A stretch of 64,000 nucleotides of DNA from Aliiroseovarius sp. S1339 (GTDB lineage: Bacteria; Pseudomonadota; Alphaproteobacteria; Rhodobacterales; Rhodobacteraceae), in NCBI RefSeq assembly GCF_023195695.1, contig NZ_JALPQG010000011.1:1-64000 (forward strand), read 5' to 3'. A program made the translations under genes and the position numbers. The notes below the pieces were generated by a model. The model was not told the origin of the DNA. It saw nothing but the letters and a program-made list of their open reading frames with translations, and made no database searches. Each line of letters starts with the position of its first letter. The stretch's first letter is position 1. Shown piece after piece: positions 1 to 64,000 of this stretch.

Positions 1-1047
1 ATCGTGTTCGGGGACAGCCCCACCTCTTGTGATGCTAACTCTTCCGCCCGCTTCAGAATTTCTTCAAGGGATCGTGCTTGGTCGTCTGGGCTTTTGCGAT
101 AGATCTTTGGCAATCTCTTCAAAACACTGACATAGTAAAACAAGTCTTCCTGTCGTAGGTTAGAGAGCAGTCACGTTCGTCGCTTCAGCGAATTGAGCTA
201 GGACAGCCCTGCGTTGCTTCACATCTTTAGCAATTTTCATAAGTTCGGCTGGGTCATCCTCAACACGGTTTCGGCTTGCGATCTAGTCAGACACGATAGA
301 CGTGATTTCATCGCTGTAGCGACGACGTTCAAGCGGCTTGGGAGGATCGAGATTGACCAAATGTAAATGGTCACTAATTGCTGGTGGCAAATCGAGATCC
401 AGATTCGGATAAGGCGATGCCACCTTCCGACGATCAAAGCGCTCCAATGCTTCTGCTTGCGCCACTAAGCGCAATGATCTCACCGCACGTAGAGCCGGGG
501 CATCACAGTCAGGACGACCAAGGTCTGCCTCAGCCATTGCCCGGCTTGATGCTTCATACTCTGGGGTTGCGATTTCAGTTTTTAGGGCTGCAATCTCCTT
601 GTGAATACAGGACAAATCTTGCTCGGAATACCCACCTTTCCCCAACTCCGCGTTATCTTCAGGTAAGAGCTCTGCTGCGCACCCACGGGCCGCCACGAGG
701 CGCGACGCAACCGCTCGGCTTCTCTGTGCGAGATATCGCTGCCACCATTCCTCTGGCGTTGGGGCGTCTGGCTCATAATATCGCTCTTCTTCGATTTGCT
801 CCAGTTTCTGTGCAACCAGATCGGACAAGAAGCGCTGCGCCTCAGTCTTTGTGATCCGCTTGCTTTTCATACGTTCATTACAGGCCTCAAAGCCCGAGTT
901 CACAATATTTGCGAGAATCTTAGCTGTGGAAAACCGCGAAGTGCGAAAGCTGATTTGAATGTACGAGGTCTTGGAAACCCTTGCAGGCAAGCGTCTTCGC
1001 CAAATGTAAACCGCTCCACGGCGGGTAACATGATTTAGTCCAGTCAT
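1..1047 (-). pseudogene. Decayed tyrosine recombinase (phage-type integrase), runs off the left edge
   Basis: The protein opens with the N-terminal segment typical of Rhodobacteraceae integrases (MTGLNHVTRRGAVYIWRRRL) and reads for 254 codons to an in-frame TAG at 283-285. The same frame then resumes (IASRNRVEDDPAELM...) until a TAA near 160-162. Beyond it a shifted frame continues as LRQEDLFYYVSVLKRLPKIY and on to position 1. The simplest reading is one nonsense mutation plus a 2-base loss in a CT run near 160-166. Only the N-terminal and SAM-like part lies in the window; the R-H-R-Y catalytic domain would lie to the left. It is very unlikely to give a working enzyme. It marks the edge or a relic of an integrated element. 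Confidence 0.8.
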
Positions 1048-1251
1048 AACGACATCCCCTCGGGTTGGAAGGTGTCGAAACTTTATTTCGCAAACCGAGC
1101 GAGATGCTTAAACGTGATGCACCTACGAGATGCAGCTGGGAATAGATTCCCAACGAGCAAAACGCGTCTCAGTAAAATCAATAGGTTATGTGGAAGTTGG
1201 CTGTGTTCGCAGTCTCAAGCTAGCCAGTCTGGGCTATAATTTCCCAAAGAA

Positions 1252-1411
1252 CAGGGAAATTAACAGGGAAAAACTGCTGAATTTATCGATTTTCGGGCTG
1301 GAGGTCTTGAATTCAGTTAAGAAAACAGTGGCTTGCAAAGGAATTCCCTAAACTAATCAACAGGGAAATTCCACGCGGTTATCAATGAAATAACGCGGGG
1401 GAGCAGGGAAA
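1252..1411. repeat. Four direct CAGGGAAA octamers next to an integrase relic
   Basis: Exact copies of CAGGGAAA lie at 1252-1259, 1264-1271, 1361-1368 and 1404-1411. The first two are 12 bases apart. Inverted TTTCCC occurs at 1240-1245 and 1442-1447. Four identical octamers in 160 bases are unlikely by chance. Arm-type binding sites of tyrosine integrases form such clusters, so these may be arm sites of the broken integrase; that is inference. Confidence 0.5.
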
Positions 1412-1602
1412 CGACTGTGGCAGTATGCGGGTTGACTATTTTTTCCCAAATACTTGCATTCATAGTGAAGCAGGCTTTCTATGGAGTTGCGGTGAATGCT
1501 GGGTTTGAGATCACGGTCAAAATGCTTCACCAAGTACAAAAAGGCCCTTGAGCAATCGATTACAGACTTTCGTGGCTACATGGTAAAATTGTTCCAGAAT
1601 TT

Positions 1603-1627
1603 GAAAGCGCCGGTTACCGGCGCTTTC
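1603..1627. terminator. Perfect 11-bp stem hairpin
   Basis: GAAAGCGCCGG and CCGGCGCTTTC pair perfectly around a TTA loop, followed by GCTTTTC on the plus strand. It lies just past the stop of the collagen-like gene read on the minus strand and probably ends that transcript, although the T-run is better on the plus strand. Confidence 0.6.
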
Positions 1628-1632
1628 GCTTT

Positions 1633-2658
1633 TCAATCGAAGACTGTTGGGAAATGATTTTTGTCAACGATGCCTACGAAAAAGTCACCATCGGTTCCAG
1701 GTGAACCGGCCTGCCCGTTGGCCCCCGAGCTGCCGACTGACCCGGGAGATCCGGCGGGTCCTCCACCGCAATAGGGTTTTGCTTCCTGTCCACCCGGACC
1801 CGCAGCACCACCTCTACCTCCAATACCGGGCGCCCCTGGGGAACCGGGTTGCCCGCTCGAAACGGTAACCCTGAACTTTTGGCTTAGACTCGGGAGCAAC
1901 GAAGCGGACGACAATATTGTCACGGTACCACCGCTACCACCCGTGCCAGCAACACCTCCATCGCCTCCGCGCCCACCGGTGCCACCGTTTCCGCCGCGAC
2001 CACCACCAGCTTTGCAGTCAAAAAAGCTTGAAGATGCAGGCGTTCCTTTCCGCCCGTTACCTCCGTCGCCACCTTTCTGACCTTGCCCACCTTGCCCACC
2101 AGTTCCGCCGGTCAAATCGACGTGCGGCCCTGAGGACGGCACATTCAGGGTGGCAATGGTTATTGATGGGCTGGCAAATCCCGTCGCACCCGGTACGCCT
2201 GTTTCACCTCCTCCCCCAGTCCCACCCGGATTGCCGTCAGCGGGGCCATGTGTACCGGTGGGACCTTGACCCGGTTTTGCAGACGCAGTGGCGGTTGGAG
2301 GTTTTTCGTAGGTGATGGTCCCCGGATTTGCCGGATCCCGAACGACTATGTCTCTAGCGATGATGAAGAAATTTCGCCGTCGGTCTAGCGCCTGCGCCGA
2401 AAAGGTTAGCTTTGCACCTGGTTCGAAGACCAGCCTGTCCGTCTTGATGAACCATCCATCAAACCGGGTATCGCCATTGACGACGAAAGGCTCTGACAGC
2501 TTCAACAAATCCGCCTGCCTAATGGTTTGGATTTCGTTGATCACCGCAACTTCGGGTAGCTCGGTTGCGTCTGCACCATCGGCATTCGATTGAAATGCAA
2601 ACAACAAAGTGATGGCTGCAGCTGTTGTTGTGGAGTTGATTAGTTTCGACGTTTTCAT
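1633..2658 (-). CDS. Secreted collagen-like glycine-rich protein
   Basis: The start at 2658 is chosen because CAGGAG sits 8 bases upstream and gives a clean signal peptide (MKTSKLINS, a hydrophobic stretch, then a site near ADGADA). A roughly 100-residue N-terminal domain (VVNGDTRFDGWFIKTDRLVF, ALDRRRNFFIIARDIVV) precedes about 200 residues rich in Gly-X-Y triplets such as GSPGAPGIGG and GGDGGNGRKG. Two parts carry single Cys residues (FDCKAG, KPYCGGG). It is probably exported and forms an extended or collagen-like fold. It follows the small secreted gene at 2688-3041 by 29 bases in one operon, divergent from the SARP-type regulator. The exact function is unknown. Confidence 0.75.
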   Translation of the reverse strand: MKTSKLINSTTTAAAITLLFAFQSNADGADATELPEVAVINEIQTIRQADLLKLSEPFVVNGDTRFDGWFIKTDRLVFEPGAKLTFSAQALDRRRNFFIIARDIVVRDPANPGTITYEKPPTATASAKPGQGPTGTHGPADGNPGGTGGGGETGVPGATGFASPSITIATLNVPSSGPHVDLTGGTGGQGGQGQKGGDGGNGRKGTPASSSFFDCKAGGGRGGNGGTGGRGGDGGVAGTGGSGGTVTILSSASLLPSLSQKFRVTVSSGQPGSPGAPGIGGRGGAAGPGGQEAKPYCGGGPAGSPGSVGSSGANGQAGSPGTDGDFFVGIVDKNHFPTVFD

Positions 2659-2687
2659 TTTCAATGCTCCTGATTTGTGTTCTCGAC

Positions 2688-3041
2688 TTATTGGGTCGAC
2701 CATTGGTAACCAACCCAGCCACCGCGGCCGCCATCTCTGATCCCTCCTGTAGGGCCAGTCCTTTGAGTAACGCCATTCTGGAAGTCGTTTCGGCGCAGAT
2801 ATTCTTTATGTTGCCGATCTTCGTTTTGGCGCTGGATACGATTGTAGGAATTGAATGAGTCGTTACTTTGAGTGCCGCGCAGGTTTTGACAGGCCATTGA
2901 GTACGATGGCTGGCAAGAGCCGGATTGTTGCGCGGTTGCATTGATTGGAATTGCAATCAGGAGTAGTGTTGCCCCTATAAACGTAAGCTGCGCTATTCCG
3001 GTGATTTCGGATTTATGGTCATGTATGAAGTTTTTGAACAT
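2688..3041 (-). CDS. Small secreted protein of unknown function
   Basis: The start at 3041 follows TGGAGAG at good spacing. The first 37 residues hold a charged N-region, a hydrophobic core (LTFIGATLLLIAIPINA) and an AQQ cleavage region, so it is probably exported. The mature part is about 80 residues, Asn/Gln/Arg-rich, with two Cys residues (GSCQPSY, MACQNL) and a glycine-rich end (GPTGGIRDGGRGGWVGY) recalling the neighbouring collagen-like protein. It is first in a two-gene operon and probably shares the divergent control region with the regulator at 3192. No family recognised. Confidence 0.6.
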   Translation of the reverse strand: MFKNFIHDHKSEITGIAQLTFIGATLLLIAIPINATAQQSGSCQPSYSMACQNLRGTQSNDSFNSYNRIQRQNEDRQHKEYLRRNDFQNGVTQRTGPTGGIRDGGRGGWVGYQWSTQ

Positions 3042-3098
3042 TTTTTCTCTCCAGTGTCTCACGCACATTCTGCGTGTGAAGAGAGACTATGAGCTGAC

Positions 3099-3116
3099 CG
3101 TCATCAAAGCGTCATC
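3099..3116. promoter_or_regulatory. Candidate SARP operator: heptamer repeated with 11-base period
   Basis: CGTCATC occurs at 3099-3105 and again at 3110-3116, a period of 11 bases. SARP-family regulators are known to bind heptamer direct repeats spaced one helical turn (11 bases) apart. The pair lies in the 150-base region between the divergent secreted-protein operon and a SARP-like gene, so it may control one or both. The assignment is by pattern only. Confidence 0.45.
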
Positions 3117-3191
3117 GGCCCCTTTCAGAACGCTCCTCGTGCCCAAAAGTTTTCTGAAACACTCTGGCGGCTAATTGAAAGGCAAACGGAC

Positions 3192-4856
3192 TTGGATCGT
3201 GAATCTGAGGAAGCGGACGTGCTTGAGCGGAGCCAAACGGCTACGGCACGAGCACATTTATATGGACCCTTTCGGCTGAGGTTAAATAACGATTTTGATA
3301 TAACTCCCAGTAGCCCTTTGCGCCAGGCAATACTCGCCGTTTTGATTGATGCGCCAACCCAATCCACGTCGCGGCGAGTTCTTCAGGAAATGTTTTGGGG
3401 TTCCGCCACCCGAGCGAAGTCCAATGCAAGCCTGCGCACCGCCGTTTATCTGCTGAAGCGAGATATCGCGGCCCTTGGCGAGGATGTTATCCAAGCCGAC
3501 CGTAATGTGATCTCTCTTGCACGTGACCGGATATTGGCGCACCCCGGTTTGGTGCCCGGTGCAACTTTTTTGGAAGGATTGGACCTGCCGCTGCAGGATT
3601 GCGAAGGATTCGAAGATTGGCTTCGCGCTAAGCGCGTTGGATACGACATCGACAATGTACCTGCGCCAGTCGAGATTGGAACGTTGGCACAGATTGGAAC
3701 TAGGCCAAATCGACCCGTAGTTCTCGGTATTTTCCCCGCAATTCATGCCGACTTGAATCTCGAAGAACTCTTTCGAATCAACGCGGTGCTCGACTCGATG
3801 GCGCGATCCGTGTCCTACATGACTGAGCTTGATATCCACGATCTGCGCGGCTTCGATGTAGACGCTCTACCGCTGCCAATCGAGTCCGGAACCGGTCCAA
3901 CGCATCTCTTACAACCCATTGTCGAACTGCGAGGTAGTTGTCTGCGATTGACACTCCGGCTGTTCGAGGCCAGTTCCCGACGTATTGTCTGGGTTTCTGT
4001 TCCGTTCGATGCCTACTCGGTGCACGTCGAGGATCATGCAAACGTCGCGACGGAGACATTACTCGCACATCTCGCCTCGAGCAGTGTCGCCGGCAACGTG
4101 CCCGATCTTTTCCCCTGGACGGCAATTACCGCGCTGTTTTCTCTGGATGACAAACTCATTCACAGAACCGAAACCCAGATCCAATGCATGATTGAGAATG
4201 GAGCTCCGCCAGTGTTCGAGTGCTTGCGATTATTTGCACAAGTTTTCAAAGAGAACGAGGGCTTAGAGACGGAACATCGAATTTCCCCGGAAACTCTCTG
4301 CGAGTTGATTGCGAACGTCCCAAATTCCAATCCGATGTTACCTCTTTGGCAGAGCCTCGCAGGCTACTGCGCCCACATGCTGCTAGGCGAGAACGATCTT
4401 GCAGAATTACTGCTCGAAAGTGCACATGATCTGGCACCGACCCTTGCCCTCAATCTTGATCATCTTGCCGTGGTGAGGATGATGCGAGGCAATCTGGAAG
4501 GATCTGAATCAGCTTTTCAGCGCTGCCAAAAGTTCGGTGCAAGCAGTCCGTGGCGATACACCTATGATGTTACCGGATCGATGCTGGCGATGGCGCGTGG
4601 AGATTACCACACGTCGCTCAAGTACGCCAATCAGGCGCTAATGCGTAAGCCGCGTTTCATCGGTGCATTGCGCTATTCGATGGCTGGGTTCGCACTAGTG
4701 GGGAACCAGCAAGATGCCATGCTAATGCACACGCGCATTCGGCGCCTTCGTCCGAATTATGACTTTGGCGCCTGGACTGAGAGCATGATCCGTCGAACTC
4801 CGAGTGACCTAGGGCGGTCGCTTACCGAGAGCTTTCAACGCAATGGAATTACCTGA
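3192..4856 (+). CDS. SARP/BTAD-type transcriptional regulator with TPR-like C-terminus
   Basis: Residues about 20-105 resemble the winged-helix plus BTAD start of AfsR/SARP regulators (LYGPFRLRLNN, SPLRQAILAVLIDAP, LRTAVYLLKRDI). The middle (about 170-300) resembles the segment that precedes TPRs in related proteobacterial regulators, and the end (about 370-550) is helical and TPR-like (LALNLDHLAVVRMMRGNLEG, YANQALMRKPRFIGALRYSM). It has no signal peptide, membrane segment or NB-ARC ATPase. The start is probably TTG at 3192 (GAAAGG upstream); GTG at 3219 is an alternative. It ends 17 bases before the haloperoxidase-like gene and is probably the operon's own regulator. The activating signal is unknown. 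Confidence 0.75.
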   Translation: MDRESEEADVLERSQTATARAHLYGPFRLRLNNDFDITPSSPLRQAILAVLIDAPTQSTSRRVLQEMFWGSATRAKSNASLRTAVYLLKRDIAALGEDVIQADRNVISLARDRILAHPGLVPGATFLEGLDLPLQDCEGFEDWLRAKRVGYDIDNVPAPVEIGTLAQIGTRPNRPVVLGIFPAIHADLNLEELFRINAVLDSMARSVSYMTELDIHDLRGFDVDALPLPIESGTGPTHLLQPIVELRGSCLRLTLRLFEASSRRIVWVSVPFDAYSVHVEDHANVATETLLAHLASSSVAGNVPDLFPWTAITALFSLDDKLIHRTETQIQCMIENGAPPVFECLRLFAQVFKENEGLETEHRISPETLCELIANVPNSNPMLPLWQSLAGYCAHMLLGENDLAELLLESAHDLAPTLALNLDHLAVVRMMRGNLEGSESAFQRCQKFGASSPWRYTYDVTGSMLAMARGDYHTSLKYANQALMRKPRFIGALRYSMAGFALVGNQQDAMLMHTRIRRLRPNYDFGAWTESMIRRTPSDLGRSLTESFQRNGIT

Positions 4857-4873
4857 GGAAATAGGGGGAATTA

Positions 4874-5941
4874 ATGACTGAAGAATGCGAGCAACACAAA
4901 GAAATTGAGTGTGAGACCGAGATCGTGGAGATACTGAAACTCGGATGGCTATTGGTGGACAACGATAGATTGAGTTTGCGAAAGACTCCACCTGTGTACA
5001 ATTCACTTTCCGAATTCATTGGGGCAATCGTGGAGTTCTTTGAGGGTAATATCCCCAGTGATCTGAACGCTCTTTTTGAAGCTCTCGGCGATGCCATCAA
5101 TCCAAGAGTTAACGATCGGAACAGTACATTCAGCGTCGGCGGTGGATTACTGCACAAATCACTGCATAAATCGCTCCACAAGAGCCTTCACAAAAGTCTG
5201 CATAAGAGTCTTCACAAATCTGTCTACAGTGCCGGCGCTACGGGCTTAACCACTAGAGGTATTGATTGGCCGACGATTGAGGTTCCCTGGCGGGAACTTG
5301 ACCGGCTCTTCAATCTTAGGGAGGAATTTGGTTGGGACTGTTTCCCGCCCGATGTTCTCCCACCGCCGCCGGCAGTTCAGGTTCGGTTAGACGAGGCGAT
5401 AACGCTTATTGATCTTCAGAATGCGCTCCGCGAGCCCAACCAAGAATATCGTCGGGAACGCATACGCATCGAGGCTAGCAACGACCTGACAGCATTCATG
5501 CTTCCACTCGGCGCAGACGTCGCCACACCGGGCGGGCAAACAGCAGTCATGTTCCAGACCATCCTCTGGCTCGGAAGCTTGATCGGGCTCCTCTATAAGG
5601 AACGCTTCAATGCACCCCGACCGCATATCCTTAACTCCAAGTTGGAGCCCTTCATTCCGGTGCCAGCCTTTTCTTCTTATCCGTCGAACCACGCCTTCCA
5701 GTCTTTCCTGATCGCCGAAGTTTTCACGCGCGCGGTCCCGGAGCACCCAGGTGGCGAAGCACTTTTTTTTGCAGCGCAGGAAGTGGCTGAAAACCGCGAA
5801 CATGCTGGCCTGCATATCCCGTCGGACACGAAAGGCGGCCAATTGCTTGCTCGCCTATGCGCGCCGATGTTCGAAATTATTCTTGAGGACCAGATCCGCG
5901 ATGTCCGCGCGGAGTGGCTAGGAGAGGATTACTTCTCATGA
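4874..5941 (+). CDS. PAP2-superfamily / vanadium haloperoxidase-like protein with LHKS repeat
   Basis: The C-terminal half has the complete signature of the vanadium haloperoxidase and acid phosphatase superfamily: K242-x6-R249-P250, P270-S-N-H273, and R308-x5-H314-x3-D318. H314 would be the vanadate or phosphate ligand; the usual PSGH is PSNH here. The first 90 residues are acidic and unlike the family. Residues 93-116 are six LHKS tetrapeptides. There is no signal peptide and no obvious membrane segment, so a soluble cytoplasmic enzyme is likely. It may be a haloperoxidase or a phosphatase; sequence alone does not decide. The stop overlaps the protease start (ATGA), implying coupled translation. 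Confidence 0.75.
   Translation: MTEECEQHKEIECETEIVEILKLGWLLVDNDRLSLRKTPPVYNSLSEFIGAIVEFFEGNIPSDLNALFEALGDAINPRVNDRNSTFSVGGGLLHKSLHKSLHKSLHKSLHKSLHKSVYSAGATGLTTRGIDWPTIEVPWRELDRLFNLREEFGWDCFPPDVLPPPPAVQVRLDEAITLIDLQNALREPNQEYRRERIRIEASNDLTAFMLPLGADVATPGGQTAVMFQTILWLGSLIGLLYKERFNAPRPHILNSKLEPFIPVPAFSSYPSNHAFQSFLIAEVFTRAVPEHPGGEALFFAAQEVAENREHAGLHIPSDTKGGQLLARLCAPMFEIILEDQIRDVRAEWLGEDYFS
5150..5221 (+). repeat. Six tandem LHKS-coding 12-base units
   Basis: Six consecutive units encode Leu-His-Lys-Ser, but their codons differ: CTG/CTC/CTT for Leu, CAC/CAT for His, AAA/AAG for Lys, TCA/TCG/AGC/AGT/TCT for Ser. No two units are identical in DNA. The peptide is therefore kept by selection and is not a fresh slippage product. 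It lies between the acidic N-terminus and the catalytic domain of the haloperoxidase-like protein. Confidence 0.9.
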
Positions 5942-7431
5942 ACAACGACTTACAGAATCCAAAGCCAATCTATGCAGCTGACAACGACCTTCGCTATGTT
6001 GACAGCCATCCCGATTTTTTCAGTCACCCGTCCGGCACTGGCTTCCGCCCGGCGTTTCATGCGCTCTGGCACCTCAAGGAATTGGGGCTCGTGAACGACC
6101 TTGGGAGCTACACTAGCCCTGCTTGGGACGAAGCAAAGGCATATGCGGGTGTAGCCGACAACCCACCTATGCGTGTTGTGATTATTGATACTGCAGTGGA
6201 TTACAATCACCCCAATTTAAAAGATTCAGTCGACAAAGCACTGATGCGGGATTTCAGTCGGTTCGATAAGGGGACGTTTGCTGTCCTCGATACAAATATT
6301 GTCCCGGCCAACGATGCTTCGAGAATGCAGATCGAAGCTGCGACCATGACAATGGAACCCGATTTGGGTGCTGCCATCGCCAAAGAGCGCGCTTGGATCA
6401 CCGAAAAATATAACAATAATAACAATGATTTGCTTAAAAACAGCCAGCAGCGAGTCTTTGGAGCTCACGGCACTGCTGTCGCTGGTTTGATCGGAGCGAG
6501 ACCGACAACAATTTCGCTCCGGGAACCTGCATTTTTTCACGGCCGTGCTGATGGCGATTTCGACGAGTCCGTCATTCGCCAATGCGTGGAACTTCCCTAC
6601 GCCGGGGTTAATCCGTTCAGTCAGATTGTTCCGCTTTCGGTGTCTGCATCACCGCGTCCTGAGATGCTTTTCTACGCAATTCAATACGCGAGATGTCTTG
6701 CGCCCTCGATCGTGGTCGTCGCTGATTCTTGGGAGCGCCCAGCTGAATACAATGGTACACCTTGGGAAGATTTGGAAGATGCTTTTCTTGACCTTTGTAA
6801 GGAAAGCCTCGTATTTTGCGCCGCAGGCAATGATGATCTAGAAAACCTAGTCTATCCCGCATCCCTAAGTTCCGAAAGGGAAGGTCCTTGGGCCGTGGGT
6901 GCTTGCGAAAGATACTATGTCGAAGAAGGTGGCCACACGACCGTTGTTGTGAATGACCTGAGCTACTCACCTGATTTCGAGATAGCCATCGGTCTCGAGG
7001 AAACTTCAAATCATGAGAAGAATTCACAGTGGATGATCCGTACGTTAAGTACAGAATTGCCGAGGTTTGATCAGACAGAACAGAAAATCGATCCTTGGGG
7101 GACTATCGATAAGGAGTTGGGAAGCCCCAAAGCATCTACGAAATATCCACCTCGGGACGTCATTACCACTGATCTTCCAGGACGCTTTGGTTATAATCCT
7201 GCGTCTTACAAGTACAAGCCCTTGGCGGACGGGGAGCATTACGAAATTGCCTCGTTGTTCTGTCGGTTTGCAGGCACGTCGGCGTCCGCCGCCATCGCAG
7301 GTGGACTTGCTAGCTTGATCCCACCTAGCATGCTAAAATTAACCCGTCCTGGCGCGAGGCCCAAAGACGAAGCCGGCACTTTGGCCAAGTTGCTCGGAAG
7401 AGATTTGGCGCTCCATTTGTTCCGTAAATAA
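5938..7431 (+). CDS. Subtilisin-like serine protease (S8 family), cytoplasmic type
   Basis: The catalytic triad is readable: D84 in VVIIDTAVDYNHP, H177 in GAHGTAVAGLIG and S448 in FAGTSASAAIAGG. The last deviates from the usual GTSMA. The start at 5938 overlaps the preceding stop as ATGA, with GGAGAGG upstream; a start 24 bases earlier is less likely. At 497 residues it has no signal peptide or propeptide typical of secreted subtilases, so it probably acts in the cytoplasm. A run of five Asn (about 160) precedes the His motif. It is the last gene of the regulator-haloperoxidase-protease operon. Plausible substrates are its operon partner or the secreted collagen-like protein; neither is shown. 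Confidence 0.85.
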   Translation: MNNDLQNPKPIYAADNDLRYVDSHPDFFSHPSGTGFRPAFHALWHLKELGLVNDLGSYTSPAWDEAKAYAGVADNPPMRVVIIDTAVDYNHPNLKDSVDKALMRDFSRFDKGTFAVLDTNIVPANDASRMQIEAATMTMEPDLGAAIAKERAWITEKYNNNNNDLLKNSQQRVFGAHGTAVAGLIGARPTTISLREPAFFHGRADGDFDESVIRQCVELPYAGVNPFSQIVPLSVSASPRPEMLFYAIQYARCLAPSIVVVADSWERPAEYNGTPWEDLEDAFLDLCKESLVFCAAGNDDLENLVYPASLSSEREGPWAVGACERYYVEEGGHTTVVVNDLSYSPDFEIAIGLEETSNHEKNSQWMIRTLSTELPRFDQTEQKIDPWGTIDKELGSPKASTKYPPRDVITTDLPGRFGYNPASYKYKPLADGEHYEIASLFCRFAGTSASAAIAGGLASLIPPSMLKLTRPGARPKDEAGTLAKLLGRDLALHLFRK

Positions 7432-7585
7432 GTGTTTGACCCGAAACAATTGGAGGGGGCTGCCGGCATGACCGCGAGATGCCACCCGGCAGTTGATGGC
7501 AAGGCCAAAACTCTATTGAGATTAGCAGACTGAGTTGGCGCCTTGCCCCGCACTGCAGCTGTGTATGCTATTCGCTCTCGTATTC

Positions 7586-8122
7586 TCAAGCAATGCATAC
7601 AACGGCGCGTAAGCGCCATTTTGTTAAGTCCGGTGCGAACAGGCGGTCCGCAAGATCGGGTATGCTAGGTACAAGTTCAAACCTACCTTTGTTGATCATC
7701 CGGATAGCAGCACGTTGGGCTTTGTATCCGTGTTGATCGCCCTTCTCATGTTTGCCGATCTTGTCTCCCAGTTCGGGCAGTGGTTCGCCGGGCTGTGCAC
7801 CGAACCACAGAAACTCTGCCAGCTTGAGAGATTCCGGGTCGAAGCGTACCCAGATCACGCAGCCTGATGGTTTGTCTGCCAGCCGAATGTTGATCTTTTG
7901 CCTTGCGGTTTTGGCTCCGATGAAGCTGGATTTCATCTGCACATGTCGCTCAATGCCATTCGCCTCCAGCAGGATGTCATAGCCGCTGCGGTCGGTATGG
8001 CTGCGCAGGATGTCCATTTCAATCCCGCGTTTCCACATCTCCCGGCAGAGTTCACCGAGAAAGCCGTATTCAAGATACTGTTCCCGAAGGCTGGAAGCAT
8101 CGTTGTGCATGGTGTCTTTCAT
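7586..8122 (-). CDS. PD-(D/E)XK nuclease-like protein, divergent from controller gene
   Basis: The start at 8122 has GGAG six bases upstream. An N-terminal acidic helix (EYGFLGELCREMWKRG) is followed by SGYDILLEANGIERHVQMKSS, a D...Q-x-K arrangement seen in restriction-like folds. The rest (CVIWVRFDPESL, FLWFGAQPGEPLP) matches a hypothetical family I know from alphaproteobacterial accessory regions, where it lies beside an Xre-type regulator. It faces away from the C protein and shares the C-box region. It could be the restriction enzyme of this cluster or a phage-derived nuclease; its activity is unproven. Confidence 0.5.
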   Translation of the reverse strand: MKDTMHNDASSLREQYLEYGFLGELCREMWKRGIEMDILRSHTDRSGYDILLEANGIERHVQMKSSFIGAKTARQKINIRLADKPSGCVIWVRFDPESLKLAEFLWFGAQPGEPLPELGDKIGKHEKGDQHGYKAQRAAIRMINKGRFELVPSIPDLADRLFAPDLTKWRLRAVVCIA

Positions 8123-8186
8123 TATTGCTCCGCAATGACCTGGGCATCAGTCACGCTTCCAGATGGCAACCAGTCAAGCAAAAAGA

Positions 8187-8212
8187 GACTCATAGTCTGT
8201 AGATTTGACGTC
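8187..8212 (+). promoter_or_regulatory. Tandem C-boxes (controller-protein operator)
   Basis: GACT-CAT-AGTC at 8187-8197 is a perfect C-box. After the four-base spacer TGTA comes GATT-TGA-CGTC at 8202-8212, a weaker second box. Two boxes with a four-base spacer are the known operator layout of restriction-modification controller proteins. The site ends 23 bases before the controller ATG at 8236. Confidence 0.8.
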
Positions 8213-8235
8213 TGCATTCATGACCCAAGATAGGG

Positions 8236-8457
8236 ATGGATATTCGCAGGCTGGTCGGGCTGAATCTCAAGACATACCGCAAGGCTGCCGGTTTCTCACA
8301 GGAGAGGCTGGCGCTGGAATGCGGCCTTCACCGAACCTATGTCAGCGGTGTTGAGCGAGGCGTACGGAACCCGACAGTTCTTGTTCTGGCTCAATTGGCG
8401 GAGCCCCTCGGCATCCCGGCGTCCAAACTTCTGGAAGAACCAGTCGATGGGGAATGA
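8236..8457 (+). CDS. Restriction-modification controller (C) protein, Xre-type HTH
   Basis: This 73-residue protein is one helix-turn-helix domain: LKTYRKAAGFSQERLALECG, then HRTYVSGVERGVRNPT as recognition helix and turn, then a dimerisation helix. Size and sequence fit C proteins, which first activate and later repress their own promoter and delay restriction until methylation is established. Tandem C-boxes directly upstream support this. The gene overlaps the next one by 11 bases. There is little sign of a ribosome site beyond AGGG immediately before the ATG, consistent with the short or absent leaders known for such genes. Confidence 0.8.
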   Translation: MDIRRLVGLNLKTYRKAAGFSQERLALECGLHRTYVSGVERGVRNPTVLVLAQLAEPLGIPASKLLEEPVDGE

Positions 8458-8947
8458 CAATAAAAACGATGATTGCCAGATCAGACCAGCGGTAGATTTA
8501 CGCCCTTTCGCCAGCGCCCTTCGCCACATTGAACAGGGCGAGCCGGAGAAGGTCGACCCAGTCGACATCGCAAGCGAACTTCGTGAACATGAGGCGTCAG
8601 AACTGCCTCCAGAGCTGTTGGGTTGGATTTGTGACTACCTTGAAGGCAGTATTGAAACCCGTGGCCGGAAGGGTGAATCGCCCTTGGAGCGTCGTGTTGT
8701 CGGCTTGCATGCGGCCCACTGCTATGATGCCATCCGCAAGGCCCAGAAAGGTGATCCGGATGCTCTACCGGAGGCAGTGAGCATGAATAACACCTATGCT
8801 CCCGAAGTCGAAGACAGCTATTCCCCTTCGGAGGCGGCCTGGATGATCGTTTCATACATGCTCTATGGGCAGCCTGGGCATCACAAGAAACTACGCAACC
8901 TTGCGGGGGCTGCAAAATCACCAAATGGGAAATCCGCCCGGAAATAA
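8447..8947 (+). CDS. Hypothetical protein in controller operon
   Basis: The ATG at 8447 lies inside the end of the C-protein gene, so the two are probably translated together. The 166-residue product is soluble, helical and charged (IASELREHEASELPPELLGWICDYLEG, LERRVVGLHAAHCYDAIRKAQKG), with a basic C-terminus. I see no nuclease, methylase or membrane motif. Its position between the controller and the methyltransferase suggests a role in that cluster. No family recognised. Confidence 0.55.
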   Translation: MGNDNKNDDCQIRPAVDLRPFASALRHIEQGEPEKVDPVDIASELREHEASELPPELLGWICDYLEGSIETRGRKGESPLERRVVGLHAAHCYDAIRKAQKGDPDALPEAVSMNNTYAPEVEDSYSPSEAAWMIVSYMLYGQPGHHKKLRNLAGAAKSPNGKSARK

Positions 8948-9024
8948 CCCTCTGATTGTTGGGCAAGCTATCAGGCCAGTTTGCAGCCAGAGTTGTTCGC
9001 GACGAACAAACCTCCGGTGATCCC

Positions 9025-10353
9025 ATGAACAAACAGAACCTGTCGACATCCCTGCCCACGGGCCGCATTGAACCAAGGCGGGTTTCCGACCTCAAGCCAT
9101 ATGCAAACAACCCGCGCACGCATTCCAAAAAGCAAATCCGGCAAATCGCAGACAGTATTACAACTTTTGGCTGGACCAACCCTGTCCTGATCGATGCGGA
9201 CGGCGGTGTTATTGCCGGTCACGGACGTCTCGAGGCTGCCAAGCTGCTTGGTATGCCAGAGGTACCGGCCCTGCAGCTTGATCATATGAGTGAAGCAGAG
9301 AAACGCGCATACATCATTGCTGACAACAAACTGGCGGAAAACGCCGGCTGGGATGATGAATTGCTGGCAATCGAGCTACAGGGCCTTCTGGAAATGGATA
9401 TTGGTTTCAGTATCGAACTGACCGGTTTTGAGATGGGCGAGATTGATGTGCTGTTGGCGGATGACAAACCATCGGAGCCAGAGATCGTTCCGCTCCCGCA
9501 AACAGACGCATCACCGGTCAGCCGAAAAGGCGATCTCTGGCTGATTGGTTCACATCGCCTGTATTGCGGTGATGCGCTTGAGCGCGTGTCATGGCAAACT
9601 CTGATGGGCAATGAAAAGGCACAGATGATCTTTACAGATCCGCCGTACAATGTGCCCATCGCCGGTCATGTGTCCGGGCTCGGGAAGAAGCAGCACCGTG
9701 AGTTCGCAATGGCTTCAGGTGAAATGAGCCAGGGCGGTTTTACCGATTTCCTGCGCAGCGCATTCCGCAATCTGACCTCAGTCAGCGCCGATGGTGCCAT
9801 CCATTTCATCTGTATGGACTGGCGTCATATGCGCGAACTCCTTGATGCTTCTGAAGGGGTTTATTCGGAATTCAAGAACCTCTGTGTCTGGGCCAAAACC
9901 AACGCAGGTATGGGGTCGTTTTATCGCTCGCAGCATGAACTTGTGTTTGCCTTCAAGCATGGTGGGGCAAGCCACATCAACAATTTCGGGCTGGGTGAAA
10001 CCGGACGACACCGCTCAAACCTCTGGACATACGCGGGCGCAAACACTTTCCGCGCGGGCCGGATGGATGACCTTGAAGCTCACCCAACGGTGAAGCCGAT
10101 AGACATGATCGCCGACGCGATCATGGACTGCTCGAAACGTGGCGGCATCATCGCTGACGGCTTTGCCGGATCCGGCACGACGCTGCTGGCGGCCGCGAAG
10201 ACCGGTCGCATTGGTGTCGGTGTTGAACTTGATCCGCACTACGCCGATCTGACCATCCGCCGTCTGGCAGACGCGACCGGCGAAACAGCAATACATGCAG
10301 ATAGTTTCGAGAGTTTTGATGCTGTCGCCAAAGAGCGCGAGGCAAACCAATGA
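9025..10353 (+). CDS. ParB-domain / DNA methyltransferase fusion (beta-class order)
   Basis: Residues about 10-110 form a ParB/Srx-like domain (LKPYANNPRTHSKKQIRQIA, GVIAGHGRLEAAKLLG). The methyltransferase follows, with D205-P-P-Y208 (TDPPYN) as the catalytic motif and FAGSGTT near the end as the SAM-binding motif. Motif IV before motif I is the beta-class order of N6-adenine or N4-cytosine enzymes. Such fusions are common in alphaproteobacterial prophages and integrative elements. The start at 9025 fits the family; an in-frame ATG at 8956 is an alternative. It overlaps the DUF5681 gene by ATGA. Target sequence unknown. Confidence 0.85.
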   Translation: MNKQNLSTSLPTGRIEPRRVSDLKPYANNPRTHSKKQIRQIADSITTFGWTNPVLIDADGGVIAGHGRLEAAKLLGMPEVPALQLDHMSEAEKRAYIIADNKLAENAGWDDELLAIELQGLLEMDIGFSIELTGFEMGEIDVLLADDKPSEPEIVPLPQTDASPVSRKGDLWLIGSHRLYCGDALERVSWQTLMGNEKAQMIFTDPPYNVPIAGHVSGLGKKQHREFAMASGEMSQGGFTDFLRSAFRNLTSVSADGAIHFICMDWRHMRELLDASEGVYSEFKNLCVWAKTNAGMGSFYRSQHELVFAFKHGGASHINNFGLGETGRHRSNLWTYAGANTFRAGRMDDLEAHPTVKPIDMIADAIMDCSKRGGIIADGFAGSGTTLLAAAKTGRIGVGVELDPHYADLTIRRLADATGETAIHADSFESFDAVAKEREANQ

Positions 10354-10757
10354 GTAAAAAACACAATAAGGACTATGAGGTTGGCTATGGGAAACCGCCA
10401 AAGGCAACACAGTTTAAAAAGGGCCAATCGGGAAATACCAAAGGCCGCCCTAAAAAGAGCGAGAACGTCCGAACACTACTGCGGGAAACATTGAACCAAC
10501 AAGTGCAGGTGCGCGTGAACGGCAGGGTAAAAACAATCCGTTTACGCGAAGCCTATGTGCAAAAACTCACTGAAAAGGCGATGAACGGGAGCATGCGTGA
10601 CATGCTGGCGTTCCTGAAAGAGGTCGAACGGATCGCACCGGAATTACTTGAGAACGAGACCAAGCCGGAACCCGTTGTGTGGGAGTTTGTGCTGCCGGAC
10701 GGTCAACGCATGACCCACGACGAGTTTCTTGCAAGAGGCCCGGAAACGGAAGAGTAG
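10350..10757 (+). CDS. DUF5681-type small basic protein
   Basis: The N-terminal motif GYGKPPKATQFKKGQSGNTK followed by GRPKK is the hallmark of DUF5681, a small basic family often found in phages and mobile elements beside ParB-methyltransferase fusions, as here. The remaining 90 residues form a helical region (RTLLRETLNQQVQVRVNG, REAYVQKLTEKAMNGSMRD). It overlaps the methyltransferase stop by four bases and is translationally coupled. The family's function is not established; a role in DNA packaging or binding has been suggested from context only. Confidence 0.8.
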   Translation: MSKKHNKDYEVGYGKPPKATQFKKGQSGNTKGRPKKSENVRTLLRETLNQQVQVRVNGRVKTIRLREAYVQKLTEKAMNGSMRDMLAFLKEVERIAPELLENETKPEPVVWEFVLPDGQRMTHDEFLARGPETEE

Positions 10758-10849
10758 TAAATGACAGACCTTTCATCGACAGTGGTTCCGCGGACCGGAG
10801 CCGAATGGCTTTTCCGGCTTGGACGTCCGTCGATGGGCAGGTTTTCTGA

Positions 10850-11065
10850 TCAGTCGCGCAGATACCGCGCGGCGATCATCTCAGCCGCATCCAGCCCTCG
10901 GTCAATATCTGCCAGGTGTTCACGCACCGACGACGCGGCCGTTCGGGCCTTTTCGGCGTCTATCCACGGCGACTGCCCCTCAAGTGCCGCAAGTGCCGCT
11001 TCTTCAAGCCGGGCCGTCACTTCCGCAAACAGGCGCTGAACCGTATCTTTCGGGTCGTTTTCCAT
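10850..11065 (-). CDS. Small hypothetical helical protein
   Basis: From the ATG at 11065 a 71-residue helical protein is encoded (DTVQRLFAEVTARLEEAALA, REHLADIDRGLDAAEMIAAR). Similar short proteins are common in alphaproteobacterial elements carrying ParB-methylases, but their role is unknown. A longer frame to 11194 exists; its N-terminal extension looks non-coding. The gene is antiparallel to both neighbours, and no clear ribosome site is visible. Confidence 0.5.
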   Translation of the reverse strand: MENDPKDTVQRLFAEVTARLEEAALAALEGQSPWIDAEKARTAASSVREHLADIDRGLDAAEMIAARYLRD

Positions 11066-11240
11066 AGTGGCGACTGACGCTTCCTTTGGAAAGCAAGTCC
11101 AGTTGTTTGTTTTGTGATCAGGATTAACCCGACATTCACCAAATTGTTTTCTGAATGTTCTTGTCTCACGGGAACCCTGCCGCCATAGTGACAAAAAAAT
11201 TCCCCGCGAGACTAAATCGTGGCACCGGAGGGCGCGCAGA

Positions 11241-12473
11241 ATGACCGAATTCGAACTTCTATTACAGAAAACCGGGCACTCAGTCGCCGAAGCGGCAAAG
11301 ATTCTCGGCTATTCTGAGGGACACATCTACCGCTGGAAACGTGGTGAGGAAACCCCGCGCGAAGGTGTAATGAACCTTCTTCGTATGGAAGTCGATGCGC
11401 GTCAGCCGGAGACTTCCGGTACGGCGTTTTCCTTTATCGATCTGTTCGCGGGGATTGGCGGGCTGCGCAAGGCTATGGAGAGCGCAGGCGGGCGTTGCGT
11501 GTTCACCTCAGAATGGGATCGGTTCGCCCAGCAGACCTACGATGCCAATTTCTCTGACAACCGCCCGATTGCCGGGGACATAACCGAAATCGAAGCCGAA
11601 GAGATTCCCGAACATGACGTGCTGGTCGCGGGCTTTCCCTGTCAGCCGTTTTCAATTGCAGGGGTATCGAAAAAGAACGCTCTTGGCCGCGCTCACGGCT
11701 TTGATGATGAAACTCAGGGCACACTGTTTTTTGACGTGCTGCGGATCCTCAAGCATCACCGGCCTGCCGCCTTCATGCTCGAGAATGTGAAGAACCTGCG
11801 CAGCCATGACAAAGGTCGTACGTTCCAGGTCATCATGCGTAAGCTGCGGGATGAGCTTGGTTACTATGTGCCGGAACCCCGGGTCATTGATGCCGCTCAT
11901 TTTGTGCCGCAGCACCGAGAGCGGATTGTCATTGTTGGCTTCCGCGAAGACGTGCCGTTCAGTTTCGATGATGTTATTTTGCCACCCCACCGGGAGCGCC
12001 GCATGCGGGACATCCTGCACCCGGAGAACGGCAATGAGAACCCGGAGAGCCATTTCACGCTCGGCAATGACGCTGCCGTCAGCGGCAAATACACCCTGTC
12101 CGACAAGCTTTGGAAATACCTGCAGGACTATGCCGCAAAGCATAAAGCCATGGGAAACGGATTTGGCTTCGGGCTAGTGGATGGCGACAGTATCGCCCGG
12201 ACCCTGTCCGCCCGGTATTACAAAGACGGATCCGAAATCCTGGTGAGCCGTGGCGAGGGGAACAATCCCCGCCGACTTACTCCCCGGGAATGCGCCCGGC
12301 TGATGGGCTATCCAGAAGATTTCCGGATCCCGGTTTCGGACACCCAGGCCTACAAGCAGTTTGGGAACTCGGTGGCCGTCCCGGTTTTTGCTGAGGTCGC
12401 CCGGGTTATGGAGCCGCATGTCCGGTCAATTCTGCAGGGACAGACGATTAATCCGGTCAGAAAAGTTGGCTGA
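11241..12473 (+). CDS. dcm: DNA (cytosine-5) methyltransferase, Dcm/EcoRII type
   Basis: Residues 1-55 are a helix-turn-helix segment ([20 protein letters not shown]). The C5-methylase follows: [14 protein letters not shown] (SAM binding), GFPCQPFS with catalytic C134, [29 protein letters not shown], and the target-recognition region ending in [12 protein letters not shown]. These blocks closely resemble E. coli Dcm and M.EcoRII, so the target is probably CCWGG or a CCNGG relative. The N-terminal HTH suggests autoregulation, as known for EcoRII/SsoII-type methylases. The gene overlaps vsr by 8 bases and begins a methylase-Vsr-endonuclease operon. Confidence 0.92.
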
Positions 12474-12927
12474 CGTCCATAACCCGGAAGCTCGCAGTCG
12501 CAACATGGCGGCGATCCGGGGAACCAATTCAAAACCCGAACTTCTCATCCGCCATGGGCTTCACGCTCGCGGGTTTCGTTATCGGTTGCACGATCGCAAG
12601 CTTCCGGGCCGCCCGGATCTGGTGCTGCCGAAGTACCAGGCCGTGGTTTTTGTGAACGGCTGCTACTGGCACGGGCATGATTGCCCGCTCTTCAAATGGC
12701 CAAAAACCCGGGAAGAGTTCTGGCGAGAAAAGATTGGCGGGAATGTCGAACGGGATCAGAGGAACCTGGCTGCGCTTAAAGCTGCAGGCTGGCGGATTGC
12801 ATGCGTCTGGGAGTGCGCCCTTAAGGGACGTGGCAAGCTTCCGCGGGAAGACCTGATTGACAACATCGCCACATGGTTGTCCTCTGACCGGAAAGAAGCA
12901 TCTTTCCGGGGCGAGGACACTGTCTGA
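12466..12927 (+). CDS. vsr: Very short patch repair endonuclease
   Basis: The 153-residue product matches Vsr in length and motifs: [20 protein letters not shown] at the start, [20 protein letters not shown] carrying the catalytic Asp, and [15 protein letters not shown] with His/Cys ligands. Vsr nicks beside T:G mismatches left when 5-methylcytosine deaminates in the methylase's own target. The start is read as TTG at 12466, inside the end of dcm; the next ATG at 12505 would remove conserved residues. Dcm-Vsr coupling is well known. Here the endonuclease follows as well. Confidence 0.9.
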
Positions 12928-12940
12928 CAATCTGACATCA

Positions 12941-14239
12941 TTGCTGGATCGCATGGCTGCAGCTGGCGCAACGGCATTTTATGCCAAGCGGCTTGCACCA
13001 AACGACAATTCCAAGAACCAGATTTATCTCGGTGGAGGTTTTGAAGCGCTCAACACTATTCCTCATGGGCCCATAGAAACCGACAGCTCGTCAAAGGCAG
13101 GCAGTGTGCGGGATCGGGCAAAAGCAGGAGTGCGGTTCTATTGGATTGATGCGCAAGGTTTGTCACTGGCGCCGGACGTCTCTCTGATCCTTTATCCGAA
13201 ATACCCTGAAGTGCGTATCTCCGGGTTCCTCAAAGGCGCGGAGCGGGCGCCTTCAGACCTGATGCGGTCACGCGACCCGGGGCGGGTTCTCTTCCTTGGC
13301 ACATGTCCGGACGGTCGCGTCTTTGGTTTTGCCGCGGGCTGGTCTGATCCTGTCGTGTCAGCCCTTGATGCAGCAGAGCTTCCCGAAACCACAGGGGTGT
13401 TTCTGAACCTGACCGGGTTGCGAACCGGGGTTGCAGACACTCGCACAGCTCTCATCAACCGGCTCAGAGAAATCCACCAGACTGGGTGGATCAAGTCCCA
13501 AAAGCTCGGACCTCACGGACCTCAGCCCTATCAGGCCCAAAACGGTGGCGGATACACGCTTGAGGCAGAACTTGGCATTACGCCGAACGGCAATGCCGAC
13601 CCCGACTACCTTGGCTGGGAGATCAAACAGTACGGTGTCCGTGACTTCATCAGATTTGCACCCAAAAGCGTGGTCACGTTAATGACCCCTGAACCGACGG
13701 CCGGATACTACCGTGAGGCCGGGCCGGACGCATTTGTCCGGCGATTTGGCTATCCGGATCAGTCCGGTAAATCCGACCGGATCAATTTTGGCGGCGCATA
13801 CGCGATCGGCAAAGAGGCGAACGGGCTGACGGGACTGAGCCTTTCCCTCAGTGGCTACGATGCCACCCAGGGCAAAATCACCGATATGGACGGAGGCATC
13901 CATCTTGTCGATGCTGATGGGACGCGAGCGGCGACCTGGGCCTTTGAAGGGCTGATTTCACACTGGAACAGAAAGCACGCGCGCGCCTGTTACGTGCCAT
14001 CAATCCGACAGGGGCCTCCGTTTGAATACCAGTACGGCGGTCGCATCGAGATGTGCGAGGGGACGGACTTCTTCCTGTTTCTCAAGTCAGTCTCAGCGGG
14101 TGTCGTCTACTATGATCCGGCGCTCAAACTTGAGGGGGCGACTTCAGCCAGACCCGCGCTCAAGCGACGGAGCCAGTTTCGAGTGCGGCATCAGGCACTG
14201 TCGGGGCTTTATCGAAAAGCTGAGCAGGAAATGCTGTGA
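12941..14239 (+). CDS. Type II restriction endonuclease, MvaI/BcnI-like
   Basis: The C-terminal half holds GYTLEAELGITPNGNADPDY then LGWEIKQYG, the E...D...E-x-K core of the MvaI/BcnI group, monomeric enzymes that cut CCWGG or CCSGG. The N-terminal half (FYAKRLAPNDNSKNQIYLGG) is the extra domain in many members. With a Dcm-type methylase and Vsr upstream, it completes a restriction-modification set aimed at CCNGG-like sites. The start is uncertain: TTG 12941 and ATG 12953 are candidates, and an open frame reaches ATG 12857 inside vsr. Homologue length favours a start near 12920-12941. Confidence 0.82.
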   Translation: MLDRMAAAGATAFYAKRLAPNDNSKNQIYLGGGFEALNTIPHGPIETDSSSKAGSVRDRAKAGVRFYWIDAQGLSLAPDVSLILYPKYPEVRISGFLKGAERAPSDLMRSRDPGRVLFLGTCPDGRVFGFAAGWSDPVVSALDAAELPETTGVFLNLTGLRTGVADTRTALINRLREIHQTGWIKSQKLGPHGPQPYQAQNGGGYTLEAELGITPNGNADPDYLGWEIKQYGVRDFIRFAPKSVVTLMTPEPTAGYYREAGPDAFVRRFGYPDQSGKSDRINFGGAYAIGKEANGLTGLSLSLSGYDATQGKITDMDGGIHLVDADGTRAATWAFEGLISHWNRKHARACYVPSIRQGPPFEYQYGGRIEMCEGTDFFLFLKSVSAGVVYYDPALKLEGATSARPALKRRSQFRVRHQALSGLYRKAEQEML

Positions 14240-14359
14240 AGGCTTCATGGACGGAAACCGGACTTTCGCTGCAGCGACCATGAATGTCCCGAATGCGCTG
14301 CCTGCGGACCTTCGTCTTCGGTCCTATCAATGGCGGCTGGATCGCGCTCTTCCAGCATG

Positions 14360-17266
14360 TCATGCACTTTTCTGCAGCTTGGCTTTGCCATCACAGTCTG
14401 GGAAGCGGACACAGCCGAGAAATGCTCCATAGCGGCCGCGCCGTTCTACAAGCCATCCTGCTTCGCAACTCGGGCAAGCCTGCTGGGTCTCCCCGCAATC
14501 AGTGCAAACCATTTCTCCACTGATCCGGGAACGGATCGGAAGGCCGACACCGCAGGCGGGACAAGCCGGCATGCGACTGCCGCACAGCTTCACGTGCTCG
14601 CAGCGATACCAGTCACGACCGTCCTTTCCTGCCATGTGAAGCAGACGGCCTCCGCAACCCGGACAGGTGTGGGTGTGCTTCTGAGCCTCCAAGGGCACAG
14701 CCACACCGAATTCGGGCTCTTTCATCAGTTCCTCGACGAAGACGGAGGGGCGCGCTTCGGATGCAAGGATGGTCACGGTCCGCCGGGCCCGGGTCACGGC
14801 GACGTACATCACGCGCCTTTCTTCGGCATTCGGATATGGCTCGGCCTCGGGCGATACCAGGCTGAGCAGAGGGTCGTCGACGATCATCGACGGAAAGCCC
14901 ATCTTCGCGTTGTCGGCACCGAGGATGATGACGTGATCGGCCTCCAGACCTTTCGACGCATGGATGGTCTTGAAGGTGATCGTCGCCCCGGGGTTTTGGC
15001 GCAGAAGCCGCCCGACATCGGGCCTCAGGAACCGATATCGTCCCAGGATCAGGATGGACGGCTTTGCGCCTCCCTTGCCTTCAGTGGCCGCAAGAGAAGC
15101 CACGGCGTCGTCCAAGGTTTTCTCCCCGGTGTCGCGCCGCGTCCAGGCGATCTTGATCGAAGGTTCGTCCGTCTCACCTGCTGGTATTACCGTCTTGGTG
15201 ATCTGCGCGGGGTTGCGCAGAACGAAGCGGCGGGCGGCCAGAGCAATCTTGTCCACTGATCGAAAGGTCCGGCCGAGATCGACAGTGCGGTGGACACCAG
15301 TGGCACCTGCATAGGTGCCCCCGAATTCCGCACCGAAATTGCGCATGATATGGATGTCCGACCCGGCGAAGCGGTAGATCGACTGCCAGTCATCCCCGAC
15401 GGCAAACACCTTAGCATCGGAATGCTGGCGCTTGAGTGCCTGGATCAGCTTCGCCCGCCCGGTGGAGATATCCTGGAACTCGTCGACGAGGATATGTCGG
15501 AACGGGCTCTGGTAGCGCCCGCTCTCGACGAGTGCGGTGGCGCGGTTCACCATGTCCTCGAAGTCGATCCGATCACCCAGACGGGATTGATACTCCCGAA
15601 ACACAGCCCCGAAGATCCTTAGGAAGGCCTCGGCGCGCTTGCCCATCTTCAGCGTCTGCGCCTTGTCTGAACAGTCCTCGACCCGGTAGCCGCCGTTCTT
15701 GAAGTGACGCAGGAAGGTGCCCATCAGCGAGGTGAAGCTGTCCACCACCCCGACCTCAGCGACGCGGTCGTAGATCTCGATGTCCGGGACCGGCCGCAGC
15801 GTGACGTGGGGCTCGAGCTTCTCGGCAAGCGCGTCAAGCAGCCGCCCTTCTTCACGCTGCCAGCTGTAGGTTTCCAGCAGAACCGTCTCGTGCTCGGCAT
15901 GGACCTGCCGTTTCCAGTCCATGCTCTCGAGGTATTCCTCGCGATCAACGTAAGGGGCCGTCGTCAGCTCCTCCTTGCCGTCCTTGCCGCGTTTCTTGCG
16001 CACGCCGAAATGCTCGATATAGACGCCGCTCTCTGTCAGCCGGAAATCGGGTGTGTAGACGCGGCGCCTGGTCTTCTTGAGCTTGTGCTCGTAGCTCGGC
16101 TCGTATTCGTAGGCGATACCGTTTCTGAAGAGCCAGTTGGCGATCAGAAGCTCTTCGAAGCTGTTCACCGTCTCGCCTTGCAGCGTCCGCAGGTTGCGGC
16201 TTTCGATCTGCGCATACCATTCGTGCTTGGTCTCGAAGTCCCATTCTGTCGGGAAGTCGTCGAAGAACCCGGCGAACCAGCCCATCACGGTTTGCGCGAT
16301 CTCGCTGGCAGTCGCCACGATGTGCCGCAGGATGTCCTTCATGAGCGATAGGAAGGCCTTGTCGTCCGTCGCGGTCGGCGCCAAAGGCGGCTTCTCTCCT
16401 TCCACCTCACCAATGATCTCGTAGGCCAACGCGTGGAACGTGCGAGCTGCCACGGGGACCCCGCACCTGGCTTCGATCCGCTCCGACATCTCAGTTGCTG
16501 CGTCTTTCGCGAAGGCAAGCAGCAGGAGCTCGCTTGGCTTCCGTATCTCCGCCTTCACGAGGTAAGCGGCTTTGGCGGTGATCACGCTGGTCTTGCCCGA
16601 CCCCGCGCCGGCCAGAACCAGCGTTGCGTCTTCGTCGACGACAACCGATAGGCGCTGTTCCGGCGTCAGTGGCATGGACTCGACCGTGTCGAAAAAATCC
16701 TTCCATCGAAGCAGCTGTGCTTCCACAAATGCCTCGATTGACGCGTCCCGGATGGCATTCGGATCGGATGCGAACGCCACGATCGGGGCAATTCGGGACA
16801 TCACCTTGTTGCCAACGGCCTCCGCATTCAGCTTGGACAGCACACGGCCGTTCAGGTCGGCAGCATCGCGCACCAATGGCGCTACGTGGCATGCCGCTGG
16901 GTAAGCATCCGGCACCTTGAGCGAATCGAGCGCTTGCAGGATGCGGCGGACCGCAGCGTCCTCAGCTTCGAGCTCCGCCCGGTTGAAATCCGTCCAGGCG
17001 GTGGCAGCCGCGTCTGCGAAGTATCTTGCTGCAGACGCATCCACCGCTGGCAAGGTCAGATTCCGGTCGCCGCCGAGATTGAGTAACAGCGAAGATGAGA
17101 GAAGGCCCTTCCTCACTGCTGGGCGCGTCGCGATGTTTTCGAGCCCTATCCAGGGCGAACCCGCCCCGCGTGCCGCAATACCCTTGTCTTGCAGGGTTAG
17201 GGACCTTGGATGTCGGCCGAGAGGGTCAATCAGGAACCCCAGGAAGGATTTTGAGGCGAGGTTCAT
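14360..17266 (-). CDS. UvrD/helicase IV-like superfamily 1 helicase with nuclease-like insert and zinc tail
   Basis: SF1A helicase motifs are in order: Walker A AGAGSGKTS (about residue 220), ARTFHALAYEI, HILVDEFQDIS, VGDDWQSIYRF, TFKTIHASKGLEADHVIILG, and MYVAVTRARR. Between motifs Ia and II lies a segment (FEELLIANWLFRNGI, RVYTPDFRLTESGVYIEHFG) resembling a PD-(D/E)XK-like fold. The last 90 residues hold about 12 Cys in paired CxxC clusters, like topoisomerase zinc ribbons. The start is set at 17266 (MNLASKSFLGF); an ATG at 17368 extends 34 doubtful residues. It probably repairs or processes DNA, perhaps in defence given its neighbours. It converges with the restriction operon. Confidence 0.85.
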   Translation of the reverse strand: MNLASKSFLGFLIDPLGRHPRSLTLQDKGIAARGAGSPWIGLENIATRPAVRKGLLSSSLLLNLGGDRNLTLPAVDASAARYFADAAATAWTDFNRAELEAEDAAVRRILQALDSLKVPDAYPAACHVAPLVRDAADLNGRVLSKLNAEAVGNKVMSRIAPIVAFASDPNAIRDASIEAFVEAQLLRWKDFFDTVESMPLTPEQRLSVVVDEDATLVLAGAGSGKTSVITAKAAYLVKAEIRKPSELLLLAFAKDAATEMSERIEARCGVPVAARTFHALAYEIIGEVEGEKPPLAPTATDDKAFLSLMKDILRHIVATASEIAQTVMGWFAGFFDDFPTEWDFETKHEWYAQIESRNLRTLQGETVNSFEELLIANWLFRNGIAYEYEPSYEHKLKKTRRRVYTPDFRLTESGVYIEHFGVRKKRGKDGKEELTTAPYVDREEYLESMDWKRQVHAEHETVLLETYSWQREEGRLLDALAEKLEPHVTLRPVPDIEIYDRVAEVGVVDSFTSLMGTFLRHFKNGGYRVEDCSDKAQTLKMGKRAEAFLRIFGAVFREYQSRLGDRIDFEDMVNRATALVESGRYQSPFRHILVDEFQDISTGRAKLIQALKRQHSDAKVFAVGDDWQSIYRFAGSDIHIMRNFGAEFGGTYAGATGVHRTVDLGRTFRSVDKIALAARRFVLRNPAQITKTVIPAGETDEPSIKIAWTRRDTGEKTLDDAVASLAATEGKGGAKPSILILGRYRFLRPDVGRLLRQNPGATITFKTIHASKGLEADHVIILGADNAKMGFPSMIVDDPLLSLVSPEAEPYPNAEERRVMYVAVTRARRTVTILASEARPSVFVEELMKEPEFGVAVPLEAQKHTHTCPGCGGRLLHMAGKDGRDWYRCEHVKLCGSRMPACPACGVGLPIRSRISGEMVCTDCGETQQACPSCEAGWLVERRGRYGAFLGCVRFPDCDGKAKLQKSA

Positions 17267-17496
17267 GAGCACCAAATTACCAGACTTTCCCAAGGTGTAG
17301 CAGATATCGGACAGCGGGGAACCTTTTGGGACACATTGCAGACGCGAATGGGCGAATACTGTGCCCACTTATACCCGGCAATGCTCTCAAATCGGGCGAA
17401 CGGCTGGGCGGGAAGCATGCGTAATTGGGCTGACCCTGCACTGAGGTCGAGCTCCCGATAAACTCACAGCAATGCTGTGAACAAGGGAGACAGATA

Positions 17497-18498
17497 ATGG
17501 AATACTATGTTGGATTAGACGTGTCGCTTCGGTCGTGTGCGCTTTGCATAGTCGACAGGAAGGGCAAGGTGCATCTTGAACGGGAGTTGCCGTGCGAGAT
17601 TGATGACATCGCCGATTGCCTCGCCGAGTTCGGCCAATCTATTGAACGTATCGGGTTCGAGGCAAGTGCGTTGAGCCAGCATTTGTTCTTTGGTCTGCAA
17701 GAGAAGGGCTTTGACATCGTCTGTATGGAAGCCAGGCAGGTCAGCGCGGCGTTGTCGGCCATGCGGAACAAGACAGATAAAACAGATGCATGGGGTATAG
17801 CGCAGATACTGCGCACTGGTTGGTTCAGCCCGGTTCACATGAAAAGCCGCGAGGCGCATGGTCTGCGTGCGCTCTTGAGCACACGAAAGGCATTACTCAA
17901 GAAAACCATGGATTTGGCCAACGAGGTGCGCGGTCTGTTGAAGATCTTCGGCGTCAGGCTGCCCAAGACAGTCAAGCATGGTAGCTTCGATAGCTTGGTG
18001 CGTCCCATGATTGAAATGGATGATGTCCTCGCGCACGCGATCATTCCACTGCTGGATGCCCGGGCGGTCCTCTTTCAGCACTACTTGGAACTGGATCGTC
18101 GGGTAAAACGCGCGGCCTCCCAGGACGCGGTCTGCATGCGCATGATGACTGTCCCTGGTGTTGGACCAATCGCGGCACTAACGTTCAAGGCTGCTGTCGA
18201 TGATCCAAGCCGGTTCAAACGATCACGAACAGTCGCCGCGCATTTTGGACTTACACCCAGGCGGTACCAGTCCGGTGAACACGATAATCCCGGTCGTATA
18301 TCGAAGGCAGGCGACCGGGATGTACGCGCCACTCTCTACGCGGCAGCCAATGCTTTGCTCATGAGAACGATGGCTAGATCGCAGATCAAGTCATGGGGAA
18401 TGCGGTTGATGCGTACCAAAGGCCGCAGACGCGCGGTTGTAGCCGTTGCCCGTAAACTCGCTGTTCTTCTGCACCGCATGTGGATTGATGGCACGTAA
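17497..18498 (+). CDS. IS110-family transposase (DEDD)
   Basis: The N-terminal RuvC-like DEDD domain shows YYVGLDVSLRS (first Asp), RIGFEAS (Glu) and NKTDKTDAWGIAQ (two Asp). The C-terminal domain has VPGVGPIAALTFKAA and GRISKAGDRDVRATLY, containing the conserved Ser of this family. Length (333) is normal and the frame intact, with AAGGGAGA upstream, so it may be active. IS110 transposases act as site-specific recombinases directed by a structured RNA from the element's own non-coding end. Confidence 0.93.
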   Translation: MEYYVGLDVSLRSCALCIVDRKGKVHLERELPCEIDDIADCLAEFGQSIERIGFEASALSQHLFFGLQEKGFDIVCMEARQVSAALSAMRNKTDKTDAWGIAQILRTGWFSPVHMKSREAHGLRALLSTRKALLKKTMDLANEVRGLLKIFGVRLPKTVKHGSFDSLVRPMIEMDDVLAHAIIPLLDARAVLFQHYLELDRRVKRAASQDAVCMRMMTVPGVGPIAALTFKAAVDDPSRFKRSRTVAAHFGLTPRRYQSGEHDNPGRISKAGDRDVRATLYAAANALLMRTMARSQIKSWGMRLMRTKGRRRAVVAVARKLAVLLHRMWIDGT

Positions 18499-18778
18499 TT
18501 CCGTCAGGAACAGGTAGGAGGAACGGCATGATCTGAATCGCCAAACACCGACACTGACGGGATCGTCCAATCCGGACGAGGTCTGTGGATGAAGACGAAA
18601 ATGTCTGCTGCGCAACTTGAAGCGCGCCGGGAAGCAGGGCTCTCCACAACCGATCCGACACATGCATGCAGCGGTGCCATTCGAACACCAAAACAGACTG
18701 CGAAGAGAAGCGTGACCCGGAGAAGCGATCCTAATCATCTAGAAGAAGGAAAATGCGCTTGACCCAGACACCCAATTA
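18499..18778 (+). ncRNA. Candidate bridge/seek RNA region of the IS
   Basis: This 3' non-coding end holds no credible gene. It contains local stems such as TCGTCC (18563-18568) with GGACGA (18574-18579). In IS1111-type elements the guide RNA is encoded downstream of the transposase. The presence of an RNA here is inferred from that layout only; its ends and guide loops cannot be set by eye. Confidence 0.4.
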
Positions 18779-18871
18779 GAGAAGCTGACATTCGCTGCGG
18801 TTGTGAGTGGCAAAGTGCCAAGTTGCGAAAGTGGACATTGGGATCTTCTAAAATGGAGTGGCTAGCTTCCG

Positions 18872-21800
18872 TCATCCGCCGGATAGGCCCGCTGGACCGA
18901 GATAGGAGATGTCGATACGGCCTTCTTCCTGGGCGACATGGGCCCGTACCAAACCATTCCTTCCAGGGTTGAGTGCAGCCTTCACCAAACCAAGCGGCTC
19001 TCCATCTGGGCCAAGTGCAAATAACTGCCCATCGTTGTGATGAATCTGCACAGGTGAGCCTGCTGTTGGTTGACCGTCAAACCATTCAACGTTTGCCCAG
19101 TATCGACGATCAGTCCAAACTAAGCTTTCGGCCGGTTCATAGCTCTTCGTGAATGCGACCCACATGTCCCTAGTTTCGGTCGTAGGCCAATTGGGTTGAG
19201 CGCTCCAAGCGGCAACGGATTCGGACTGCAACCACAAGCGAAGCTCGTCACCAGTCTGAAAGTTAGTGCCTGTATCTGTCACAGCTTTGATTGCGGCGAG
19301 CCGCGAGTTGAATCCGGCCTGAATGAGCATGGCGGCAGATCGGTTGATCGTGCCCGTTTCAACAGCTGCAACAGCATATCCGAGCTCAAAATCATCGAGT
19401 GTAAATCCGATGTCGCCGATAGTATCGCCATTCGCAGAGGCCCGAACGCGAATGGCTTCCATCGCCCAAGACAGTCGATAGACCAGCCCACCTTCTACGA
19501 ATTGCAACGTCTCGGATTCCTGACCTGCAGCTGCGGCAGCAAGTGGCTCGCCCAACAGCCAGGCGCGAAGAATGTCACGCCAATTGTCTGGCATTTTCTC
19601 CGGCACAAACGGTTCGATCGCAAAGACCATTTCAGCAAGGGCTTTGATAGCACCAATCGCTTCCTCACCCTCACCGTTGAGCAGTGCCCCGTTAGCTTGA
19701 ACTAGCAACTGATTTGCGTCCGCAGCGATTGCATCTAAAGCCAACCCTGTTGATAGTCCAACTCCGGCAAGAAAATACCCGCGGCGGGACTGCGCAGTGG
19801 ATTGATTCCAGATGAATTGGCTGCGGGAGACTAGGCCTGCCTTTAGGACAAGCTGCACATCTTCGTTCAGGCGCAAAAGTCGGCGATGCCAAAGCGATGA
19901 TTGGAGTATCGCATCGAGAGCAGCTTCAATCTCAGCGTCTGGGACGTCATCTTCTCCGATCAGGCTCAGGATAGCGGTATCGAGATTTGCGATATGTCGC
20001 TCCCACTCAGCATGCGCACGCTCGCGATGTTCTGGCTTTTCATTTGGAATCTCAGGGAAAGCCCAGGCAATCGCGTTGTTCGCGACATATCCGACTAGCG
20101 CGTTCAGGTCGCCCCCAAGGCGCCGATGCATTCGAGACAACAGTGTCCAAACCAACAGCGCGAGTCCGCTCTCCATGTTGCGGGCACCCAGATCGCTGAT
20201 CAGCGCCTCCCAGTTCCGTCGCTTCTGGGCAATGCCGTCGAACATTGGAAAGAGGACGACGCCTTCCACATCGACATAAGCCCGCCCGGCCCGGCCAATT
20301 ACGTTCTTGAACTCAGAAACATCGATGCGTTCCCGATTGCGGTGCAGCGAATGCATCACAACAGCTGTCGCCGAGAGATTCAGACCCTGTGCGAGTGTTG
20401 GCGAAGAAATCGTCACCTTGAGGACACCATCTCCCAAAAGGCGTTCAATCTCCTTTCGGTAAGCGGTCGGGAGAGCGCCGTGATGGAGCGCCACCCCCAA
20501 GCGCAAGCATTTCAAGAGTGCGCTGTCGGGTCCCAACCATTCCTCACCCAAGGCAATTGCAGTGCCCAATTGATCCGGTTCCACTTCTAGGAGTGATCGC
20601 AATGCTCCACGTTCATGAAGATCGACAATGACTTCGGCAAAAGGTTCGACACTGCGCCGAATGGGGCAAAAGATCAATACGGTCTGGCCGTCATCGACCA
20701 ATCGCCAAGCTGTAGCTAGACAGAGTTCTCGTTGATCCTTTGGGAATAGAGTTGTGCGGCGCCGTTTCGGTGGAACCCAAGTCGGAGGGACCTCACCGAC
20801 TATGAAGCGCTGAACCCATGGACGTTCATCGCCAACACGGAGATTCAGACGCGCTGTCGGAGAGTTCCAGACGACCTCTCCGAACCTCAATCTTGTCGGA
20901 CGCCAGTCATGCTTGATTATATCTCCTGGCTGATCACGCCGTAACCACTGCGAGAAATCATCAAGTTGATCGCCGTCCGGCAAAATGGCTGACAGGCAGA
21001 CAATTCGTCGCTGCTCGGCGTCCGGTCGACGCAGGAGGCGTTGGATTTGTACTTCATATCGGACCTCCCGCTCATTGATGCCAATCATGTGTCCTTCATC
21101 GAAGATCAGGAGGCCAACGTCGTCCAGAAGAGATGGGTCGTTGCGGAGAGCAAAATCGAGCTTCTCGGGTGTAGCGACCACAATGTTGCGCTCGCGGATC
21201 GCATCTTCATCAAACCCGCTGACCCCAACACTGCCGTAGAGCGCAGAGATGGTCTTCCCAAGAGGGCCAAACGTCTTTTGGAGGGTAGTTTCGGTTTGGG
21301 CCGAGAGCGCCCGAAGCGGAGTGACAAACACCACTCGCTGTCCGCCAGAAAGACACCGCAAAATGCAAAGCTCTGCGATGCGGGTTTTTCCGGCGCTTGT
21401 CGGCAGAGAGACTACCAGATCGTCGGACTGATCCACGGCGCGCGCCGCCGCTTCGATCTGAGAGGGCCAGAGATCGATCTCCGCTTTGCGCCGTTGGTGG
21501 AGTGACGCTATGAATAACTCGCGGAGAGCGGGCCAGTCAGCGGCTTCACCACCCAAGGGTTGAAGCGGCACGCGTTCATGAAACGTGTTCGACCAAAGAT
21601 CGCTGAGCAGGTGGATGGCGATGCGATGGGACCACCATTGGGGTAAGAGGTTGAACTCGGCGCAAATCGACATGCTGTTTTGAAGCCGTTCAATTGCCTG
21701 ATCCACAAGCGCGCTTTCACCCCGCTCGATGGCGAGAACATACAAGGACAGCGCTGCAAAAAACGTGTCGATCAATGCCGTGTCGAGGGCCTCGAAGAGA

Positions 21801-22396
21801 AAATCGTCTCCGCCATCAACAACGGGTTCGGTTGCTTCTTTCTGGTCCAGGCGTGCCCGTAGAAGTTCAGTAATACTGGTATCGCTGCCCGTTTGCGAAG
21901 CACGGTAGTCGAACACGACGGTCCGAAACGCCGTGAAGTCCCGACGCATAAGGAGCGCAAGGGCGCGTTCGAGCGGTGAGAAGTTTTCGTCATTCTCAAC
22001 GGTTGTGAGAAGCGAGTATGCCCGAGCCGTCAGGTGGGCGAGATGGTAGCTCGCTGCTGCCATCACGAAGTGGAAGTTGCGATTGCTTTCGTTCGGATCC
22101 CCTTTGGCGACAACTGCTTCTAGCGCTGTAGCGGCTTGTTCGAACGCTATGCGCGCCTGCGTCGCGTCACCGTCAAGTTCGCGAAGTCGCAGACCAAGAC
22201 CCAAAAGCGCATAGCCGTAAGAATTCAGATCGTAGCTCAGACGGTCATCGAAGTTGGGTGAGTCTGGTGGCAACACGCCATCACGCCAGATGATCGCTCG
22301 TGCCTGTCCGCGCGCGATCAAGCTGCCGCGAAACCCCGCAGCAGTCGCTTGCGCAATGTCGGCAATAATTTCTTCAGGCGTTGTTGGCATTGGCAA
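18872..22396 (-). CDS. hamB: HamB-like Ski2-type DEAD/H helicase (putative Hachiman)
   Basis: The first 300 residues are a helical non-helicase domain. The SF2 core then shows SLPTSAGKTRIAEL (Walker A), VVFVTPLRALSAQ, VVATPEKLDFAL, LIFDEGHMI (DEGH box), RIVCLSAILPDG, ISSPTLAQGLNL and KNVIGRAGRAYVD. The AQGLNL and GRAGR motifs are of Ski2/Brr2 type. A 450-residue C-terminal region follows. Hachiman pairs a helicase of this kind with the nuclease HamA; the upstream gene fits HamA and overlaps this one by 23 bases. Other Ski2-type defence helicases are possible, so the system name is moderately supported. Confidence 0.65.
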   Translation of the reverse strand: MPMPTTPEEIIADIAQATAAGFRGSLIARGQARAIIWRDGVLPPDSPNFDDRLSYDLNSYGYALLGLGLRLRELDGDATQARIAFEQAATALEAVVAKGDPNESNRNFHFVMAAASYHLAHLTARAYSLLTTVENDENFSPLERALALLMRRDFTAFRTVVFDYRASQTGSDTSITELLRARLDQKEATEPVVDGGDDFLFEALDTALIDTFFAALSLYVLAIERGESALVDQAIERLQNSMSICAEFNLLPQWWSHRIAIHLLSDLWSNTFHERVPLQPLGGEAADWPALRELFIASLHQRRKAEIDLWPSQIEAAARAVDQSDDLVVSLPTSAGKTRIAELCILRCLSGGQRVVFVTPLRALSAQTETTLQKTFGPLGKTISALYGSVGVSGFDEDAIRERNIVVATPEKLDFALRNDPSLLDDVGLLIFDEGHMIGINEREVRYEVQIQRLLRRPDAEQRRIVCLSAILPDGDQLDDFSQWLRRDQPGDIIKHDWRPTRLRFGEVVWNSPTARLNLRVGDERPWVQRFIVGEVPPTWVPPKRRRTTLFPKDQRELCLATAWRLVDDGQTVLIFCPIRRSVEPFAEVIVDLHERGALRSLLEVEPDQLGTAIALGEEWLGPDSALLKCLRLGVALHHGALPTAYRKEIERLLGDGVLKVTISSPTLAQGLNLSATAVVMHSLHRNRERIDVSEFKNVIGRAGRAYVDVEGVVLFPMFDGIAQKRRNWEALISDLGARNMESGLALLVWTLLSRMHRRLGGDLNALVGYVANNAIAWAFPEIPNEKPEHRERAHAEWERHIANLDTAILSLIGEDDVPDAEIEAALDAILQSSLWHRRLLRLNEDVQLVLKAGLVSRSQFIWNQSTAQSRRGYFLAGVGLSTGLALDAIAADANQLLVQANGALLNGEGEEAIGAIKALAEMVFAIEPFVPEKMPDNWRDILRAWLLGEPLAAAAAGQESETLQFVEGGLVYRLSWAMEAIRVRASANGDTIGDIGFTLDDFELGYAVAAVETGTINRSAAMLIQAGFNSRLAAIKAVTDTGTNFQTGDELRLWLQSESVAAWSAQPNWPTTETRDMWVAFTKSYEPAESLVWTDRRYWANVEWFDGQPTAGSPVQIHHNDGQLFALGPDGEPLGLVKAALNPGRNGLVRAHVAQEEGRIDISYLGPAGLSGG

Positions 22397-23153
22397 TCAC
22401 CTGATCATAGACCGCGCCGATGAAGGCACCGTGGCCCTCAACGCGTAGGCCAACACCCCATTGGTTGAACTCGCCGGGGTAAGCTTGCAAGGCGGCAGTC
22501 AGAAGCGCGTCGGGCGCATTGCCGGAGAATGTAAAGAGCAGATGCCGCACATTTTCCTTTGGAATACCGTGTTTTAGTAGTGCATCATCGATGGCGTCGG
22601 CCAACGGCAAATCTTCCATTTCCATCAATCGTGCGGAGACGAACGACAATGCATGTGGTGATGGAAGCCCACCATCCTTGTCCAGCCCTGCGCGCGCCTC
22701 GGTAAGGGTTTGATTGCTGAGAGCCGCCCGGCTTTTTGCTTCCGTTTTAAGGAAATGAAGGCGCATGCTTTGTGGATCTTGAAGCATTCCAATCACGTCC
22801 TCTCCGCGCATCGCCATGTTGCGGTGGTCCTTCCAACGCAGGCGCTTGATAGGGGCCCGATAGCCATTACTCTGTGCGTCGATCCATTCTGTCGCATAGA
22901 TCTCGCCTAAGTCCCCTGAACGGATCGCTTTCGTCGTCGGTAGTTTCTCTTCAATCAGCGCTGCCGCCGCCGGCTTTCCAAGCCGCCTCAAAGCCCGGGC
23001 GACATGCTCCTCTGAAGCATAGTGTCCTGGCACAACCGTCGCCGTCGCTTGAACACCCACTCCCAGGTGTGCAGGGTGGCCCGTCAGCACCCTAAGCGTG
23101 TTGTTTCCAACCGGAGTATCCGCTGTGCTGCACCATCCATCGAATATGGGCAT
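22374..23153 (-). CDS. hamA: HamA-like DUF1837 nuclease (putative Hachiman)
   Basis: The 259-residue protein has RSGDLGEIYATEWIDA (acidic helix), RNMAMRGEDVIGM (Asp) and LHFLKTEAKSRAALS (E-x-K), the spacing of a PD-(D/E)XK nuclease and similar to the DUF1837/HamA pattern with its RNM-x3-G-x-D element. In Hachiman, HamA is held inactive by HamB and released to degrade DNA when phage replication damages the genome. The gene leads a two-gene operon. An inverted repeat, GAATTGGA / TCCAATTC (23177-23184 and 23213-23220), lies just upstream and could be an operator. The family call is from motifs by eye. Confidence 0.6.
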   Translation of the reverse strand: MPIFDGWCSTADTPVGNNTLRVLTGHPAHLGVGVQATATVVPGHYASEEHVARALRRLGKPAAAALIEEKLPTTKAIRSGDLGEIYATEWIDAQSNGYRAPIKRLRWKDHRNMAMRGEDVIGMLQDPQSMRLHFLKTEAKSRAALSNQTLTEARAGLDKDGGLPSPHALSFVSARLMEMEDLPLADAIDDALLKHGIPKENVRHLLFTFSGNAPDALLTAALQAYPGEFNQWGVGLRVEGHGAFIGAVYDQVIANANNA

Positions 23154-23264
23154 TCATAAACTTCTTTCGTAGAATAGAATTGGAACTTCATAAGTAAGAG
23201 AGTGGATAAGAGTCCAATTCAACTTCAAAAATTGCCTTTTTTGGTGGACCTGTGTAGTGGCTCA

Positions 23265-23384
23265 TTAGAAAGGGATTTCGTCATCCATCTTACTTGGCTT
23301 TGATGTCGTTACACTGACTTTGCCCTCGACTACCTCAGCCTGCTTTGGGTCGATGCACTCGAGATCTAAGAATTCCTTTTTGTG
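23265..23384 (-). pseudogene. Orphan C-terminal fragment ending in an SSB-type tail
   Basis: Directly after the TAA of the next gene upstream (23385-23387) the same frame continues for 39 codons: HKKEFLDLECIDPKQAEVVE, then GKVSVTTSKPSKMDDEIPF, then TAA at 23265-23267. MDDEIPF is the acidic, phenylalanine-ended tail by which SSB proteins recruit partners and which several phage DNA-metabolism proteins carry. It has no start codon. It is either the relic of a lost gene or a readthrough extension of the upstream protein. Confidence 0.5.
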
Positions 23385-24140
23385 TTAACCTCCATCATCC
23401 CGCCAACTCTGATAGCGTTCTTCAACATTATAAAATCCTGAGAGGCTTGGCTTGCTCTTAAGATTCCAAATTTTACGAGACAATTCCTCCAGCGCCAGGC
23501 CATCTTTGGGACGCCAACCATGTTGGATTGCCCAAGATTTGATGTGAGGAGATGGATCGGCATGTCCTTTTGCTCGAAGAATTCGTAGCACGGTATTTGC
23601 ATGTTCTTTGTCACGCGGATTGCCTAAGCCGGTGGATAGGTTAACGATCTGTGTCAGTGTCTCCAGCGCTTTGACGACGGTCTGATCTTCGATCAACGTT
23701 GCAGGTTCTTGCCGTTTCTCACCGTGTACAACAACTCCCCAACGTTGTGACCAATCATCTGCTTCCCCTTCAAACTCGGGCACTACTACCACTCCACCTA
23801 TGTTGTGCAGACCATCGACAAAATCGAGAATCGATTGCTCCGCATAGTAAACAAGCACAACCGATTTCCGAGCTGATTGGCTCATTGTGCGCATCGTTTC
23901 AGCGTGCAGTTTAATGCCCCCTGACAATGAGGCTGTTCCCTTTGCCAGAGTTTGCACCACTGCCTTTCCGAGAAAACCCGACAAGCTTGTTTGCGTGAGT
24001 TGGTTCTTTGTGTGTGTCAGCAAGACAACGTCTGAAAAATTCTCCTGTTCGCAGATCTTTTTTGCATAAGCCAGCGCAGTTTGGAGAGCGTTCTTGTCAT
24101 GACTGTCGATTGGAACAAGAACACGAATGGTATTGGTCAA
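23385..24140 (-). CDS. Hypothetical protein upstream of Hachiman-like pair
   Basis: The best start is TTG at 24140, with AAAGGAATTC just upstream; an ATG frame to 24200 has a poor N-terminal extension. The first 150 residues look like an alpha/beta (Rossmann-like) fold: IRVLVPIDSHDKNALQTALA, SDVVLLTHTKNQL, KSVVLVYYAEQSILDFVDGL, GGVVVVPEFEGE. The last 100 residues are helical (DKEHANTVLRILRAKGHADP, IQHGWRPKDG). I do not recognise the family. It is AT-richer than its neighbours and co-directional with the HamA/HamB-like genes, so it could be an extra defence component. Confidence 0.6.
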   Translation of the reverse strand: MTNTIRVLVPIDSHDKNALQTALAYAKKICEQENFSDVVLLTHTKNQLTQTSLSGFLGKAVVQTLAKGTASLSGGIKLHAETMRTMSQSARKSVVLVYYAEQSILDFVDGLHNIGGVVVVPEFEGEADDWSQRWGVVVHGEKRQEPATLIEDQTVVKALETLTQIVNLSTGLGNPRDKEHANTVLRILRAKGHADPSPHIKSWAIQHGWRPKDGLALEELSRKIWNLKSKPSLSGFYNVEERYQSWRDDGG

Positions 24141-24338
24141 AAGAATTCCTTTCAAAATAAATAGTTGAAACAGATTGTGAAAGTTCGGAGCGCAACACAA
24201 CCCTTGAATGATACAACTTAGAGATCAAGGGTTTTGAATGTTCCTTCGACGGCTGCACTGCAGCATAGAGAAAGCCAGTCGAAGGCAACAAAGGGCCGAA
24301 CCCGCTGAACGAAATGTATCAGATGGCATTGACCGGTT

Positions 24339-24629
24339 TCATCGCCGCCAGTATCGGTCGCCCTGTGAAGTTGGGTTACTTAGAACTGTTAGGCGCTTTG
24401 CGGATTTCTTGCCACCGAACGGAAAGCTGTTCGCAAACGCTAAGGCGGCCTCTTGAGTGGAAAAGGTATAGGCCAAACCCGGATTTCCAGTTGTGCTGAA
24501 GCTGCCTTTTCGCCACGTAGCATAACTCCACCCGCTGTTGCCACGCCCGACAAGCCCTACCCAAGGATGCTTTTCATCGTGGTTTCGGGTCCCACCAAGC
24601 TTCTCAGGGAGTGGAAGTTCGCTGCTCAT
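24339..24629 (-). CDS. Small hypothetical protein
   Basis: A 96-residue frame starts with ATG and has protein-like composition (PWVGLVGRGNSGWSYATWRK, GLAYTFSTQEAALAFANSFP). There is no strong ribosome site, and I see no family. It lies in a sparse stretch between the gene at 23385-24140 and the recombinase cassette. It may be a real small gene or a remnant. Confidence 0.35.
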   Translation of the reverse strand: MSSELPLPEKLGGTRNHDEKHPWVGLVGRGNSGWSYATWRKGSFSTTGNPGLAYTFSTQEAALAFANSFPFGGKKSAKRLTVLSNPTSQGDRYWRR

Positions 24630-24988
24630 CGGGTGCGCCTTTTTGCTCAGTCTGAGTCGATCCGTTTTCGGGCAATCAATTTACATGTGGTAATTCTCAT
24701 TTTGCAAGGCAAGGCACGTTCGTCCACGCCAGCAGAAGTATAAGGTGTCATCGGCTTGGCGTCCGCAGCGAATGGCGGCAATGCGGGCTGCGACTGCAGC
24801 ATCGAAGCATCACGGCCAAAGGCGGCTTAGGGCCGTTCTCCACAAAATGACTGGACTAGCTGGCCAAACAGAGCAAACTGTCGTAGCGACGCACCTGAAG
24901 CGTGCGCGTGAACTTCTCCGCCCGGACCTCCGGGCTGTGGTCGGTAGCAGGGCCGGTCAGGTCCTGTGTAACCTGATTAGGAGACCTC
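24630..24988. other. 359-base stretch without a supported gene
   Basis: Open frames here run into the start of the DUF3489 gene in another frame and have unlikely composition. I see no transposase relic, tRNA or clear repeat. The last 80 bases hold the leader of the recombinase cassette, ending in AGGAG before the ATG at 24989. Confidence 0.5.
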
Positions 24989-25225
24989 ATGACCCAACAA
25001 ACAAAACCATCGACCAAAAAAGCCCAACTGATTCAGATGCTGAGCCGGAAAGCCGGGGCGGATGTTGCCGCCATCAGCGAGAAATTCAACTGGCAGCCAC
25101 ACTCCACACGTGCGGCACTGACGGGCCTGCGCAAGTCGGGATACGTGCTGGACGCTGAGAAGCCGGGCAGCGGCAAGCCCTTGCGATACCGCATTGTCGA
25201 CAGGCCCGCGGCGGATGCTGTCTGA
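24989..25225 (+). CDS. DUF3489 protein (winged-helix-like)
   Basis: This 78-residue protein (KKAQLIQMLSRKAGADVAAI, HSTRAALTGLRKSGYVLDAE) matches DUF3489, a small winged-helix-like family. AGGAG lies at good distance before the ATG. In alphaproteobacteria it is typically followed by a DUF2924 gene and a large serine recombinase, exactly the order here, so it is probably an accessory or regulatory protein of that mobile unit. Its stop overlaps the next start (TGATG). Confidence 0.85.
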   Translation: MTQQTKPSTKKAQLIQMLSRKAGADVAAISEKFNWQPHSTRAALTGLRKSGYVLDAEKPGSGKPLRYRIVDRPAADAV

Positions 25226-25662
25226 TGACCGCTGAGAGCGCGGTAGAAGCTCGTTGGGCAGAACTTTCTGACATGGATCGTTCGACCCTTCGGGTGGCCT
25301 GGACAGAGGCTTTCGACAACACACCACCTCACTTTTTGTCGATGACTTTCATGCGTAAGGCACTGATCTGGCATGTTCAGTGCCGCCGGTTTGGCGGGCT
25401 GTCGCCGGACGTGAAGCGGGCCTTCGATTCCGCAAGCGCAGGTAAGACCATGAGGAACACACCGGCAGCAATCCGACCAGGAACGCAGCTTGTCAGGGAA
25501 TGGAACGGGCGGCGGTATCAGGTCGATGTTAGCGATGATGGATATGTAATGAATGGTGAGCGGTTTAAGTCATTGTCGGCCATAGCCCTGCACATCACCG
25601 GGACGAGCTGGTCTGGACCACGCTTCTTCGGGCTGAAAAGCAAATCGGGTGGTGTCGCATGA
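25225..25662 (+). CDS. DUF2924 protein
   Basis: The 145-residue product has the DUF2924 features: RWAELSDMDRSTLRVAWTEA near the start, then LVREWNGRRYQVDVSDDGYV and a C-terminal LSAIALHITGTSWSGPRFFG segment. The family is known mainly as the partner gene directly upstream of large serine recombinases in alphaproteobacterial elements; its biochemical role is unknown. It overlaps DUF3489 by one base and the recombinase by four, so the three are one operon. Confidence 0.88.
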   Translation: MTAESAVEARWAELSDMDRSTLRVAWTEAFDNTPPHFLSMTFMRKALIWHVQCRRFGGLSPDVKRAFDSASAGKTMRNTPAAIRPGTQLVREWNGRRYQVDVSDDGYVMNGERFKSLSAIALHITGTSWSGPRFFGLKSKSGGVA

Positions 25663-27338
25663 AGAAGACCCGCTGCGCGATCTATACCCGCAAATCCTCG
25701 GAAGACGGGCTGGAGCAAGAGTTTAACTCGCTGGATGCACAGCGCGAAGCCTGTGCGGCCTTTATCGCCAGTCAGAAGATTGAGGGCTGGGTTCTGGTTC
25801 CTGATGCTTATGATGATGGTGGGCTGTCGGGCGGGACACTGGAGCGTCCTGGGTTGCAGCGGCTGATGGCAGACGTCCGGTCAGGCAAGGTGGACCGGAT
25901 TGTTGTCTACAAGATCGACCGGCTGACACGATCGCTGGGTGATTTTGCCAAGATCGTCGAGGTTCTGGATGAGGCAGGCGGATCGTTTGTCTCTGTGACC
26001 CAATCATTCAACACCTCCACAAGCATGGGGCGGCTGACGCTGAACATGTTGCTCAGCTTTGCCCAGTTTGAGCGGGAGGTTACGGCCGAACGCATTCGCG
26101 ACAAGATCGCAGCCTCCAAAAAGAAAGGCCTGTGGATGGGGGGCAACGTACCGTTGGGCTATGAACCTGATGGCAGAACGCTGAAGGTCAAGGAGCCGGA
26201 CGCGCAGATTATCCGAACGATCTATGATCTCTACAAAGAGCATGGCACGGTTCGGAAAGTGAAAGATCAGGCAGACAGGCTGGGTCTTAAGACAGCCATC
26301 CGCACATTGTCATCGGGCCGGCTGAAGGGCGGAACGCCCTTCAGTTTTGGTCACATCTATTACATCCTGACCAATCCGGTCTACACGGGCCGCATTCGCC
26401 ATAAGACAAACGTGTATCCCGGCCAGCATGCACCGCTCATCGAGCCAGAGCTGTGGGATGCGCTGCAGGACCAGTTGATGGGCCGTTCAGTTAGCAACCG
26501 CCTCGGCAAAGAGAGAGGACAGGGAAGAGGTGGTCGAAAACAGGCCTCACTTCTGATTGGCAAACTGTTTGACGAAACCGGTGATCGTCTCACCCCGAGC
26601 CATACAAAGTCCTCCAAAGGACATCGGCTCAGATACTATGTTTCAAACCGTCTGATACGAAGTAAAGGCGCCAAAGACCCATCTGGCTGGCGACTGCCCG
26701 GGCCTGAGCTGGAAACACTGGTTGCTACACTGCTCCGCAAGCATCTGGGTACCCCGGCCGTGACGGCAAATATCGTGAGCGACCCAACAACAGAAGAGAC
26801 TGCAGCGATTGCAAAAAAGCTGGCAAAAATCACTGGTACTGAAGCCAATGAGCACAACGAAAAGCGCAGTCTTCTCCTGCCGCTTTGTCATCGCATTCAA
26901 ATCAAACCAGGACAGATCAAGATTTCTATGTCCCCGGAAAATCTGGCTGAAATTCTGGATGTTGCCTCCAAACGTGTGTCAGAAGAATGCCTCGAGATCG
27001 ACGCCGCGTTCCAACACCGCAAGCGGGGTGTTGAAACGAAACTTGTCCTGTCCGACACAACCAGTCCGCGCGATGAAACCCTGTTCAAAAACATCGCAAA
27101 GGCGCATCACTACTTTAACCTGATCCGAGCCGGGAAAACCTATGCCGAGATTGCTGCATCTGAAGGCGTATCAAAACACCGGGTTTACAAGCTGGTCGAT
27201 CTGGCATTCCTGGCTCCGGATGTCTTGAGAGATGTATTTGCCGGTTCTCAACCAACTGGCCTGACATCAGAATGGTTGCTGCGCCATGCCATTCCGGCAC
27301 TTTGGGATGAACAGAGAGAAGTGTTCCGCACCCTGTAA
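25659..27338 (+). CDS. Large serine recombinase
   Basis: The N-terminal resolvase domain shows CAIYTRKSSEDGLEQEFNSL, with the nucleophilic Ser and an Arg, plus VDRIVVYKIDRLTRSLGDF and LLSFAQFEREVTAERIRDKI. The recombinase domain follows (GYEPDGRTLKVKEPDAQIIR). The C-terminal region has HTH-like GKTYAEIAASEGVSKHRVYK. At 559 residues it is a typical large serine recombinase and looks intact. It probably integrates or excises this island or a sub-element. A long palindrome and a tRNA-Gln lie just downstream. Confidence 0.92.
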   Translation: MKKTRCAIYTRKSSEDGLEQEFNSLDAQREACAAFIASQKIEGWVLVPDAYDDGGLSGGTLERPGLQRLMADVRSGKVDRIVVYKIDRLTRSLGDFAKIVEVLDEAGGSFVSVTQSFNTSTSMGRLTLNMLLSFAQFEREVTAERIRDKIAASKKKGLWMGGNVPLGYEPDGRTLKVKEPDAQIIRTIYDLYKEHGTVRKVKDQADRLGLKTAIRTLSSGRLKGGTPFSFGHIYYILTNPVYTGRIRHKTNVYPGQHAPLIEPELWDALQDQLMGRSVSNRLGKERGQGRGGRKQASLLIGKLFDETGDRLTPSHTKSSKGHRLRYYVSNRLIRSKGAKDPSGWRLPGPELETLVATLLRKHLGTPAVTANIVSDPTTEETAAIAKKLAKITGTEANEHNEKRSLLLPLCHRIQIKPGQIKISMSPENLAEILDVASKRVSEECLEIDAAFQHRKRGVETKLVLSDTTSPRDETLFKNIAKAHHYFNLIRAGKTYAEIAASEGVSKHRVYKLVDLAFLAPDVLRDVFAGSQPTGLTSEWLLRHAIPALWDEQREVFRTL

Positions 27339-27460
27339 ATAGGCTCGGATCCTGATAGGACCAGCCCCGCATAATCCCAGCAGCATCTAACACACCCTAC
27401 CGTCGACCGTCCAAAAGCCGTTTCCAGACTTTTAGCAGAATCTCACTGATTTACGGCACG

Positions 27461-27502
27461 TTCCGGGTCTGGGGTATCCGGATACCCTGAAAGACCCCGG
27501 AA
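27461..27502. repeat. 42-base near-perfect palindrome between recombinase and tRNA
   Basis: The centre GGGTATCC/GGATACCC (27472-27487) is a perfect 16-base palindrome. It lies within outer arms TTCCGGGTCT (27461-27470) and AGACCCCGGAA (27492-27502), which pair apart from one extra C. It could be a recombination site, an operator, or a cruciform or terminator for the recombinase operon. No T-run follows, which argues against a plain terminator. Confidence 0.6.
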
Positions 27503-27554
27503 AACACAGAGAAAAATCCGAAGACTGGTATTGGTATGAATTTGTCATGAGTGT

Positions 27555-27629
27555 TGGCTGGGGTGGTAGGATTCGAACCTACGGTACACGCTACCAAAAA
27601 GCGTTGCCTTACCACTTGGCTACACCCCA
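27555..27629 (-). tRNA. tRNA-Gln (anticodon TTG)
   Basis: Read on the minus strand the 75-base gene folds as a cloverleaf: acceptor TGGGGTG pairs with CACCCCA; D-arm GTAGCCAAGTGGTAAGGC; anticodon stem ACGCT/AGCGT around TTTTGGT with anticodon TTG; T-arm GTAGG-TTCGAAT-CCTAC; encoded discriminator G and CCA. It is intact. Its 3' end faces the accessory region, as expected of an island attachment site. Confidence 0.95.
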
Positions 27630-27780
27630 ACTGTGCGCGCTTTCCTAGCCAAAGCCAACCCGCAGCGCAACCCCAAATTAGTGGATTCTTTCTCACAATC
27701 CATTCGTGGCAAACTGCGCCAATGCCAAGGGATAGCCGCCACGTCGCGATGATCCGTCGGGCGGCGTTTCGACTTGGGTC

Positions 27781-29235
27781 CTAATCTAATAATGTCTGGT
27801 CATAAGCACCAATAACTGACTCTCGGCGGATGATGTTGTCAAAGCCCGCAAACACCTTGCGAAGGTCAGCTTTGCTGGTGAAACTTTCGCAGATCACCAC
27901 GAGGTTGGGCGTGTTGGAGGACGCACGGACAAGCGCCCATGCGCCGTCGTCAAGCTGGACGCGCGCGCCATTGACCGTCTGAATGTCGGCAATTTTGCGT
28001 CCCGCAATCATGTCGCCGTTCCGCTGCATCTGACGAAAGACCTCTGTAAGTCGCGCGACAACCTCGTATTTCTGATCATCCGGACATGTGGGTGAAAGGG
28101 TGGGAGAGGTCCAACTTGGTGGCAAGGACGCGATCAGGTCTGAAAGGGTCGTATCACCGTTGTTGTCGATCAACCTGCAAAGCTCGACCATCGCGCGCAG
28201 GGCACAGTCAAAACCGCGCCCTATTGGATTGCCAAAATAGAAGTGGCCGGACTTTTCGAACGCCGCCTGCGCGCCAATCGCACGAAGCCGCCGCTTCACA
28301 TGGCTATGGCCAGTTTTGCAATATTCGACAACCGCGCCGTAGGACAATAAGACAGGGTCGGTGGCAAACAGCCCGGTGGATTTTATGTCCACAAGAAACC
28401 GCGCCCCAGCCATCGCGCCCGCGATATTGCGCGCCAACAACAACCCCAATTTGTCGGCAAACACCGCGTTACCAGCATCATCCACAGCGCCAAGGCGGTC
28501 GCCGTCGCCATCCAACCCCACACCGAAATCTGCCCCACTTTCGCGGACGGCCGCGCCCATATCACTGAGCATTTCAAGGGCTTCCGGGTTTGGGTTGTAG
28601 TTTGGGAAGCTGTGATCAAGCGTGCAGTGCCGCTCGATCACCTCAATGCCAAGCCGTCGCAGAACGTCAGGCGCGAACGCACCTGCGGTTCCGTTGCCCG
28701 TGGCACAGACCACGCGCAGCGGGCGCGAGATCTTTGCGCCCGACACCACATCGTTGAGATATGCATCCTTCACACCCGCCACAGGCTCGATTTTACCCCC
28801 TTCCATTCGATCAAAATCTTGACGGAGAATGATGGCTTTCAGCTCCGCCATCTCCGCAGGCCCATGCGTGCAGGGGCGATCAAAACCCACCTTAATACCG
28901 GTCCAACCATTTGGGTTGTGGCTGGCAGTTACCATCGCGACCGCGCCCACATCCAGATGAAACTGAGCGAAATAGGCCGTGGGCGATAAGCTCATACCAA
29001 TGTCGTGCACATGCGCACCAGCCTGCATCAGACCTTCCGACAGCGCCATTTTCATCGCGGGGGAATAGCTTCGGTGGTCATGGCCGACGATGATCTGACG
29101 CCCCGCACCGCGTCGCATCAACTGCGTACCAAGACCCAACCCGACCGCACGCATGCCGTCCAGATCGATATCATCCGGGTAACGCCAGCGGGCGTCATAT
29201 TCCCTAAATCCGCTGGGACATAAGCGCATCGTCAT
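27781..29235 (-). CDS. Phosphomannomutase/phosphoglucomutase
   Basis: This alpha-D-phosphohexomutase has the active-site serine motif TASHNPNGWTGIKVG, the metal loop GLDGDGDRLG and a phosphate-binding C-terminal domain (VRASSNTPNLVV). At 484 residues it resembles AlgC/ManB-type enzymes that interconvert hexose 1- and 6-phosphates for surface polysaccharide precursors. It overlaps kdsA by four bases and lies downstream of kpsE/kpsT, so a role in capsule or LPS sugar supply is likely. Mannose or glucose preference cannot be read from sequence. Confidence 0.88.
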   Translation of the reverse strand: MTMRLCPSGFREYDARWRYPDDIDLDGMRAVGLGLGTQLMRRGAGRQIIVGHDHRSYSPAMKMALSEGLMQAGAHVHDIGMSLSPTAYFAQFHLDVGAVAMVTASHNPNGWTGIKVGFDRPCTHGPAEMAELKAIILRQDFDRMEGGKIEPVAGVKDAYLNDVVSGAKISRPLRVVCATGNGTAGAFAPDVLRRLGIEVIERHCTLDHSFPNYNPNPEALEMLSDMGAAVRESGADFGVGLDGDGDRLGAVDDAGNAVFADKLGLLLARNIAGAMAGARFLVDIKSTGLFATDPVLLSYGAVVEYCKTGHSHVKRRLRAIGAQAAFEKSGHFYFGNPIGRGFDCALRAMVELCRLIDNNGDTTLSDLIASLPPSWTSPTLSPTCPDDQKYEVVARLTEVFRQMQRNGDMIAGRKIADIQTVNGARVQLDDGAWALVRASSNTPNLVVICESFTSKADLRKVFAGFDNIIRRESVIGAYDQTLLD

Positions 29236-30065
29236 CGCCGCAAAGGTCTTTCCTTCGCCAGCCGATCAAAGGCCGCAAGATCCGCGATTAGCTGCGCCAT
29301 CTGGTCCAGCGGGATCATGTTTGGCCCGTCTGACGGCGCGTTGTCGGGGTCTGGATGGGTTTCAATGAACACGCCTGAGATGCCCAGCGACACTGCTGCG
29401 CGCGCAAGGACGGGCGCGAATTCTCGCTGCCCACCGGACGCGACCCCCCGCCCTCCCGGCATCTGTACAGCGTGGGTGGCATCCATGATCACCGGGTATC
29501 CAGATGCCGCCATTTGCGGCAAGGCACGCATGTCCGTGACAAGCGTGTTATAGCCAAATGACGTGCCACGCTCGGTCAACATCACCTGCGCATTGCCCGA
29601 GCCAGTCACTTTCGCGACTACATGTTCCATGTCCCACGGGGCGAGAAACTGACCCTTCTTGATGTTGATGGGTTTGCCAGTTTTTGCGGCGGCAATCAGA
29701 AGATCTGTTTGTCGGCACAGAAATGCGGGAATTTGCAGGACATCGGCGATGCGGGCGACGTCGCCGCATTGATCCGGTAGATGCACGTCGGTCAAAACCG
29801 GCACGTTCACCTGATCTTTTACCGCCGCAAGGACGGCCAAACCTTCGTCTATCCCAAGGCCCCTTTGGCCCGACAATGACGTCCGGTTGGCTTTGTCGAA
29901 GGATCCCTTAAACACATAGCCGACCCCGCAATCGGCGCAGATGCGCGCCATTTTTTCGGCGATCATCACAGCGTGGTCCCGCCCCTCCAACTGGCAGGGA
30001 CCCGCGATGATGATCAGGGGGCGGTCGTTGCCAATGCGCAGATCTCCGACAGCCACATCTTTCAT
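29232..30065 (-). CDS. kdsA: 3-deoxy-8-phosphooctulonate (KDO-8P) synthase
   Basis: KdsA condenses phosphoenolpyruvate and arabinose 5-phosphate to KDO-8-phosphate. Motifs include IIIAGPCQLEGRDHAVMIAE, YVFKGSFDKANRTS, LTDVHLPDQC and MLTERGTSFGYNTL. The ATG at 30065 gives the usual N-terminus and overlaps the kpsE stop region; an ATG seven codons earlier is possible. Its place in the kpsT-kpsE operon suggests it supplies KDO for a capsule linker as well as, or instead of, lipid A core. Confidence 0.93.
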   Translation of the reverse strand: MKDVAVGDLRIGNDRPLIIIAGPCQLEGRDHAVMIAEKMARICADCGVGYVFKGSFDKANRTSLSGQRGLGIDEGLAVLAAVKDQVNVPVLTDVHLPDQCGDVARIADVLQIPAFLCRQTDLLIAAAKTGKPINIKKGQFLAPWDMEHVVAKVTGSGNAQVMLTERGTSFGYNTLVTDMRALPQMAASGYPVIMDATHAVQMPGGRGVASGGQREFAPVLARAAVSLGISGVFIETHPDPDNAPSDGPNMIPLDQMAQLIADLAAFDRLAKERPLRR

Positions 30066-30066
30066 A

Positions 30067-31788
30067 TCAAGACGATACCTGTTCACGCAGGATCGACGCT
30101 GTGATTGACGCCATCAGATAAAGTCCCGCGAATATCAAGAACGCGAGCAACGTGTTTTCAAACGACCGTGGATAGGTCGGCTCGTCAGGTGCAACAGGAC
30201 GCACACCAAGTTCCAGATAGCGTGTTTGCTTATTGGCCTCGATCCGCGCGGTTTCCAACTGCTGCAGCGATTGCTGCATTAAAGCGGTGCGTGTTTGCAT
30301 GTTGGTTTGCGCGATCAGCAAACGCCCGCTGATCGACGCCAGCGACCCATTTTCGCCGCCCGTTTCAGTCAACCTGCCACGTAATTCGGCGATCAGCGTT
30401 TCAAGTCGGCCAATGTCACCGCGCAATCCATCGACCCGCGCTTTGTTGGGCCGTGTATTGTCCAAAAGCTGTTGCAAGGACAGGCGCTTTTCTTGCAGTT
30501 GGCTTTCGAAACCAGTGATCTGCGTCATCAAAGCTGACGCATCAGAGTTCGCATCGAAAACGCCCATATCCTCTTGCAGGCGCAACACTTCGGCTTGGGC
30601 GTCCAGCATGTCGCGTTCAGCTTTTTCATAGCTGGAAATAGCGCCCTCCATCTGATCTTCGCGCAGCCGTTGGGTCAGGTTGTCGACCCGTTCTTCGGCG
30701 TATGAGATCAAGACCTCGGAAAACTTGGCGCTTTGTTCTGGTGTTGGTGCAACCACCTCCATCTTGACGATGCCTTCGGTAGGGTCGAAGCCGATTTTCA
30801 CGTTTTTCTTATAGAGTTTATATGCACCCTCATTGGTGGCATCTTCATCAAGGCGCTGGATCGCGTCTATGTTGGGATCGGAAAAGACCGACTTGTAACC
30901 GATGTCGCCGTCCAGCCTGAGCATCGCATCGCGCGAGGTCAGATAGCTTTGCACCGTAATGCTATCTTGCGAAGTCGCCAAGCCCGAGCCAGCAAACAGG
31001 CTGCCCAGTCCGCTGCCTGCTGCGCCATCTGCCTTCTGAATGACGAACTCTGTCTTGGTGGCATACATTGGGGTCGCGTATTTGTAGTAATAAACCCCCG
31101 CAACGATGGTCGGAAGAAAGACGAAAAACGCCAGACGCGCAAACAGCAGGCGCAGGTTTCTGCGGCGACGGCGCGCGATGTCCAGCTGGATTTCGCGGAT
31201 TGACCGCGCGCGATCAGCCTCGTCATAAACATGGCTTGCGGGCAGCGGCGGCAACGTGCGCGTCTGCGGCAAGTTATCTGCCCCTTTGCCAGTGGTTCGC
31301 CCCCCGCCATCGGCACCCACAAGTTCCAGCATGTTCGAGCGTTTGAACGGGTCAATCCCCGCCTGACGGAGCTTGTGGACCGCATCAAAGTCGGACTCGA
31401 CCGCTATGCCGTGTTTCTGTGCAACCCGTCGCGCCATTCTAAGCTGGCGGCCGGTCAAGCCCTCTTTCCGGATCGCCTCTATCACGGCAAGTTCATCTTC
31501 GTTGGTCTGGGCATGCCCTAGCTGACTTTTCGAGACGAAGCCTTCTTTGGGGAACCCATCCTCGGTTGCTGATTGAGCCAATTCCTCTAACGGATTTGGC
31601 GTGCGTTGGCTGGTCGCACTTTGCGCCACATCGGCCGTTGGTGTCGTTGAATTTGCGTCCTTGGCGGCGGCTTGTATCCGCTGGGCGAAAACGTCGTTTT
31701 CGGACTGGACGGACTGGACGGACTCCGGCTGCCGAGCCCGCGACGTTCGGCTGATGCGAAATTTCTTAGCCCTGGGTTTCGTAGTCAT
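30067..31788 (-). CDS. kpsE: Capsule polysaccharide export inner-membrane protein (KpsE/Wzz-like)
   Basis: About 215 cytoplasmic residues precede a first membrane segment (LLFARLAFFVFLPTIVAGVY). A large periplasmic part with coiled coils (SYEKAERDMLDAQAEVLRLQ) follows, then a second membrane segment (LLAFLIFAGLYLMASITASI). This is the layout of polysaccharide co-polymerase/KpsE proteins that bridge the ABC exporter to the outer membrane. The ATG at 31788 overlaps kpsT by about 23 bases. The long basic and acidic N-terminal extension is unusual beside E. coli KpsE but occurs in alphaproteobacteria as far as I recall. Confidence 0.82.
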   Translation of the reverse strand: MTTKPRAKKFRISRTSRARQPESVQSVQSENDVFAQRIQAAAKDANSTTPTADVAQSATSQRTPNPLEELAQSATEDGFPKEGFVSKSQLGHAQTNEDELAVIEAIRKEGLTGRQLRMARRVAQKHGIAVESDFDAVHKLRQAGIDPFKRSNMLELVGADGGGRTTGKGADNLPQTRTLPPLPASHVYDEADRARSIREIQLDIARRRRRNLRLLFARLAFFVFLPTIVAGVYYYKYATPMYATKTEFVIQKADGAAGSGLGSLFAGSGLATSQDSITVQSYLTSRDAMLRLDGDIGYKSVFSDPNIDAIQRLDEDATNEGAYKLYKKNVKIGFDPTEGIVKMEVVAPTPEQSAKFSEVLISYAEERVDNLTQRLREDQMEGAISSYEKAERDMLDAQAEVLRLQEDMGVFDANSDASALMTQITGFESQLQEKRLSLQQLLDNTRPNKARVDGLRGDIGRLETLIAELRGRLTETGGENGSLASISGRLLIAQTNMQTRTALMQQSLQQLETARIEANKQTRYLELGVRPVAPDEPTYPRSFENTLLAFLIFAGLYLMASITASILREQVSS

Positions 31789-32440
31789 AAAGCCGTTTCG
31801 CTTCTTCCAAAGTTTCAAACATATAAAGCTGGCCATCCCGAAGGACCGCCGCCGACTGGCAGAACTTTTCAAGGGTCTGCGCCTGATGCGACACGATGAT
31901 CACCGTTGAATTGGTCAGCCTGTCACGCAGCACGTCGCCTGCTTTGCGGTTAAACTGCGCATCCGTGCTTTGCGGCATACCCTCATCTATCAGATAAATG
32001 TCAAAGTCCAACGCTAGCAACAATGCGAAGGAAAAACGCGCCCGCATACCGGCGCTGTAAGTGGCCACAGGAAAATCAAAATACTCCTCGAGCTCGCAAA
32101 GCCACTGGGTGAATGCCTCGATATAGTCAGGATCAAGGCCATAGATTTTTGCGATGTAACGCGCGTTTTCCTTAGCCGACAGCTTTCCAACCACGCCGCC
32201 CATGAAGCCCAGCGGAAATGAAATCCTGCACCCGCGGCGAATTTCACCTTCGTCTGGCTTTTCAAGCCCCGCCATCATGTTGATCAGCGTTGTCTTGCCG
32301 GTGCCATTGGGCGCCAGAATGCCCAAGGAGTTTCCCAGCTCAACCCGAAAGGACACATCGTCCAGAATGACTTTGCGTTGTTGTCCCGTCCAGAAGGACT
32401 TACTGACATTGTCGAACTCGAGCATTTGGTGCTCCGGCAC
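31766..32440 (-). CDS. kpsT: Capsule polysaccharide ABC transporter ATP-binding protein
   Basis: The 224-residue ATPase has Walker A APNGTGKTTL, signature YSAGMRARF, Walker B FDIYLIDEGM and a switch His in VIIVSHQ. It matches KpsT/Wzt-like export ATPases that power group 2-type capsule secretion with KpsM. No kpsM permease gene lies next to it: upstream on the same strand is nhaA, across 202 bases. It appears to lead this operon (kpsT-kpsE-kdsA-mutase), and the permease must be elsewhere. Confidence 0.87.
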   Translation of the reverse strand: MPEHQMLEFDNVSKSFWTGQQRKVILDDVSFRVELGNSLGILAPNGTGKTTLINMMAGLEKPDEGEIRRGCRISFPLGFMGGVVGKLSAKENARYIAKIYGLDPDYIEAFTQWLCELEEYFDFPVATYSAGMRARFSFALLLALDFDIYLIDEGMPQSTDAQFNRKAGDVLRDRLTNSTVIIVSHQAQTLEKFCQSAAVLRDGQLYMFETLEEAKRLYDYETQG

Positions 32441-32642
32441 TGCTTTCGCCTGACATTTATAGACAAGCTTTCTTAACGTAGCGCTATAATCGCTTACTTA
32501 GGCATCATTATGTCGAAAACCACCCGCACATATCAATGATGTGCCTCTAATTGCGGGGAATTTTTCGGGAACTGATCCCTTAAAGTCGCGTGACGAAACG
32601 TCTGGGAGCGAGCCTAAGACACACTGAAATCCATGACCGGCC

Positions 32643-33953
32643 TTAGTGCTCTTGTTTCTGCACTTTAAGGCTTTTACCAGCCACAAGCGCCAGGAAAACC
32701 GCGCCGAAACTGAGCAAGGCTCCCATTTTCGCCGCATCCTGAACCGGCCCGGCGTTGAACGCCACCGAAGCGACGAAAAGCGACACGGTAAAGCCGATAC
32801 CCGCAACGAACCCAATCACCATCAGATCAGAAAGACGCATACCGACTGGCAACCCTAGCCCCATTGGATAGGCCGCAAGCCACCCCATCAGGAAGATGCC
32901 TGCGGGCTTACCGATGACCAGACCCGCCAAAACCAGCCAAGTGGCCTCTGAGATGGCTGCGAATTCGACACCTGTATTCAGAAGCCCGAAGAAAAACAGT
33001 ATGATGTTCACAGGAATGGCCAATCCGTGCTGCATTTGGTTCAAGGTGTCGCTCAAGTGCTTCTCGGCCTCGGCAAACAAGCCGAAAGCGCGGTCTGCGT
33101 GGGGAATAGCGGGGATGACCGGCAGCAGGCCCAGCGCCGGATGGATGCCGGCCCGCGCAAAACCATACCAGCTTAGACACCCGGCAATGGCATAAGGATA
33201 CCACCCCAGCTTCTTGCGTACCCATGTCGAACGGTGGCGCAGTTGGTCGCCCCGATCCAGGCGCCGTGGAAGGAAGTTGACGAACAGAAACACCGCCGCA
33301 GACGCCACTACGGACAGCAGCAGCCAGATCGGTGCCAGTTCGCCCGTAGGAAAGAAGACCGCCAGAATAATCAAGCCCACCGCGTCATCGGCGATGGCCA
33401 GCAACAGCAAGAAGCGAACCGCCGGGTGGGCTGCACCAAAGACCAGACGGCCGACCAGATAGCTGAACGCGATGTCGGTCGCAGTTGGAACGGCCCAGCC
33501 GCGCGACACCGCATCAAATGTTGTCGAGCCAAGGAAGTACGCAATGCCAAGATACACCACGATCGGGCCCAAAATGCCGCCCGCAGTCGCAACAAGTGGG
33601 GTCGCCGACTTCTTGCCGCGTAATGATCCGCGTTCAAGGATCAGGGCTTCCCAGACTTCTTTACCAGCGATGGCAAAGAACAACGCCATCAACATATCAT
33701 TGATAAGATAGTGAAACGTCACCACGTGTTCGATATCGCCATATTCGAAAATACGCCCGGCTTCGCCGTAGGTTTGTTCCCAATGTCCGATATCAACACC
33801 GATCCAATCATTGAACCACAGTGGGTAGTCGACGACCTGCCGATAGGACTGAGGATCAATGTTGGCCCAGATCAGTGCAAGCACCGCTCCACAAACCAGG
33901 AGGATTGAGTAGGTCGAGACAAAGTTCCATACGCGATACATAAGATGGCCCAT
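32643..33953 (-). CDS. nhaA: Na+/H+ antiporter NhaA
   Basis: About 11-12 membrane segments and the family motifs are visible: AVPTATDIAFSYLVGRLVFG and LLLAIADDAVGLIILAVFF, which holds the paired Asp that bind Na+ or H+, and KPAGIFLMGW. The 436-residue length is at the upper end for NhaA. It exports sodium in exchange for protons, fitting a marine lifestyle. It is a single gene between the capsule operon and the arsP-type permease. The start at ATG 33953 (MGHLMYRVW) or 33941 is open. Confidence 0.92.
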   Translation of the reverse strand: MGHLMYRVWNFVSTYSILLVCGAVLALIWANIDPQSYRQVVDYPLWFNDWIGVDIGHWEQTYGEAGRIFEYGDIEHVVTFHYLINDMLMALFFAIAGKEVWEALILERGSLRGKKSATPLVATAGGILGPIVVYLGIAYFLGSTTFDAVSRGWAVPTATDIAFSYLVGRLVFGAAHPAVRFLLLLAIADDAVGLIILAVFFPTGELAPIWLLLSVVASAAVFLFVNFLPRRLDRGDQLRHRSTWVRKKLGWYPYAIAGCLSWYGFARAGIHPALGLLPVIPAIPHADRAFGLFAEAEKHLSDTLNQMQHGLAIPVNIILFFFGLLNTGVEFAAISEATWLVLAGLVIGKPAGIFLMGWLAAYPMGLGLPVGMRLSDLMVIGFVAGIGFTVSLFVASVAFNAGPVQDAAKMGALLSFGAVFLALVAGKSLKVQKQEH

Positions 33954-34093
33954 CTGGTTCCCGTTCTACAAACAGGCCGCGCCCCAGCGATGAAAAAGCT
34001 GAGACGCGACCGTGTTGTTCGTTGGTCTCAGGAAATACTGCACCTGACGGAAAACGACAATGGTCGAGCTTGAAACACTGTCAGTGGACCTGA

Positions 34094-35143
34094 TCAGGCG
34101 ATGGCCCCCCAGCTTAGACCAGCCACGATTGCGCCAATGATTGCCAGCCCAAGATAGGCCGCAAAGACGCGTGGTTTGACCAGCGCCCAGACGGCCACAG
34201 CGGCGGGGATGCAACTGACGCCACCAGCAATCACAAAGGACATCGCGGCACCATTGGACATGCCCTGTTCAAGCAGCGCCGCCACCATCGGCACGGCGGC
34301 ATAACCGTTCAAATAAGCTGGTGCGCCAACGATTGCGGCCAGCAAGACGGGCCCGATACCAGACCCACCCAGAACCTGCGCCACCAGATCGGCGGGTACA
34401 TAGCGCAGCATCAACGCCTCGATCATATAGGCCAGAAGCAGCCATTTACCGAGGAACAGAAGGTTCTCAAACCCTGTTGTCCCGAAGGTTGTGCGGCGCG
34501 CCGGATCGCTCCAGAATTGCCAGTTGACCTCGCCCGAGTAGATGTCAGCACCCGATCCGGTGCCACAGCCCGACGAAGAACAGCACGCCGGGGCCGGTGC
34601 GTTCTTCAACGGATCGGCAAACAGGGCCGTGTGAGCCATTGCGCGGACCGTGAACCCACCGAAAAGGCCGATCGACACCGCCGCTATGGTCTTGGCCACG
34701 GCAAACCCCGTACCCAACGTGCCAGCCGTGATGGCGAACATTGCGGGGTCCATCAATGGCGAGGATAGCCAGAACGCCATGACGGCCCCCAAGGGCGCGC
34801 CGACAGCAAGCAGGGCGGCGATGAACGGGATAACCTCGCACGAGCAGAAGGGGGACAGGCCTCCTGCAAATGCGGCCAGCACGATCATGCGCACTTCGCG
34901 CCCCTCAAACGCGCGGGCCAGAAGGTTTTCCGCCCCCGTCGCCTTCAGGTATGCGACCGCTAGGATCGCAAACAGGATAAACGGGGCCGTGTGCATCAAT
35001 GCGGTCAACGCAAATGTGATCATCGGCCAGACTTCGTCCGGCGCGAACAGGGCCAGAACGAGCGGGATCAGTAAGATCACGACCCATGCCTTATCAATTT
35101 TCCAGTTTCTTGAAGGCGGGTGCGATTGAGTTGTTTCAGCCAT
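34094..35143 (-). CDS. ArsP-type permease (DUF318 family)
   Basis: Two four-to-five-helix halves are joined by a Cys-rich loop (CCSSSGCG). Motifs typical of this permease family are AGGLSPFCSCEVIPFIAALL and GAPAYLNGYAAVPMVAAL. The first CSC pair is thought to bind metalloid in ArsP relatives. GGAAAGGG precedes the ATG at 35143. The gene overlaps the ArsR-type regulator by 8 bases, so export of a metal or organoarsenical under that repressor is likely. The substrate cannot be fixed from sequence. Confidence 0.82.
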   Translation of the reverse strand: MAETTQSHPPSRNWKIDKAWVVILLIPLVLALFAPDEVWPMITFALTALMHTAPFILFAILAVAYLKATGAENLLARAFEGREVRMIVLAAFAGGLSPFCSCEVIPFIAALLAVGAPLGAVMAFWLSSPLMDPAMFAITAGTLGTGFAVAKTIAAVSIGLFGGFTVRAMAHTALFADPLKNAPAPACCSSSGCGTGSGADIYSGEVNWQFWSDPARRTTFGTTGFENLLFLGKWLLLAYMIEALMLRYVPADLVAQVLGGSGIGPVLLAAIVGAPAYLNGYAAVPMVAALLEQGMSNGAAMSFVIAGGVSCIPAAVAVWALVKPRVFAAYLGLAIIGAIVAGLSWGAIA

Positions 35144-35477
35144 GATCGTGGCCCTTTCCGTCCGGGCAATCGGCACAGCATTCAGACAAAAGATAGTCAG
35201 ACAGCGCGCACATAACCTCGTATTGGGCGGCCACACAGATGATATTGCGGCCTTGTTTTGACTGTGTCACCAGTCCCGCAGCGGCGAGGATTTTCATATG
35301 GTGCGTGAGCGTAGAGCCCGTGACCCCGCACCGTTCGCCCAACGCGCCAATGGGCAAACCTTCGGGGCCAGCCCGCACCAGGGCGCGCAGCACTGACAGG
35401 CGGTGTTCGGACCCAAGGGCTGCAAATTGCGATGCGGCAATGTCGAGGTTGAGTGGTTCAAGAGATTCGTATTTCAT
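35136..35477 (-). CDS. ArsR-family metalloregulator
   Basis: A winged helix (FAALGSEHRLSVLRALVRAG, TGSTLTHHMKILAAAGLVTQ) is followed by a C-terminal tail rich in ligands (ECCADCPDGKGHDHG). ArsR proteins repress until metal or metalloid binds Cys/His ligands. The ATG at 35477 has no ribosome site and abuts a perfect palindrome, suggesting a leaderless message whose promoter is covered by the operator. A TTG at 35507 is a weaker alternative. The permease gene follows in the same operon. Confidence 0.85.
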   Translation of the reverse strand: MKYESLEPLNLDIAASQFAALGSEHRLSVLRALVRAGPEGLPIGALGERCGVTGSTLTHHMKILAAAGLVTQSKQGRNIICVAAQYEVMCALSDYLLSECCADCPDGKGHDHG

Positions 35478-35491
35478 ATTTCTAGAAATAT
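35476..35491. promoter_or_regulatory. Perfect 16-base palindrome at the arsR-type start
   Basis: ATATTTCTAGAAATAT is fully self-complementary and overlaps the regulator's start codon. Its half-site ATTTC recurs in the second inverted repeat 25 bases upstream. ArsR/SmtB proteins bind AT-rich imperfect palindromes near their own promoter, so this is the likely operator. Confidence 0.65.
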
Positions 35492-35516
35492 AGAAATGAA
35501 TAACCAAGGCAACACT

Positions 35517-35538
35517 TATTTCGACAAACTTCGAAATA
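35517..35538. promoter_or_regulatory. Second inverted-repeat operator candidate
   Basis: TATTTCGA (35517-35524) and TCGAAATA (35531-35538) pair exactly across a six-base spacer. It lies in the divergent region between the ArsR-type gene and the uracil-DNA glycosylase gene, so it could affect both. Confidence 0.55.
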
Positions 35539-35573
35539 TTGCATGGGCGGCTGCCGGTCCCTAACTTGTGACC

Positions 35574-36182
35574 ATGACCAATCTAGCCCGTGAAATCGAT
35601 GCCTGCCGCCTATGTGCCGACCGCTTTGCCGCCACTGAAACACGTCACGCCCCGCGCCCGGTGGTCTGGTTCCAGCCCGCTGCGCGAGTGCGCATCATTG
35701 GGCAGGCACCGGGGATGCGGGTGCACAAATCGGGCCTGCCCTTTGACGATCCGTCCGGCGACCGTCTGCGCGACTGGATGGGCGTTGACCGGGAAACTTT
35801 CTATGACAAGACGCGCATCGCCATCACGCCGATGGGGTTCTGCTTTCCGGGTTATGACGCGAAGGGGTCCGACCTTCCGCCGCCCAAGATATGCGCCAAG
35901 ACATGGGCCGACCGGGTGGATGCCACCCTTTCAGATGTGCCACTGACGCTTCTGGTCGGCGGCTATGCGCAGGCGCGCCATCTTGGACGCGGCAAGGGGG
36001 TGACGGCGACCGTTCAAGCTTGGCGCGATCATGCGCCACGGCTCTTTCCCTTGCCACATCCGTCGTGGCGCAATACGGGATGGCTGAAGAAAAACCCGTG
36101 GTTCGAAGCCAAGCTGTTACCGGTCTTACAAGCCCGCGTGGCAGAGATGTTGTCGCACCCGAGCGCAGAGGCCAAACTATGA
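35574..36182 (+). CDS. Uracil-DNA glycosylase superfamily protein
   Basis: RIIGQAPGMRVHKSGLPFDD matches the GQ-PG active-site loop of UDG-like proteins, and LPHPSWRNTGW matches the C-terminal leucine-loop motif. About 200 residues is typical. Cys residues (IDACRLCADRF, GFCFPG) near the N-terminus recall iron-sulfur UDGs, but the four-Cys set is incomplete as I read it. It probably removes uracil or a related base from DNA. ATG 35574 is chosen over GTG 35568. The stop overlaps the sseB start. Confidence 0.78.
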   Translation: MTNLAREIDACRLCADRFAATETRHAPRPVVWFQPAARVRIIGQAPGMRVHKSGLPFDDPSGDRLRDWMGVDRETFYDKTRIAITPMGFCFPGYDAKGSDLPPPKICAKTWADRVDATLSDVPLTLLVGGYAQARHLGRGKGVTATVQAWRDHAPRLFPLPHPSWRNTGWLKKNPWFEAKLLPVLQARVAEMLSHPSAEAKL

Positions 36183-36967
36183 CCGAAACAACCCGCCTTG
36201 ATGACGCCCACACCGCGATGCAGGCCGACCTGAACGATGACGCGGCGCGGCTTCGGTTCTATGAACGTCTGGCGGATGGCGAGTTGTTCCTGCTTTTGAC
36301 TGAAGAGCCAGTTGGCAATGACATCACACCCGATATATTCGAATTGGAGGGCGCATCCTTTGTTCTGGTGTTCGACCGCGAAGATCGGCTGGCGGAATTC
36401 GTCGGCGCCCCTGCCCCCTATGCCGCCCTTCCGGGCCGCGTGATCGCAAGCATGTTGGCGGGTCAGAACATCGGCTTGGGGGTAAACCTTGGCGTGGCCC
36501 CATCCTCAATCCTGATCCCATCTGATGCGTTGGATTGGCTGGCGGACACGTTGAAATCCGGCCCCCAACAGGTCGAGGCGCGGATTGCAGAGGTGCACAG
36601 CCCATCCGCCCCCGAAACGCTGATCGCAGCGCTGGACGCCAAACTGGCAAGCGCGGGCGGATTGGCGAGCCACGCGTGTTTGGCTGGCGTGACGTATGCC
36701 GATGGGCGCAAAGGGCATCTGCTCGGGTTTATTGATGCAGTTGCGGGCGCCGAGAACGCGCTGGCGGGGGCTGCGAATGAGGCGCTAACCTTTTCGGGGC
36801 TTGATGCGGGCGAAATAGACGTGGGCTTCTTCGCGGGCAGCGATCAAGTAGGCGGTAAGCTGGCGGCATTGGGGGTGCGGTTTGATTTGCCTGCACCGCA
36901 AACTCCGCAGCGTTTGGCACCGGTTGCGCCGGGATCGGACCCTGAAAAGCCACCAATCCTGAAATAA
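36179..36967 (+). CDS. SseB-family protein
   Basis: The ATG at 36179 overlaps the previous stop (ATGA). The 262-residue protein has an SseB-like N-terminal domain (RLRFYERLADGELFLLLTEE, SFVLVFDREDRLAEFVG, YAALPGRVIASML) and a second domain similar to the SseB C-terminal region. No catalytic residues are evident. The family's role is unclear (enhanced serine sensitivity in E. coli). A Pro-rich tail ends the protein. It is in operon with the UDG-like gene. Confidence 0.75.
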   Translation: MTETTRLDDAHTAMQADLNDDAARLRFYERLADGELFLLLTEEPVGNDITPDIFELEGASFVLVFDREDRLAEFVGAPAPYAALPGRVIASMLAGQNIGLGVNLGVAPSSILIPSDALDWLADTLKSGPQQVEARIAEVHSPSAPETLIAALDAKLASAGGLASHACLAGVTYADGRKGHLLGFIDAVAGAENALAGAANEALTFSGLDAGEIDVGFFAGSDQVGGKLAALGVRFDLPAPQTPQRLAPVAPGSDPEKPPILK

Positions 36968-37000
36968 CCGCTAAGGCATTTCTACCTGCAACAAAAAGAC

Positions 37001-37035
37001 AAAGCCCGCCAGACCACGCGGGGCCAGCGGGCTTT
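37001..37035 (-). terminator. Hairpin terminator after ubiK (and sseB)
   Basis: AAAGCCCGC (37001-37009) pairs with GCGGGCTTT (37027-37035). On the minus strand the stem is followed by a T-rich run (TTTGTCTTTTTG), so it ends the ubiK transcript. It may also stop the convergent sseB transcript. Confidence 0.75.
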
Positions 37036-37055
37036 GGAACCTCGTCACAAAACCG

Positions 37056-37307
37056 TCAGCTCTTGGTTTTCTTTTTCTCAAGCGCGTCCAGACGGGCCTT
37101 CAGCGCTTCGTTTTCTTCGCGCGCCTTTTGGGCCATCGCCCGCACCGCGTCGAATTCTTCGCGGGTCACGAAATCACGATCCGCCAACCAGCGGTCCATC
37201 CAGCTTTTCATTGCTGTCTCAGCTTCGTCCTTCGCGCCCTGCGCCACGCCCATGGCGTTGGTCATCAGTTGGGACATATCGTCCAGAATTTTGTTCCGCG
37301 TCTGCAT
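37056..37307 (-). CDS. Ubiquinone biosynthesis accessory factor UbiK-like (BMFP domain)
   Basis: This short 83-residue protein is helical with a C-terminal coiled coil (DAVRAMAQKAREENEALKAR). The N-terminal QTRNKILDDMSQLMTNAMGV and a WLADRDFVTREEFD centre fit the BMFP/UbiK family, which forms a trimeric accessory factor in aerobic ubiquinone synthesis. The start at 37307 is set by GAGGAG six bases upstream. It is divergent from lgt, a common alphaproteobacterial arrangement. Confidence 0.82.
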   Translation of the reverse strand: MQTRNKILDDMSQLMTNAMGVAQGAKDEAETAMKSWMDRWLADRDFVTREEFDAVRAMAQKAREENEALKARLDALEKKKTKS

Positions 37308-37399
37308 CGGCATCTCCTCGCTTGTTGTCCTCTATATGGGGATATCCGCGTGCAGAGACAAGGTTGACTTGCCCCGTCTGTCGGGGTCAGGAATGCGCC

Positions 37400-38308
37400 A
37401 TGTTGTTAGCTATCCCATTTCCCGCCATATCGCCCGAGATCTTCTCGGTCGATATCGGCACTTTCACCTTCGCCCTGCGCTGGTATGCGCTGGGCTATCT
37501 GGCCGGTATTGCAATCGGTTGGTGGATCATCGCGCGCGCCATTGCAAAGCCTGCATTGTGGCGCGGCGACGCCCCGATGACGCGGCCGCAACTGGAAGAC
37601 CTTGCCACATGGGCGATCGTCGGCATCGTTCTGGGCGGGCGGCTGGGTTACGTGCTATTCTATGATCCGGCGTATTTCATAGAAAACCCGCTGGACATCC
37701 TCAAGGTTTGGACGGGCGGAATGTCCTTTCACGGCGGGTTTCTTGGCATCATCGCCATCACGTGGCTGTTTGCGCGCAAGCATGGGATCGCGGTGGCTAA
37801 ACTTGCTGACCTCATGGCCATCGCCGCACCAATTGGCATCGGTCTGGTGCGCGTGACGAACTTCATCAATGCCGAGCTTTGGGGCCGCCCAACCACGGCC
37901 CCCTGGGGCGTGATCTTTCCCGGCGACGCCGCGCAGACCTGCCCCGCTTGGGACGCCGCCCTTGGGGCCTGCGCCCGCCATCCCAGCCAACTGTACGAGG
38001 CTATTCTGGAGGGGCTGGTGTTGGCCGCAATCCTTCTGACCCTCGCGTTCCGGCGCGGGTGGTTGAAACGGCCGGGGATGCTGACAGGGCTGTTTTTCCT
38101 TGGCTACGGGCTGGCCCGATTCACGGTCGAGTTTTTCCGGCAGGCGGATGCGCAGTTCATCACGTTCGACAACCCGTTGGGTCATGTGATCCAGTTTGGC
38201 AACTGGGGACTGACGATGGGGCAGACACTGACGCTGCCGATGATCGCCATCGGGATCGTCACCTTGGTCTGGGCCGCGCAGCGCACACCAAGAACAAGTG
38301 CGCCATGA
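37400..38308 (+). CDS. lgt: Prolipoprotein diacylglyceryl transferase
   Basis: Lgt moves diacylglycerol from phosphatidylglycerol to the lipobox Cys in the inner membrane. GGRLGYVLFYDP, MSFHGGFLG, RVTNFINAELWGRPT (family signature) and HPSQLYEAILEGLV are present, with about seven membrane segments. The ATG at 37400 fits the usual N-terminus (LLAIPFPAISPEIFSV); a longer upstream frame is antisense to ubiK. The stop overlaps the midA-type start as ATGA, so three genes are coupled. Confidence 0.93.
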   Translation: MLLAIPFPAISPEIFSVDIGTFTFALRWYALGYLAGIAIGWWIIARAIAKPALWRGDAPMTRPQLEDLATWAIVGIVLGGRLGYVLFYDPAYFIENPLDILKVWTGGMSFHGGFLGIIAITWLFARKHGIAVAKLADLMAIAAPIGIGLVRVTNFINAELWGRPTTAPWGVIFPGDAAQTCPAWDAALGACARHPSQLYEAILEGLVLAAILLTLAFRRGWLKRPGMLTGLFFLGYGLARFTVEFFRQADAQFITFDNPLGHVIQFGNWGLTMGQTLTLPMIAIGIVTLVWAAQRTPRTSAP

Positions 38309-39393
38309 CCCCGCTTGCCGAGATATTGGTCCGCCGGATTGCGGCCACTGGCCCGATCTCGATCGCCGATTACATGGCCGAATGCCTGATGCACCCCACC
38401 CACGGGTATTACACCACCCGCGACCCGCTGGGCGCCAAAGGTGATTTCACCACCGCGCCAGAAATCAGCCAGATGTTTGGCGAAATGCTGGGGTTGGCCT
38501 TGGCGCAGGCGTGGCTGGATCAGGGCGCGCCCGCATCATTTACACTGGCCGAGCTTGGGCCGGGACGCGGCACGCTGATGGCCGATATCCTGCGCGCCAC
38601 CAAGGGGGGCACGGGGTTTCACGCGGCGGCAAAGCTTCATCTGGTTGAAATGTCTCCGGTGTTGAGGGCCGCGCAAACCACAGCCCTTGCCCCACACGCG
38701 ATCACCCATCACGACACCATCGCCTCCCTGCCCGATGCCCCTCTGTTTCTTGTGGCAAACGAGTTCTTCGACGCCCTGCCCATCCACCAGTTCCAACGCG
38801 ACGGGGCGGGCTGGCGCGAACGTCAGGTCGGACTAGACGACGGCAAGCTGACAGTCGGAACGACCGCGCCCCTGCCCGTGCGCGACCTTGCGTTTCGCCT
38901 GGAAGACACACGCGATGGCGACGTGGTCGAACTGTGCCCGGCCGCCACCGCCATCCTTGGCGAGATTGCAGCGCGGATTGACGCCCATGGCGGCGCGGCA
39001 CTGATCATTGACTATGGCGACTGGCGGTCGCTAGGCGACACGTTGCAGGCCGTCGCCACGCATGATCACGTTGACCCGTTCACTGCCCCCGGCGCGGCGG
39101 ACTTGACCGTACATGTAGATTTCGAGGCGCTGGTGCGCGCGGCCCAGCCACTGTCGCCGCACCTACTGGCCCCCCAAGGCATATTCCTTGAACGGCTGGG
39201 CATCACACAGCGCGCACAGACTTTAGCCTCAAACCTCAGCGGCGATGCGCTTGACGCCCATATCAAGGCACACCGACGCTTGACGCACCCCGATGAAATG
39301 GGGACGCTCTTTAAAGTGCTGGGTCTGACTCGCGTAGATGCGCCCGATCTGCCCGGCCTCACCCGTAATTTGCCCAATGCTGACCCCGCATGA
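38305..39393 (+). CDS. Class I SAM-dependent methyltransferase, MidA/NDUFAF7 family
   Basis: The protein opens with PISIADYMAECLMHPTHGYY and GDFTTAPEISQMFGEMLG, the hallmark of the MidA/NDUFAF7 family. It then has a SAM-binding AELGPGRGTLMADIL and VANEFFDALPIHQF. NDUFAF7 methylates an Arg of a complex I subunit in mitochondria; the bacterial role is inferred from that. At 362 residues it is full length. It is coupled to lgt and pgeF by four-base overlaps on both sides. Confidence 0.88.
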   Translation: MTPLAEILVRRIAATGPISIADYMAECLMHPTHGYYTTRDPLGAKGDFTTAPEISQMFGEMLGLALAQAWLDQGAPASFTLAELGPGRGTLMADILRATKGGTGFHAAAKLHLVEMSPVLRAAQTTALAPHAITHHDTIASLPDAPLFLVANEFFDALPIHQFQRDGAGWRERQVGLDDGKLTVGTTAPLPVRDLAFRLEDTRDGDVVELCPAATAILGEIAARIDAHGGAALIIDYGDWRSLGDTLQAVATHDHVDPFTAPGAADLTVHVDFEALVRAAQPLSPHLLAPQGIFLERLGITQRAQTLASNLSGDALDAHIKAHRRLTHPDEMGTLFKVLGLTRVDAPDLPGLTRNLPNADPA

Positions 39394-40148
39394 CCCTTGA
39401 AATCATCACCGCAGACGCCCTTGCACCGTTGAAACACGGGTTCTTCACCCGTCGGGGGGGCGCGTCTTCGGGTGTCTATGCTGGCTTGAATTGCGGCACG
39501 GGCAGTCAGGATCAATCCGAACTGGTCTTGATCAACCGCGACCGCGTGGCCAGCGCGATGGGGGTGGACGGCGACAGGTTGTGTGGCGTCCATCAAGTGC
39601 ATTCGCCCGATGTGGTGGTGGTGGACGGACCGATTAACGGCGAAAACCCCAAGGCGGATGCGCTGGTCACAGCCACGCCCGGCCTTGCCCTGACGATCCT
39701 AACCGCAGATTGCCAGCCGGTTCTTTTTGCCGACCACACTGCGGGCGTCATCGGCGCGGCCCATGCTGGTTGGAAAGGCGCAGTTAACGGCGTGCTGGAG
39801 GCGACAGTGGACGCCATGTTCGCCTTGGGTGCCACACGCGAAAATATCACCGCCATTATCGGCCCAACAATCAGCCAGCGCGCCTATGAGGTCGGCCCAG
39901 AATTCTTCGACAGTTTCATGGACGAAAACCCAGACTATGGCCGCTTTTTCGCGGGCGGCGAAGGCGATCGGCCGATGTTTGACTTGCCAAGCTTCGGCCT
40001 TCATCGGCTGCGCGAAGCTGGCGTCGGTCACGCAGAATGGGTGCGCCACTGCACCTATTCAGACCCTGACCGCTTCTATTCCTACCGTCGCAGCTGCCAC
40101 CGCAAAGAATCAGATTATGGGCGTTTGATCTCGGCCATTCGCCTGTAA
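39390..40148 (+). CDS. pgeF: Peptidoglycan editing factor / purine nucleoside phosphorylase-like laccase-domain protein
   Basis: The Cu-oxidoreductase-like domain (DUF152) shows HGFFTRRGGASSGVYAGLNC, GVHQVHSPDVV, LTADCQPVLFAD and AAHAGWKGAVNGVL, with the conserved two His and one Cys that bind zinc. YfiH/PgeF in E. coli prevents misincorporation into the peptidoglycan stem peptide, and relatives have purine nucleoside activity. It is last in the lgt-midA-pgeF operon. Confidence 0.88.
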   Translation: MTLEIITADALAPLKHGFFTRRGGASSGVYAGLNCGTGSQDQSELVLINRDRVASAMGVDGDRLCGVHQVHSPDVVVVDGPINGENPKADALVTATPGLALTILTADCQPVLFADHTAGVIGAAHAGWKGAVNGVLEATVDAMFALGATRENITAIIGPTISQRAYEVGPEFFDSFMDENPDYGRFFAGGEGDRPMFDLPSFGLHRLREAGVGHAEWVRHCTYSDPDRFYSYRRSCHRKESDYGRLISAIRL

Positions 40149-40165
40149 GACCCCGCAGAAACAAC

Positions 40166-40188
40166 AAAGCCGCCCATCTGGCGGCCTT
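40166..40188 (-). terminator. Convergent hairpin between pgeF and lrp-type gene
   Basis: GCCGCC and GGCGGC pair around CATCT. On the minus strand the stem is followed by TTTGTTGTTT, so it is a good terminator for the Lrp-type gene. It may stop pgeF transcripts more weakly. Confidence 0.7.
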
Positions 40189-40215
40189 GGGGGTCATTTC
40201 AGCGAAGCGCGATAG

Positions 40216-40716
40216 TTAGTGCGCTTCACCCATCCGCGCTTCCAAAATATCAAAGGGCACGCCCGGTTCGTCCTTCGCGCCGCGAATGACCAGAGAGGTT
40301 TTCACGGACGCCACATTTTCCGCCGCTGTCAGCTCTTCAGTCAGGAAAGTCTGGAAGGTCGACAGATCAGGCGCCACGCATTTCAAAACAAAATCCACCT
40401 CGCCGTTCAGCATGTGGCATTCCCGAACCAGCGACCAGCCGCGACACTGGTTTTCGAAAGCGGATAAATCAGCTTCGGCTTGGCTGACAAGCCCGACCAT
40501 GGCAAACACTTGCACCTCGAACCCAAGGGCGCGCGCGTCGACATCGGCGTGGTAGCCGCGGATCAATCCCTGCTCCTCCAACGTGCGAACACGCCGCAGA
40601 CAAGGCGGGGCCGAGATGCCCACCCGTTTTGCCAGCTCGACATTCGTCATGCGACCATCCGCCTGCAGTTCGGCAAGAATCATGCGATCAATTGGGTCAA
40701 GTTTGCTTACAGACAT
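40216..40716 (-). CDS. Lrp/AsnC-family transcriptional regulator
   Basis: An N-terminal HTH (LDPIDRMILAELQADGRMTN, ELAKRVGISAPPCLRRVRTL) is followed by a RAM ligand-binding domain (VFAMVGLVSQAEADLSAFEN, LNGEVDFVLKCVAPDLSTFQ). The 166-residue length is usual. Such proteins sense amino acids and regulate their metabolism. The gene is divergent from trxB across about 245 bases, where it probably autoregulates. The bound amino acid is not predictable. Confidence 0.9.
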   Translation of the reverse strand: MSVSKLDPIDRMILAELQADGRMTNVELAKRVGISAPPCLRRVRTLEEQGLIRGYHADVDARALGFEVQVFAMVGLVSQAEADLSAFENQCRGWSLVRECHMLNGEVDFVLKCVAPDLSTFQTFLTEELTAAENVASVKTSLVIRGAKDEPGVPFDILEARMGEAH

Positions 40717-40960
40717 TGATGAACCTTTTCAGGAGGGCGCACTGATCCCGGAAGAACCAGACTTGTCATTGGAAATTGCGCAGAGATTACCGCTGGCCGA
40801 TCAAATACGCAACAATCTTTCGCCATTGCGCAACATAATTTCTAAACCAACCCGCAGAGTCAAAGCAAAGTCACAAACATTTCTGTTCGCACACGGGCTT
40901 TCCACCAGCGGCAGGTCACCTTATATGCGTTGAGAACCCTGAATGCTCAAGGAAATCCGC

Positions 40961-41902
40961 ATGTCCGAAACTCGCAATACCAAAGTCCTTATCATCGGCT
41001 CCGGCCCGGCTGGCTACACCGCTGCCGTTTACGCATCGCGTGCCATGTTGGAGCCGATCCTTGTTCAGGGGATGGAGCCCGGCGGTCAGTTGACCACAAC
41101 CACCGAAGTCGAAAACTGGCCCGGAGAGACTGAGATCCAAGGCCCTGACCTAATGGTCAAGATGGAAGCGCACGCGTCGGCAGTGGGCACCGAGGTCATT
41201 GGCGACCTGATCACTGATCTGGACCTTTCCGAACGCCCGTTCACCGCAACAGGCGACAGCGGCACGATCTATAAGGCCGATGCGGTCATTCTGGCGACTG
41301 GTGCGCGCGCCAAATGGTTGGGGCTGGACAGTGAAGAGAAGTTCAAAGGCTTCGGCGTATCAGCCTGCGCCACCTGCGACGGTTTCTTCTATCGTGGGCA
41401 GGAAATCGTCGTTATCGGTGGCGGCAACACGGCGGTAGAAGAAGCGCTGTTTCTGACAAACTTCGCGTCGAAAGTCACGCTGGTCCATCGCCGTGACGAG
41501 TTGCGCGCTGAAAAAATCCTGATCAACCGGCTGATGAAGAACGAGAAAATAGTCACGCTCTGGGATCACACGCTGGAAGAGGTTGTCGGCGACGAAAACC
41601 CGTTGGGCGTAACAGGCGTGCGCGTTAAGCATGTGAAAACCGGCGAGATGACGGAAATACCCGCCAAGGGCGTCTTTATCGCCATCGGCCACGCCCCCGC
41701 CAACGAACTGGTCAAAGACGTGCTGGAAACCCATATGGGCGGCTATGTGGTGACCAAACCGGATTCGACCGCCACATCAATCCCGGGCGTCTTTGCAGCA
41801 GGCGACTTGACCGACCACAAATATCGGCAGGCGGTCACGAGTGCAGGCATGGGCTGCATGGCCGCACTGGAAGCCGAGCATTTTCTGGCTGAACAAGAGT
41901 GA
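40961..41902 (+). CDS. trxB: Thioredoxin-disulfide reductase
   Basis: FAD-binding [18 protein letters not shown], redox-active CATC in [18 protein letters not shown]-binding [15 protein letters not shown] and the FAD motif [19 protein letters not shown] identify TrxB, which reduces thioredoxin with NADPH. AAGGAAA places the start at 40961. The stop overlaps a RES-domain gene as GTGA, an unusual partner for trxB. Confidence 0.95.
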
Positions 41903-42417
41903 CATTTGCGGGTCACGTGACCCATCTGACAGGGCGCTTTTGGCGCGCCGCGTTTCTGGGGCAGGAAGATCGGCTTCTTTCCCCGGCTCGCGCCACCAAC
42001 GGGCGCTGGCATCACAGCAGCCAACCTGCCCTTTACCTGTCCGACGCACCGGAGGGCTGTAAAGTTGCGGTGAAAGCCTGTTTGCAACCAAACGACACGC
42101 CCCGCGGCATCTTTCCGCTTGACGTCGCGGACGCGCGGATCATCGACCTGCGCGACCCTTCCACGCGCGCTGCCGTTGGCACAAGCCTGAACGAAATGCA
42201 TGTGTTTTGGGCCGACCTGAACGCGCACGGCATCCACCCCCCGACATGGGGCGTCAGCGATCAGGTTCGCGACAAGGGGTTTGACGGGTTGCTCACGCCG
42301 TCACGCGGCCGAACTGACCTGACCCACCTGACATTGTTTCGCTGGAACGATGCCAACGCGCCAACTGTACCGCCCGCGGGCAACCCGGAAATTTGGAACC
42401 CACAAACCATCACCTAG
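41899..42417 (+). CDS. RES-domain protein
   Basis: The 172-residue protein has RES-family blocks: [39 protein letters not shown] (conserved Arg and YLS), [20 protein letters not shown] and [20 protein letters not shown] domains include NAD+-consuming toxins normally paired with an Xre/DUF2384 antitoxin. No antitoxin gene lies beside it. It starts at GTG 41899 inside the trxB stop, so it depends on trxB translation. It is more likely a housekeeping or unknown RES protein than an active toxin; catalytic competence is untested. Confidence 0.7.
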
Positions 42418-42584
42418 CAAGGAAACGGGTCTTCATTGGCGCGAATTGATAGGCAAAATAGCCGCATTTCGCCGTTAAAGCGTAAAATGCCACTGCGCGT
42501 GCTTGAAACAGGCCCCTTTTCGGGTCTAAACGCCCGCTAACCCGGACGTGGTCCGTTATACTCATTTTGGTAAAGGTCAATTGC

Positions 42585-44297
42585 ATGGAATTGTCGAACC
42601 TCGCTCCCATTCCGGAGCTTTATGTCTCGTACGAAAGCGCTCAGAAGCTTAAGGCTGATGCAGTCGATTTGATCAGCCACGATCTGACCCCACGCCAGAC
42701 CTGTGATCTTGAACTGCTGATGAATGGTGGGTTCAACCCTCTTAAAGGTTTCCTGTCCGAAGCGGACTATAATGGTGTTGTAGAAGACTTGCGGCTGGCT
42801 GATGGCACGCTGTGGCCGATGCCGATCACGCTGGACGTTTCGGAAGACTTCGCGGATACAATAGAGCTGGGTCAAGACATCGCCTTGCGCGATCAGGAAG
42901 GCGTGATTCTGGCCACGATGACCGTCACCGATCGTTGGGAACCGAACAAGGCCCGCGAAGCCGAAAAGGTATTTGGTGCAGACGACGACACGCACCCTGC
43001 GGTGAACTATTTGCATAACGTCGCTGGCAAGATCTATCTGGGTGGCCCGATTGTCGGCATTCAGCAGCCCATCCACTACGATTTCCGTGGCCGCCGTGAC
43101 ACGCCGAACGAACTGCGCGCCTATTTCCGCAAGCTGGGCTGGCGTCGCATCGTGGCGTTCCAGACCCGCAACCCGCTGCACCGTGCGCATCAGGAACTGA
43201 CCTTCCGCGCCGCGAAGGAAGCACAGGCCAACCTGCTAATTCATCCCGTCGTTGGCATGACCAAGCCGGGCGACATCGACCACTTCACCCGCGTGCGCTG
43301 CTACGAGGCGGTGCTGGATCAATACCCCGCCGCCACCACAACGATGAGCCTTCTGAACCTAGCCATGCGCATGGCCGGCCCGCGTGAAGCGGTTTGGCAC
43401 GGTTTGATCCGCAAAAACCACGGCTGCACCCATTTCATTGTTGGTCGCGACCATGCTGGCCCCGGCAAAAACGCAGCTGGTGAAGATTTCTATGGCCCCT
43501 ATGACGCCCAAGACCTGTTCCGCAAGCATCAGGACGAAATGGGTATCGAAATGGTCGACTTCAAACACATGGTCTATGTGCAGGACCGCGCACAGTACGA
43601 ACCGGCGGACGAGATTTTAGACAAGGACGACGTGACGATCCTGAATATCTCGGGCACCGAGCTGCGCCGCCGCCTGTCGGAAGGTCTGGAAATCCCGGAA
43701 TGGTTCAGCTTCCCCGCCGTTGTCGAAGAACTACGCAAGACCAAACCACCGCGCGCCGAACAAGGGTTCACCGTGTTCTTCACCGGCTTTTCCGGCTCGG
43801 GCAAATCGACCATCGCGAACGCTTTGATGGTCAAGCTGATGGAAATGGGTGGCCGCCCCGTCACCCTGCTTGATGGCGACATCGTGCGTAAGAATCTGTC
43901 AAGCGAGCTTGGCTTCTCAAAAGAACACCGCGACCTGAACATCCGCCGCATTGGGTATGTCGCGTCTGAAATCACCAAGAACGGCGGCATCGCCATCTGC
44001 GCACCGATCGCGCCCTATGCCACGACCCGCCGCGCGGTTCGCGAAGATATTGAGTCATTCGGCGCGTTTGTCGAAGTGCATGTCGCCACCTCGATCGAAG
44101 AATGCGAACGCCGTGACCGCAAAGGGCTGTATAAACTGGCGCGCGAAGGCAAGATTAAAGAGTTCACGGGCATTTCGGACCCCTACGATGTTCCGAAAAA
44201 CCCCGAACTCAGAGTTGAGACCGAAAATGTGGACGTGGACAACTGCGCCCACCAGGTTCTGTTGAAGCTCGAAAACATGGGCTTGATCCGGGGCTGA
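42585..44297 (+). CDS. Bifunctional sulfate adenylyltransferase / APS kinase
   Basis: The N-terminal 385 residues are ATP sulfurylase (LELLMNGGFNPLKGFL, FQTRNPLHRAHQEL, VGRDHAGPGKN). The C-terminal 185 are APS kinase with P-loop FTGFSGSGKSTIAN, TLLDGDIVRKNLSSELGFSK and IAICAPIAPYATTR. It makes APS then PAPS from sulfate and ATP. The single-chain sulfurylase-kinase fusion, kinase last, is common in Rhodobacteraceae. The start at 42585 follows AAAGGT. It is monocistronic and ends at a strong terminator. Confidence 0.93.
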   Translation: MELSNLAPIPELYVSYESAQKLKADAVDLISHDLTPRQTCDLELLMNGGFNPLKGFLSEADYNGVVEDLRLADGTLWPMPITLDVSEDFADTIELGQDIALRDQEGVILATMTVTDRWEPNKAREAEKVFGADDDTHPAVNYLHNVAGKIYLGGPIVGIQQPIHYDFRGRRDTPNELRAYFRKLGWRRIVAFQTRNPLHRAHQELTFRAAKEAQANLLIHPVVGMTKPGDIDHFTRVRCYEAVLDQYPAATTTMSLLNLAMRMAGPREAVWHGLIRKNHGCTHFIVGRDHAGPGKNAAGEDFYGPYDAQDLFRKHQDEMGIEMVDFKHMVYVQDRAQYEPADEILDKDDVTILNISGTELRRRLSEGLEIPEWFSFPAVVEELRKTKPPRAEQGFTVFFTGFSGSGKSTIANALMVKLMEMGGRPVTLLDGDIVRKNLSSELGFSKEHRDLNIRRIGYVASEITKNGGIAICAPIAPYATTRRAVREDIESFGAFVEVHVATSIEECERRDRKGLYKLAREGKIKEFTGISDPYDVPKNPELRVETENVDVDNCAHQVLLKLENMGLIRG

Positions 44298-44318
44298 CAC
44301 CACCCAACAAATAAGCAA

Positions 44319-44342
44319 AAACCCGGGGCATTCCCCGGGTTT
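44319..44342. terminator. Bidirectional Rho-independent terminator
   Basis: AAACCCGGGG and CCCCGGGTTT form a perfect 10-bp stem around CATT. T-runs follow on both strands (GGGTTTCTTC and GGGTTTTTGC). It separates the convergent sulfurylase-kinase gene and the hsp20-DUF1150 operon. Confidence 0.85.
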
Positions 44343-44370
44343 CTTCATTGGATCAGTGGCTCAGCATGGC

Positions 44371-44610
44371 TTAGTGGATCGACACCGGCGAGAAATCGTT
44401 CTGTCGGGCCAGCGAATAGGCCAATTCACGATCAACGACCAAGGCCAGTTGTTCTCCATCTTCGCGGTGCACGGCATAAAGCGTATCGGCACCGTCTGCT
44501 TGCGCGCGGGCTTCGTCCTGTATGGCATCTGGCAGGTCATCAATCGCGACCGCCTTCACATAGACAATATTGCCAGTTTCGAATTGTCCAAAAGATATTT
44601 TATGGTTCAT
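44371..44610 (-). CDS. DUF1150 protein
   Basis: The 79-residue product (KISFGQFETGNIVYVKAVAI, LYAVHREDGEQLALVVDREL, FSPVSIH end) matches DUF1150, a small alphaproteobacterial family typically encoded directly after a small heat-shock protein, as here. AAGGGG precedes the ATG at 44610. Its function is unknown; co-expression in the heat-shock response is implied by the shared promoter upstream of hsp20. Confidence 0.85.
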   Translation of the reverse strand: MNHKISFGQFETGNIVYVKAVAIDDLPDAIQDEARAQADGADTLYAVHREDGEQLALVVDRELAYSLARQNDFSPVSIH

Positions 44611-44614
44611 TTGC

Positions 44615-45028
44615 TCACCCCTTCTTGATCTGGATGGTCTGCACAAGACGCTCGGGTTCGGCGCGTTCTAGGTCAATGTGCAGAAGCCCATTTTCGGTCT
44701 TCGCCCCTTTAACATCGACACCATCGGCCAGAACGAAGCTTTTCATAAACTGGCGCGCTGCAATGCCGCGATGCAGGAACACGCGATCTGGCCCGAGGTT
44801 GCCTTGCGACCCACGGATCACTAGCTTTGCGTTCTCGACTGTGATCGACAGGTCATCATCGGCAAACCCGGCCACCGCAAGCGTGATGCGATAGGTAAGG
44901 TCGCTAACCTGTTCGATATTGAAGGGGGGATAGCCATCCTTGCCGGTTTTCGCGGCCTGTTCGACCATGCGTTCAAGCTGTTCAAACCCCAGCAGGAAGG
45001 GATGCGTTCCCAAATTCATCTTTGTCAT
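44615..45028 (-). CDS. Hsp20-family small heat-shock protein
   Basis: The alpha-crystallin domain is clear (YPPFNIEQVSDLTYRITLAV, FADDDLSITVENAKLVIRGS, GIAARQFMKSFVLADGVDVK, GLLHIDLERAEPE). At about 137 residues it is an IbpA-type holdase that binds unfolded proteins. AAGGA seven bases upstream sets the ATG at 45028. An RpoH-like promoter lies about 60 bases upstream and DUF1150 follows four bases after the stop. Confidence 0.9.
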   Translation of the reverse strand: MTKMNLGTHPFLLGFEQLERMVEQAAKTGKDGYPPFNIEQVSDLTYRITLAVAGFADDDLSITVENAKLVIRGSQGNLGPDRVFLHRGIAARQFMKSFVLADGVDVKGAKTENGLLHIDLERAEPERLVQTIQIKKG

Positions 45029-45088
45029 CGACACGTCCTTAAAGAAGCGACACGTTTGAGGGCCCCAAATTTGGCGACCGTGTGGAAG

Positions 45089-45117
45089 ATATGGGGGCTG
45101 TCAGCACCCCTTGCAAG
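45089..45117 (-). promoter_or_regulatory. Sigma-32 (RpoH) type heat-shock promoter
   Basis: On the minus strand CTTGCAA (45111-45117) and CCCCATAT (45089-45096) are 14 bases apart. The RpoH consensus is CTTGAAA, 13-14 bases, CCCCATnT; this site differs at one base of the -35 element. It lies upstream of hsp20, as expected. Confidence 0.8.
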
Positions 45118-45194
45118 AGGCGCCTTTTTCTTGGCCTTGGGGCGCGCTTGGCGTTAAGCTGTGGATGCACGAGCAAAAAAGAATGACCCCATAG

Positions 45195-45413
45195 ATGAGC
45201 AACGCCAAAGAGATGAAAACCGAAGATGTGCTTCGGGTGGAGCTAGAGGTTTTCCGCGCCGAACATCGCGATCTGGACCACGCGATTCATGCGCTGGAAG
45301 AAAGCGGCCATGCTGACCCATTGCGTCTTAGACGTCTGAAGAAGCAGAAGCTTGCATTGAAAGACAAGATTGCCCGGATCGAAGACAAACTGACGCCGGA
45401 TATCATTGCCTGA
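45195..45413 (+). CDS. YdcH/DUF465-family small protein
   Basis: The 72-residue highly charged helical protein (LRVELEVFRAEHRDLDHAIH, LRRLKKQKLALKDKIARIED) matches the DUF465/YdcH family, whose function is unknown. It is divergent from hsp20 and followed by purE after 54 bases, possibly in one transcript. Confidence 0.85.
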   Translation: MSNAKEMKTEDVLRVELEVFRAEHRDLDHAIHALEESGHADPLRLRRLKKQKLALKDKIARIEDKLTPDIIA

Positions 45414-45467
45414 TTGCATCACGGCCCCATCCCCTTATAAAGCGGGCTTCCAAGACGCGAGGTCACC

Positions 45468-45956
45468 ATGACAGATGTAAAAGTCGGGATCATTATGGGC
45501 AGCCAGTCCGACTGGCTCACGATGAAAGAAGCCGCCACAATTCTTGACGAGCTGGGCATCGGCTATGAGGCGAAAATCGTCTCGGCCCACCGTACGCCGG
45601 ATCGACTGTGGACTTACGGCAAGACCGCCGCGGAACGTGGGCTTCACGTGATTATCGCTGGCGCAGGTGGGGCCGCGCATCTTCCCGGGATGATGGCCTC
45701 CAAAACCCGCGTGCCTGTTGTCGGCGTGCCTGTGCAGACCCGCGCATTGTCGGGTGTCGATAGCCTTTATTCCATCGTGCAAATGCCGAAGGGTTTTCCG
45801 GTCGCCACCATGGCCATCGGCGCAGCGGGAGCTGCCAATGCAGGCTTGATGGCTGCAGGTATCCTTGCGGTGTCAGATCCGGCACTTGCGAAGCGGCTGG
45901 ATGCTTGGCGCGACGCCCTGTCAGCCTCGATTCCGGACGAGCCATCAGATGACTGA
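45468..45956 (+). CDS. purE: N5-carboxyaminoimidazole ribonucleotide mutase
   Basis: PurE class I converts N5-CAIR to CAIR in purine synthesis. [50 protein letters not shown] and [20 protein letters not shown] are the family's active-site loops. The 162-residue length is normal. It overlaps purK (ATGACTGA), and the two enzymes act in sequence. Confidence 0.95.
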
Positions 45957-47025
45957 GCCCCTTTCCCCCGGCGCAACGATTGGTATCCTTGGCGGTGGCC
46001 AACTTGGCCGTATGCTGTCGGTTGCGGCCTCTCGCCTTGGTTTCAAAACCCACATTTTTGAGCCGGGCACCAACCCGCCCGCCGGTCAGGTGGCAGACCG
46101 TATCACCACGGCAGGTTACGACGACACTGCGGCGCTTGCAGCATTCGCCGCCTCGGTCGATGTGATCACCTACGAGTTTGAGAATATCCCCACCGCCGCA
46201 CTGGACGCGTTGGAGCAGCACCGGCCCATTCGGCCCGGTCGCGAATCGCTGCGGGTCAGTCAGGACCGGTTGACCGAAAAGGACTTCTTGTCTCGCCTTG
46301 GAATTGCGGTCGCACCCTATAAAAACGTCGAAACTCTTGATGACCTGCAAAACGCGATCAATCTGATCGGCACGCCGTCCATTCTGAAGACCCGTCGTTT
46401 CGGATATGATGGAAAAGGACAAGCCCGGATCATGTCGCCTGATCAGATCGACACGGCCTTTTCCGACATGCAGGGTGCACCGTCCGTGCTGGAAGGGTTT
46501 GTCGATTTCACCCACGAAGTCAGCGTGATTGCCGCCCGCAGTATCAACGGTGATATCGCCTGCTTTGACCCGGGCGAAAACGTGCACAAGGATGGCATCC
46601 TTGCGACCACAACCGTCCCCGCACGTTTGACGAGTGCCCAGCGCACAGATGCGGTTCTATTGGCCGCTAAGGTTCTGAATGCGCTTGGCTATGTTGGCGT
46701 CATGGGGGTCGAGCTTTTCGTTACATCGCAAGGGCTTATCATCAACGAGATTGCCCCACGCGTGCACAATTCAGGCCATTGGACCCAGCAAGGCTGCACC
46801 GTTGATCAGTTTGAACAACACATCCGGGCCGTCGTCGGTTGGCCGCTGGGGGATGGGTCGCGCTATGCGGATGTGGTGATGGAAAACCTGATCGGTGACG
46901 ACATGGCACGGGTGCCCGAAATCGCACACGAAGCCAACGCGTCACTGCACCTGTATGGTAAAGCCGAGGTGAAACCGGGGCGCAAGATGGGGCATGTGAA
47001 CCGGGTGACATCGACCCTGAAATAG
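45949..47025 (+). CDS. purK: 5-(carboxyamino)imidazole ribonucleotide synthase
   Basis: PurK is an ATP-grasp enzyme that carboxylates AIR to N5-CAIR for PurE. It starts [20 protein letters not shown]; has [42 protein letters not shown] and [14 protein letters not shown] (metal-binding Glu and Asn). ATG 45949 overlaps the purE end by 8 bases. The 358-residue length is normal. Confidence 0.95.
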
Positions 47026-47257
47026 CACCTTTCCAACATCACTGGCCTGATCCTCGCCCTGCGGACGACTGGGTTGTTGTCAACTAAGTGCAAGAGCCTG
47101 CGCCCACAATCGGGCCTGCGCATTGGCGCAACCGAAGCGCACACCTCGGATCAGGTAATCTTAACACTAAATATGACCCAAAAAAGTGTTCCATCCCCTA
47201 AGTTTTGTGGCTAAAGAACATCTGTCTTGTTAATTGTTCAGTTGGTGGATCAGTAAG

Positions 47258-47980
47258 TTGCCATATTTCAGCACACGCAAAATTTTCGCCTGTCTTTCCC
47301 TGCTTCTGGCGTCCGAGACTGCCCTTGCTGGCAGCCTGTCCGACCCGGTCATTGATGCCCCAGTCGAGGTGATCATCGCCGACGATCAACCCTATTGGGA
47401 AGGGGCTTATATCGGGGCCACGCTTGGTTACAATTTCAGCGGCGGTGATCGAATTGGTGTGACCCAAACCTCTGGCCCTAACCTCACGCTAGGGCAGTAT
47501 GACAACAGCGGCTGGGCGGGCAGTTTGCGCGCAGGCTACCGCTGGCAGTTGGATCGGTGGATATTTGGCCCGGAGATCGCTGTAGAAGGCGGAAAAGTCG
47601 AGGATAGTTTCACTTCAGCTGGCTATAGTGGCACGACCAAATTGAACCACGCGCTGTCATTGCGCCTGAAGGCCGGCTACGTTTGGCCCGTTCTGAATTC
47701 GATTGTGTATGGTACCGTCGGCCTGTCGCGCGCTGAACTTGATTATAGCGTGACCGGGTCCGGGTCATCTGGTGCCATTGCCATTGACGACACCTATGCC
47801 AGTAACGGCTACATCCTGGGCTTCGGGATTGAACAGCCATTGACGGAGCGCCTGTCGGTCACCGGCGAATACGAATATATGAACTATGGCAAGGACACGC
47901 TGTCAGACGGGCTGGGCAACAGCACGATCGCCACGCCGCTGTTTCATTCGGTCAAGGTCGGCCTGAACCTGCGGTTCTGA
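47258..47980 (+). CDS. Outer-membrane beta-barrel protein (Omp25/OmpA-like barrel)
   Basis: A signal peptide (YFSTRKIFACLSLLLASETA then LAGS) is followed by about eight amphipathic strands, including GAYIGATLGYNFSGGDRIGV, GSLRAGYRWQLDRWIFGPEI and a C-terminal strand ending in Phe (VKVGLNLRF). This is the pattern of eight-stranded outer-membrane barrels such as Omp25 or RopB. The start is read as TTG 47258 with GGTGG upstream; upstream in-frame TTG codons are possible. Substrate or role unknown. Confidence 0.78.
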   Translation: MPYFSTRKIFACLSLLLASETALAGSLSDPVIDAPVEVIIADDQPYWEGAYIGATLGYNFSGGDRIGVTQTSGPNLTLGQYDNSGWAGSLRAGYRWQLDRWIFGPEIAVEGGKVEDSFTSAGYSGTTKLNHALSLRLKAGYVWPVLNSIVYGTVGLSRAELDYSVTGSGSSGAIAIDDTYASNGYILGFGIEQPLTERLSVTGEYEYMNYGKDTLSDGLGNSTIATPLFHSVKVGLNLRF

Positions 47981-48004
47981 CGATCCAGTTTGCCCGTTTC
48001 GTGC

Positions 48005-48490
48005 TTAGGCCCTGCGGCGGAACGGACGCAGGAACGCGCCCAGTATCAGCGACACCAACAGCCAACCGCCCACAAAGCCGATCCCAGCGCACAGCAGGCC
48101 GTCGGCCGTTACCGGGATCGCTGGCCGGAAATCGTCCCATGTTCGTTTGACCAGGTCCGTTTCGCGGAAATGCCATACCTTTGCCAGCCGTGCCAAGGGC
48201 TCGGTGCCTTTCAGCGACGTATAGGCGGCGTCCAGACGCTCAAATCGCTTGAAGTTAACTTGCATCTGGTCGCGCAGGTTATTCTGGAAATCCGACCCGC
48301 CCATTTCCTCAAGCGCCTCGTCACGGGTATAACCAGCGGCTTTGGCGGTCAGGTCGAACCCTGTGGTGACAACTTTCAACTCGGTTCGCGCACCTGCAAG
48401 CCGCTGCATATATTGCTGCGAAAACTCAGGGAATTGGCTTAGTGCCACTGCCCCTGAAAGCCCGCCGATCATCGCCAATGCCCGGATCAT
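48005..48490 (-). CDS. DUF2937-family protein
   Basis: From ATG 48490 the product has a hydrophobic N-terminus (MIRALAMIGGLSGAVALSQF), a helical periplasmic part (PEFSQQYMQRLAGARTEL) and a C-terminal membrane segment (GLLCAGIGFVGGWLLVSLIL) with an Arg-rich cytoplasmic end. It matches DUF2937, which has no assigned function. It is convergent with the barrel gene, 24 bases apart. Confidence 0.78.
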   Translation of the reverse strand: MIRALAMIGGLSGAVALSQFPEFSQQYMQRLAGARTELKVVTTGFDLTAKAAGYTRDEALEEMGGSDFQNNLRDQMQVNFKRFERLDAAYTSLKGTEPLARLAKVWHFRETDLVKRTWDDFRPAIPVTADGLLCAGIGFVGGWLLVSLILGAFLRPFRRRA

Positions 48491-48630
48491 ATGCGTTTCC
48501 CGCTCGTTTGCTCTTTGCCTACAGACTCCCAAAGGGAGATAGCGAGGTCAAGGGGAGCCGCAAATTGCTTCGCGAGATCAGGAACGGCGCACCCTATGGC
48601 GCGCCGCTGAAACGGGTTCATCAATCAGGC

Positions 48631-49983
48631 TCAGAGCCCGCGCACATGGTGCGGCTTGAAAATCGCCATCACCTTGGCAATCGCGGCCTCGGGCGTCAGT
48701 TCTTCGCTTTCCCCGGTGCGGCGGCTGGTCAGTTCGACCACACCGTTTTTCAACCCGCGCGGCCCAACGGTGATGCGCCATGGCAGCCCGATCAGGTCCA
48801 TCGTCGCAAATTTGCCGCCCGCCCGTTCGTTTCGGTCATCGTATAACGGCTCCAGCCCTGCATTGGTGAGCTGCTCGTACAGCGCCTCGCAGGCCGCGTC
48901 GGCCTCGTCGTCGCCCTGCTTCAGGTTGACGATCCCACAGTGGAACGGCGTCACGCCTTCGGGCCAGATGATGCCCTTGTCGTCATGGCTGGCTTCAATG
49001 ATCGCGCCCAACAGGCGGCTGACGCCAATCCCGTGCGAGCCCATATGGACGGGCACTTGTTTCTGGTCCTTGTCGACGACCGTCGCGCCCAGCTTGTCCG
49101 AATAGGTGGTGCCGAAATAGAAGATCTGCCCCACTTCGATCCCGCGCGCCACGCGGCGACGGTCTTCGGGCACCTTGTCAAATTCTGCCGCATCATGGGT
49201 TTCATCCGTGCGGGCATAACGCGAGGTGAATTCGTCCATCACGCCCTGACACTGCGCCACGTTATCAAAGTCGATATCGCGGTCGCCAAAGGTCAGGTCG
49301 GTGACTTCGCTGTCATAGAACACTTCGCTTTCCCCGGTTTCGGCCAACACAAGGAATTCGTGGGTATAGTCGCCGCCAATCGGGCCTGAATCCGCGCGCA
49401 TCGGAATGGCTTGCAGCCCCATCCGTTCATAAGTGCGCAGATAGCTGACCAGATGACGGTTATAGGCGTGCAACGCATCCTCTTTCGTCAGGTCGAAATT
49501 GTAGCCGTCCTTCATATAGAACTCGCGCCCCCTCATCACGCCGAAACGCGGGCGGATTTCGTCGCGGAACTTCCACTGGATTTGATACAGCGTCAGCGGC
49601 AGGTCTTTGTAGGAATTCACATGAGCGCGGAAGATGTCGGTGACCATCTCTTCTGCGGTGGGCGAAAACAGCATGTCGCGACCGTGACGGTCCTGCATCC
49701 GCAGCATTTCCTCGCCATAGCCGTCATACCGACCGCTTTCACGCCACAGATCGGCAGATTGGATGGTCGGCATTTGCATCGGGATATGACCGGCGCGCAT
49801 CTGTTCCTCGTGCACGATGTTTTCGATCTTGCGCAGAACTTTGAAACCCAGCGGAAGCCAGGAATAAATCCCTGCGGATTGCTGTTTGATCATCCCCGCA
49901 CGCAGCATATAGCGGTGCGAGACGATCTGCGCCTCTGACGGGGTTTCTTTCAACACGGGCAGGAAATAGCGGGACAGGCGCAT
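48631..49983 (-). CDS. proS: Prolyl-tRNA synthetase (short bacterial type)
   Basis: Class II motifs are present: motif 1 in the N-terminal region, motif 2 [23 protein letters not shown], and motif 3 [16 protein letters not shown]. At 450 residues it lacks the editing (INS) domain of E. coli-type ProS, as normal for alphaproteobacteria. It charges tRNA-Pro. The start at ATG 49983 gives the usual [18 protein letters not shown]. Confidence 0.95.
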
Positions 49984-50108
49984 GTGGACCTCTGTTCAAT
50001 CGCGAAAACGTCCCAAGCGGTCTATGACATCGTGGCGTGCGGGGCAATCGCGCATTGATCGAAACACGCGGTTTCACCGGTCCGGCGCGCTCAATGCGTC
50101 ATAGGCGC

Positions 50109-50297
50109 TTAAATCGAACCACCAATGCCGATGGTCAGCTTCGTTTCGGTATGCGGTCGGACCTTGCCGTCCTCGTAAACAACGCCCGCCCCGGCTTCGC
50201 CTGAATAGGTAAGGCCCGGCTCGCGAGGTTCGTATTTATGGCCCGTGCAGCCGGCAAGCAAAACACAAGCAAGGCTGGTCGCAAGAATAATGCGCAT
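50109..50297 (-). CDS. Small lipoprotein
   Basis: From ATG 50297 the 62-residue product begins with a lipoprotein signal (RIILATSLACVLLAGC, lipobox LAGC) and continues as a short mature part (YEPREPGLTYSGEAGAGVVY, KLTIGIGGSI). It is probably lipid-anchored in the outer or inner membrane. Function unknown; it lies between proS and the permease, divergent from the latter. Confidence 0.7.
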   Translation of the reverse strand: MRIILATSLACVLLAGCTGHKYEPREPGLTYSGEAGAGVVYEDGKVRPHTETKLTIGIGGSI

Positions 50298-50469
50298 TTT
50301 TGGTCCCCTCGGCATGCCGGAAAATGCCCGGCCTCAACAATAATCCCTGCGGATGGCGGCATGGGCAAGGGCAAACTTCAGGTCTCGGCGGTATGCGGCC
50401 GCATCAGGCCAGCCCTTGAAAAGCGATGGAACCTGAGCGACATAGGAACCATCACCATCCGGAGCGCGC

Positions 50470-51555
50470 ATGTCCCTACCCGTTCAGACCCAAGCCAAAT
50501 ACTGGTCCATCGCCATCGCCATATCAGCGCTGGCCCTGTGGTATCTTGGTGATGTGATCATGCCCTTCATCTTGGGCGGCGCCATTGCCTATTTTCTGGA
50601 TCCCATCGCTGATCGCCTTGAAAACATGGGGCTTTCGCGCGCTGTCGCCACGGCCATCATCTCGGTCCTTACGATCTTGGTTTTCGTGGTCGCGGTCTTG
50701 CTGGTGGTGCCGACGCTGGTGTCGCAGGCCGTGGCGCTGGCCGATGCAGCACCTGACCTGTTTCGCCAGTTGCAAGGGTTTCTGACCGAAAAATTTCCAT
50801 CTCTGATCGACCAGGACTCGACCCTGCGCCAATCGCTCGAAAGCCTGGGCAAGACCATTCAGGAACGCGGAGGAGAGCTTGTCGGCACGGTCCTAAGCTC
50901 GGCTATGGGCGTACTGAACATCGTGATCTTGCTGGTGGTGACCCCTGTTGTGGCGTTCTACATGCTGCTTGATTGGGACCGGATGGTGGCCAAAATAGAC
51001 GCGCTGCTGCCGCTTGATCACCGTCCCGCCATCCGTCAGATCGCATCCGATATCGACCACACGCTGGCAAGCTTTGTGCGTGGGCAAGGGACGGTCTGCC
51101 TTGTTCTTGGCACCTATTATGCGGTTGCCCTGATGCTGATTGGCCTGCAATTTGGGTTGGTTGTTGGGTTCATCGCCGGGCTGATCACCTTCATCCCTTA
51201 TGTCGGCGCTATTGTCGGCGGTGCCTTGGCCATCGGGCTGGGCCTGTTTCAGTTCTGGGGCGAATGGTGGAGCCTTGGAGCCGTCGCCGTCATCTTTTTG
51301 GTGGGCCAGTTCTTTGAAGGCAACATCTTGACCCCAAAACTGGTTGGCAGTTCGGTTGGGCTGCATCCGGTTTGGTTAATGTTGGCGCTGTCCGTGTTCG
51401 GATATCTGTTTGGCTTCGTCGGCATGTTGGTGGCCGTGCCCGTGGCGGCGTCTTTCGGTGTCGTCGCACGGTTCTTCATCGGCAAGTATCAAGAGGGGCG
51501 GCTTTACAAAGGGTTGACCAGCCAACAAGTCATCGACGAAAGCGACGCGGAGTAA
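50470..51555 (+). CDS. AI-2E-family transporter (PerM-like)
   Basis: About eight membrane segments and a long central helical part (LFRQLQGFLTEKFPSLIDQD) fit this family. TPVVAFYMLLDWDRM and FIAGLITFIPYVGAIVGGAL are its conserved blocks. Members export varied solutes or act as Na+ antiporters; AI-2 transport is shown only for some. It directly precedes hda (TAATG overlap), which is common in alphaproteobacteria and seen with perM-hda in other groups. Confidence 0.87.
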   Translation: MSLPVQTQAKYWSIAIAISALALWYLGDVIMPFILGGAIAYFLDPIADRLENMGLSRAVATAIISVLTILVFVVAVLLVVPTLVSQAVALADAAPDLFRQLQGFLTEKFPSLIDQDSTLRQSLESLGKTIQERGGELVGTVLSSAMGVLNIVILLVVTPVVAFYMLLDWDRMVAKIDALLPLDHRPAIRQIASDIDHTLASFVRGQGTVCLVLGTYYAVALMLIGLQFGLVVGFIAGLITFIPYVGAIVGGALAIGLGLFQFWGEWWSLGAVAVIFLVGQFFEGNILTPKLVGSSVGLHPVWLMLALSVFGYLFGFVGMLVAVPVAASFGVVARFFIGKYQEGRLYKGLTSQQVIDESDAE

Positions 51556-52238
51556 TGGCCGAGCAACTGACCTTCGACCTGCCCGCCCATGCGGCGCAGG
51601 GTCTGGATGACTTTCTTGTCACCCCATCGAATATGGCGGCAATGGCCGCCATCGAAGGTTGGCACGCCTGGCCCAACCAAAAACTGGTGCTGGTCGGCGC
51701 GCATGGCACCGGGAAAACCCATTTGACCCATGTCTGGGCAGCTCTATCGTCGGCCCAGATCGTCGATACGGCAGCCCTTGTGCAGGCCGACATTCAGGCT
51801 TTCGCGGGGGCAAACGTTGCTGTTGAGGATGCCGAAAAAATCGCGGGCGACGCCGCCGCCGAAGCCGCCTTGTTTCATTTGCACAATCTGGTTCTGGCCG
51901 AAGGCGGCGCGCTGCTGGTCACTGCAAATGCGGCCCCATCGCGTTGGGGCATAGGCTTGCCCGATCTGAAAAGCCGGATGGAGGGCACGACGCTTGCCCG
52001 GCTGGATGCGCCCGACGACATGCTGCTGTCAGCAGTGCTGGTCAAACTGTTTGACGACCGTCAGATTGCGGTTCCGGCCAACCTGATTGATTATGTTCTG
52101 CCCCGTATGGATCGATCGCTTGCCGCCGCAGCGCAATTGGTCGCACAGTTGGACCGCGCCGCCCTTTCCGAAGGTCGCCCCCTGACGCGCAACCTTGCTG
52201 CACGCGTTCTGGACAAAGACTTGGGATCAGGGACATAA
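51555..52238 (+). CDS. hda: DnaA-related regulator Hda-like
   Basis: The 227-residue protein is a DnaA AAA+ domain without the DNA-binding domain IV. It begins QLTFDLPAHAAQGLDDFLV with the clamp-binding QLTFDLP motif, then LVLVGAHGTGKTHLTHVWA as Walker A and a sensor region (GIGLPDLKSRMEGTTLARLD). Hda promotes ATP hydrolysis by DnaA with the sliding clamp to limit initiation. It overlaps the permease stop and precedes ppk1 by 41 bases. Confidence 0.85.
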   Translation: MAEQLTFDLPAHAAQGLDDFLVTPSNMAAMAAIEGWHAWPNQKLVLVGAHGTGKTHLTHVWAALSSAQIVDTAALVQADIQAFAGANVAVEDAEKIAGDAAAEAALFHLHNLVLAEGGALLVTANAAPSRWGIGLPDLKSRMEGTTLARLDAPDDMLLSAVLVKLFDDRQIAVPANLIDYVLPRMDRSLAAAAQLVAQLDRAALSEGRPLTRNLAARVLDKDLGSGT

Positions 52239-52279
52239 CGTCACCTTCCCGTCGCTCACCAGCGTGATAGAGTGTCGCC

Positions 52280-54478
52280 ATGAACAAGACAAATACGCCC
52301 CAAATCCCGCTCGCTGACTTCCTTGCCTCGGGCTTTCCCGCCGCGCAAGATCTTCCCACCGAAGAATACGAAGGACCTCGGCGGTTCTTCAATCGTGAGC
52401 TCAGCTGGCTTGGCTTCAACTGGCGTGTTCTGGAAGAAGCCGAAAACCCGCGCGTGCCGTTGCTGGAACGGTTGCGCTTTCTGTCGATCTCAGCTGCTAA
52501 TCTGGACGAATTTTATACGGTCCGCGTGGCCGGTCTGCGCGAACTGGCCCGCGAAGGGGTGACAACGCCCGCGGCTGACGGTCTGAACCCGACCGAGCAG
52601 TTGAAGCTGATCAACTCGGACGCCCGCGCCCTAATGGCACGCCAGCAAGGCGTCTTTGAGTTACTAGCCGCCGAAATGCAGGGCCAAGACATCACCATTT
52701 GTCGTCGCGAGGACCTGACCGAAGCCGACCGCGCGCGTCTGGACCAAGTCTTTCTGAGCCAGGTCTTTCCGGTGTTGTCCCCGCTGGCCATCGACCCGGC
52801 GCACCCGTTTCCGTTCATTCCGAACACTGGCTACACGCTTGCCCTGGAGCTTGAGCGCAAGAAGGACAAGCAGAAACTGAAAGCCCTGCTGCCCATTCCG
52901 CAACAGATTGATCGCTTCGTGCCCCTGCCCGCACAAGACGGTCAGTTCCGCTTTCTGCCGCTGGAAGATTTGCTGCTGGAACATCTCGGCTCGTTGTTTC
53001 CCGGATATGTCGAAAAAGGCAGCTGCGCCTTCCGCATCCTGCGCGACAGCGATCTAGAAGTGGAAGATGAAGCCGAGGATTTGGTGCGCGAGTTTGAAAC
53101 CGCCCTGAAACGCCGCCGCCGGGGCGAGGTGGTACGCATGAAGATCACCAAGGATGCGCCGTCAAGCCTGTTGTCTATGATCACGCGCGAGCTGAAAGTC
53201 TCGGATGACGAGATTGTTGAAGTGGACGGTATGATCGGCATGGCCGACCTGAGCCAGCTTGTGCTGAAAGAACGCCCCGACCTTCTGTGGCCCAGCTTCT
53301 CGCCCCGCGTGCCGGAGCGTGTGCAGGACCACGACGGCGACATGTTCGCCGCGATCCGCCAGAAAGACATGTTGCTGCACCACCCGTACGAGACGTTCGA
53401 TATGGTGGTCCGCTTCCTGCATCTGGCCGCGCGCGACCCGAATGTGGTTGCCATCAAACAGACGCTTTATCGCACATCGCTGGACAGCCCAATTGTAACC
53501 GAGCTGTGTGAAGCGGCAGAGGACGGGAAATCTGTTACCGCGCTGGTCGAGCTGAAGGCCCGCTTTGACGAGGCCGCAAATATTCGCCAGTCCCGTCGAC
53601 TGGAACGGGCCGGTGCGCATGTGGTATATGGGTTCATTAACTATAAAACCCATGCCAAAATCTCGACAGTTGTGCGCCGTGAAGGCGATGAGTTGGTGAC
53701 CTATACCCATTACGGCACAGGAAACTACCACCCTATCACCGCGCGCATCTATACCGATCTTAGCCTGTTTACCTGTGATGCAGCGCTGGGGCGGGATGCA
53801 ACGCGGGTCTTCAACTATCTGTCTGGATACGCGGAACCTCAATCCCTTGAAAATCTTGCCATTTCCCCGCTGGATTTGAAAGAGACACTGATTGCGCGCA
53901 TCGACTCCGAGGCCGAATTTGCCAAAGAAGGCAAGCCTGCCGAGATTTGGGCCAAGATGAATTCGCTGGTCGAACCGGACGTGATCGACGCGCTTTATGC
54001 GGCGTCGCAGGCAGGTGTAAAAATCAGCCTTGTCGTGCGCGGCATCTGTGGCTTGCGCCCCGGCATCAAGGGCCTGTCTGAAAACATCCGCGTGAAGTCC
54101 ATCGTTGGTCGCTTTCTTGAACATTCGCGCATCGTCTGTTTCGGCAACGGCTATGGCCTTCCATCGAAAAAGGCGCGGGTTTACATGTCGTCTGCCGACT
54201 GGATGGGGCGCAACCTGAACCGTCGTGTTGAAACATTGGTCGAAATCCAGAACCCCACCGTTAAGGCGCAGATCGTCAGTCAAGTGATGGCTGCAAATCT
54301 TGCTGATGTCGCCCAAAGTTGGGTGATGCAGCCAGATGGTAGCTTCCAGCGCGCCGACCTCAGTGCGGTTGACCGCCCATTCAACTGCCACCGGTTCTTC
54401 ATGGAAAACCCATCGCTTTCGGGTCGCGGTTCTGCTGGGGCGGCTGACGTACCGGAATTGGCGCATTCACAAGATTGA
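52280..54478 (+). CDS. ppk1: Polyphosphate kinase 1
   Basis: The 732-residue enzyme opens with [20 protein letters not shown] and [20 protein letters not shown]. It has the autophosphorylated His in [15 protein letters not shown] followed by [20 protein letters not shown], and a second PLD-like half ([38 protein letters not shown]). It makes polyphosphate from ATP. It is followed by ppx, so synthesis and degradation are encoded together. Confidence 0.95.
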
Positions 54479-54528
54479 TCGCAGGCAACCGCCCGGCTAG
54501 ACTGACACCACCAGATGGGGGATATTCT

Positions 54529-56070
54529 ATGGACGGACGCGGCGAGACCGGCGAAGACTGGGGGCCATTCGGACGTCCGCTATTCAATGACCCCTCAGTC
54601 CGGGCGTTAAGCCGTGTGGGCGTGGTGGATGTTGGGTCAAACTCGGTCCGCCTTGTGGTTTTTGACGGCGCCGCCCGCAGTCCGGCCTATTTCTTCAACG
54701 AAAAGATTCTTTGCGGGTTGGGGACGGGCTTGCTCGAAACCGGGCGGCTGCACCCCGAAGGTCGCATCCGCGCCCTTGCCGCAATCAAGCGTTTTCAATC
54801 ACTTGCTGACAGTATGAACCTGCCGCCGCTCTCCGCCGTCGCGACAGCGGCCGTTCGCGAAGCCAGCGACGGCCCCGACTTTCGTGCTGACGTGCTGCGC
54901 GAAACTGGGTTGGAGATTTATGTCATCGACGGCAAAGAAGAGGCCCGGTTTTCAGCGCAAGGTGTGCTTCTAGGCTGGCCGGAGGCAAATGGCCTGATGT
55001 GTGATATCGGGGGATCTTCACTTGAGCTTGCCGCGATCTCGAAAGGTCAAGTCGGCAAGTGTGTGACCTCTCCGCTTGGGCCGTTGAAACTGGCGGGCAT
55101 ACCGGGCGGTAAAAAGGGCCTAAAGGACGAGATTTCGCGTGTGGTGCAGCAACTGGCCGATGACATGGGCACCGATCACCAACGGCTTTATCTGGTCGGC
55201 GGCTCCTGGCGGGCGATCGCGCGATTGGATATGGAACGGCGCGGCTATCCCCTGACAGTTTTGCACGAATACCGCATGACGCCCAAATCGCTTATCACCA
55301 CGCTGAAGTGGATCGACGAAGTAGATTTGGAACAGGTGCGCCAACGCACAGGCACGTCGTCTGCCCGGATGGCGCTGGTGCCTATTGCCGCGCAGGTCCT
55401 GCGGCGGCTCGTCCGCGAGTTTCGCCCGAAAGAGATCGCCGTCAGCTCCTATGGTATCCGCGAGGGGCTGCTTTATGAACAGATGCCCGAACGCCTGCGC
55501 AAACGCGACCCGCTGATCGAGGCGTGTTACGTGGCTGAACAGAAGGACGCACGCATTCCGGGCTTTGGCAAACGCCTGTTCACCTTCCTGCAACCGCTGT
55601 TTAAGGCGGCCAAACCCAACGAGTTGCGGGTCATCAAAGCCGCTTGCTTGTTGCACGACGTCAGCTGGCGCGCCCATCCCGATTACCGGCACGAAGTGTG
55701 TTTTGACAACGCCACCCGCGCAAACCTTGGCGGCCTGACCCATCAGGAACGCGTATTTTTGGGGACGGCGTTATTGCACCGTTACAAAAACGGGCGCGAA
55801 GGTTCGCGGTTCGAGCCGCTGTTTGATATCCTTTCAGAGAAAAGTGCCATGCACGCCGAGGTTTTGGGAAAAGCGATGCGCTTTGGCGCCATGCTGACGA
55901 TGGATGACCCGACAAAACTGGGTGGGCTGAAGTGGTTCCCGAAGAAGCGCCAGCTTGTTCTTACGCTGAAAAACAACGGCACAGATCTATTTGGCGAGGT
56001 CGCCGAAGGCCGCTTCTATACGCTTGCCGAAGCGCTGGGCGCGGAAGGCATCGTCAAGCTTCGCCGTTAA
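54529..56070 (+). CDS. ppx: Exopolyphosphatase (Ppx/GppA family)
   Basis: ASKHA-fold motifs VGVVDVGSNSVRLVVFDGAA and LMCDIGGSSLELAAISKGQV, plus YLVGGSWRAIARLD, identify Ppx/GppA. The C-terminal region (ACLLHDVSWRAHPDYRHEVC) is the HD-like domain. It hydrolyses polyphosphate or pppGpp. ATG 54529 with a GGGGG site is preferred; an open frame to TTG 54475 overlaps ppk1. Confidence 0.92.
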   Translation: MDGRGETGEDWGPFGRPLFNDPSVRALSRVGVVDVGSNSVRLVVFDGAARSPAYFFNEKILCGLGTGLLETGRLHPEGRIRALAAIKRFQSLADSMNLPPLSAVATAAVREASDGPDFRADVLRETGLEIYVIDGKEEARFSAQGVLLGWPEANGLMCDIGGSSLELAAISKGQVGKCVTSPLGPLKLAGIPGGKKGLKDEISRVVQQLADDMGTDHQRLYLVGGSWRAIARLDMERRGYPLTVLHEYRMTPKSLITTLKWIDEVDLEQVRQRTGTSSARMALVPIAAQVLRRLVREFRPKEIAVSSYGIREGLLYEQMPERLRKRDPLIEACYVAEQKDARIPGFGKRLFTFLQPLFKAAKPNELRVIKAACLLHDVSWRAHPDYRHEVCFDNATRANLGGLTHQERVFLGTALLHRYKNGREGSRFEPLFDILSEKSAMHAEVLGKAMRFGAMLTMDDPTKLGGLKWFPKKRQLVLTLKNNGTDLFGEVAEGRFYTLAEALGAEGIVKLRR

Positions 56071-56094
56071 GGCGTGGTTGCGGGCAAATTCTGG

Positions 56095-56439
56095 CTATAG
56101 CTCGGTTTCACTTGGCGATTCATCTTCGGGCACCAACGGCGTTCGACGCCTGATGATGATATCGCCGTTTGGAAGGGTCTCGGGTGGATAATAGGCGTTC
56201 ATGTCGCCGAAACGCTTGACCAGTTCGGCCCATCCTTCGGCCCATTTATCAGCCATTGGCTCAACCTCGTTTGCCAAACCCTCCAACAGCAACTTAAAGC
56301 CGCGGTTCAGAAGCTCTGTTCCTTCAGATAGCTGGGGGTTGTCTGACAAGGTTTCTCCCTCGCCCTCTGCCAATAGCGGAGAGGACAGGCAAGCGACGGT
56401 GACCATCGTCACCACTGCGGTTTTCACAATCTGTTTCAT
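56095..56439 (-). CDS. Small secreted protein
   Basis: The 114-residue product has a signal peptide (KQIVKTAVVTMVTVACLSSP then LLAEGEG) and a helical mature part (TELLNRGFKLLLEGLANEVE, ADKWAEGWAELVKRFGDMNA), ending in a proline/acidic tail. It is a conserved type in Rhodobacteraceae, to my knowledge without known function. It converges with ppx, 24 bases apart. Confidence 0.75.
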   Translation of the reverse strand: MKQIVKTAVVTMVTVACLSSPLLAEGEGETLSDNPQLSEGTELLNRGFKLLLEGLANEVEPMADKWAEGWAELVKRFGDMNAYYPPETLPNGDIIIRRRTPLVPEDESPSETEL

Positions 56440-56475
56440 GGGACATATGTAGGCGCGATCTGCGCGATGTGAAGG

Positions 56476-57492
56476 CTACAGATCAAGGTCGATTGACACT
56501 GGAAAGTGGTCCGACGCGGTCAATAGTGCTTCGCGTAGTGCGTCCGCCGCGTAGCATTCCGGGTCATCAAACGGATGCCAGATGCGCCAGCGCGGGGATT
56601 TGGCTGCCAGATCCGGTGACACCATAACGTAATCAAGCAGCGCCTGAAGGAACCGCTTTTCTTTCGCGATGTAAAACCGCGACGAAGCTGGGCGCGCGCC
56701 GGACTTATGGGTCAGGATCATGCGCGCATGTGGGTCATACATACTGATCGCGTCATCTTCGCCCATAACGATTTCAACACCGGAGCGGCCAAATAGCTTT
56801 TCGTATTCATCCAATCCCGGACCATCGTTGAAGTCGCCTAGTACGATCAGCGGCTCGCCTGCGGCCAGATGGTCATCCACCCGGCGGCGTATCCAGATGC
56901 ACTGCGCCATTTGCTTACGACGGTTTTCGATCGCCACGCGCATGATTTCGGCCGCGCCCTGCGCGCCGTGCGGGGCCTTGGACTTGACGTGTACCCCAAT
57001 CAGGCGCAGCGGGGTTCCGGTCGCTCTATGTGTCAGCTCCACCTCCAACGGCGGTTTGGAAAATACGATGGGCTCTGGCATCGCATCAGTATCAAGATCA
57101 AGCTGAAACATCATGTCAAATCGCGGCGCAATGGTCCCACCCACGTCACCTTTCGGATCATGGCGGGCTGAAAACACATTGGGATCGTAAAGCAGCGCGA
57201 TTTCCTGCTGCGTGTCGTTGGCAAACCCGATCAACGCCTTACGTGCACGCAGATCAAACAGCTCGGCAAAACTTTCAAGTGCGGTGGTTGTGTCGCGGCG
57301 TTTGTTCTGATCGGGCGCCTCAACCACCATCACGGCGTCCGCATCCAACAGCTTGAACACAACCCCAACAGCCTTCAGCTGCGCACGGCGCGTAACGTCA
57401 CGCCGTCCGGACCATTGCTCGTCGACGAGGGGGCGCCCATCATCGTCGAACAGCGAATTGAACCATTCGACGTTATAGGTCGCAATGCGCAT
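56476..57492 (-). CDS. Endonuclease/exonuclease/phosphatase-family protein
   Basis: RIATYNVEWFNSLF at the start, VMVVEAPDQ, VLGDFNDGPG and TASDHFPVSIDLDL at the end are the Asn, Glu, Asp-x-Asn and Asp-His elements of the EEP fold. At 338 residues it could be a nuclease or phosphodiesterase; substrate unknown. ATG 57492 overlaps the stop of the TerB-DnaJ gene by one base. Confidence 0.85.
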   Translation of the reverse strand: MRIATYNVEWFNSLFDDDGRPLVDEQWSGRRDVTRRAQLKAVGVVFKLLDADAVMVVEAPDQNKRRDTTTALESFAELFDLRARKALIGFANDTQQEIALLYDPNVFSARHDPKGDVGGTIAPRFDMMFQLDLDTDAMPEPIVFSKPPLEVELTHRATGTPLRLIGVHVKSKAPHGAQGAAEIMRVAIENRRKQMAQCIWIRRRVDDHLAAGEPLIVLGDFNDGPGLDEYEKLFGRSGVEIVMGEDDAISMYDPHARMILTHKSGARPASSRFYIAKEKRFLQALLDYVMVSPDLAAKSPRWRIWHPFDDPECYAADALREALLTASDHFPVSIDLDL

Positions 57493-58172
57493 CAGTCGCG
57501 ATCCTTGCTGATTTCTTCCCATGCCCGATTGACGGCGATCAGGCGCTTTTCGGCCAGCTTCACGGCTTCTTCCGGGACACCTCGCGCAATCATCCGGTCG
57601 GGGTGGCTTTCACGCACTTCGTCGCGCCAAACCGCGCGGATATCCTCTAGCGACATATCCGATGTAACGCCCAGAACATCATAGGGGTCTGGGTGCGCAT
57701 CCGGCACAAGGCGCGAGCGCAAGGCCGTAAACTTGCGCGGTGATATACCAAAAATGTCAGCCACATGTTGCAGGTAATCATCTTCGGCCGGATGGTATTC
57801 GCCATCCGCTATTGCGATGTGAAACAGCCCCTCCATCAAATCACAAAGCGCTGGGTCATCGGGGCCGAACATCGCCGCCACTTTCTGGGCATACAGTTCA
57901 AATCCGGCGACATCAGTGCGCGCCAGATTGAACAGGCGGGCGGCATTCTTTTCTTCGCTGTGCGGGATCGTGAAAACTTCACGGAACGCCGACACTTCGT
58001 CGCGCGTCACCTGCCCATCGGCTTTCGCCATTTTCGCCCCAAGCGCGATCACCGCAATCGCAAACCCGGCCGAGCGTTCGGGCGGCGTGCGCAGATGTGC
58101 GAAAACGTCTGAAAGGCCTTCGCCTTTGGCAAGTGCGGACAGCGCGATAGTGATGCGGGACCAGATTGACAT
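57492..58172 (-). CDS. TerB-DnaJ (DjlA-like) protein
   Basis: Residues about 30-150 form a TerB-like domain (VIALGAKMAKADGQVTRDEV, DLMEGLFHIAIADGEYHPAE). Residues 160-226 form a J-domain (DPYDVLGVTSDMSLEDIRAV) with an HPD motif in ESHPDRMIARG. This is the DjlA-like layout without the membrane anchor. It probably recruits DnaK to an unknown client. It is upstream of the EEP gene in an operon. Confidence 0.88.
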   Translation of the reverse strand: MSIWSRITIALSALAKGEGLSDVFAHLRTPPERSAGFAIAVIALGAKMAKADGQVTRDEVSAFREVFTIPHSEEKNAARLFNLARTDVAGFELYAQKVAAMFGPDDPALCDLMEGLFHIAIADGEYHPAEDDYLQHVADIFGISPRKFTALRSRLVPDAHPDPYDVLGVTSDMSLEDIRAVWRDEVRESHPDRMIARGVPEEAVKLAEKRLIAVNRAWEEISKDRD

Positions 58173-58334
58173 GCGGACTTGTTACACAACCCGCGATGCA
58201 AAAACGAGCAGAAAGCGCATTGCCCACCCGTTGTTTCCTATCGCAAAAGCATTGGGTTGCGTGTCAACGACTTGCGAGGCGTGGTGTGACCGCGCTTGAT
58301 TTAAGTCGGCCTTGATCGGCGCGATGGAAACCGT

Positions 58335-58808
58335 TTAAAGCAACTTCTGCATCAGGACGAGGTCATGCCACTGATCAAACTTGCATCCAGCCTGTTTGAC
58401 GCGACCCACGGTGGTAAACCCCATCGCAGCGTGAAACGGCACGCCGTCTGGGTTTGAGGCCGAGACCCCAGCGATCAGCGACCGCACACCAAGCGCTCGG
58501 GCGGCGTCTTCCAGCGCGACCATCAACGCACGGCCAAGCCCCCGCCCCCGCGCCTCGGCGCTAAGCATGATCGAATGTTCCTTGGTCTGCGCATATCCTA
58601 CGCCAGAACGAAACGGGAAAAGGGCTGCAAATCCGATGACCTGACCGGCGTCTTCCGCAACCAGAAAGGCGTCAAATTCCGCGATGGCTTTGGCCACTTC
58701 GTCTGGCGATTTGCCGACACTATTGAAGGTGATCAGCGTTTCGCGAATTGCGAAGTTCCACAGGGCTTGAATGGCTGGCACGTCTGCCTTGGTCGCGGGT
58801 CGTATCAT
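58335..58808 (-). CDS. GNAT-family N-acetyltransferase
   Basis: The 157-residue protein has the GNAT core: an N-terminal IRPATKADVPAIQALWNFAI, the acetyl-CoA loop SAEARGRGLGRALMVALE and a C-terminal NPDGVPFHAAMGFTTVGRVK. It resembles phosphinothricin-type acetyltransferases (RPAT...IYNxAI-like start). The substrate is unknown. It overlaps the VOC gene by four bases (ATGA). Confidence 0.87.
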   Translation of the reverse strand: MIRPATKADVPAIQALWNFAIRETLITFNSVGKSPDEVAKAIAEFDAFLVAEDAGQVIGFAALFPFRSGVGYAQTKEHSIMLSAEARGRGLGRALMVALEDAARALGVRSLIAGVSASNPDGVPFHAAMGFTTVGRVKQAGCKFDQWHDLVLMQKLL

Positions 58809-59422
58809 GGCAGTTCAACCAACCCCTTTGGCGTATCCAGCCAAGCGGACAGACCCGGCGCGCCAGCGTGAACCGAAATGCGGTCATCTGCGACGAGCGG
58901 GGCAAGCGCGACGGACAGGGCTTCGGCTTCTGGATGTGTGATATCAAGCGCGGTTAGGCGCAAACCCTGATCTGGCAGGTTCGGTGCAGGCTGCGCGCCT
59001 TTCCAGCATAATATCCCGGGCGCACATCCCGAAAATGGAAGTCGCCCGTCCTTTGGAATTGCCATATCCCAAGCATATGCGCCCCGTTTCAGTTCCACCG
59101 ACATCCCCATGCCGTCGGGCGCACGATGCAAGGCGTCAACTAGGTCGGGCACCCGCAGCACCCAGTTGGTCAGACGCGCCGGGCCGGTAAAGTAGTCCAA
59201 ATCAAACCACCTCGCGCGACCGGGGTCTGGTGCGTCTGGATTGATCGCGATGACTTCCAGATAGGCCGACGGCCCCAGCGACAAAAGCGCATTGTGGGTG
59301 CCCATGAGCGGGTGGTCTCCTCCCCCCGTCATGGGCACCCCAAGCAGGTCCTCAATAAACGCCACGCCTTCGGAAAGGGTCGCGGAGGACACCACAAGGT
59401 GGTCAAATTCTCCCAGCGCCAA
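58805..59422 (-). CDS. VOC-family (glyoxalase-like) protein
   Basis: EFDHLVVSSATLSEGVAFIE and GTHNALLSLGPSAYLEVIAI identify a glyoxalase-like domain of the DUF4-like VOC type. AGGAG six bases upstream favours TTG 59422 as start; an ATG frame to 59476 has a doubtful 18-residue extension. It may be an isomerase or dioxygenase relative. It lies between the mutase gene and the GNAT gene, possibly co-transcribed. Confidence 0.78.
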   Translation of the reverse strand: MALGEFDHLVVSSATLSEGVAFIEDLLGVPMTGGGDHPLMGTHNALLSLGPSAYLEVIAINPDAPDPGRARWFDLDYFTGPARLTNWVLRVPDLVDALHRAPDGMGMSVELKRGAYAWDMAIPKDGRLPFSGCAPGILCWKGAQPAPNLPDQGLRLTALDITHPEAEALSVALAPLVADDRISVHAGAPGLSAWLDTPKGLVELP

Positions 59423-59488
59423 GCTCGTCTCCTTTTGGTCTGGGATAACGCTGGCGGGAAATACCGCCAGCCGCAAGTGTCTTGTCGC

Positions 59489-61615
59489 CTAGTCTTTGGA
59501 TGCGCGTACCAATTTCAGGATATCCTGCGCGGCTTCGGGAATGTTCGTACCCGGCCCAAAAATCGCCTTCACACCGTTTTTGTAAAGGAAATCATAGTCC
59601 TGTTGCGGGATGACCCCGCCACAAATAACGATGATTTCCTCGGCGCCCTGTTCTTTCAGTGCATTCACCAATTGCGGCGCCAAGGTCTTGTGACCAGCGG
59701 CCTGCGAGCTGATGCCAACGATATGCACATCATTGTCGATGGCGTCCTGTGCTGCTTCTTCGGGCGTTTGGAACAGCGGGCCAACGTCCACGTCAAAACC
59801 GATATCGGCAAAGGCAGTCGCGATCACCTTGGCGCCCCGGTCGTGGCCGTCCTGGCCCATCTTCACCACCAACATACGCGGGCGACGGCCTTCGGCGTCG
59901 GCGAAATCTTCGACCGACTTCTGGATCGCGGCAAAGCCTTCGTCGCCTTCGTAAGCGGCGCCATAAACACCGGCCAGCGTTTTCACTTCGGCGCGGTGGC
60001 GGCCGAATTCTTTTTCCATAGCCATAGAAATCTCTCCGACAGTTGCGCGCGCGCGCGCGGCTTCAACGGCAGCATCCAACAGGTTGCCGCCTTCCTTCGC
60101 GCGACGGGTCAGTTCGGCCAAAGCAGCCTCGCAGGCCGCGCTGTCCCGTGTTGCGCGGATCTTTTCAAGGCGTGCAATCTGGCTTTCACGCACGGCCACG
60201 TTGTCCACGTCCAGAATGTCAATCGGGTCTTCTTTTTCCAATCTGTGCTTGTTCACGCCAACAATGGTTTCTTCGCCGCGGTCGATCATAGCCTGACGCT
60301 TGGCGGCCGATTCCTCGATCCGCAGCTTGGGCATTCCGCTGGCCACGGCCTTGGTCATGCCGCCCATCTCTTCGACCTCTTCCATCAAGGCCCACGCTTT
60401 GGTGATCAACTCGTCGGTCAGCGCCTCGACGTAATATGACCCCGCCAGCGGATCGACCACGTTCGTCACGCCGGTTTCTTCTTGCAAGATGATCTGCGTG
60501 TTGCGCGCGATCCGGGCTGAAAAGTCCGTAGGCAGAGCAATCGCTTCGTCCAGCGCGTTTGTGTGCAGCGACTGTGTGCCGCCCAGCGCCGCCGACATGG
60601 CTTCGTATGCCGTGCGGATCACGTTGTTATAGGGGTCTTGCTCCTGCAAACTGACGCCCGAGGTCTGACAGTGCGTGCGCAGCATTTTTGAGCGGTCGGA
60701 CTTCGCATCAAACTCGGTCATCACACGGTGCCAAAGCGTACGGGCAGCGCGCAGTTTGGCGGCTTCCATGAAGAAATTCATGCCGATGGCGAAGAAGAAG
60801 GACAGCCGGCCCGCGAATTTGTCGACGTCCATGCCAGCCTCGATCGCTGCACGCACATACTCACGACCGTCAGCCAACGTATAGGCCAGCTCCTGGACCA
60901 AGTTCGCGCCCGCTTCCTGCATGTGGTAACCCGAGATCGAGATCGAGTTGAATTTCGGCATCTCGTTCGAGGTATATTCAATGATGTCCGAGATGATCCG
61001 CATCGACGGTTCCGGCGGATAAATATACGTATTGCGCACCATGAACTCTTTCAAAATGTCGTTCTGAATGGTGCCTGAAAGAAGCGCCTTGTCGTGCCCC
61101 TGCTCTTCGCCCGCGACAATGAAGCTGGCAAGGATCGGCACCACAGCCCCGTTCATCGTCATCGAAACCGAGACCGTGTCCAGCGGGATGCCATCGAACA
61201 AGATCTTCATATCCTCAACGGAATCAATCGCAACACCGGCCTTGCCCACGTCACCAACCACGCGCGGGTGGTCGCTGTCATAGCCCCGGTGGGTCGCCAG
61301 ATCGAAGGCGACGGACACGCCCTGCTGACCGGCGGCCAGATTGCGGCGATAGAAAGCGTTTGATTCCTCAGCCGTTGAAAATCCCGCATATTGCCGAATT
61401 GTCCAAGGACGTCCTGCATACATCGTGGCCTTCACACCACGGGTGAACGGGCCAAAACCGGGCAATGTGCCCATGTGGTCCAGATCCCGTGTGTCGTCCG
61501 CTGTGTAAAGCGGCTTCACGTCGATCCCTTCCAGCGTGTTCCACGTCAGGTCATCAAGCGCACGACCACGAAGTTCCTTCTCGGCCAGCTCTTTCCACTT
61601 GGCTGTATCGCTCAT
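59489..61615 (-). CDS. Methylmalonyl-CoA mutase
   Basis: The 708-residue single chain has the catalytic TIM barrel ([33 protein letters not shown]) and a C-terminal B12 domain with [20 protein letters not shown], the D-x-H-x-x-G cobalamin motif, and [14 protein letters not shown]. It interconverts methylmalonyl-CoA and succinyl-CoA. Upstream on the same strand is a biotin carboxylase subunit, giving a propionyl-CoA route. ATG 61615 follows AAAAGGATG-type spacing. Confidence 0.95.
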
Positions 61616-61675
61616 CACATCATCCTTTTCGTCGTCTTGGGCCCGCATCCACGCGGGCAATTACGGGGCCACCGA

Positions 61676-62215
61676 TCAGACGGGATCTCCGGCGGCGAAA
61701 TAAAGCTTTCGGTCAACTGGGTCGAGGATGATCACCCCGCCCAACGCATCAGAATAGGCCAGCGTCGCACCCGGTCGCGTCAACGCGATCCTGAACCCAA
61801 CACTGATTTCGTTTGTCAGGCACCGATCAACCAATGCGGCGGCTGCCAACGCCTGTTTCCCAAATGCGCCGTCGCCGGACATCAGCAGGGCGTCGGTCAG
61901 GTCGTGCGGTGACCGCTGCGGATCGCGAAGCACGGCTGTCCCCTCACGACGATAGGCTGTTTGCGCCGCTTCATGGCTTGTGTGGGTGACCACACCCGGT
62001 TTCACGTCATTTTCGGTTGCGCGGAAAACAGCGGCAGTGCAGCGCAGCTTACTTTCAAAAAACAACGTATCACCTAGGAAAAACCTGTTCTCCAACGCGG
62101 CGCGCAAGTCTGCGGCAGTGTTGCGATCGCAACCCGCAAGCCCAAAGCTGACCAAATACAGCGAGGCCAAAAGACCCGCATCGCGGATGGGCCGTGCGTG
62201 CGTGCGCTGGATCAT
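61676..62215 (-). CDS. Putative lipoprotein, hypothetical
   Basis: The N-terminus (IRDAGLLASLYLVSFGLAGC) is a hydrophobic segment with a LAGC lipobox, so it is probably lipid-anchored. The rest (ALENRFFLGDTLFFESKLRC, LTRPGATLAYSDALGGVIIL) matches no family I know. It overlaps the polytopic protein gene by four bases (ATGA) and lies between the carboxylase and mutase genes. Confidence 0.7.
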   Translation of the reverse strand: MIQRTHARPIRDAGLLASLYLVSFGLAGCDRNTAADLRAALENRFFLGDTLFFESKLRCTAAVFRATENDVKPGVVTHTSHEAAQTAYRREGTAVLRDPQRSPHDLTDALLMSGDGAFGKQALAAAALVDRCLTNEISVGFRIALTRPGATLAYSDALGGVIILDPVDRKLYFAAGDPV

Positions 62216-63777
62216 TGCACCGCCTCCTGCATCACGAAGGTTGCCCCAGCAGGCAATGTCGGGACGAACGCATCAAGCTTGGCGCGCAGATCGGCGACCG
62301 CATCCGCGCTGGTTGCATAAAAGCCGACCTGACTGTCGCCCAGTGCGCCGGTAGGCGGGGCCGCGTGCAGCTCGCCCAGCCGCACCCAGTCAGGGCCGAT
62401 GGTGCTCTGTAACCAGCGGTCATAAATCATCACCAGTTCGACATCCCGCGCCGCAGCCAAAGGTGCGCCCCACCCTTGCGCTGGTATCGAGCGCCGCGTT
62501 TCCAGCGCTTCTTTCGAGGCCAGCCCAAACAGGTCGAGCACATAGTTCGGGTTGCGCCAGACCACCAAACCCAGATCATTCACGCCCACGGGTGCCTTGA
62601 CATATTCATGGGCAAACCGCGCCATTTGGTTTTGTTGCAGCGAAATGCCACGCGGTGAATAGACGGACGAAGAAACGATGTTGGCATAATACTGCACCGA
62701 ACAGATCGCCATGGCGGCAACCACTGCCAGAACGGTCGTATTCTGCAACGCGCCGTCGCTGCGGCCTGCGGCCACGACCAGCATCGCCGCAAGGAAAACG
62801 AGGATATAGATTTCATAGCGGTCCATCCAGCCAAACTGGCCGAACGCAAGATGTCCAAGCCCTGCAAAGCTGGCGACGGCAAACATCAACACAAGGCGGC
62901 GATCGCCAAGCATCCGACTGCGCAGAAGGTTGATCAGCGCCAGAAACAGCAGCAGGGCAAAGCCAATCGCCACAAGCCCGCGCATTTTTGCGGCTATTCT
63001 GGCGATGAAGTACTCGAACTGCCCCATACCAGGCGCCGCGCCAACGCCCAGTTTCGCGTTGACCGAGTTGGGCAGAGGGTCCAACCCCAGTGTCGTTAAA
63101 AAATACATGAAGCCGACCACCGGTAGGATCGACGCAACGCCAAGCAGCACTCCAAGTCGGGCGCGCCCGTCGAAGATCAAAAACAGCGCGGCTGCGACCG
63201 AGATTGCCATCGCCTCAAACCGGATCATCGGCCCAAGGATCATCCCGGCAATCAACAAGACCGACACGCGGTCTTCATCGCCGAGATGTTGAATGCCGCG
63301 AACCACGGCCAGCGTGGCAAGGATGTGCAACGTGTGCTCCATCCCTGAAAACGCCAGTTGCGGCAGGTTAAGTGCGAGCAGCCCGAACACCGCCACGACA
63401 AAGCGCGCACCGGTCCGGCCAAGGGCGTTCACTACGATACGCGCCCACAACAAACATGACGCCACTAGCGCCAGAATATTGATCAAAAGCGGGAAATACC
63501 GCTGGATCTGAAGCCCGGAAAATGGCGCCAGCAAGTAGGGGTAAAGCGGTGATGATGCGGCCGAGGCATATTCGCCCGCATTCACGCCATAACCACCGGC
63601 GGCGATGCCATCCGCCATTGCCAGATGGATATAGACGTCGTCCAAAGGGTATTCGAACCGCCCTGCGATCGAGTAGGCCCCGAATTGAATGGCAGCAAAG
63701 ACAACCAGCGCCGCAAGGACGGCCAAAAAGGGAACCGCATAGCTTCGGTCGGACGCAGCGCTGGTTGCAAATGCCAT
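62212..63777 (-). CDS. Polytopic GT-C-like membrane protein
   Basis: The 521-residue protein has about 10-12 membrane segments (VPFLAVLAALVVFAAIQFGA and others). An early periplasmic-loop motif FEYPLDDVYIHLAMADGIAA carries paired Asp, like the catalytic loop of GT-C glycosyltransferases. A soluble C-terminal part follows (DRWLQSTIGPDWVRLGELHA). It may transfer a lipid-linked sugar, but no acceptor is known. It sits two bases from the carboxylase gene. Confidence 0.65.
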   Translation of the reverse strand: MAFATSAASDRSYAVPFLAVLAALVVFAAIQFGAYSIAGRFEYPLDDVYIHLAMADGIAAGGYGVNAGEYASAASSPLYPYLLAPFSGLQIQRYFPLLINILALVASCLLWARIVVNALGRTGARFVVAVFGLLALNLPQLAFSGMEHTLHILATLAVVRGIQHLGDEDRVSVLLIAGMILGPMIRFEAMAISVAAALFLIFDGRARLGVLLGVASILPVVGFMYFLTTLGLDPLPNSVNAKLGVGAAPGMGQFEYFIARIAAKMRGLVAIGFALLLFLALINLLRSRMLGDRRLVLMFAVASFAGLGHLAFGQFGWMDRYEIYILVFLAAMLVVAAGRSDGALQNTTVLAVVAAMAICSVQYYANIVSSSVYSPRGISLQQNQMARFAHEYVKAPVGVNDLGLVVWRNPNYVLDLFGLASKEALETRRSIPAQGWGAPLAAARDVELVMIYDRWLQSTIGPDWVRLGELHAAPPTGALGDSQVGFYATSADAVADLRAKLDAFVPTLPAGATFVMQEAVQ

Positions 63778-63779
63778 CT

Positions 63780-64000
63780 TTATTCGAACTCCATGATCAC
63801 TTCATCAACCGCCAGACTGTCACCGGCCCCGGCATTGATTTTTGAAACCACGCCCTTCTTTTCAGCGCGCAGGATGTTTTCCATCTTCATGGCTTCGATG
63901 GTGCACAGGGCTTGACCCTCTTGCACCTCTTGCCCCGTCTCAACATCCACCTTCACCATCAGACCCGGCATCGGACACAGAAGCATTTTCGAGGTGTCGG
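63780..64000 (-). CDS. Propionyl-CoA carboxylase alpha subunit, C-terminal end (cut by window)
   Basis: The visible 73 residues are a biotinyl domain: LLCPMPGLMVKVDVETGQEV then ALCTIEAMKMENILRAEKKG, with biotinylated Lys in EAMKMEN, ending VDEVIMEFE. The subunit is a biotin-carboxylase chain; proximity to methylmalonyl-CoA mutase makes propionyl-CoA carboxylase (PccA) the best reading. An acetyl-CoA carboxylase-type chain is possible. The remainder lies past 64000. Confidence 0.8.
   Translation of the reverse strand, partial: DTSKMLLCPMPGLMVKVDVETGQEVQEGQALCTIEAMKMENILRAEKKGVVSKINAGAGDSLAVDEVIMEFE

Follow-up and report, generated by a model that had tools for sequence, protein, structure and literature searches.

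A co-inherited regulator, PAP2 protein and subtilase cassette with a lineage-variable tandem peptide tract points to an undescribed control system

Introduction

Class A non-specific acid phosphatases (PhoN/PhoC; PDB 7f17) are secreted enzymes recognized by their fold and by K-RP, PS-H and R-H-D active-site residues, and the vanadium-dependent haloperoxidases have the same PAP2 superfamily active-site pattern. SARP regulators such as AfsR and EmbR join an N-terminal OmpR/PhoB-like winged helix to a BTAD/TPR effector region, and CadC has a membrane helix. In RRNPP/RRNPPA peptide signalling a secreted small propeptide accompanies a TPR receptor; tandem pheromone propeptides are found in RRNPP systems, and kexin acts on the yeast alpha-factor precursor. 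The Sdr/Clf surface proteins have SD-dipeptide repeats with varied codons, which form surface stalks of one fixed unit, and armadillo repeats bind (KR)n peptides. The recognition of periodic peptides by helical-repeat proteins is established in designed systems (PMC10115654; PMC6838082).

Here we compare these systems with a locus in a 64,000-nucleotide stretch of the Aliiroseovarius sp. S1339 genome (hereafter, the window).

Results

A conserved three-gene cassette

The regulator, soluble PAP2 protein and subtilase genes form a real operon in the window (Table 1). The tight coupling claimed in an initial annotation was borne out when coordinates and frames were rechecked, with a gap of 17 bases between the regulator and PAP2 genes and an ATGA overlap of the PAP2 and subtilase genes at 5938-5941. 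A second copy of the cassette is present in the same genome.

Table 1 Features of the cassette and the facing genes in the window
Feature	Position	Strand	Basis and remarks
Exported glycine-rich, collagen-like protein	1636-2658	-	PF01391, E 0.02; judged outside the system
Small exported protein	2691-3041	-	No family match; hydrophobic N-terminal stretch; judged outside the system
Regulator: SARP/CadC-type winged helix, CadC-like middle domain, TPR superhelix	3192-4856	+	TTG start as listed; AfsR/EmbR and TPR profile matches; AlphaFold2, Foldseek
PAP2 protein, class A acid phosphatase-like, internal tandem peptide tract	4874-5941	+	PF01569, 1.2e-6; PDB 7f17; Foldseek; AlphaFold2
(LHKS)6 tract, PAP2 residues 93-116	5150-5221	+	Six units; low-confidence model region
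PAP2 active-site motifs K(x6)RP, PSNH, R(x5)H(x3)D	5606-5829	+	K242, R249, P250, S271, H273, R308, H314, D318 invariant in 61/61 aligned PAP2 rows
S8 subtilase without signal peptide, D84/H177/N298/S448	5938-7431	+	Peptidase_S8 (PF00082), 3.4e-17; conserved residues

The three genes are a conserved unit of fixed order far beyond the window strain, inherited together as a soluble regulatory cassette. They were co-inherited at 12 of 14 loci in a first set, and at 19 of 20 places in a sample of 394 genomes of the family; among the 80 named relatives that the scan retained, the regulator was upstream in 77 and the subtilase downstream in 79. Some loci are shared between the family sample, the named set and the nine control loci with a tract that are described below. 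The initial annotation named a lack of co-occurrence outside this strain as its refutation, and these counts show co-occurrence. At one locus (L091) a regulator-like gene lies only about 2.8 kb off, on the other strand.

The window type (type I) is rare and patchy, because the window's own genome was the only one among 385 in the class sample, and the window-type profile found 3 of 398 genomes in the phylum sample. A distant branch (type II) has the same composition: at 18 loci chosen among the weaker matches, about 10 others of which were left out, the tract was found in 18/18, the regulator in 18/18 and the S8 gene in 17/18, and in the phylum sample the corresponding counts within 1.5 kb flanks were 20/20, 19/20 and 17/20 (L162 and L192 are one locus). 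The distant-branch regulator is often on the opposite strand, so a shared single transcript is not general. A search of the open-access literature found no published description of the cassette, in agreement with the initial view of the combination as undescribed.

The three proteins

By sequence and predicted fold, the closest relatives of the PAP2 domain are class A acid phosphatases, and the putative enzyme of this type has intact active-site residues. The family profile matched acid phosphatase 7f17 at E 4.8e-23 and a V-bromoperoxidase at E 0.014, and Foldseek with the AlphaFold2 model (mean pLDDT 83, catalytic part >90) gave the same order, with a TM-score of 0.74 by target for 7f17. Vanadium haloperoxidase matches of type I proteins were at 0.014 and above by profile and 3e-3 by Foldseek; type II proteins are somewhat nearer to haloperoxidases (3e-7), still behind acid phosphatase (5e-19). 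The haloperoxidase signature read initially therefore holds at the level of the PAP2 superfamily, but haloperoxidase identity was rejected, as acid phosphatase is far ahead in both sequence and fold and the motif is PSNH. The cassette protein also differs from haloperoxidases in being a small single domain with far weaker type I matches. It shares fold and active-site residues with the class A enzymes and differs in having PSNH (type I) where they have PSGH, a tandem tract, a co-inherited regulator and subtilase, and N-termini that, in the window and its relatives, lack a signal peptide by eye and hydropathy. Two tract-less PAP2 relatives (L015 and L021) do have a signal peptide, judged by eye.

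The subtilase had been described as signal-less with an intact D84-H177-S448 triad, and the conservation confirms the triad: its residues and the oxyanion N298 of the S8 family were invariant in a 34-row alignment. In a set of 80 aligned subtilases, all 80 have D, H and N, and 79 have S; the one without it (L053) is an ORF truncated at the contig end.

For the single regulator, Pfam gave TPR and a weak Trans_reg_C match (0.0087, below the cut-off). A profile of 43 aligned homologues matched the SARP proteins AfsR (4.5e-9) and EmbR (6.9e-8), which supports a related N-terminal OmpR/PhoB-like winged helix, and its TPR matches, reaching 3.8e-15, account for the effector region. The SARP/BTAD-type assignment is retained for the winged helix and TPR, with BTAD itself matched only weakly (0.015), in one homologue, L045. 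Foldseek with the AlphaFold2 model (mean pLDDT 88.5) retrieved the CadC periplasmic domain and TPR proteins, a likeness to CadC that concerns the middle domain. In a hydropathy scan neither the regulator nor the PAP2 protein showed a signal peptide or a strong membrane helix, and in this the window regulator differs from CadC; it differs from SARP proteins and CadC alike in being found in proteobacteria beside PAP2 and S8 genes. The output domain looks replaceable from the sequences while TPR and tract stay, with a cyclase-like N-terminus in L174 and, judged by eye, in L162 and L171.

A perfect tandem tract with a changing unit

The (LHKS)6 tract, the key feature of the locus and our main finding, was absent from the initial annotation. 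Its six units have six different DNA spellings. Elsewhere the tract is (NR)n, (NK)n, (SR)n, (NRG)n and others, and it is perfect in 87 of 91 entries, the remaining four being three imperfect tracts and one cut by a contig end (L025 and L030 duplicate L102 and L114 and were excluded; L023 and L056 are the same locus, so the entries represent 90 loci). Distant-branch tracts are mostly tripeptide (GNQ, TGW, GKM and others) and are likewise accompanied by a regulator of this kind and a subtilase. Altogether 41 different units were counted; Pro, Ile and Cys occur in none, with Pro absent from 119 unit residues where about 8 were expected, and acidic residues are rare. In many tripeptide units every third residue is Gly, and Pfam/NCBIfam score these units as collagen. 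The unit number is 3-16 in type I and 4-19 in type II, and varies among close relatives (NR 12 versus 14 in L067 and L068). The tract is held perfect at the amino-acid level, and its unit differs between lineages.

Selection acts on the tract peptide, because the codons are scrambled while the peptide stays perfect: in 1619 comparisons between adjacent units of 85 tracts, the fraction with a shared codon was 0.380 versus 0.431 when shuffled, and 0 of 2000 shuffles were as low. As a control, PAP2 loci beside a regulator carried a tract in 9/9 cases (all nine already in the earlier sets) and those without an adjoining regulator in 0/21. Tracts of ≥12 residues were found in no other ORF among 374 from 19 loci, and in none of 79 subtilases or 78 regulators, where the longest run was 10 (GGN, L076). 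In seven genomes that have two systems, the two units differ, which is expected anyway given the spread of units. At least 11 unit changes were placed on a tree of 88 of the 91 entries (one duplicate row and two entries failing a length filter were omitted), built by a quick method that gave long-branch warnings. Sharing a unit was associated with small shifts in identity (subtilase +0.032, TPR +0.016, middle domain +0.003, winged helix -0.049), an effect that is weak and confounded by descent. In the AlphaFold2 model the window tract is largely unstructured, with low confidence, between two predicted folded parts; in the distant branch it is near the N-terminus, not between domains.

Genomic setting

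The facing pair of exported proteins noted initially looks real, but the collagen match is weak and the pair has no part in the system: collagen-like genes were rejected as cassette members since the family does not recur among the neighbours of relatives, and ORFs upstream of some LHK-type loci are other genes. No constant fourth gene was found among the neighbours of cassette loci, which differ from locus to locus and are untypical of defence genes. They include genes for type I secretion (12 loci), for a second subtilase (13 loci) accompanied by a LuxR-type gene (12 loci), HEXXH and ThiF genes, and heme peroxidase and C1 peptidase, some neighbour ORF clusters being antisense artefacts. Nor did a small exported peptide gene, as accompanies RRNPP receptors, recur among the listed neighbours (ORFs above 60-70 residues).

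The window copy is in low-GC DNA (0.524 versus 0.574 to the right) and adjoins integrase-like and phage-like genes, and the cassette's distribution is patchy. PADLOC matched the three operon proteins to no described anti-phage system, giving a weak generic subtilase match (0.0074) and, for the neighbour at 7586-8122, a weak homing-endonuclease match. These observations bear in both directions on the conflict or stress role suggested initially: the setting of the window copy and the patchy distribution would suit it, the varied neighbours and the PADLOC matches less so. A virus-borne system was rejected, as a scan of viral sequences found no type I match and the type II profile matched three viral contigs weakly, all without a tract.

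Discussion

We tentatively favor, short of calling it probable, the reading that the tract is a locus-specific address label of the PAP2 protein, read or cut by its co-encoded partners; the step from tract to partner recognition is one that we infer from sequence. Most likely the tract would be read by the regulator's TPR superhelix, by the subtilase's active cleft, or by both, possibly with one unit per TPR helical repeat, a pairing like that of armadillo repeats with (KR)n or of designed repeat proteins with tripeptide repeats. A resting complex may hold phosphatase and regulator together. If the subtilase cut the tract, which lacks Pro and is unstructured, or if the tract left the TPR groove, the phosphatase would be freed and transcription (or cyclase output in variants) reset, and a changed unit would prevent cross-talk between systems. 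Co-inheritance, perfect tracts, peptide-level selection, the 9/9 versus 0/21 control and the replaceable output domain count for such a label. Against it count a unit number that varies more than one-to-one matching with TPR repeats needs, the weak, confounded co-variation of unit and partner domains, and the regulator strand in the distant branch. A bolder form, which we regard as doubtful, is a natural periodic-peptide code in which the repeats of each TPR superhelix pair with those of its own tract, the tag is removed by the subtilase, and wholesale swapping of the unit yields insulated orthogonal copies.

It is somewhat unlikely that the tract is instead a homotypic assembly tag, a low-complexity stretch gathering like PAP2 proteins into condensates, fibres or trimers with unit identity separating systems. 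RS/RG, G-rich, Q/N-rich and W/Y/F sticker sequences are classes of assembly sequence that the units resemble, and the collagen-scoring tripeptides and the unstructured window tract fit as well; however, the units share no common chemistry (GGV, NRD, LHKS, GKM), the lack of Pro is unusual for collagen or linkers, and the near-constant TPR regulator and subtilase alongside would be left unexplained. Identical tandem copies, each kept perfect, without Pro or Ile and with few acids, beside an S8 protease and a TPR regulator also recall a multi-copy precursor that the subtilase would chop into identical di-, tri- or tetrapeptides sensed by the regulator, and tandem pheromone propeptides exist in Bacillota (PMC11343458). 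This is unlikely: spacers, constant cut sites and an export signal are absent, each unit would need a new protease specificity, and di- and tripeptides carry little information.

The position of the window tract between two predicted folded parts would suit a mere protease-sensitive linker, for which any flexible stretch suffices and the subtilase simply releases the phosphatase. We consider this very unlikely, as a plain linker would not remain perfect while synonymous sites scramble, and the distant-branch position does not agree with it. A DNA-level cause, with repeats born of slippage or serving phase variation, fits the differing unit numbers of close relatives, but whole-codon units cause no frameshift when their number changes, and the DNA of neighbouring units is less similar than after shuffling; this explanation, already disfavored, is barely credible.

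If a partner does read the tract as an address label, the cassettes would offer ready-made orthogonal tag/receptor pairs, and marine and plant-associated bacteria would possess a novel type of regulated phosphatase/protease switch. The 41 units may represent an extensive natural experiment in periodic-peptide recognition.

Among described systems, RRNPP/RRNPPA signalling has the same ingredients of TPR regulator, protease and repeated peptides, whereas the cassette has no secreted propeptide, a tract inside a phosphatase and another receptor family. The Sdr/Clf proteins likewise have dipeptide repeats with varied codons, but the cassette tract is apparently cytoplasmic and exists in 41 units. 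No described system is known to us where an enzyme maintains a short, perfect tandem peptide and conserves the repetition itself while the unit is exchanged between lineages. Designed helical-repeat proteins bind peptides of 2-3 residue period (PMC10115654); the natural pair here is hypothetical. The co-inherited genes and the differing tract units point to a control system that has not been described, one whose recognition tag can change.

The cassette and its three proteins

The regulator, PAP2 and subtilase genes are separated by a 17-base gap and then an ATGA overlap, and the window coordinates bear out the three-gene coupling claimed in the initial annotation. Proper recognition of the regulator needs an alignment of 43 homologues, the profile of which matched AfsR, EmbR and many TPR proteins. 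The AlphaFold2 models of the regulator (pLDDT 88.5) and the PAP2 protein (mean pLDDT 83, >90 in the catalytic half) are good, and Foldseek matched the predicted regulator to TPR superhelices and to the sensor domain of CadC. The second protein had been read as PAP2/haloperoxidase-like; its PAP2 membership stands, with no variation of the active-site residues in 61 of 61 aligned rows, but Foldseek places the modelled domain among class A acid phosphatases (E 2e-8 and target-normalised TM 0.74 to 7f17), and no vanadium peroxidase scores better than 3e-3. The subtilase catalytic residues, described as intact from the window, are indeed conserved among 80 aligned subtilases (D, H and N in 80 each, S in 79).

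Features of the window in and around the operon
Feature	Position	Strand	Remark
Collagen-like and small exported genes	1636-2658 and 2691-3041	-	Face the operon
Regulator	3192-4856	+	First gene of coupled trio
PAP2 protein	4874-5941	+	Second gene; PAP2 confirmed by family search
Subtilase	5938-7431	+	Third gene; S8 confirmed by family search
ORF	7586-8122	-	Adjoins the cassette; weak PD-(D/E)XK / homing endonuclease match
ParB/methylase-like, DNA cytosine methylase-like and Vsr-like ORFs	8956-17400		Labels by eye
IS110-like transposase	17497		Label by eye
tRNA-Gln and recombinase-like ORF	near 25.7-27.6 kb		Some labels by eye
DUF6538-domain gene			Flanks the operon on one side; family search
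Phage- or restriction-like genes			Other side of the operon; several labels by eye

Conservation and distribution

Regulator, PAP2 protein and subtilase form a conserved cassette, and their co-occurrence and order, which the initial annotation proposed to check, held beyond the strain. A second copy with identical gene order lies on another contig of the same genome, and all three genes were found in this order in 12 of 14 loci fetched from relatives. Scanning named genomes yielded 182 relatives, of which 80 were kept. Of these, 77 have the regulator immediately before PAP2 in the same orientation and 79 have the subtilase immediately after it; the exceptions are two contig starts (L046, L059), a contig end (L096) and L091, in which a regulator-like gene lies ~2.8 kb off on the opposite strand. 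In the family sample (394 genomes), the PAP2 protein occurred in 19 genomes at 20 places, with both partners at 19. The remaining locus (L034/L157) is broken: its PAP2 reading frame is disrupted, there is an AM-type repeat upstream, and neither regulator nor subtilase was found at the locus.

The distribution of the window cassette type is patchy. Among 21 genomes of the genus, a copy with an NK tract was present in seven and the LHKS-type copy in this genome only. The class sample had one positive among 385 genomes (this genome), and the phylum sample had window-type PAP2 in 3 of 398, all Alphaproteobacteria. Relatives were detected in 75 of 72,556 plasmid records, and the three records opened all had regulator, PAP2 and S8 genes.

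A tandem peptide tract in the PAP2 protein

An unexpected feature of the window PAP2, unmentioned in the initial annotation, is a perfect (LHKS)6 tract between the N-terminal part and the catalytic domain. Relatives carry other perfect units at the matching place (NR, NK, SR, SK, TK, GR, NRG, NRD, LHKG, AQ and AN), in 3 to 16 copies. The tract was perfect in 87 of 91 entries (90 loci), imperfect in three (L036, L037 and L073) and cut by a contig end in one.

Neighbouring units were compared codon by codon in 85 different tracts. Equivalent positions shared the codon in 0.380 of 1619 comparisons, whereas within-tract shuffling gave 0.431 (s.d. 0.0096), with none of 2000 shuffles as low; 1247 of 4857 bases differed between adjacent units, all silent by construction. 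Because the codons are mixed, with agreement below that of the shuffled control, the repeats are maintained through selection at the peptide level rather than by recent slippage. The 41 units (counted up to rotation) lacked Pro, Ile and Cys in 119 residues (the composition of the PAP2 proteins predicts about 8, 5 and 1) and had four acidic residues where about 14 were predicted, a pattern observed post hoc.

Perfect tracts of at least 12 residues were found in 13 of 374 ORFs (19 loci), always in the PAP2 gene. The longest runs elsewhere were 10 residues in subtilases (GGN, L076; n=79) and 6 in regulators (n=78). In a control set of 30 PAP2 loci from 41 relatives, chosen by the Pfam model, the nine beside a regulator (all already known loci) had a tract, and the other 21 had neither.

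A further 18 loci, picked from weaker PAP2 relatives of the first search, all had a perfect tract, mostly of tripeptides (NSQ, NSY, GNQ, DAR, GTQ, GWE, QHG, TGW, GGA, NGR, GQH, GAF, GKM, GNA, ATM, GGV and NVG; the sole tetrapeptide was GGGA). A regulator homologue accompanied every one of them and an S8 gene 17 of them (L169 lies on a short contig); strand and gene order varied. A profile of 16 of the PAP2 proteins from these loci matched 18 of 378 phylum-sample genomes, two of them outside Alphaproteobacteria; at the 20 matched places the tract was present in all, the regulator at 19 and S8 at 17, counted inside short flanks. A class III cyclase-like domain replaces the winged helix in the L174 regulator of this branch, and by eye L162 and L171 resemble it.

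Genomic setting and neighbouring genes

The 135,637-base contig carries the operon close to its left end, in surroundings with a GC of 0.524 vs 0.574 to the right. The DUF6538 domain is linked to integrases, and the 8956-17400 stretch is probably a mobile island. The window PAP2 has its closest relative in Tateyamaria (73% identity) rather than in its own genus, suggesting that this copy was acquired by transfer. The facing exported and collagen-like genes, previously viewed as companions of the operon, recurred in no other locus examined and were not borne out as such.

Other neighbours were observed in relatives. Type I secretion genes (ABC, HlyD, TolC) are divergent from the NK-type cassette (L022, L116, L136 and further Aliiroseovarius loci). 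NR-type loci (L045, L121, L123, L125 and others) have a second, larger S8 subtilase (13 loci) and a LuxR-type gene (12 loci) upstream, with a Pfam check for L045. In L039, L040 and L041, a large secreted protein with a TPR-like start and an apparent barrel, Slam-like by eye, is encoded just upstream of the regulator with a lipoprotein gene alongside, all in the same direction, and in GR-type loci (L122, L126, L127) a class III cyclase-like gene (by eye) adjoins the cassette downstream of the subtilase. Directly after the cassette of locus L134 (Rhizobium ruizarguesonis plasmid pTA1_1), at 8357-11093, come genes for a putative peptide modification protein (annotated as HEXXH), a ThiF adenylyltransferase and a protein of 65 residues, an assortment like that of a peptide-modification cluster.

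Possible role of the tract

The tract could be a homotypic assembly element of the PAP2 proteins, which we consider unlikely, or a multi-copy peptide precursor, for which the chances seem slim. The likeliest of the readings is that of an address label recognised by a partner from the same locus. The tract is perfect, proline-free, of lineage-dependent chemistry and nearly always accompanied by a subtilase gene and a TPR regulator gene. The TPR regulator or another co-encoded partner would read the tract as the label of the PAP2 protein, and the subtilase may cut it. Co-variation of unit and partner domain gave small effects confounded by descent, largest for the subtilase and next for the TPR, none for the middle domain and negative for the winged helix.

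Comparison with known systems

TPR superhelices and designed repeat proteins can bind, repeat to repeat, peptides whose period is two or three residues (PMC10115654; PMC6838082). No description of the gene combination or of a lineage-specific tandem tract was found in the open-licence literature searched. The component families are all known, and within that literature the novelty rests on their combination, above all on the lineage-specific tandem tract.
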